Below are positions 1 through 20,973 of a stretch of 20,973 bases of DNA, in pieces. Each line of letters opens with the position of its first letter. Position 1 is the first letter of the stretch. The position numbers and the translations under genes were made by a program. The notes beneath the pieces are model-generated. The model was given only the letters and a program-made list of their open reading frames with translations, was not told the origin of the DNA and did not search any database. Origin of the DNA: Candidatus Eiseniibacteriota bacterium (GTDB lineage: Bacteria > Arandabacterota > Arandabacteria > JAGLYR01); NCBI GenBank assembly GCA_023132135.1, contig JAGLYR010000291.1, forward strand, positions 1-20,973, read 5' to 3'.

Positions 1-23
1 AAACGCGTGCATAATCCAGGCTA

Positions 24-1106
24 GTGGTTGTGCCCGTACTGTTCCTGCTGGATCCGTATGTGACAAGCATCATCAGCTCGGCGATGGAGCAATGCCTTTT
101 CATTCTGCTGGGGGCTCTGTCTCTCACCTGCATCCATCTCAGTCTCTCTCGGGCGAGAGCCTACGTGGTTGCCGCCGCCGCGCTCTCCGCGCTCCAGTTC
201 GTCACGCGGCCTGAGGGGGCGGTGTTCGCGGCGGCCGCGTTTCTCTTCCTGGCATACAGAAGGCGATTCTCCAGTATGTTCCTGTACGCCGTCTCGACCC
301 TTATCTTCATGGCCCCCCTCCTCGTGTATCTGAAGGCACACTTCGGCTCCATACTGCCACAGACCATGTTAGTCAAGACAACAGACCGGCATGGCCACAT
401 GCCATTCACCGACCTTCAGACGATGAGCGCTTTTGCCAAGCTCGCACTGCAAGTGTACGGCTTGCCTGTCGCTTTGGTCGTCGGACTCCACCTGAAGTAT
501 GCTCGGGATCGATTCGGATTGAGACGGGACGATCGACTTCTCCTGCTCTTCATCGTGGCAGCGTTGTTTCTGGCCTACCTTGGATTCTTGAAAGAGAGGT
601 TCATCTCCAGTCGATATCTGATAAATTTCACGCCCTTCCTCCTCGTGCTCTTGGTTCTCTGGATTCGGGATGTTCCGGTGAGACGAGTCAGAAACACGGC
701 TCTGACCGCAATCCTTATCTTCTTCGTGATTCTGAATATCGTGTCTATTCCCATCCGGGTCCAGAGAGGATTGAGCAACGCCCCAGCGCTGAAGGAAGTT
801 GGGGAATGGTTGAGGGAGAACACGCCGCCGGACGCGTCCGTTCACATCTGGAAGATCGGATACGTCGGTTTCTACTCCGAGCGGAAGATATATGACTTCA
901 ATCTCCTGGAGAAACGCGAGGGACAGGAGAACCGGGGCATACTGGTGCGTAGGGGCGATCTGTCCCCGCTGGAACTCGCCCGGGAGTCCGGCGTGGACTA
1001 CGTAATCCGCCGCAACCCTCCCGCCGGCATGGATTGGGAACTGACTTTCGAGACCGAAAGCCTCGATCGAGGGGCTCCCCTGCGAATCTACAAACTGCAC
1101 AGATAG
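24..1106 (+). CDS. GT-C type membrane glycosyltransferase, N-terminus missing or frameshifted
   Basis: This is a hydrophobic 360-residue protein with many membrane segments, followed by a soluble C-terminal stretch. The TRPEG motif (residues 61-65), the 'HFGSILPQT' segment (about 106-114) and the late 'WLRENTPPDASV' region with 'YSERKIYDFNLL' are typical of GT-C/ArnT-PMT-like enzymes that use a polyprenyl-phosphate sugar donor. Family members normally carry 100 or more residues before this point, including the first membrane helices and the acidic catalytic loop. Here the protein starts in mid-membrane segment at a GTG with only a weak AGG upstream, and a TAA in the same frame lies at 12-14. 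The missing part must therefore be in another frame beyond the window edge (frameshift or sequencing error), or the gene is truncated. The exact sugar substrate cannot be read. Family call is good; integrity is doubtful. Confidence 0.75.
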   Translation: MVVPVLFLLDPYVTSIISSAMEQCLFILLGALSLTCIHLSLSRARAYVVAAAALSALQFVTRPEGAVFAAAAFLFLAYRRRFSSMFLYAVSTLIFMAPLLVYLKAHFGSILPQTMLVKTTDRHGHMPFTDLQTMSAFAKLALQVYGLPVALVVGLHLKYARDRFGLRRDDRLLLLFIVAALFLAYLGFLKERFISSRYLINFTPFLLVLLVLWIRDVPVRRVRNTALTAILIFFVILNIVSIPIRVQRGLSNAPALKEVGEWLRENTPPDASVHIWKIGYVGFYSERKIYDFNLLEKREGQENRGILVRRGDLSPLELARESGVDYVIRRNPPAGMDWELTFETESLDRGAPLRIYKLHR

Positions 1107-1176
1107 AAACAGAATCCGGATCCTGGAGTGCATCTGCAGCCGATATGTTACGCTCCGTCCGCCCTCAAACCCACCT

Positions 1177-1296
1177 GGACTGCTGAAACAGATCAAGAAC
1201 CCGTGGATGAACTTGGAGCACAGGGAGCATGGAATTCCATGTGGAACACCGAGTTGTCCTCAATAGGGTCTGTCCCGAAAGGCTGTCCCGAAAGGC
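1177..1296. repeat. Interspersed repeat copy A
   Basis: The 92 bases at 1177-1268 match 13299-13390 without gaps at 87 of 92 positions. Weaker similarity extends a few bases further left. The right end runs into a 'GGGTCTGTCCCGAAA' terminus, the same end motif found at the other repeats in this window. That terminus is followed by a tandem duplication of the 13-mer TGTCCCGAAAGGC (1271-1283 and 1284-1296). Neither orientation gives a recognisable protein. Confidence 0.85.
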
Positions 1297-1336
1297 TATT
1301 GAAATAGGCCTCTGTCACTATTTCTATTGACAATAG
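1296..1336. promoter_or_regulatory. Two CTATT/AATAG inverted repeats, putative operators upstream of SatD
   Basis: CTATTGAAATAG (1296-1307) and CTATTGACAATAG (1324-1336) are both perfect inverted repeats of related sequence, with starts 28 bp apart. The second overlaps the -35 box of the SatD promoter. They could be binding sites for SatD itself, which has a C-terminal helix-turn-helix, or for another regulator. Binding is inferred from position only. Confidence 0.45.
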
Positions 1337-1355
1337 CTTGGCAAGCCTATATTCT
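1327..1355 (+). promoter_or_regulatory. Sigma-70 type promoter of the satD-DUF3307 unit
   Basis: A perfect TTGACA (1327-1332) is followed after 17 nt by TATTCT (1350-1355). This would start transcription near 1362, some 27 nt before the chosen GTG start, leaving room for the ribosome binding site at 1378-1384. Confidence 0.6.
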
Positions 1356-1388
1356 GTCCCCGCTCGCGTGTCGATCGGGAGGGAATCC

Positions 1389-2036
1389 GTGGCTCAAACA
1401 GTGGCTGTACTTACGGGAGATGTGGTGGCTTCGTCGGAGTACGTTCGATCCGCAGGTGATTCTCTCGAACCCCTCCGCCGAAGCCTGGAGGATGTGAAGA
1501 ATCTGAGCAATGATTCCCTCCGCACTCCCATGCCGATCTTCCGCGGCGATAGCTTCCAAGGCGTGTTCTCCCCGCCCTCGGCCGGCCTGCGGGCGGCAAT
1601 TGTCCTGTACGCGTCGTTTCTCCACCATGCGGCCGGCAAGCGTCGTCCATCCGGTTTGCGCATAGCGGTGGCGGTTGGGAGAGTGGATCGCGTACCAAGA
1701 GGAAGCCCGGGTGAGTCGACAGACGAGGTGTTCCGGCTGTCAGGAGAGACCCTCGACCGGATTCCCCGAAACCGCCGGCTCATGGTTCGGACCCCCGATG
1801 AGAAGGTCAATGCGGGCATGGCGATGGGATGCGCGTTGGTTGACGAGCTTCTTCTCCGCTGGACCCCGACCCAAGCAGAGGCCGTGCTCTGGATGTTTCG
1901 GGGCAAGACACAGGCTGAGGCTGCGGAGCGAATCGGCATTACCCAGCCCTCGGTGTGGCAGCGACTCCGGGGAGCGGGGTGGGAGGCCATCAGCGTGTTT
2001 CTGGAGAGGTCCAGAGAACTTCTGGACGATTTATAG
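1389..2036 (+). CDS. SatD family protein with C-terminal helix-turn-helix
   Basis: The 215-residue product has the SatD signature: an N-terminal 'VLTGDVVASS' strand-turn (residues 7-16), the middle 'FRGDSFQGV', a 'LRIAVAVG' strand, and a closing 'TQAEAVLWMF..KTQAEAAERIGITQPSVWQRL' helix-turn-helix resembling sigma region 4. SatD is named from the streptococcal secretion and acid tolerance locus; its biochemical role is not settled. I place the start at GTG 1389 because GGGAGGG lies 5 nt before it and the promoter is just upstream; the longer frame from TTG 1338 would start inside the promoter. The next gene encodes a DUF3307 membrane protein, a partner I know to be frequent beside SatD, and the two are probably one operon. 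Autoregulation through the flanking CTAT/ATAG repeats is plausible but inferred. Confidence 0.85.
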   Translation: MAQTVAVLTGDVVASSEYVRSAGDSLEPLRRSLEDVKNLSNDSLRTPMPIFRGDSFQGVFSPPSAGLRAAIVLYASFLHHAAGKRRPSGLRIAVAVGRVDRVPRGSPGESTDEVFRLSGETLDRIPRNRRLMVRTPDEKVNAGMAMGCALVDELLLRWTPTQAEAVLWMFRGKTQAEAAERIGITQPSVWQRLRGAGWEAISVFLERSRELLDDL

Positions 2037-2067
2037 ATCTATATACCTATAATGGCACGTTATAGGT
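2032..2067. promoter_or_regulatory. Palindromes between satD and the DUF3307 gene
   Basis: TATAGATCTATA (2032-2043) is a perfect 12-bp palindrome over the satD stop codon. It is followed by ACCTATAA (2045-2052) and its exact inverse TTATAGGT (2060-2067) with a 7-nt spacer, ending 10 nt before the DUF3307 start. The CTATA core resembles the sites upstream of satD. It may be an operator or a translational control hairpin that would lie at the DUF3307 ribosome binding site. Confidence 0.45.
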
Positions 2068-2077
2068 CTTGAGGCCA

Positions 2078-2830
2078 ATGGCAAACCTGGTGATCTCCTA
2101 TTTCGTCAGACTTCTGCTGGCTCATCTGCTGGCCGACTTCATGCTCCAGCCCGATCGCTGGATCGCAGACCGAAGACAGAGGGGTTGGCGAACTCCTTCA
2201 CTCTGGTTCCACTCCCTGGTTTCTGCGGCCGTCGCCTACCTGTTCGCATGGCAATTCCAGGCCTGGTGGCTTCTCCCGGTCGTGTTCGCCACTCACCTGT
2301 TGCTCGACGCTGCCAAGACCCGGACCGACTACGGCGCCCGAGCATTCATCGTCGACCAGATAGGCCACGTCGCTGTCGCCGCCGCCTGTGCCATCGTGCT
2401 GGCCGGCGTGCCCGTCGAGGCCATACTTCACACCGGCGAGTTCCTGGCCCAGTCCCGGTCGGCGTGGGTCGTTGTGACTGCCTACCTCCTGGTGCTCCGT
2501 CCTTGCGGAATGCTGGTCGGTCTTCTGACCGAACCACTCCGCAGGCAGATGGAGGAATCCGATCGCGATCGAGGGAAGACCCGCGTCCAAGGGCTGAGCA
2601 GGGCGGGAATGTGGATCGGCCAACTTGAGCGATTCCTGGTGCTCACGTTCGTCCTTGTGGGCCACTATGAGGCAATCGGGTTCCTCATAGCGGCCAAGTC
2701 CATCCTCCGGTTCGGCGAGATCCGCGATTCCCGCGACCGCCAGGAGGTCGAGTACATCCTCATCGGCACGATGCTCAGCTTCGCCGTGGCCATTGTCGTT
2801 GCTATCGCGGTCAGGCAGGTGCTGAGTTGA
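2078..2830 (+). CDS. DUF3307 family integral membrane protein
   Basis: The 250-residue product is mostly membrane helices. It carries the DUF3307 hallmarks: 'AHLLADFMLQPD' near residue 15, 'HLLLDAAKTR' near 80, and 'AFIVDQIGHVAVA' near 95, each with conserved His/Asp/Gln inside or at the edge of a helix. The function of the family is unknown; the conserved polar residues suggest a catalytic or transport site in the membrane. The start is taken at ATG 2078, preceded by GAGG at 2071-2074 (short spacing); a TTG at 2069 in frame is the alternative. The gene lies 41 bp after satD on the same strand, a common pairing, so it is probably co-transcribed and controlled by SatD. Family call is firm, function open. 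Confidence 0.85.
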   Translation: MANLVISYFVRLLLAHLLADFMLQPDRWIADRRQRGWRTPSLWFHSLVSAAVAYLFAWQFQAWWLLPVVFATHLLLDAAKTRTDYGARAFIVDQIGHVAVAAACAIVLAGVPVEAILHTGEFLAQSRSAWVVVTAYLLVLRPCGMLVGLLTEPLRRQMEESDRDRGKTRVQGLSRAGMWIGQLERFLVLTFVLVGHYEAIGFLIAAKSILRFGEIRDSRDRQEVEYILIGTMLSFAVAIVVAIAVRQVLS

Positions 2831-2844
2831 CCACTTGTCCTCCA

Positions 2845-2979
2845 TAGGGCTCTGTCCCGAAAAGCTGCGTGGGGATGGCAGTGTTGGTGTCCTTCGACGG
2901 GTTCAGGACGAACGGTGTTTTGGTGTCTTGAGAGCAAGCAGCCCTCCGTTCGCCCTGAGCCCGTCGAAGGGTCGACGGA
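2845..2979. repeat. Palindromic interspersed repeat, copy 1
   Basis: An 'AGGGCTCTGTCCCGAAAAG' terminus (2845-2863) precedes a 109-bp unit (2871-2979) that matches 4425-4533 at 105 of 109 positions with no gaps. Inside it, 25-nt arms at 2891-2915 and 2946-2970 are inverted copies of each other with two mismatches, separated by a 30-nt loop, so the RNA would fold into a long hairpin. The arm beginning CCTTCGACGGG is of a type I recall as widely scattered in environmental genomes, where it yields spurious 'VRPEPVEG' peptides. It lies in the 231-bp gap between the DUF3307 and ATPase genes. Confidence 0.85.
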
Positions 2980-3023
2980 GCTGTCGTGGCACGTAGCTCC
3001 GCCGCTCTGGGAACCCCATTTTG

Positions 3024-3062
3024 TGGTTGACATTCAACCACCGAATGGTTAATATTCAACCA
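3024..3062 (+). promoter_or_regulatory. Leaderless promoter covered by twin 17-bp palindromes
   Basis: TTGACA (3027-3032), 17 nt, TAATAT (3050-3055) forms a near-consensus promoter whose transcript should begin at or within a base or two of the ATG at 3062, so there is no room for a ribosome binding site. TGGTTGACATTCAACCA (3024-3040) is a perfect palindrome over the -35, and TGGTTAATATTCAACCA (3046-3062) is the same palindrome with one arm mismatch over the -10. Centres are 22 bp apart, about two helical turns, so a dimeric repressor could occupy both on one face. The ATPase contains a winged-helix-like segment, making autorepression possible. Confidence 0.65.
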
Positions 3063-4306
3063 TGATTCGGCGGAATATCACTCGTCCTCTTTTGGAAGCT
3101 CTGGCGGACCGCCCGGTAGTCTTGGTCAACGGCGCCCGCCAAACGGGCAAGAGCACCTTGGTCCAGTGGCTGGCTCGGGACTTGCACCCGGCGCGATACG
3201 TGACGCTTGACGACGCCACTGTCCTGGCAGCGGCGCGAGAAGATCCCCCTGGGTTCCTCCAGGGATTCGAAGGGCCCGTCATTCTAGATGAGGTCCAGCG
3301 AGTACCGGAACTGTTCCTGGCCATCAAAACCGAAGTGGATCGTGATCGCTCGCCTGGGCGCTTCCTCCTCACAGGTTCAGCTGACGTACTGCTGCTACCC
3401 CGTTTGTCGGAATCGCTGGCCGGAAGGATGGAGATTCACACCCTGTGGCCGTTGTCGCAGGGCGAGATCGAATCGGTGCAAGAGGAGTTTGTGGATGCCG
3501 TTTTCGCTCGATCTGCTAAGCTGGTGCCGGGCCCAAGATTAGACCGTGCAGACCTCTTGGACCGAATATTAGCTGGCGGCTACCCCGATGTGATCTCTCG
3601 CCGATCTCCATCTCGGCGAGCGGCTTGGTTCGGTTCGTATGTAACCACGATTCTCCAGCGTGACGTTCGCGATCTAGCTAACATCGAACATCTGACCACA
3701 ATGCCGCGGCTTCTGGCGTTGTTGGCCGCGCGGGTAGGCTCACTGCTCAACTTCTCCGAGATTTCTCGCTCCCTGGGTCTGCCGCAGAGTACCCTCAAGC
3801 GGTACGTAGCCCTTTTCGAGACGGCTTTTCTGTTTCAACCCTTGCCCGCTTGGTCGGGAAATCTCGGAATGCGGCTGATCAAGTCACCGAAGGTGATGCT
3901 CAACGACTCCGCTCTCGCTGCTCATCTCATGGGGCTCGACAGACGGCGGCTGCGGAAGCAACCATCGCTCGCAGGGCCGCTCCTCGAGGGCTTTGTCGTG
4001 ACGGAGCTGCGCAAGCAGGTCGGCTGGAGCCGCACGCAGCCAAGGCTATTCCACTTCCGCACCCCGGCAGGTCAGGAAGTGGACATTGTCTTGGAGGATG
4101 CTGCCGGCAGCGTTGTCGGGATTGAGGTCAAGGCCTCAGCCAGCGTGCGTGCGGACGATTTCAAAGGTCTCCGCGCTCTCAGGGATGCTCTCGGCAGCCG
4201 GTTCGTGAGAGGGATCGTGCTCTACACGGGTTTCGAATCCGTCGCCTTCGGGCCGAAGCTCTCGGCTCAGCCGATCACCGTGCTTTGGCGTACGAGCTCG
4301 AGCTAG
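3062..4306 (+). CDS. AAA_14/DUF4143 family ATPase
   Basis: This 414-residue protein belongs to the COG1373-type predicted ATPases. Walker A is GARQTGKST at residues 24-32, Walker B 'VILDE' at 73-77, and sensor-1 'LLTGSAD' at 102-108; 'SLAGR' (118-122) carries a candidate arginine finger. The DUF4143 part follows from about 190, with a winged-helix-like piece 'LLNFSEISRSLGLPQSTLKRY' at 228-248. The C-terminal third has a nuclease-like pattern: E310, D341 in 'GQEVDIVLE' and E355-K357 in 'GIEVKAS', fitting the PD-(D/E)XK fold usually assigned to this domain. The biological role of the family is unknown; it is commonly encoded as a single gene in variable regions. The gene stands alone between repeats and starts at the very end of its promoter, so it is probably translated from a leaderless message. 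Confidence 0.88.
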   Translation: MIRRNITRPLLEALADRPVVLVNGARQTGKSTLVQWLARDLHPARYVTLDDATVLAAAREDPPGFLQGFEGPVILDEVQRVPELFLAIKTEVDRDRSPGRFLLTGSADVLLLPRLSESLAGRMEIHTLWPLSQGEIESVQEEFVDAVFARSAKLVPGPRLDRADLLDRILAGGYPDVISRRSPSRRAAWFGSYVTTILQRDVRDLANIEHLTTMPRLLALLAARVGSLLNFSEISRSLGLPQSTLKRYVALFETAFLFQPLPAWSGNLGMRLIKSPKVMLNDSALAAHLMGLDRRRLRKQPSLAGPLLEGFVVTELRKQVGWSRTQPRLFHFRTPAGQEVDIVLEDAAGSVVGIEVKASASVRADDFKGLRALRDALGSRFVRGIVLYTGFESVAFGPKLSAQPITVLWRTSSS

Positions 4307-4310
4307 GGTT

Positions 4311-4382
4311 CCAGGGTGCCGGGTCCTGCAATGCGACATCCCCGGTCCCACCGATGTGGCATTGCAGGACCTGGCACCCTGG
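4311..4382. repeat. Long hairpin, 30-bp stem
   Basis: The arms 4311-4340 and 4353-4382 pair at 28 of 30 positions around a 12-nt loop, starting 5 nt after the ATPase stop codon. There is no run of T after either side, so it is not a typical intrinsic terminator. It could protect the 3' end of the message or be a mobile palindromic element. No second copy is present in this window. Confidence 0.8.
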
Positions 4383-4396
4383 ACTGTCAGGAGGGT

Positions 4397-4559
4397 CTTT
4401 TCGGGGCAGAGGACGAACGCTTTTGGGGATGGCAGTGTTGGTGTCCTTCGACGGGCTCAGGACGAACGGTGTTTTCGTGTCAGGAGAGCAAGCAGCCCTC
4501 CGTTCGCCCTGAGCCCGTCGAAGGGTCGACGGATACGGGTCTTTTCCGGACAGAGCCCT
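4397..4559. repeat. Palindromic interspersed repeat, copy 2
   Basis: This copy contains the same 109-bp unit as 2871-2979 (105 of 109 identical), here at 4425-4533. The 25-nt arms 4445-4469 and 4500-4524 are inverted copies with one mismatch. It is bounded on the left by CTTTTCGGGGCAGAGG (4397-4412) and on the right by CTTTTCCGGACAGAGCCCT (4541-4559), both versions of the end motif found at the other repeats, here in the same orientation rather than inverted. Several short open frames cross it; all are by-products of the palindrome. Confidence 0.85.
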
Positions 4560-4561
4560 CA

Positions 4562-4801
4562 TTAGTAGAACCAGCCCACCTTGGAGTTGCGACCCTCCGT
4601 CTTTGATCTGAGTGATCGGCCCAGCATCTTCTCCAGCCGGTCGCTCTCCTGGTGTTTCCATCCGCTCTCAAGCCTACCCCGAAGCCGTTCTCTCCCCGCG
4701 GACGCTCCTCTTGACCTCTTGGCTGTCCTGTGCCACATTAGGCGGAAGGACATGAGGGTCGTGTCCAGGCAGGCCCAGGCGCTTTCCACTTGGGCTCGCA
4801 A
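4562..4801 (-). pseudogene. Remnant of an unrecognised coding sequence, C-terminal part
   Basis: A minus-strand frame of about 79 codons begins at a TTG without a ribosome binding site and ends '..SKVGWFY'. I do not recognise the family. Its last part recurs at 13218-13295 with about 45 bp deleted and with a stop codon inside the matching frame, so at least that copy is dead. The composition (many Arg, Ser, Lys) and its place among repeats suggest a fragment carried by a mobile element. It may equally be non-coding repeat DNA that happens to be open. Confidence 0.35.
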
Positions 4802-4957
4802 AGATGCGGGCGGCGGCGTGGGGATTTCTTGAATGCGTCCTGAGCCCGGGCTGAGAAAACCGTCGAGCAGTTCAGCGTTCCGTTCCTTGTGCCGATATGC
4901 ACTGGGAAGATGGAGCTTAGCCGCGCCCGAGGACAGGAATGTGACCAGGGGTTGGTG

Positions 4958-5473
4958 ATGTTACGGAAACTTCCACCGGCACTCCGGTGGCTGCGAATCC
5001 CTTTTCAGGTGTGGCAGCGGACTCTCCACGTCATTGCCAGGCTCTCGCCTGGGGCTGAATCCCTGAGGATTTGGCTGCACAAGGCGAGGGGGGTGCGCAT
5101 TCACGGAAAAGTCTTCCTGGGAGTCAACGTCTACATCGACGATGAGTACCCAGAGAACGTGACCATTTATGAGAACTCGGTCATTGGAATCTCTTCGATC
5201 ATCATCTCTCACTTTCGTGGAGTGGGGACAGTGGAAATCGGGCCAGACGCGTTCGTCGGGCCCAACAGTGTGATACTGCCCAATGTCTGTATCGGGGAGG
5301 GAGCTGTCGTGGCTGCGGGATCCGTGGTGACCCGCGACGTTCCACCCTACACATTGGTGGGGGGGGCGCCCGACGCCAAGCCGATGGCCCGTGTGACCAA
5401 GACCTTGGGTCGAGGCAAGAGCATGGAGGAATTCCAGCGTGGGCTGAGACCACTGCGGCCGAGTGGACAGTAG
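4958..5473 (+). CDS. Left-handed beta-helix (hexapeptide repeat) acyltransferase
   Basis: The 171-residue protein matches the LbH acetyltransferase fold (COG0110 type): a helical N-terminus, then hexapeptide coils from about residue 65 ('VTIYENSVIG', 'VEIGPDAFVG', 'VCIGEGAVVAAG') and the closing 'RDVPPYTLVGGAPDAK' typical of sugar O- or N-acyltransferases. A His in 'IIISHF' is a candidate catalytic base. Acetyl-CoA is the usual donor, but the next genes encode an FkbH-like protein and an acyl carrier protein, so an acyl-ACP donor is possible. The start is set at ATG 4958 because AGGGG (4946-4950) lies 7 nt upstream; GTG 4955 and a longer frame from GTG 4889 are alternatives. It opens a four-gene plus-strand cassette, with 44 bp to the next gene. 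Confidence 0.85.
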   Translation: MLRKLPPALRWLRIPFQVWQRTLHVIARLSPGAESLRIWLHKARGVRIHGKVFLGVNVYIDDEYPENVTIYENSVIGISSIIISHFRGVGTVEIGPDAFVGPNSVILPNVCIGEGAVVAAGSVVTRDVPPYTLVGGAPDAKPMARVTKTLGRGKSMEEFQRGLRPLRPSGQ

Positions 5474-5517
5474 ATGTCTCGACACGTCTCGGGCTGCTCG
5501 CTCAGGAGGTATATTTA

Positions 5518-6576
5518 GTGGGTAATATCAAGTGCGTGATTTGGGATCTGGACAATACGATTTGGGAAGGAACCTGTCTTGAGGATGAGAGTGTCCGCGT
5601 TCGACCCGAGATACGCCGGGTTCTTCAGGACATCCACAATCGAGGCATCGTCAACTCCATTGCCAGCAAGAATGAGCCGATCGCCTTGGAGTTTGTCGAG
5701 AAAATGGGCCTGAGTGAGTTCTTTGTCTATCCCCATGTCAACTGGGAGCCGAAGGAGGACAACATCCGTCGAATCGCCGAGACCCTGAACATCGGTCTTG
5801 ACGCAGTGGCTTTTGTGGATGATAACCCCTTTGAGCGAGAGTCGGTGAAAGCCGTCCTTCCCGAGGTTCGCACCTACGATGCAATTGACTATCTCAGGAT
5901 TCCTGATCTGCCGGAAATGCAACTCAAGTACGACACTCCTGAAGCGCGGGCCCGGGGCCGCATGTACACGGACGAGGCAGCCCGCAAGGAGATGGAGAAC
6001 GAACACGAGGGGCGGAAGGAAACCTTCTTCCAGTCGCTGCAGATGATTGCCTATCCACGTCTTGCAAATGCGGAGGATCTCGGCCGCATCAGGGAACTCG
6101 CGACCCGTACCAATCAGTTCAACTCGACGGGAATCCGCTATTCCGACGAGGAGATTGGCGAGTTCTTCCACAGCGACGACCACGAGTTCCACATCACAAC
6201 CCTGGTAGACAAGTATGGAGACTACGGCCGCTGCGGGGTGGCACTGATCCGCAAGGAGCCGGAGGCCTGGAACATCGAGCTCCTCCTCGTCTCATGTCGC
6301 GTCGCCGGCCGAGGGCTCGGCTCCACGTTTCTATCATATCTCACGGAAGAGGCCGCGTCGGCGGGGTGCAAGATCCTCCGCGCGAAGTACATCAAGACTG
6401 ACCGCAACCGACAGATAGGACTGCTGTACAAGATTCTGGGTTTCAACAAGGACAAAGAACTGAGCGATGCCGAGGCAAGCGTCTTTGCTTATGTCCTCAG
6501 CGGTACGCCCGCACCGCGGCCCGAATGGATCGCCGTCGAGCGCAGCTCCGAGCAACCCGAGGATGCCCATGGCTGA
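5518..6576 (+). CDS. FkbH-like HAD-IIIC/GNAT protein
   Basis: The 352-residue protein has an N-terminal HAD-IIIC domain with motif I 'DLDNTIWEG' (nucleophile D10, partner D12), 'IASKNEP' (motif II), the Lys of 'WEPKEDNI' (motif III) and 'FVDDNPFERE' (motif IV). A GNAT-like domain follows from about residue 180 ('RIRELATRTNQFNSTGIRYSDEEI', 'RVAGRGLGSTFLSYL'). This is the FkbH architecture. Characterised FkbH proteins take 1,3-bisphosphoglycerate, remove a phosphate and load glyceryl on a carrier protein. A carrier protein gene overlaps the 3' end by 8 nt, which fits. The start is GTG 5518 with AGGAGG (5504-5509) 8 nt upstream. The real acyl group cannot be told from sequence alone. Confidence 0.88.
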   Translation: MGNIKCVIWDLDNTIWEGTCLEDESVRVRPEIRRVLQDIHNRGIVNSIASKNEPIALEFVEKMGLSEFFVYPHVNWEPKEDNIRRIAETLNIGLDAVAFVDDNPFERESVKAVLPEVRTYDAIDYLRIPDLPEMQLKYDTPEARARGRMYTDEAARKEMENEHEGRKETFFQSLQMIAYPRLANAEDLGRIRELATRTNQFNSTGIRYSDEEIGEFFHSDDHEFHITTLVDKYGDYGRCGVALIRKEPEAWNIELLLVSCRVAGRGLGSTFLSYLTEEAASAGCKILRAKYIKTDRNRQIGLLYKILGFNKDKELSDAEASVFAYVLSGTPAPRPEWIAVERSSEQPEDAHG

Positions 6577-6835
6577 TCGAGAATGGGTGGAGAAGGAGCT
6601 GAGAAGCATCATCGCTGCCGGAATGCCCGACAAACCGGATCCTGCCTCGATAGCCGCGAATGTCCCGATCTTCCGTGAGGGGTTAGGTCTGGATTCTCTC
6701 AGCGGGCTGCGACTTCTCACGACCATTGAAGAGCGCTTCAGTGTCTATATCGATGACGACGATTTCGATGTCTTCGACAGCCTCCAGAAGCTGATTGACT
6801 TCGTGGCCGAACGAGCCGAAGGAAAGGAGTCATGA
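6569..6835 (+). CDS. Acyl carrier protein
   Basis: This is an 88-residue four-helix carrier protein. The phosphopantetheine attachment site is S43 in 'GLGLDSLSGL', and the end 'DFDVFDSLQKLIDFVAER' has the usual helix IV pattern. The start ATG 6569 lies inside the end of the FkbH-like gene (8-nt overlap) with GAGG at 6559-6562; a longer frame from 6467 would read through FkbH coding sequence and is not credible. Its stop overlaps the next start (ATGA at 6832-6835), so translation of the three genes is coupled. It is a dedicated carrier, not the housekeeping fatty-acid ACP, judged by context. It needs a phosphopantetheinyl transferase from elsewhere in the genome. Confidence 0.9.
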   Translation: MADREWVEKELRSIIAAGMPDKPDPASIAANVPIFREGLGLDSLSGLRLLTTIEERFSVYIDDDDFDVFDSLQKLIDFVAERAEGKES

Positions 6836-8133
6836 ACCTTGCCATGGTCACGCGCGCGATCCGTCGCTATGTGCTCATCCAGGATCGCCCGGCTTATGAG
6901 GAGTTGCTCCAGCACCTCGACACTCACCAGGACGTGTGGAAGGTTCCTCAAGGGGAAGTGGCTGCTTGGTGGGAGCGGAGGCAAACGGCCTCCCTTGATC
7001 TGAGCATCGTGCAGGGGGGCACGCTCCGGATTTCGTGCCCCCTGGGAGACAGCGTTGTCGAGATCGATGGACACGATCTCAGAATCCCACCGTTCGAGTG
7101 TTCCGTTTCTCTCGACATGCCACGCGGCGCCGTCTCCGTAACCTACGGGTACACTGGAATACATTCGGACTTCGTCAATGAGATGCTGGGCCATCTGGGA
7201 TACGGGCACTTGACTCCGGCGCCCCCGGGGCAGCACGCCGACATCGCGGAGGAGCATTGGACCACGGTTCTGGAAACCCTGCGTTGCAGCGCTGTTGATA
7301 ACAAGCGTTACGAGCGCGAGGGAATTGACGCTCTCCGCTCCCTCATCTCCGAGGCGCACCATCGACGTGGCATCCCCGACCTCAGGCTCTGGAGCCTGCC
7401 CCACCGATCCGGCCGACCTTATCGTGCCGCGGTTTCCACTCGCTACGACGTGGACAAGGCAATCGTGAACCTGCCGGCCATTCACGAGCTCGAAGCCAAA
7501 TACGGTCTCAGGAGCACGGCCTACCTTCGCCCCATGGGACTCTTCTACGGTCCGTCAGAGATCCGCCGCTACAGGAAGGTCTCCGGAGAAAATGAGGCGG
7601 CCCTTCACGGAGAGTTCGTATCGACTGCTGAAAGGCGCTTCGGAGACGAATTGACGGCTGCCCGCAAGGAGAAGGAATTCCTGGAGGAAGTGATCTGTGC
7701 AGAGGTCCGGGGAGTTTGTATGCATGGTGGCGAACTCCGTACGAATACTACGTCGCGCACACAATCTGCTATCGAAGCGGCAGGATTCAAGTACGAGACC
7801 ATGTACCGCAACGACTACTATTTTCCCCTCCATCTCCCCACTGACCAGGGAGTGCGGAAGACGTTGAGTATTGGGCAGCATTTCGCAGACGTCACGGTCG
7901 AGCCCGGCCCGGCGTTCCCGATGATTCTAGCTCGGACCTTCATCGATCGCTTCTCACAGGCCGCCGCTGAGGGAGGAATCTTCGTCCCGGTTATGCATCC
8001 ACTGTACTTCGGTTTGGCCCGTTACCTTCGCCATCCTATTAACCTGCTTCGCTTGGCGGCGTTTGTGCCGAAGTTCGTCGTCACCGCAAGCCGCACGAAG
8101 CGCGGCGAACAGTACTCCAACCGCCCCGAGTAA
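6832..8133 (+). CDS. Polysaccharide deacetylase-like (NodB fold) protein with extra N-terminal segment
   Basis: The 433-residue protein has a NodB-like catalytic region from about residue 195: 'AAVSTRYDVDKA' with D206/D208 in the place of the first metal and base aspartates, 'ALHGEFVS' (H259), 'CMHGGEL' (H298) and 'VMHPLYF' (H389). Such enzymes remove N- or O-acetyl groups from sugars with a bound metal ion. The first 60 residues ('RPAYEELLQHL..DVWKVPQGEVAAWWERR') read like the tail of another NodB domain, placed here in front and followed by a beta-rich stretch (60-115). The protein may be permuted or a relic of a two-domain enzyme. There is no signal peptide, so a cytoplasmic sugar substrate is possible. 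The ATG overlaps the ACP stop, tying it to the acyl cassette. Confidence 0.75.
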   Translation: MNLAMVTRAIRRYVLIQDRPAYEELLQHLDTHQDVWKVPQGEVAAWWERRQTASLDLSIVQGGTLRISCPLGDSVVEIDGHDLRIPPFECSVSLDMPRGAVSVTYGYTGIHSDFVNEMLGHLGYGHLTPAPPGQHADIAEEHWTTVLETLRCSAVDNKRYEREGIDALRSLISEAHHRRGIPDLRLWSLPHRSGRPYRAAVSTRYDVDKAIVNLPAIHELEAKYGLRSTAYLRPMGLFYGPSEIRRYRKVSGENEAALHGEFVSTAERRFGDELTAARKEKEFLEEVICAEVRGVCMHGGELRTNTTSRTQSAIEAAGFKYETMYRNDYYFPLHLPTDQGVRKTLSIGQHFADVTVEPGPAFPMILARTFIDRFSQAAAEGGIFVPVMHPLYFGLARYLRHPINLLRLAAFVPKFVVTASRTKRGEQYSNRPE

Positions 8134-8200
8134 TATCGAGTAGTATACAGAACCTTCCGGGCGAGCCTCACCACAGCGGGAGTGTGACAAGAGACATGAT

Positions 8201-10135
8201 CTACTCGAGGTATCCGATAGCCTTCAGCTTGCGTTTCAGGTCGTCATAGGCTTGGGCGTCTGTATCTCCGGCTTTGTAGGGGAAGCTATACTCGCTAATG
8301 ACATGGCTGGAAGGCGAGCCATTTCTCAACGCAGCGCGACCCGTCCACGCAGAGGAGACCGGCAAACCGAGCAGAGCGGCAACGGTGGGCGCCACATCCA
8401 ACACGTGGAGTGAGTCCGTCGAGACAGCCTTGGCTGCCGATGGGCCGGAGAGCAGGTAGATCCCGTCAGGGTGGTGGACCCCAGAGTAGTTGGATTCCTC
8501 GGCGGCGCGGATGAGATCGTCGAAGCCGTACTCCTTGCCGTGGAGTGCAATCCGAGCCTCTCGGGGAAGTGTGTATCGGGGTACAAGCGAGAGGCAGAGC
8601 GATCCCTCCTCGCGCACTACTTCGAACAGAGGCGCGTCCTCGCTCACAAAGTGCGCGGTTCCGAGAACCGCTTCGGCCAGATCGAGTGCTCTCTTCTTCT
8701 CAGCGGCTGTCGGGCTCACAGCCCGAAGGTAGACTTTCAGGTCCAGGTTTGTCCCGAAAAGGCTATCCTCGAGCTCTAGCGCGGCGATCAGGTTCTCCGT
8801 CCTGATCCGACAGAACCTCCCGGCGATTACTCCTCCGGATGCCTTCTGAAACCCATGATCAGACACAATAACCATGTCCACGTCTTCGCGGACTGTGCGG
8901 AGGAGTTTTCCCAGACTGCGGTCTACCTCCATGTAGAGCTCGTCAATCACTCCCCCATACCGCTCGCGGTCGGCATCAGTTACTTCCGGGAATCCCTCGG
9001 GGTGAAGGTACTTCCAGTATACGTGCGACACTTTGTCTACAGGCGTGAAGAGGACGGCTCCGAACTCGGGCCGCCGAGTGCGAAGCAGCTCGACGAAAAT
9101 GTCGGCTTGGAGAGCGGTGTAGAGTACTCTGCTTCTCCAGAACTGGTCTCGACTCGTGCGGCGCAGGAGACGCCGTCCCAGTACGTCAATGACAGCACGC
9201 CGCAGAGTGGAAAGCCGCACACCACCGCGAATAGCCTGGAGGCCCGCAAGAGGAAATGAGATTGAGCCTTTTTGCTTCAGATGCTCCCGCGCCCACAGCA
9301 ACCAGAACAGCGAGTACTCCGGAGGGAACGTCTGGCTATCGCCAGCCAAGGTGCTCGGGATCACAAAATCGCGTTCCCCAAGGTCTGGCACGGGCGGCCA
9401 CGTGAAGTACCAACCGCAGAGGCCGTAGGATCTGCCCTCGAGCTTCAGCTGATCCCAGATGCGCCCAACACGGAAGTCCCGCTGCGTGTTGCTGAATCCC
9501 TCAATGCCGTGAACCGCAGGCGTGCAGCCTGTAGCGATGGTGCTCCACACCCGTGGCGAGAGCATGGAGGGGAGAGAACGTAGTTTTGCTCGATGCCCGT
9601 TCTGAAGGACCTGCGCGAAGTGGGGCAGCTTTCCGGTTCCAATCATGGTGTCAATGTGGGGCCATCGGGCGCCATCCACGCCGATGAGAAGCACACGAGG
9701 TCCGTCAGTGAGGCGACCCGGGCCGGGCCACAGGAGTACAGCAAATCCCACAGCAACTGACAGCAAGGCTGCTGTGAGCGCGGACCACTTGGCGACGGCG
9801 CACCTGGCCGCTGCGACAATGAGGAAACCGGCGAGGACCGGAATGAGCCAGAGTAGAAGGCTGTCGGATCCTTCTCTCGTAAGAACCAGCCATGCCATGG
9901 GCTGGAGCATGGCGGCGAGAAGTCCGGCGTACCGGTGGATCACTTTCAAGAGAAGAATTAACAACCCGGGAACGCCGAAAAAGAGAAGAAGTACAATTCC
10001 CCTCTCGTCGAGGGTCAGAGGTGTCGCCAAACGAACGGCGGCAATCGATGCGGCGCCACTCAGCGCAATTACCGCCGTCCACACTAGTGCCGATACCCAT
10101 CGAGGCGTACAAGTGGGCTTGTCAGAAGATTGCAT
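8201..10135 (-). CDS. Membrane-anchored alkaline phosphatase superfamily phosphodiesterase/phosphotransferase
   Basis: This is a 644-residue protein with four or five membrane helices in residues 12-138, then a type I phosphodiesterase/nucleotide pyrophosphatase-like domain. Metal and catalytic positions are visible: D154 in 'LIGVDGARWP', S193 in 'LSPRVWSTIATG' where the family has its Thr/Ser nucleophile, D367 and H371 in 'VDKVSHVYW', D426/H427 in 'IVSDHGFQ', and H555 in 'VHHPDGIYLLSG'. The catalytic domain should lie outside the membrane. The substrate is unknown; relatives hydrolyse or transfer phosphodiesters such as nucleotides, phosphoglycerol or phosphoethanolamine. The ATG has GAGAGGA about 11 nt upstream. 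The gene converges on the deacetylase gene 67 bp away, and no clear terminator is seen between them. Confidence 0.85.
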   Translation of the reverse strand: MQSSDKPTCTPRWVSALVWTAVIALSGAASIAAVRLATPLTLDERGIVLLLFFGVPGLLILLLKVIHRYAGLLAAMLQPMAWLVLTREGSDSLLLWLIPVLAGFLIVAAARCAVAKWSALTAALLSVAVGFAVLLWPGPGRLTDGPRVLLIGVDGARWPHIDTMIGTGKLPHFAQVLQNGHRAKLRSLPSMLSPRVWSTIATGCTPAVHGIEGFSNTQRDFRVGRIWDQLKLEGRSYGLCGWYFTWPPVPDLGERDFVIPSTLAGDSQTFPPEYSLFWLLWAREHLKQKGSISFPLAGLQAIRGGVRLSTLRRAVIDVLGRRLLRRTSRDQFWRSRVLYTALQADIFVELLRTRRPEFGAVLFTPVDKVSHVYWKYLHPEGFPEVTDADRERYGGVIDELYMEVDRSLGKLLRTVREDVDMVIVSDHGFQKASGGVIAGRFCRIRTENLIAALELEDSLFGTNLDLKVYLRAVSPTAAEKKRALDLAEAVLGTAHFVSEDAPLFEVVREEGSLCLSLVPRYTLPREARIALHGKEYGFDDLIRAAEESNYSGVHHPDGIYLLSGPSAAKAVSTDSLHVLDVAPTVAALLGLPVSSAWTGRAALRNGSPSSHVISEYSFPYKAGDTDAQAYDDLKRKLKAIGYLE

Positions 10136-10270
10136 GCGAATCCGATTCCTCTCACGGAGATTCTCAGGGCAGGCTCAACCATTTGCCCACTATCGGCAAG
10201 AATCCCGCCCCAGTTTACGGAAAGGGAGCACAGCTCGCTCATATCAACGGGCAGGGATCGCCTCTAATTC

Positions 10271-10299
10271 ACGATATCAGTCTGGGGCGCTCGCGTCAA
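10271..10299 (-). promoter_or_regulatory. Candidate promoter for the phosphatase gene
   Basis: On the minus strand TTGACG (10294-10299) and TATCGT (10271-10276) are 17 nt apart. The -35 is 5/6 and the -10 4/6 to consensus. The leader would be about 130 nt. Weak support. Confidence 0.3.
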
Positions 10300-10443
10300 C
10301 GCCTCAGGAGCTCGGGTTGCGTGACGTAGGATGCGTGACAAGTAAGGAGGTGCTGTAGGTCATTTTGTCTGATGTCCCCGGAAATATCCATGAATCATGA
10401 TGGTAGCCATTTAGAAGAAACTAGAATCAGGACTAATTTCATC

Positions 10444-10472
10444 TTGATGACTTGCGATATTTGGCTTATACT
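10444..10472 (+). promoter_or_regulatory. Candidate promoter for the BNR-repeat gene
   Basis: TTGATG (10444-10449), 17 nt, TATACT (10467-10472) gives a reasonable sigma-70 promoter (4/6 and 5/6) and a leader of roughly 50 nt. The leader ends in the strong ribosome binding site GGGAGG at 10516-10521, 6 nt before the ATG. Confidence 0.45.
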
Positions 10473-10527
10473 GACATCCTGTTTGGCCGTGAAGTAACAA
10501 CTTCCATTTTCACTAGGGAGGTGGGCT

Positions 10528-13131
10528 ATGGTGCTCCGATGTTTCTGGGTTACACTCGCTGCTGTTGCTGCCCTGATGTGGGGGGCGGTGTCACCGACAT
10601 TTGGGGCGGTTTCATGGGAACTTGTCGGGGTCTCGGGTCCGGCCGCGACCATAGCCCTTGCTGTGAGTCCTTCTTCTTCGGACACGATGCATGTGGGGAG
10701 CGACATGGGTGGGCCCTACAAGAGCTGCGACGGCGGTGGCAGCTGGGATGCCATTGTTGGTGGTCTGATGTGCGAAGACTGGCAGCACCGTGTCACGATC
10801 GGGGGTTTCTTGGTAGACCCCTACGACACCGACGTGCTGTATAAGGGAGGGCAATACCTGTATAAGAGCACCGACGCAGGTGACAATTGGGTCAAGCTGC
10901 GCGAAGAATACAACGTCCGTCTGGGCATGGATACTTCCAATCCAGACACACTCACGCTGTACAGTGCAGACTACTTCGACTGGGCGGACGATGATAGTCT
11001 GTTCGTGAAGTCAACGGACGCGGGAGCCACTTGGAGCTCCCTCGTCGATGGACTGCCGGAGCCGGACACATTCTATGTCTACGCAATCGAAGTTGATACA
11101 CTCACATCCGATGTCTACGCTGCGACCAGCAAGGGACTGTATCGCAATGCAGGTGGCGATAGTACTTGGGTATGTGTTAGTACGGACAGCCTGACGGCGA
11201 GAATGGGGTATCTATACAAGGATACCGGGATAGAGAGATTTTTCAAGATCTATCCTCTGGCTCTGAGCCGGAGTGACTCCAGTCTGACTCTCTATGTTGT
11301 TGCAGACAGTGTGTACATAAGCACAGATGCTGGGGCCACCTGGGGCACGACAGACTGCACGGGCCTTCCTTTGAACTTGGCTACGGATTCGGTGTTTGAT
11401 CAGATCGCCATTCACCCAAGCTATCCCGGAACGCTCTACGTGAGCGCAGACTACGGTCTTTACAAGTCCACCGACTATGGCGATAATTGGAGCTCTCTTC
11501 TTTCGAGCCACCCGGCTTGCTATGGGCACTGGGTATGGGGCAGCAAGCCGGGTTGCCTCGGAATCCAGATCTGCGAATCCGACCCGGATGTGGTTCTCGC
11601 CGGGCGTCTGGTGTCGTGGGACGGGGGTTCAAACTGGTCCTGTGCTGCCACCGATACCTCGTGTGGAAGCAGCTATTGGGAGACAAAGGGCGTTTCTCCG
11701 ATGTGCGCGAACGGCATAGCGGTGAATCCGGTGGATGGTGACACTGTCTATTTTGGCTATGCAGACGCGGGATTCCTCGACAGTCATGATCAAGGCACGT
11801 GCTGTCGTTACGACTCGACGGGAATGGCCTTGGGATCTGGCGGCGAAGACGTGTATGACATCGCCATCGATCCGGATTCGCCGAACATCATATATGCGTC
11901 TGTTTGGCACTTTTTCGGCGAGGACACCGTCAAGAAGAACAAGCTCTTCAAGAGTACAGATCAGGGGGGGAACTGGACGGAGCTCTGGAACACAACTAAT
12001 GACAACACAATCACGTCAATTGCTCTGGGGACACAGGGAACCCCGACGACGCGGACCATCTACATCGGAGTCGAGAATGTAGGCGTGTACAAGAGCACCA
12101 ACGCGGGTTCCACGTGGACCAACGTGACCAATGATCTTGGACAAGCAGGCCTGTCGGGTAGCAACAATCGACTCGTCACCAGACTCATCGTCGAGCCCGG
12201 AGACGATGATCACGTGTTTTGCTCCATCAAGATGGACTACACTGACACGAGCAGCGGGAGAACAGCGCCTATCTTCGGGGGAGTGTGGGAGACGACTGAC
12301 GGGGGAAGCGATTGGGATCGAACGGCTACACTCCCGTCCGTCCACGATGTGGCCATGGACCCGGACGACCATGACATTCTCTGGGCGGCGGCTCAGGATC
12401 ATGTAGTGTGGAATACGTACCCGACTGACGATACGGTCTATGCTGGGGGTGCGTACAGGAGTGCCAACGGTGGGACCAGTTGGATCCTGAAACAAGCGAA
12501 TCCTTGGGTGAGTTGTGTTTCCATCAACCCAGAATGTCCGAGCATCGTGTTTGCTGGCTGTAGAGATTTCAAGAGAACATCTTGGCAGAAGGACAATACA
12601 CTGGAGGATGGGCCTGTCGAGAAGGATTGCAAGATGATCCGTACCGCCAACAATGGAACGAGCTGGTCGAGCGTCAACTCCGGGATCGACCACATGTGGT
12701 TTGAGCGCATCGTCCATGACCCAACGGATGAGCACACCCTGTACACGGCAACTTGGGGTGGTGGCATCTACAAGGGTAGCGATACGTACCAGAACTGTAT
12801 TGGTGGTGGTGGCGGCTCTCCACCGTCGCCTAGGGACGACAATGTGAATCTGGGCGTGTACTTCTTGAATCAGAATATCCCAAATCCATTCAATCCAGTG
12901 ACGCAGATCAAGTTCGGTCTTCCAAGGGCCGGGGAACTTGACATTTCGATCTACAACATCTTGGGTCAAAAGGTGATCCAGTTGGTCTCGGGTCGGCATG
13001 AGGCGGGGATCTACCAGGCAACGTGGGATGGTACGAACCCGAATGGCCAGCCAGTTGCCAGTGGGATCTATTTCTGCCGGATGGAAGCTGGCGAGTTCAA
13101 GAAAACTCGGCGCTTGGTAATGCTGAAATAG
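10528..13131 (+). CDS. Secreted BNR/Asp-box beta-propeller protein with FlgD-type C-terminal tail
   Basis: This 867-residue protein begins with a signal peptide (hydrophobic residues about 7-24, likely cut near 'TFGA'). From about residue 112 it carries at least nine Asp-box-like repeats of the form 'STDxGxxW' ('YKSTDAGDNW', 'FVKSTDAGATW', 'YISTDAGATW', 'YKSTDYGDNW', 'FKSTDQGGNW', 'YKSTNAGSTW', 'WETTDGGSDW' and later weaker ones). This is the pattern of sortilin/GH74-like propellers; no glycosidase catalytic pair could be assigned. A Gly/Pro/Ser linker (about 755-770) leads to 'NIPNPFNPVTQIKFGLP', then an Ig-like FlgD domain ending 'GIYFCRMEAGEFKKTRRLVMLK'. Tails of this kind direct secretion and surface attachment through type IX or a similar route. 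The function may be adhesive or hydrolytic; the sequence does not decide. Confidence 0.85.
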   Translation: MVLRCFWVTLAAVAALMWGAVSPTFGAVSWELVGVSGPAATIALAVSPSSSDTMHVGSDMGGPYKSCDGGGSWDAIVGGLMCEDWQHRVTIGGFLVDPYDTDVLYKGGQYLYKSTDAGDNWVKLREEYNVRLGMDTSNPDTLTLYSADYFDWADDDSLFVKSTDAGATWSSLVDGLPEPDTFYVYAIEVDTLTSDVYAATSKGLYRNAGGDSTWVCVSTDSLTARMGYLYKDTGIERFFKIYPLALSRSDSSLTLYVVADSVYISTDAGATWGTTDCTGLPLNLATDSVFDQIAIHPSYPGTLYVSADYGLYKSTDYGDNWSSLLSSHPACYGHWVWGSKPGCLGIQICESDPDVVLAGRLVSWDGGSNWSCAATDTSCGSSYWETKGVSPMCANGIAVNPVDGDTVYFGYADAGFLDSHDQGTCCRYDSTGMALGSGGEDVYDIAIDPDSPNIIYASVWHFFGEDTVKKNKLFKSTDQGGNWTELWNTTNDNTITSIALGTQGTPTTRTIYIGVENVGVYKSTNAGSTWTNVTNDLGQAGLSGSNNRLVTRLIVEPGDDDHVFCSIKMDYTDTSSGRTAPIFGGVWETTDGGSDWDRTATLPSVHDVAMDPDDHDILWAAAQDHVVWNTYPTDDTVYAGGAYRSANGGTSWILKQANPWVSCVSINPECPSIVFAGCRDFKRTSWQKDNTLEDGPVEKDCKMIRTANNGTSWSSVNSGIDHMWFERIVHDPTDEHTLYTATWGGGIYKGSDTYQNCIGGGGGSPPSPRDDNVNLGVYFLNQNIPNPFNPVTQIKFGLPRAGELDISIYNILGQKVIQLVSGRHEAGIYQATWDGTNPNGQPVASGIYFCRMEAGEFKKTRRLVMLK

Positions 13132-13158
13132 GTGGTCTGAGCGCGTGGTGATTAAGGA

Positions 13159-13185
13159 GAGGGGCGGGTGTGAAACCCGCCCCTC
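13159..13185. terminator. Hairpin, probable (bidirectional) terminator
   Basis: GAGGGGCGGGT (13159-13169) pairs perfectly with ACCCGCCCCTC (13175-13185) around a GTGAA loop, starting 27 nt after the BNR gene stop. The following stretch is only moderately T-rich on either strand, so termination may be factor-assisted. It lies between two convergent transcription units. Confidence 0.65.
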
Positions 13186-13199
13186 AAGAATCTTGGTCC

Positions 13200-13402
13200 T
13201 TCGGGGCAGAGCCCTTGTTAGTAGAACCAGCCCACCTTGGACTTACGACCTGTAACTGGTCGCTCTCCTAGTGTTTCCATTCGCTCTCAAGCCTACGGGG
13301 ACTGCTGAAACAGATCAAGAACTCGTGGATGAATCTGGAGCACGGGGAGCATGGAATTCCATGTGGAACACGGAGTTGTCCTCAATAGGGCTCTGTCCCG
13401 AA
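13200..13402. mobile_element. MITE-like element with 15-bp terminal inverted repeats (repeat copy B)
   Basis: TTCGGGGCAGAGCCC (13200-13214) and GGGCTCTGTCCCGAA (13388-13402) are inverted copies with one mismatch and bound about 200 bp. The left interior (13218-13295) matches 4562-4677 apart from a 45-bp deletion; the right interior (13299-13390) matches repeat copy A at 87 of 92 positions. So copies A and C look like separate halves of what is joined here. It has no intact gene and no obvious flanking target duplication. The right end lies under 30 bp from the stop codon of the solenoid gene. Confidence 0.65.
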
Positions 13403-13429
13403 AAGCTCTGCGGGGCGCCCACTGGCAAA

Positions 13430-14995
13430 CTACCTCTCCTTGGTGATGAAAATGTCCCCGCAGGTGTCGAGGCGGATCTTGGTGTCGCCGGCGCCGAGGG
13501 TGGCGGAGGCCTTCTTGATGCCGTCCGAGTCGCGCACCATGGGAAAATCGGATGCAATCTCACCGTCGTACGTGATGGCGACGATGTCGGCCGACGGATC
13601 CGGCGGAAGCGCGAGCCTGATCCGCTTGTAGGTGGTCCGGATGTTGTACAATCCACCGGCCGGGAGTTTCCGGATCTCGGAAATCTCGACCGGGCTTGAG
13701 TTTCCCTCGATCTCGATCGACGATACAGATCCCTTCACGATGACATAGGCGTGGGAGTTGCTGACCCTCAACTCTCCCTGGACGTCATTCACGATCACGG
13801 GGCAGGAGTTTCCCTCGATGTGGAGACTCGCACGGACATCGGTGGCGTCGATTTCACCGTAGCTGGTTCGAACGCGTGTCTCGCCAGAAATGTTCTTCAC
13901 GCTGACCGGGGACGAATCGCCGTGTATGTTGCATCTTCCGCCGACGTCCATGACGTCGATGTCTTCGTACGAGCTCGTAATGTCGGCGTTGCCCTCCACG
14001 ATGGAGCCGGTCACGCGGCTGCTCTGGGCGCGAATCGCCAGGTTGCCCCCGATGTTCCGGAACTCGATGGGCTCGTAGCTGCCGTTGATCTGCGCATGCC
14101 CGTGGATGTTGTCCACCCGGATCTTGCCGCTCTGGCAGTTGAGTTTCAGGGCCCCGTGCACCTGGTTGACGGTCACGGGTTCGTAGGAGCTCTCTATCTG
14201 GAGCTGGCCGCCGATGTTCTCAGCTACCACTTCTCCGCTTTCGTTGGAGATGACCACGGAATTGCCTGAGTTTCTTACGACGACCGGCGCGTAGGACGAC
14301 CGGACACTGACCGGACCCTGGACGGCCTCGGCGTACACCCCGCCGCTTCTATTGCGGACGGTCAGATGCCCGCCGCACCTCGACACCTTAACCGTCCCGT
14401 AACTGTTGTCCAGCTCGAGATCCCCCTGGACGCCCGTGACATCGATCTCGCCGCTCTCGTTGTGAATCCACACATCGCCGTGGACGTCCGCAACCTCGAC
14501 ATCCCCGTAGCTGGTCTCCACATTCACGGACATGCTGCGGGGAACCGTTACCTCCAGAGCGACCTCTGCCGAGGGAACGTAGACGCAACGGCCCTCCTTG
14601 AGCTCCTTGATGCAACCCCGAACCATCTTGGGGAAATGCTTCGTGTGGATCGGGCTGGCCTCCGGCAGATGGACCACGACCCGGTACCCGTCCCGGTAGG
14701 ATTCCACCTCCACTTTGGTTTTCTGGGTAAAGAGGTCCAGGTTCTTCCGGTCGATGTTGAGCATTTCAATAGTGGCCTTGACGGCGATCTCGTCCTTCGA
14801 CCAGGCAAGAATGATGATACTGCCGCTTTCGTTCTCAACGAACAGCGTGCGCCCCTTTTCGACCGGGTGCAGCCGGGTCTCCTTGGACAGGGTGAAAAAC
14901 CGGGTGTTGTCGGCGGATCCGGCTGTCGGCCGCGGGAGTATCGCCAGCGCCGCGACGATCGGAATCCACAACCTGCTCCCCTGCAGGACTCTCAT
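13430..14995 (-). CDS. DUF4097-type beta-solenoid protein with exact 18-residue repeats
   Basis: The 521-residue product has an N-terminal signal-like segment (about 8-27), an introductory beta region with 'NESGSIIILAW' (55-65), and then fifteen consecutive units of exactly 18 residues (162-431), with a degenerate sixteenth. Units alternate: odd ones open 'SY' (SYGDV, SYGTV, SYAPV, SYEPV, SYEPI, SYEDI, SYGEI; the last is SHAYV), even ones open xS (ESGEI, RSGGV, ESGEV, QSGKI, QSSRV, DSSPV, NSCPV). The middle of most units has 'V.G'. This predicts a regular beta-solenoid of the DUF4097 class. It is probably exported; ligand unknown. GGGGAG lies 6 nt before the ATG, which is 35 bp after the anti-sigma stop. 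DUF4097 genes next to ECF sigma/anti-sigma pairs are common, so it may take part in envelope sensing. Confidence 0.85.
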   Translation of the reverse strand: MRVLQGSRLWIPIVAALAILPRPTAGSADNTRFFTLSKETRLHPVEKGRTLFVENESGSIIILAWSKDEIAVKATIEMLNIDRKNLDLFTQKTKVEVESYRDGYRVVVHLPEASPIHTKHFPKMVRGCIKELKEGRCVYVPSAEVALEVTVPRSMSVNVETSYGDVEVADVHGDVWIHNESGEIDVTGVQGDLELDNSYGTVKVSRCGGHLTVRNRSGGVYAEAVQGPVSVRSSYAPVVVRNSGNSVVISNESGEVVAENIGGQLQIESSYEPVTVNQVHGALKLNCQSGKIRVDNIHGHAQINGSYEPIEFRNIGGNLAIRAQSSRVTGSIVEGNADITSSYEDIDVMDVGGRCNIHGDSSPVSVKNISGETRVRTSYGEIDATDVRASLHIEGNSCPVIVNDVQGELRVSNSHAYVIVKGSVSSIEIEGNSSPVEISEIRKLPAGGLYNIRTTYKRIRLALPPDPSADIVAITYDGEIASDFPMVRDSDGIKKASATLGAGDTKIRLDTCGDIFITKER

Positions 14996-15030
14996 GTGTC
15001 GCTCCCCTTTCCTTGCCGGAACTGCGCGCC

Positions 15031-15681
15031 CTATCCGTCCGCGAGGGCGAGCAGCTGGGTCAGGGTTTCCTTCTTGTCCCGATAGGCCGCCAGCAGGTAG
15101 CGCCGGACGTGAGCGTTCGCTCCGTCCTCAGCCAGAACGGCCCGGCATCTTCGAATATGGGTGTCGATGGTCTCCAACCGGTCGCGATAACGAAGCATGA
15201 GTTCGGTGTCGGCCGCGGCGATCATGGGTGCTGCGATGGTCTCCAGCTCGCCGATGGCCATCTCGTACTCGACTTCCAGAGACTCGACCCGCTCGAGGGC
15301 TTTCTCGGTCAACAGATTGCGGGGCATGGGTTCGGCCGGGCGAAGAACCTGGAGGGCGACGATCCCGACGACGGCGACCACGACCAGGGCTGCCGCATAC
15401 CTCCACACCATCTGCCTGCGAGGGTCGAACACATCCACCCACGGGAGTCGCTCCAGCCATTTCTTCCATCTCGGGGCCGACTGTTCCTGTTCCAGCCGGT
15501 GGGCAATGCGAGTCCAGAGTCCGGGGGCCGACGCCGGCGCGGGCAGTTGCTGCGCCCTGCACTCGATGATCTCATCTAGAGTGGCGGCCTCGCGGCACTC
15601 CGCGCAAGATTCGCGATGCGCCGCAAACTCGTCCAACGGAATCTCTCCCATGCAGAACCGGCGGTATTCAGGACATTTCAT
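15031..15681 (-). CDS. Membrane anti-sigma factor with zinc-finger (zf-HC2-like) N-terminus
   Basis: The 216-residue protein opens with C3, C10 and 'HRESCAEC' (H22, C26, C29), the His-x3-Cys-x2-Cys zinc-binding pattern of anti-sigma domains. One membrane helix spans about 95-113 ('YAAALVVVAVVGIVALQVL'), followed by a mostly helical, charged outer part (118-216) that could form a coiled coil. The cytoplasmic domain should hold the adjacent ECF sigma factor. The chosen ATG overlaps the last 14 nt of the sigma gene, so the two are translationally coupled; the open frame running further upstream only reads sigma coding sequence in the wrong frame. The signal sensed is unknown; the outer part and the downstream solenoid protein are candidates for the sensor. 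Confidence 0.85.
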   Translation of the reverse strand: MKCPEYRRFCMGEIPLDEFAAHRESCAECREAATLDEIIECRAQQLPAPASAPGLWTRIAHRLEQEQSAPRWKKWLERLPWVDVFDPRRQMVWRYAAALVVVAVVGIVALQVLRPAEPMPRNLLTEKALERVESLEVEYEMAIGELETIAAPMIAAADTELMLRYRDRLETIDTHIRRCRAVLAEDGANAHVRRYLLAAYRDKKETLTQLLALADG

Positions 15682-16267
15682 CGCAGATAAACCCTCTGAG
15701 TCGTGGGGCCAGCGCGTCCCGAAGACGAGCCTTGGCCCGAAAGATGTGAGCCTTGACGGTTCCTTCCCTGGTTCCCAGCATCTCGGCGACTTCCCGCATC
15801 TTGAATCCCTCCTGGACGTGCAGGACAAAGCACGCCTTCAGCTGGGGCGGGAGGTCGTTGATGGCCTTCTGAATGTAGACGCGAAGGTCCGAGTGTTCCT
15901 CTATCCCTGTCTCAGGGACAGTGTCCAGACCCACCTCTCCGGCCCGCTTCCGTTTTCGCAACCGGTCGTAGCAGGCGTTGGCGACGATCCGGTAAAACCA
16001 GCTGGCGAAGGCGGCGTCGAAGCGGTACTTCCCGATATTCCGATGGAGCTTCAGAAAAGCGTCCTGCAACGCGTCCTCGGCCTCCTCTCGAGTGCCCAAC
16101 ATGCGGTACGCGAGGGACAGCATCGGCGTCTCGTAGTGATAGTAGAGGGCCTCGAATGCTTTCAGGTCGCCGTCCTGGCATCGTCGAATCAGGGCGTATT
16201 CATTCTCAAGGGGCATGTAGCGTCTCTGGTCGGAATCACGGGTTCCCGCTTCGTTCTCTTCGACCAT
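15668..16267 (-). CDS. ECF-type RNA polymerase sigma factor
   Basis: This 199-residue ECF sigma factor has region 2 at about 37-106 ('AFEALYYHYETPMLSLAYRML', 'EAEDALQDAFLKLHRNI', 'FASWFYRIVANACYDRLRKRKR') and region 4 at about 135-186 ('LPPQLKACFVLHVQEGFKMREVAEML' then 'GTVKAHIFRAKARLRDAL'). The order sigma then overlapping zinc-finger anti-sigma is the standard ECF arrangement and usually implies autoregulation. Neither start has a strong ribosome binding site: ATG 16267 gives 199 residues and ATG 16216 gives 182, both keeping region 2 intact. The frame is open well upstream, but that part lies antiparallel in the methyltransferase gene region and is not sigma-like. The gene follows the methyltransferase by 46 bp, so it may be read from the upstream promoter too. 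Confidence 0.88.
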   Translation of the reverse strand: MVEENEAGTRDSDQRRYMPLENEYALIRRCQDGDLKAFEALYYHYETPMLSLAYRMLGTREEAEDALQDAFLKLHRNIGKYRFDAAFASWFYRIVANACYDRLRKRKRAGEVGLDTVPETGIEEHSDLRVYIQKAINDLPPQLKACFVLHVQEGFKMREVAEMLGTREGTVKAHIFRAKARLRDALAPRLRGFICDEMS

Positions 16268-16313
16268 AAGACTGCCCGAGAGGCTGGAAGGTTTAGTGGA
16301 CGGCAGCGGAAAG

Positions 16314-17174
16314 CTACCAACGGAGATCCGTCTGTCGGAGTCGTCCGTCCGCAAGGCGCAGGTATTCGGGATTGATGTCGTACCCCGCGTAGCGCCGGCC
16401 GGTCTCCTTTGCCGCCACGCATGTTGCGCCTGCGCCGCAGAAGGGATCAAGCACGAGGTCATCCCGGAAAGTATAGAGCTCAATGAGTCGCCTGGGGAGC
16501 TCAACGGGGAAGGGGGCGGGATGTCCGACCTTTTTCGCCGATTCCGGAGGGATTTCCCAGACGGAGAGGGTCTCACGCATGAAAGCGTCGCGCGCGATCG
16601 TGTTCTCGCCCTTGACCACCCGGTCGAAGCGTCCCTTGGAGAACACCAGCACGTACTCGTGCAGATCGCGAAGAATTGGGTTGGCGGCCGATTGCCAGGA
16701 GCCCCAGGCGCACGAGCCGCTCGCGCCCCTGCCCTTCACCCAGATGATCTCGCCACGCATCAGGAACCCGATCTCGATCATCAGGAGGTTGATCCAGGAA
16801 GCGAGCGGGACGTAAGGTTTGCGCCCCGCGTTCGCCACGTTGACGCACGCGCGGCCTCCGGGCTGGAGCACACGGTGCGTTTCTGTGAAGACCCGCTCGA
16901 GAAGCCCCAGATACTCGTCCATCGTCAGGTCATCATCGTAGTCCTTCCCGACGTTGTAGGGGGGGGAGGTCACCATCAGCGATACGCAGCTGTCGGGAAG
17001 CTCGTGCATGTCCTCGGAGCTGTGGCAGATGAGCCGGTCGACCACGTCCGCCGGCGGGGGATTGACGCTCGTGTCGGTGGAGATTTCGACGTCGTGCATC
17101 TTCCTGGCGTAGTAGGAGGATGCATCGTGTCCCTCTCGCCTGGATGCGCCGAACTTCCGCGTCCTGGTTCCCAC
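16314..17174 (-). CDS. Site-specific DNA methyltransferase (N4/N6 amino type, beta-class order)
   Basis: This is a 286-residue amino-methyltransferase. Catalytic motif IV is 'TSPPYN' at 69-74, and the AdoMet-binding motif I 'LDPFCGAG' lies at 242-249 near the C-terminus, preceded by 'HPAPFP' (218-223); this order (IV before I) defines the beta class. The start GTG 17174 is preceded at 7 nt by GAGGAG, and it keeps the N-terminal 'RKFGASRREGHDASSYY' segment that I recall from related enzymes; the inner ATG at 17099 would remove it. N4-cytosine or N6-adenine cannot be decided, nor the target site. No restriction endonuclease gene is next to it, so it is probably a solitary, regulatory-type enzyme. 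It lies 26 bp after the C25 protease gene. Confidence 0.88.
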   Translation of the reverse strand: MGTRTRKFGASRREGHDASSYYARKMHDVEISTDTSVNPPPADVVDRLICHSSEDMHELPDSCVSLMVTSPPYNVGKDYDDDLTMDEYLGLLERVFTETHRVLQPGGRACVNVANAGRKPYVPLASWINLLMIEIGFLMRGEIIWVKGRGASGSCAWGSWQSAANPILRDLHEYVLVFSKGRFDRVVKGENTIARDAFMRETLSVWEIPPESAKKVGHPAPFPVELPRRLIELYTFRDDLVLDPFCGAGATCVAAKETGRRYAGYDINPEYLRLADGRLRQTDLRW

Positions 17175-17200
17175 AGTCCATCTCCTCGGTGGATGCCCCA

Positions 17201-20200
17201 CTATCGGAGCAACAGCATTTTCCTGGTCCAGCTCCCGTCCCGGGTCACGAGGCGGCAGAAGTACAGGCCGGGGGCCGCAGAGCGGCCGTGGTCGTCCACA
17301 CCGTTCCACTGAACAAGGTGGAATCCGGTTTCCCGGTGCGAATCGACCAGTGATCGAACCAGGCGCCCTCTGACGTCATAGATTCCAAGAGATACGTGCC
17401 CGGGCCGGGCGAGATCATACCGGATTGTGGTGAGCGGAGCAAAGGGATTGGGGAAACTGGCGTGGAGCAGTGTCGCAGGAATTGCGGTCCCCGAGCCATC
17501 CGCCAGCAGGAAAGGCATGGGGACGAACCGGATTGCCCGTCCGGGCTCCAGTTCGGCCGCGCCGTCCGGGTACCAGTTGAAATAGGTGTACAGCAGGCCG
17601 TCGGTGTGATCCAGGTTCTCGATACCCACCGTGGAGTACGCCTGCTGGCCCTCCTCGTTGACAACGGTGTGATATTGGAACAGGATCTCGCCGTCGCCGG
17701 TCGACGTCGGGTGGAAGACCGGATCAAGCAGGACGGCCTCAAAGGTCTGCTCGCTGCCGGGGAATGACTTGTTCTGCATCCGGCTCCACTCGATGATGTA
17801 ACGGTGGTTCTCTTCATCGTAGTATTCCCAGACCCCCGATTCCGCAACCATGTAGAGATCTTCCCAGAAGGGGGCGATCATGGCGTCGGGTCCGCCGGGA
17901 GCGGGGAGGAAAGTGTTCCAGCAGTCTTCGAGCCCCGTGGATCCCATGGCAATCCAGCCGTCGGGAGAAATCGTGACGGAATCGAAAGTGGCGCCGTAGA
18001 AGGCGAATGGGAAGGGGAGGGCTACGGTGACGTGATCTGCGCTGCCCAGCCAGTAGTCGCTGTCGTCATCCAGATTCAGGATCCGGCCGGGACCCCCGCA
18101 GTCCCCAGCGATTTCGATCCAATCATACACAGGCGCCTGGGCATAGGCTGTATCCGTGTCGTCGAAGGCGAAGTAGCCGTACTCGTCGGGACCGAGCGGG
18201 TCTGTACTCCCGGCGGAGCCAATCGTGAGTCCGATCGCGACGGTGTCCCGGAGGCCGGATGATGTTTCCAGGGCCAGGAGGCACGGCGCCAAGTGTCCGG
18301 GGAAGCACTCCGCAGATACCATGACTTCAAACGGGTCCTCCCGGTTCGACCCGACCCGCCCTTGAGGAATGGATCCGAACGTTCCGACCGGAGTGGTCAC
18401 CGTCACGTACTGACTGAGGGAGATGAGCGTGCCCGTCACATCCGGTGCATCGAGAGACCCGGAGTTCCTGATATCGATCGCGACCTCAGTCGCCTGTGCC
18501 GGATCCACGCGCAGCCCGGTGCGGAGCCGCGTGCGGACGGCGATCTCGAATCTGGCCGACGCGACGGGGATCTCGAGGAGCGCATTCCAGCTGCCCTCAT
18601 CCGAGTGGATTTCCAGCGCCACGGGGATCACGTGCCCGTGCGGACAGCCACCGGCGATGGCCGCCGTGAAACCGTTGGGACCACAAACGGTCTCGCCGGC
18701 GGGAAGGTCTCCAAACGCTCCGGCATCACCGGTCAGGACAACGAAAGGGTCACCGGTATTCGCGGCCACGGTAACATGGTGCGCTGTGGAGATTCCCCGG
18801 TTCTCGATGTGGACGAAAATCCCGATGGTCTCGCCGGCGTTTGCCACACCATCGCCGTTTCCGCAACCAGCCGCCGACCCGTCGTCAAGGATATCGAAGT
18901 TCCTCAGAACCAGGTTGGCGTCCTCGTTGCGGACGGGGATCTCCCCGCACAAGGCAGCGCAGTTCCAGCTTGTGACCGTGATCTGCAGCGACCCGGGGGT
19001 CTGGATGTTCACACAGAGGTCGACCAGGCCGTTGCCGCCGGTCAGTCCCGAGACATGCATCTCATCTTCCTTCCACAGGCAGACGCAGGCTCCCGGTATC
19101 GGTTCCCCGGTGGTTCCGTCGCGGACACCAACCCGCACGGATGTAGTTCCCACGGCGATGGTGTCGGGATGTGCGACGTCCATCCGGCCAGGGGGTCGTG
19201 TCCAGCAGCGTGTGGCAGGATCGCCGATGAGGTTGGTCTTGCGGATGGCGCTCTCGGCGAAGGCAGGCTCGTCGTATCCGAAGTGGAGGTACTCGTTGAT
19301 CTTGCCGCGGGTCAGGGCGGCCCCGAGCTCGGCGATTCCCTCGTACACGAGACCCTGGAAAATCCCGTACATCATGACGTTATTGGTGCGCGTGTAGGTC
19401 TCATCTGTGGAAACCCCAACGGCGCCGATGCCACCGGCGGGCGAGCCAAGGCTGCCGGCTCTCAGGAAAGCCTCCGCCGCGCAGGTTCCCATGTAGGCGA
19501 AGGACCCCGTCTCGCAGGTGAGCGTGACGGCAAAGGGCAGCATCTCCCCGTTGTCCAGGTCCAGGATCACGGTGTTGTAAATCCCGCTCATGGGCTCGTG
19601 GCCGCGGTAGGCCATGAGGCTCACCCCGCGGTTGAGGGATTCGGTGAAGCGGTTGGCGAAGTGCTCCTCGTAGATCTCGTCCACGCACGTGTATCCGACC
19701 TCCCGGAGCCCCCGGGCAACCCATTCCATCACGTGCCTGCAGGTTACGCCGGACCCGGAGGGTGGATGCCGCGGGTCGCCGATGAGGCACGCGCCCAGGA
19801 ACCAGTCGGGATTGTCCATGCAGGGTTCGGTCTCGTACCGGATGATCTTGTCGATGATGTATTCCAGCTCGGTCGTATCCTGAACGGAGATCCGGCCGAT
19901 GTGAACGTCGGGGAGAAGATCGTCTCCATCCAACAGAGCGTAGTGGGTGTCCTGCGCCCCGGGTCCGTAGAAAAACGTCCGGACGATCAGGTTTGTGTAG
20001 AGCGCATCCCCCACAAGAACGACGTACTCGGGCGGGTTCTCCCAGCAGTCATAGGCATCCTGGATGAGATCCTTGATGATCATGTACGTCGTGGGTCCCT
20101 TGTCTGCCACCGGGATCAGGACCGACGGGTAGCCCATCCGGGTCCGCCATTCCAGAAGTGGGCGGACCATGCGGATGACGGTTGAATCGTCCGGACAGAT

Positions 20201-20869
20201 CATGAGGTAGCTGCCGTTGACAACGCGCTGGTTCTCCCCGGGTCCCTTGTAGTTCAGAACGGTTGAGCGGTAGATCCGATCGAAGGACGACGCTATTGCC
20301 GGCCGGTCCGGCCTTCCGGCATTACGAGCGTCGCCGCCCTCGAAACGGATCTCGACGGTCAGGCTCCGGGTGACCTCGAGGGTCTTCCGGACGGGATCGC
20401 AGCGCACAGGCTCAAAGATCAGCGGAACCACGCGGAGATCCCGAAAAACGGCAGGGGCTCCCAGGCGGACGGGAGGGACATCCGGAGCCGGCTGCACCGG
20501 CAGGAGGCCGTGGCCGTCGATCACACTTTGCACGCTCTTGACAACCCTCAGGTGGACGCCGGACTCCGGGGGGATCGCTATCAGGCGCGTGATGGTCGGC
20601 ATTGAGCATGGACCGGCATTGCCCGTGATTTCCCCGCCGGGGATTGTGATCTGCTGAAATGTGTGGCCGTCGACGTCAACATCGTGGCTCTCCAGCGCGG
20701 GAAGATTGAATAGCAGGGTGAAGCCGCCCTTTGTCTCGTTGAAGATCTCGAAGGAAGGGCTGGATGAAGATGCACCGGGGTCGAGGCGGATCAGGCGGGA
20801 GTCGGCATGGGAACTGCCGGCCATTGCGACGGCAATACCCAGCCCCATGAGCAGCGTGGTTCTTCGCAC
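17201..20869 (-). CDS. Secreted gingipain-like C25 cysteine peptidase with FlgD-type C-terminal tail
   Basis: The 1222-residue protein has a signal peptide (residues 1-22), a propeptide-like region to about 215, and a C25 catalytic domain of about 220-600. Candidate catalytic residues are H424 in 'AYRGHEPMSG' and C452 in 'VTLTCETGSF', spaced like the gingipain His/Cys pair; 'YVVLVGDA' and 'IGRISVQD' are typical core strands. It continues with an Ig-like insert (about 620-680), CARDB-like beta modules (690-920), a NIDO-like region with 'PFPFAFYGATFDSVTISPDGWI' (about 965-990), then 'FPNPFAPLTTIRYDLA' and an Ig-like tail ending 'GLYFCRLVTRDGSWTRKMLLLR'. The start is GTG 20869: GGAG lies 7 nt upstream and it gives a clean signal peptide; the frame is open to 20917, over the promoter. 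Surface or extracellular protease; specificity unknown. Confidence 0.88.
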   Translation of the reverse strand: MRRTTLLMGLGIAVAMAGSSHADSRLIRLDPGASSSSPSFEIFNETKGGFTLLFNLPALESHDVDVDGHTFQQITIPGGEITGNAGPCSMPTITRLIAIPPESGVHLRVVKSVQSVIDGHGLLPVQPAPDVPPVRLGAPAVFRDLRVVPLIFEPVRCDPVRKTLEVTRSLTVEIRFEGGDARNAGRPDRPAIASSFDRIYRSTVLNYKGPGENQRVVNGSYLMICPDDSTVIRMVRPLLEWRTRMGYPSVLIPVADKGPTTYMIIKDLIQDAYDCWENPPEYVVLVGDALYTNLIVRTFFYGPGAQDTHYALLDGDDLLPDVHIGRISVQDTTELEYIIDKIIRYETEPCMDNPDWFLGACLIGDPRHPPSGSGVTCRHVMEWVARGLREVGYTCVDEIYEEHFANRFTESLNRGVSLMAYRGHEPMSGIYNTVILDLDNGEMLPFAVTLTCETGSFAYMGTCAAEAFLRAGSLGSPAGGIGAVGVSTDETYTRTNNVMMYGIFQGLVYEGIAELGAALTRGKINEYLHFGYDEPAFAESAIRKTNLIGDPATRCWTRPPGRMDVAHPDTIAVGTTSVRVGVRDGTTGEPIPGACVCLWKEDEMHVSGLTGGNGLVDLCVNIQTPGSLQITVTSWNCAALCGEIPVRNEDANLVLRNFDILDDGSAAGCGNGDGVANAGETIGIFVHIENRGISTAHHVTVAANTGDPFVVLTGDAGAFGDLPAGETVCGPNGFTAAIAGGCPHGHVIPVALEIHSDEGSWNALLEIPVASARFEIAVRTRLRTGLRVDPAQATEVAIDIRNSGSLDAPDVTGTLISLSQYVTVTTPVGTFGSIPQGRVGSNREDPFEVMVSAECFPGHLAPCLLALETSSGLRDTVAIGLTIGSAGSTDPLGPDEYGYFAFDDTDTAYAQAPVYDWIEIAGDCGGPGRILNLDDDSDYWLGSADHVTVALPFPFAFYGATFDSVTISPDGWIAMGSTGLEDCWNTFLPAPGGPDAMIAPFWEDLYMVAESGVWEYYDEENHRYIIEWSRMQNKSFPGSEQTFEAVLLDPVFHPTSTGDGEILFQYHTVVNEEGQQAYSTVGIENLDHTDGLLYTYFNWYPDGAAELEPGRAIRFVPMPFLLADGSGTAIPATLLHASFPNPFAPLTTIRYDLARPGHVSLGIYDVRGRLVRSLVDSHRETGFHLVQWNGVDDHGRSAAPGLYFCRLVTRDGSWTRKMLLLR

Positions 20870-20908
20870 GGCGTTTCTCCGGAGGATGATGGCGGTCTGA
20901 GCGTTCCC

Positions 20909-20914
20909 ATTATA
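20909..20914 (-). promoter_or_regulatory. Consensus -10 element for the C25 peptidase and following genes
   Basis: TATAAT on the minus strand would start transcription near 20902, about 33 nt before the chosen GTG. No good -35 is seen (nearest is TGCAAC-like near 20933-20938). It supports the shorter protein start. It may drive the whole minus-strand run. Confidence 0.4.
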
Positions 20915-20973
20915 CACGAATGGGAAGCAGATGGTTGCAGATTACGCAGAGGGCAAGACACAGAGACTGGGGC

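Follow-up and report, generated by a model that had tools for sequence, protein, structure and literature searches.

A conserved FkbH, carrier protein, acyltransferase and NodB-like gene cassette in Krumholzibacteriota as a candidate module for N-glycerylation of amino sugars

Proteins of the FkbH family take the three-carbon glyceryl group from 1,3-bisphosphoglycerate, remove the phosphate and load the glyceryl on an acyl carrier protein (ACP). Deacetylation and subsequent N-acylation of a GlcNAc derivative is the task of the LpxC-LpxD pair, in which a beta-helix enzyme draws the acyl group from an acyl-ACP. A similar division of labor was described for NodB-NodA, where a NodB-family deacetylase frees the GlcNAc amine and an acyltransferase N-acylates it from an ACP thioester (PMC5080398). 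Among the methoxymalonyl-ACP and tetronate genes, e.g., Mad7/Mad8 and Mad14/Mad12, FkbH is known to charge a stand-alone ACP with glyceryl from 1,3-bisphosphoglycerate; either two dehydrogenases plus a methyltransferase, or a FabH-like enzyme plus a polyketide synthase chain, then carry these pathways further (PMC7489565). Glyceroyl groups also occur on surface sugars: D-glyceroyl is found on Qui4N in the Pragia fontium O-antigen (PMC10609480) and 7-N-glyceroyl-Pse in the S-layer glycan of Tannerella forsythia (PMC9912281). The flagellar glycan of Campylobacter jejuni contains a di-O-methylglyceroyl-pseudaminic acid, i.e., a sugar of a surface glycan that bears a derivative of glyceric acid (PMC3068675), and the FkbH-domain gene cj1302 is located in the flagellar-glycan locus (PMC7099621); in the portions of these two sources available to us, cj1302 is not tied to the glyceroyl modification and no NodB-like deacetylase is named. 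Our literature search, which covered few subscription papers, found no paper on genes for placing glyceryl on a sugar amine, and nothing to the point that joins FkbH with O-antigen or polysaccharide.

Layout and conservation of the cassette

We found four genes in a row, all on the plus strand, at positions 4958-8133 of the window, i.e., the whole 20,973-nucleotide stretch analyzed here, which stems from a Candidatus Krumholzibacteriota genome. They encode a beta-helix acyltransferase, an FkbH protein, an ACP and a NodB-like protein of 433 amino acids. The original prediction had placed the four open reading frames and the overlaps of 8 and 4 nucleotides correctly: the FkbH and ACP genes share positions 6569-6576, and the ACP gene and the NodB-like gene share positions 6832-6835. 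Its term "fused" would be wrong if a gene fusion was meant, as the genes are separate and overlapping. The acyltransferase and FkbH genes are 44 nucleotides apart, and an AGGAGG motif precedes the GTG start of FkbH.

The identical four-gene order is present in a second Krumholzibacteriota species (locus L009), where the flanks differ and the encoded proteins are 54-80% identical to those of the window. The original prediction had staked its case on the genes staying together in relatives, and they do so in this locus, the only close relative that we found. Since all four genes are kept in the second species, their grouping is not due to chance. In an FkbH-pattern scan of 84,980 species, the exact cassette is known in these two copies only, and FkbH is absent from seven other genomes of the same class. 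We propose, at a probability of about 0.48, that the cassette is a single small operon and that it serves to N-glycerylate, in the cytosol, an amino sugar bound for a glycolipid or a glycan of the cell surface. Next to the cassette, the window has neither a glycosyltransferase nor a nucleotide-sugar gene, and we infer the acceptor.

FkbH, its carrier protein and the polyketide question

The FkbH-like glyceryltransferase/phosphatase (5518..6576, plus strand; short form, 352 amino acids) matches TIGR01686 with 257 bits (curated cut-off 146.65). Its HAD motifs, which the original prediction had read as intact, are indeed complete: residues D10, D12, T14, S50, K79, D101 and D102 are all present, together with Cys260. 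Almost every one, or every one, of the 99 further FkbH proteins aligned has the same residues. The ACP (6569..6835, plus strand; 88 amino acids) matches PF00550 with 35 bits (cut-off 20.8), and carries the expected phosphopantetheine serine S43 in the motif LGLDSLS; the genome has just one other PP-binding match. Identity to the L009 counterparts is 70% for FkbH and 65% for the ACP. Family knowledge and the intact residues suggest that, in a first step, FkbH would draw glyceryl from 1,3-bisphosphoglycerate, strip the phosphate and load the dedicated ACP, and we propose glyceryl-S-ACP as the product.

Most close FkbH relatives are located in polyketide-type clusters, and 82 of the 83 other short-form FkbH loci carry 3-hydroxyacyl-CoA (HADH) and/or acyl-CoA (ACAD) dehydrogenases, mostly beside polyketide synthases; the lone exception (L029) is a 3.1-kb contig. 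These dehydrogenases turn glyceryl-ACP into hydroxymalonyl-ACP. The window and the L009 cassette contain neither of the two dehydrogenases and, as was expected for the former, no ketosynthase. The tetronate hallmarks, a FabH-like enzyme and a polyketide synthase, were not found, there being no KS or KSIII match among the L009 cassette or window genes. Polyketide or NRPS genes are also missing from the cassette's surroundings in the window, another point on which the original prediction could have fallen, and the genome (96% complete, 345 contigs) has no modular PKS/NRPS. A single true ketosynthase, beside the fatty-acid ACP, and no more than two PP-binding domains were found in it. Without dehydrogenases and ketosynthase in the cassettes, and without modular PKS/NRPS in the genome, the FkbH step thus probably ends at glyceryl-ACP. 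This gene content points to a second step in which glyceryl-S-ACP would be used directly as such; the gene content is shown, whereas the chemistry is predicted from it.

The relationships of FkbH agree with its surroundings. In a quick tree with long branches, the window and L009 proteins form a clade of their own (99), sister to an 83-row clade of hydroxymalonyl-type proteins (99), and the window FkbH is separate from the methoxymalonyl-ACP and tetronate pathways. It has F201 and R207. Long-form FkbHs, many of which come from glycan loci, typically share these two residues (15/16 and 16/16, respectively), and nearly all hydroxymalonyl-type FkbHs in the alignment lack them. We therefore rejected, as highly improbable, the idea that the cassette is left over from, or belongs to, a polyketide/NRPS or tetronate pathway, in which it would supply methoxymalonyl-ACP as an extender or glyceryl-ACP to close the tetronate. 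Tetronate pathways do use glyceryl-ACP without dehydrogenases (PMC7489565), but neither cassette has a ketosynthase, FabH-like, HADH, ACAD or adenylation gene, and both the genome content and the position of FkbH outside the hydroxymalonyl clade argue against such an origin.

The acyltransferase and the NodB-like protein

The left-handed beta-helix (hexapeptide-repeat) acyltransferase (4958..5473, plus strand; 171 amino acids) matches PF00132 with 41.6 bits (cut-off 27). The ATG at 4958 is likely its start, because the L009 relative (207-719; 80% identical, His85 kept) begins at the same residue (MLR.LP). The protein shows no evident signal peptide on reading and is likely cytosolic; a tblastn search against plasmids gave no match. 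Its closest named families, none above the curated cut-off, are O- or N-acetyltransferases of glycan and lipid precursors, mostly CoA-dependent, with heptaprenylglyceryl phosphate O-acetyltransferase as the best NCBIfam match (2e-22, below cut-off). CoA-dependent acetyltransferases are also its PDB neighbors, followed more weakly by the acyl-ACP enzyme LpxA. Its sequence neighbors are thus mixed and mostly CoA-dependent; we propose the enzyme as a candidate user of glyceryl-ACP.

This predominance of acetyl-CoA enzymes would fit an ordinary acetyl-CoA-dependent acyltransferase, with glyceryl-ACP serving an enzyme encoded elsewhere among the 345 contigs and with nothing but joint regulation, for one glycan, linking the four genes. 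We regard this as rather unlikely, as the four genes stand together in two species despite differing flanks and neither cassette has another acyl-acceptor enzyme. It is also unlikely, if slightly easier to envisage, that the beta-helix enzyme uses glyceryl-ACP to O-acylate a sugar or lipid, giving a glyceryl ester, while the NodB-like protein acts at another position or, as an eraser, takes the acyl group off again. O-acetyltransferases, among them heptaprenylglyceryl phosphate, galactoside and WcaF-type enzymes, make up most of the closest named beta-helix families, and in other species MBOAT-family proteins accompany FkbH and ACP; yet a deacetylase and an acyltransferase in one operon, a combination that recurs in loci L152 and L159, are more simply explained by deacetylation followed by N-acylation.

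The NodB-like protein (6832..8133, plus strand) is a divergent candidate sugar N-deacetylase, 54% identical to its L009 relative (2064-3359). A tryptophan-rich (WWERR) N-terminal beta domain precedes a NodB-like core with R204-Y-D206-V-D208, H259-G-E261, C296-M-H298-G and H389-P390. The original NodB-like call finds no direct match in Pfam, NCBIfam or PDB: PF01522 is matched neither by the window protein (E to 0.1) nor by the L009 relative (E to 1), and the two PF01522 matches of the genome both lie outside the cassette. It is upheld by profile-profile comparison. Residues 201-305 align by hhalign with a NodB-like family of glycan loci (A5) at 95.6% (E 1.1e-8), compared with 0.5% against FkbH as a control, and family A5 itself matches canonical deacetylases at 96.7%. 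The N-terminal domain matches a domain that in relatives is located after NodB (85%, E 5.8e-6). R-x-D-V-D, H259 and H298 align to invariant A5 positions, and H389-P390 corresponds to the A5 HP by eye. The core can thus be assigned to the NodB/CE4 superfamily in a broad sense. The canonical HxxxH metal motif lacks its second histidine, with HGE instead, and the activity of this putative de-N-acetylase is therefore uncertain; HxE is the rule in family A5, whose members have sugar aminotransferase and acyltransferase genes as well as nucleotide-sugar genes as neighbors. A structure model from two sequences was unusable (pLDDT 42), and we found no viral or plasmid relatives.

From fold and anchor residues, the NodB-like protein may, in a third step, deacetylate a sugar of the GlcNAc type that is part of a nucleotide sugar or of a lipid-linked precursor. 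In a fourth step, the acyltransferase would place the ACP-bound glyceryl on the amine thus exposed, much as NodA acts after NodB or LpxD after LpxC. Deacetylation and N-glyceryl transfer are the least certain parts of the scheme. Deacetylation followed by N-glycerylation is our best, if tentative, reading, for which we infer transferase donor, acceptor and deacetylase activity. An acceptor of the glycolipid or aminolipid type, e.g., a deacetylated GlcNAc-lipid, yielding a glyceryl-modified membrane lipid instead of a polysaccharide, appears quite improbable: the best NCBIfam match of the acyltransferase would fit it, and the NodB relatives in the phylum have matches to several deacetylase families, GlcNAc-phosphatidylglycerol deacetylase among them, but those matches are weak and unspecific, and related FkbH-ACP sets lie mostly in polysaccharide loci.

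Related gene sets and comparison with known systems

FkbH-ACP-acyltransferase sets without ketosynthase also occur in L109, L112, L152-L155 and L159, mostly in polysaccharide loci, and include a beta-helix acyltransferase in L152, L153 and L159 and MBOAT proteins in other species. They differ from the window in their long-form FkbH (about 600 amino acids) and canonical NodB or MBOAT acyltransferase, and are often embedded in larger polysaccharide clusters. In L152 and L159 (two species of one genus), the run, which lies inside a glycan locus, also holds a true NodB deacetylase, an aminotransferase and FemAB. Gene conservation, the lack of polyketide genes and this matching set in another lineage bear out part of the small-acyl glycan decoration that was originally read into the cassette. 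It is possible, though doubtful, that a self-contained module on changing flanks swaps N-acetyl for N-glyceryl, with the acyl group taken from glycolysis, and that it arose at least twice independently, in Krumholzibacteriota and in the L152/L159 lineage. The former would then have paired a rearranged NodB-like protein with a short FkbH, the latter a canonical NodB with a long FkbH.

Together with the broader group of FkbH-ACP-acyltransferase sets from glycan loci, the cassette provides a concrete, testable candidate gene set for glyceryl transfer to an amine and, if our reading is true, a candidate genetic basis for N-glyceroyl sugars. Our data furthermore suggest that FkbH is not solely a polyketide enzyme. 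As FkbH matches tend to be taken as signs of polyketide clusters, this would aid the prediction of small-acyl glycan decoration from genomes. Compared with the pairs that it resembles, the cassette has its own traits: the NodB-NodA pair handles a fatty acyl group and not glyceryl, NodA is not known to be a beta-helix enzyme, and the window NodB-like protein is far diverged with another domain order, whereas LpxC is not known to have a NodB fold and the acyl group of LpxC-LpxD is a 3-hydroxyacyl. The logic of the cassette is already known from these two pairs, and N-glyceroyl sugars are known products; the cassette is thus a variant, not a new kind of system.

Gene content and conservation of the cassette

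We found all four genes of the original prediction, with their 8- and 4-nt overlaps, on the plus strand of the window contig, which is an entire contig (G000:C214) of a 3.4-Mb genome that is 96% complete. A left-handed beta-helix acyltransferase (4958-5473) is followed by FkbH (5518-6576), the ACP (6569-6835), whose gene overlaps that of FkbH by 8 nt, and a NodB-like protein (6832-8133), which overlaps the ACP gene by 4 nt. The cassette is flanked 5' by an AAA-ATPase/DUF4143 gene and two 110-nt repeats and 3' by a type I phosphodiesterase-family gene (8201-10135) on the minus strand. Terminator-like sites around the cassette did not exceed the number from shuffled sequence. Polyketide, NRPS or nucleotide-sugar genes were not found anywhere in the window contig.

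The nearest relative of this locus, L009 (JAFGPI010000025.1), belongs to a Candidatus Krumholzibacteriota MAG and encodes the acyltransferase (207-719, 80% identity), FkbH (ending at 1780, 70%), ACP (ending at 2067, 65%) and NodB-like protein (2064-3359, 54%) in the same order, the 4-nt overlap of the last two being common to both loci. Its flanks differ from those of the window: they encode histidine kinases, a membrane protein with weak similarity to PMT_2 and a peptidase-like protein. Since gene order is kept while the flanks differ, the four genes behave as one unit. An FkbH-pattern scan of 84,980 species revealed no further close copy, the next FkbHs being at most 47% identical, and FkbH is absent from 7 other genomes of the same class. 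The exact cassette is known in only two copies, window and L009.

The two direct 110-nt copies (2870-2979 and 4424-4533, 96% identical) each contain a 25-nt inverted repeat (CCTTCGACGGGCTCAGGACGAACGG), whose arms occur 4 times in the window vs 0 expected, and look like a REP- or MITE-like element. Another inverted repeat (4310-4383; 31 nt, 94% complementary, 12-nt loop) sits in the stretch that separates the cassette from the AAA-ATPase gene. A sortilin/BNR-repeat protein (10528-13131) and a gingipain-type C25 peptidase (17201-20917) both carry a FlgD/Por-type secretion tail at the C-terminus. An N4/N6 DNA methyltransferase ORF (16314-17309) overlaps that of the peptidase by 109 nt in the same orientation, and its true start probably lies further in.

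FkbH, its predicted product and related gene sets

The window FkbH matches TIGR01686 with 257 bits and retains the HAD residues and Cys260 in an alignment of 101 FkbH sequences. In a tree made by a quick method and containing long branches, window and L009 FkbH form a clade (support 99), whose sister is an 83-row clade of short-form FkbHs (support 99). Loci of this sister clade encode 3-hydroxyacyl-CoA dehydrogenase (HADH) and/or acyl-CoA dehydrogenase (ACAD) in 82 of 83 cases, mostly together with a PKS; the sole exception without dehydrogenases is a 3.1-kb contig (L029). In polyketide pathways, these dehydrogenases oxidize glyceryl-ACP to hydroxymalonyl-ACP (PMC7489565; PMC3679948). Neither dehydrogenases nor PKS are present in window or L009, and because HADH and ACAD are absent, glyceryl-ACP is most likely the final form of the FkbH product. 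The source genome holds only two PP-binding domains, the fatty-acid ACP, which adjoins the only true ketosynthase, and the cassette ACP. F201 and R207 of the window FkbH are long-form residues (15/16 and 16/16), whereas PKS-type short forms have L (83/83) and T (82/83) at these positions. Six loci of Magnetococcales, Desulfobacterales and Magnetocorallium (L014, L025, L033, L041, L043, L053) combine FkbH with one or both dehydrogenases; a PKS was not found there with the query used, within the stretch examined.

Among public plasmids, long-form FkbH occurs in polysaccharide loci of Aquisphaera, Maritalea and Azospirillum, the Maritalea locus also holding pseB plus a gene of the N-acetylneuraminate synthase family. 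A Rhodobacteraceae plasmid and pSymB of Sinorhizobium meliloti carry ACP-FkbH sets that include an MBOAT gene, and the Pseudalkalibacillus plasmid long form sits in a fatty-acid-like cluster. Across the wider genome set, FkbH is mostly followed by ACP and then by a beta-helix (L152, L153, L159) or MBOAT (L154, L155) acyltransferase. Locus L152 (genome G105) continues with a methyltransferase and a PF01522 deacetylase (3.7e-17) after FkbH, ACP and beta-helix acyltransferase; upstream it encodes a sugar aminotransferase as well as FemAB-type and flippase-like proteins. In the congener G371 (L159), the genes for FkbH, ACP, beta-helix enzyme and NodB are retained together with those for the aminotransferase and FemAB. 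This lineage is a second, independent joint occurrence of all four cassette functions. The planctomycete locus L057 (Sedimentisphaerales, 1151-5184) encodes a complete hydroxymalonyl-ACP set (HADH, ACP, ACAD, FkbH), after which comes a NeuD/PglD-like beta-helix acyltransferase; its contig of 5.4 kb lacks a PKS. This locus hints that FkbH products other than glyceryl-ACP, here possibly hydroxymalonyl, may also serve decoration.

The fourth protein

Because the fourth protein (6832-8133) has no database match, its NodB call rests on profile comparison. A first profile search yielded a single weak match in another genome (L107), whose relatives (family A5) are NodB-like proteins of Spirosoma, Sphingomonas and haloarchaea, several of them in surface-glycan loci. 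By hhalign, residues 201-305 match A5 with 95.6% (E 1.1e-8), A5 matches canonical deacetylases with 96.7%, and the control against FkbH gave 0.5%. Anchors are R-x-D-V-D, H259 and the CMHG His298, with H389-P390 placed by eye. Since the canonical HxxxH is replaced by HGE (HxE in most of A5), metal binding may differ from that of canonical NodB. The structure model (pLDDT 42) was not usable. In Halobaculum (L129, 5007-7381), a NodB-like relative precedes an alkaline phosphatase family protein; the type I phosphodiesterase-family gene of the window also adjoins its cassette.

The N-terminal WWERR domain matches a domain located C-terminal to NodB in other proteins (L106; family A8, 85%, E 5.8e-6, hhalign). 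This NodB family is present in 5 other Krumholzibacteriota genomes (L146-L150), where the same tryptophan-rich beta domain precedes the catalytic DxD strand motif TGDIDCLTLGDF at the extreme C-terminus and PF01522 matches start at profile position 25-45, so that these proteins look circularly permuted. The fourth protein differs again, with the WW domain first and the whole NodB core after it. We interpret both orders as rearrangements of a tandem NodB-WW ancestor.

Proposed chemistry and known counterparts

Deacetylation followed by glycerylation of the freed sugar amine, as originally predicted, has partial support and is still the best reading: gene content, conservation, residues and family placement are established, while the donor from which the transferase takes its acyl group, the deacetylase activity and the acceptor are inferred. 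Its main weaknesses are that there are only two exact copies, the mostly acetyl-CoA-using relatives of the transferase, and a deacetylase identified by profile alone. FkbH would form glyceryl-S-ACP, the NodB-like protein would liberate an amine, and the beta-helix enzyme would move the glyceryl group onto the substrate. As no signal peptide is evident by reading in any of the four proteins, this chemistry is probably cytosolic, with a nucleotide sugar or a lipid-linked precursor as its substrate.

The LpxC-LpxD pair follows a like logic. So does NodB-NodA (PMC5080398). C. jejuni makes di-O-methylglyceroyl-Pse (PMC3068675) and carries an fkbH-domain gene in its locus (PMC7099621), a tie between gene and sugar that we draw ourselves. 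Products of the kind expected from the cassette exist: the Pragia fontium O-antigen contains a 4-(D-glyceroyl)amino sugar (PMC10609480), and Tannerella forsythia carries 7-N-glyceroyl pseudaminic acid (PMC9912281).
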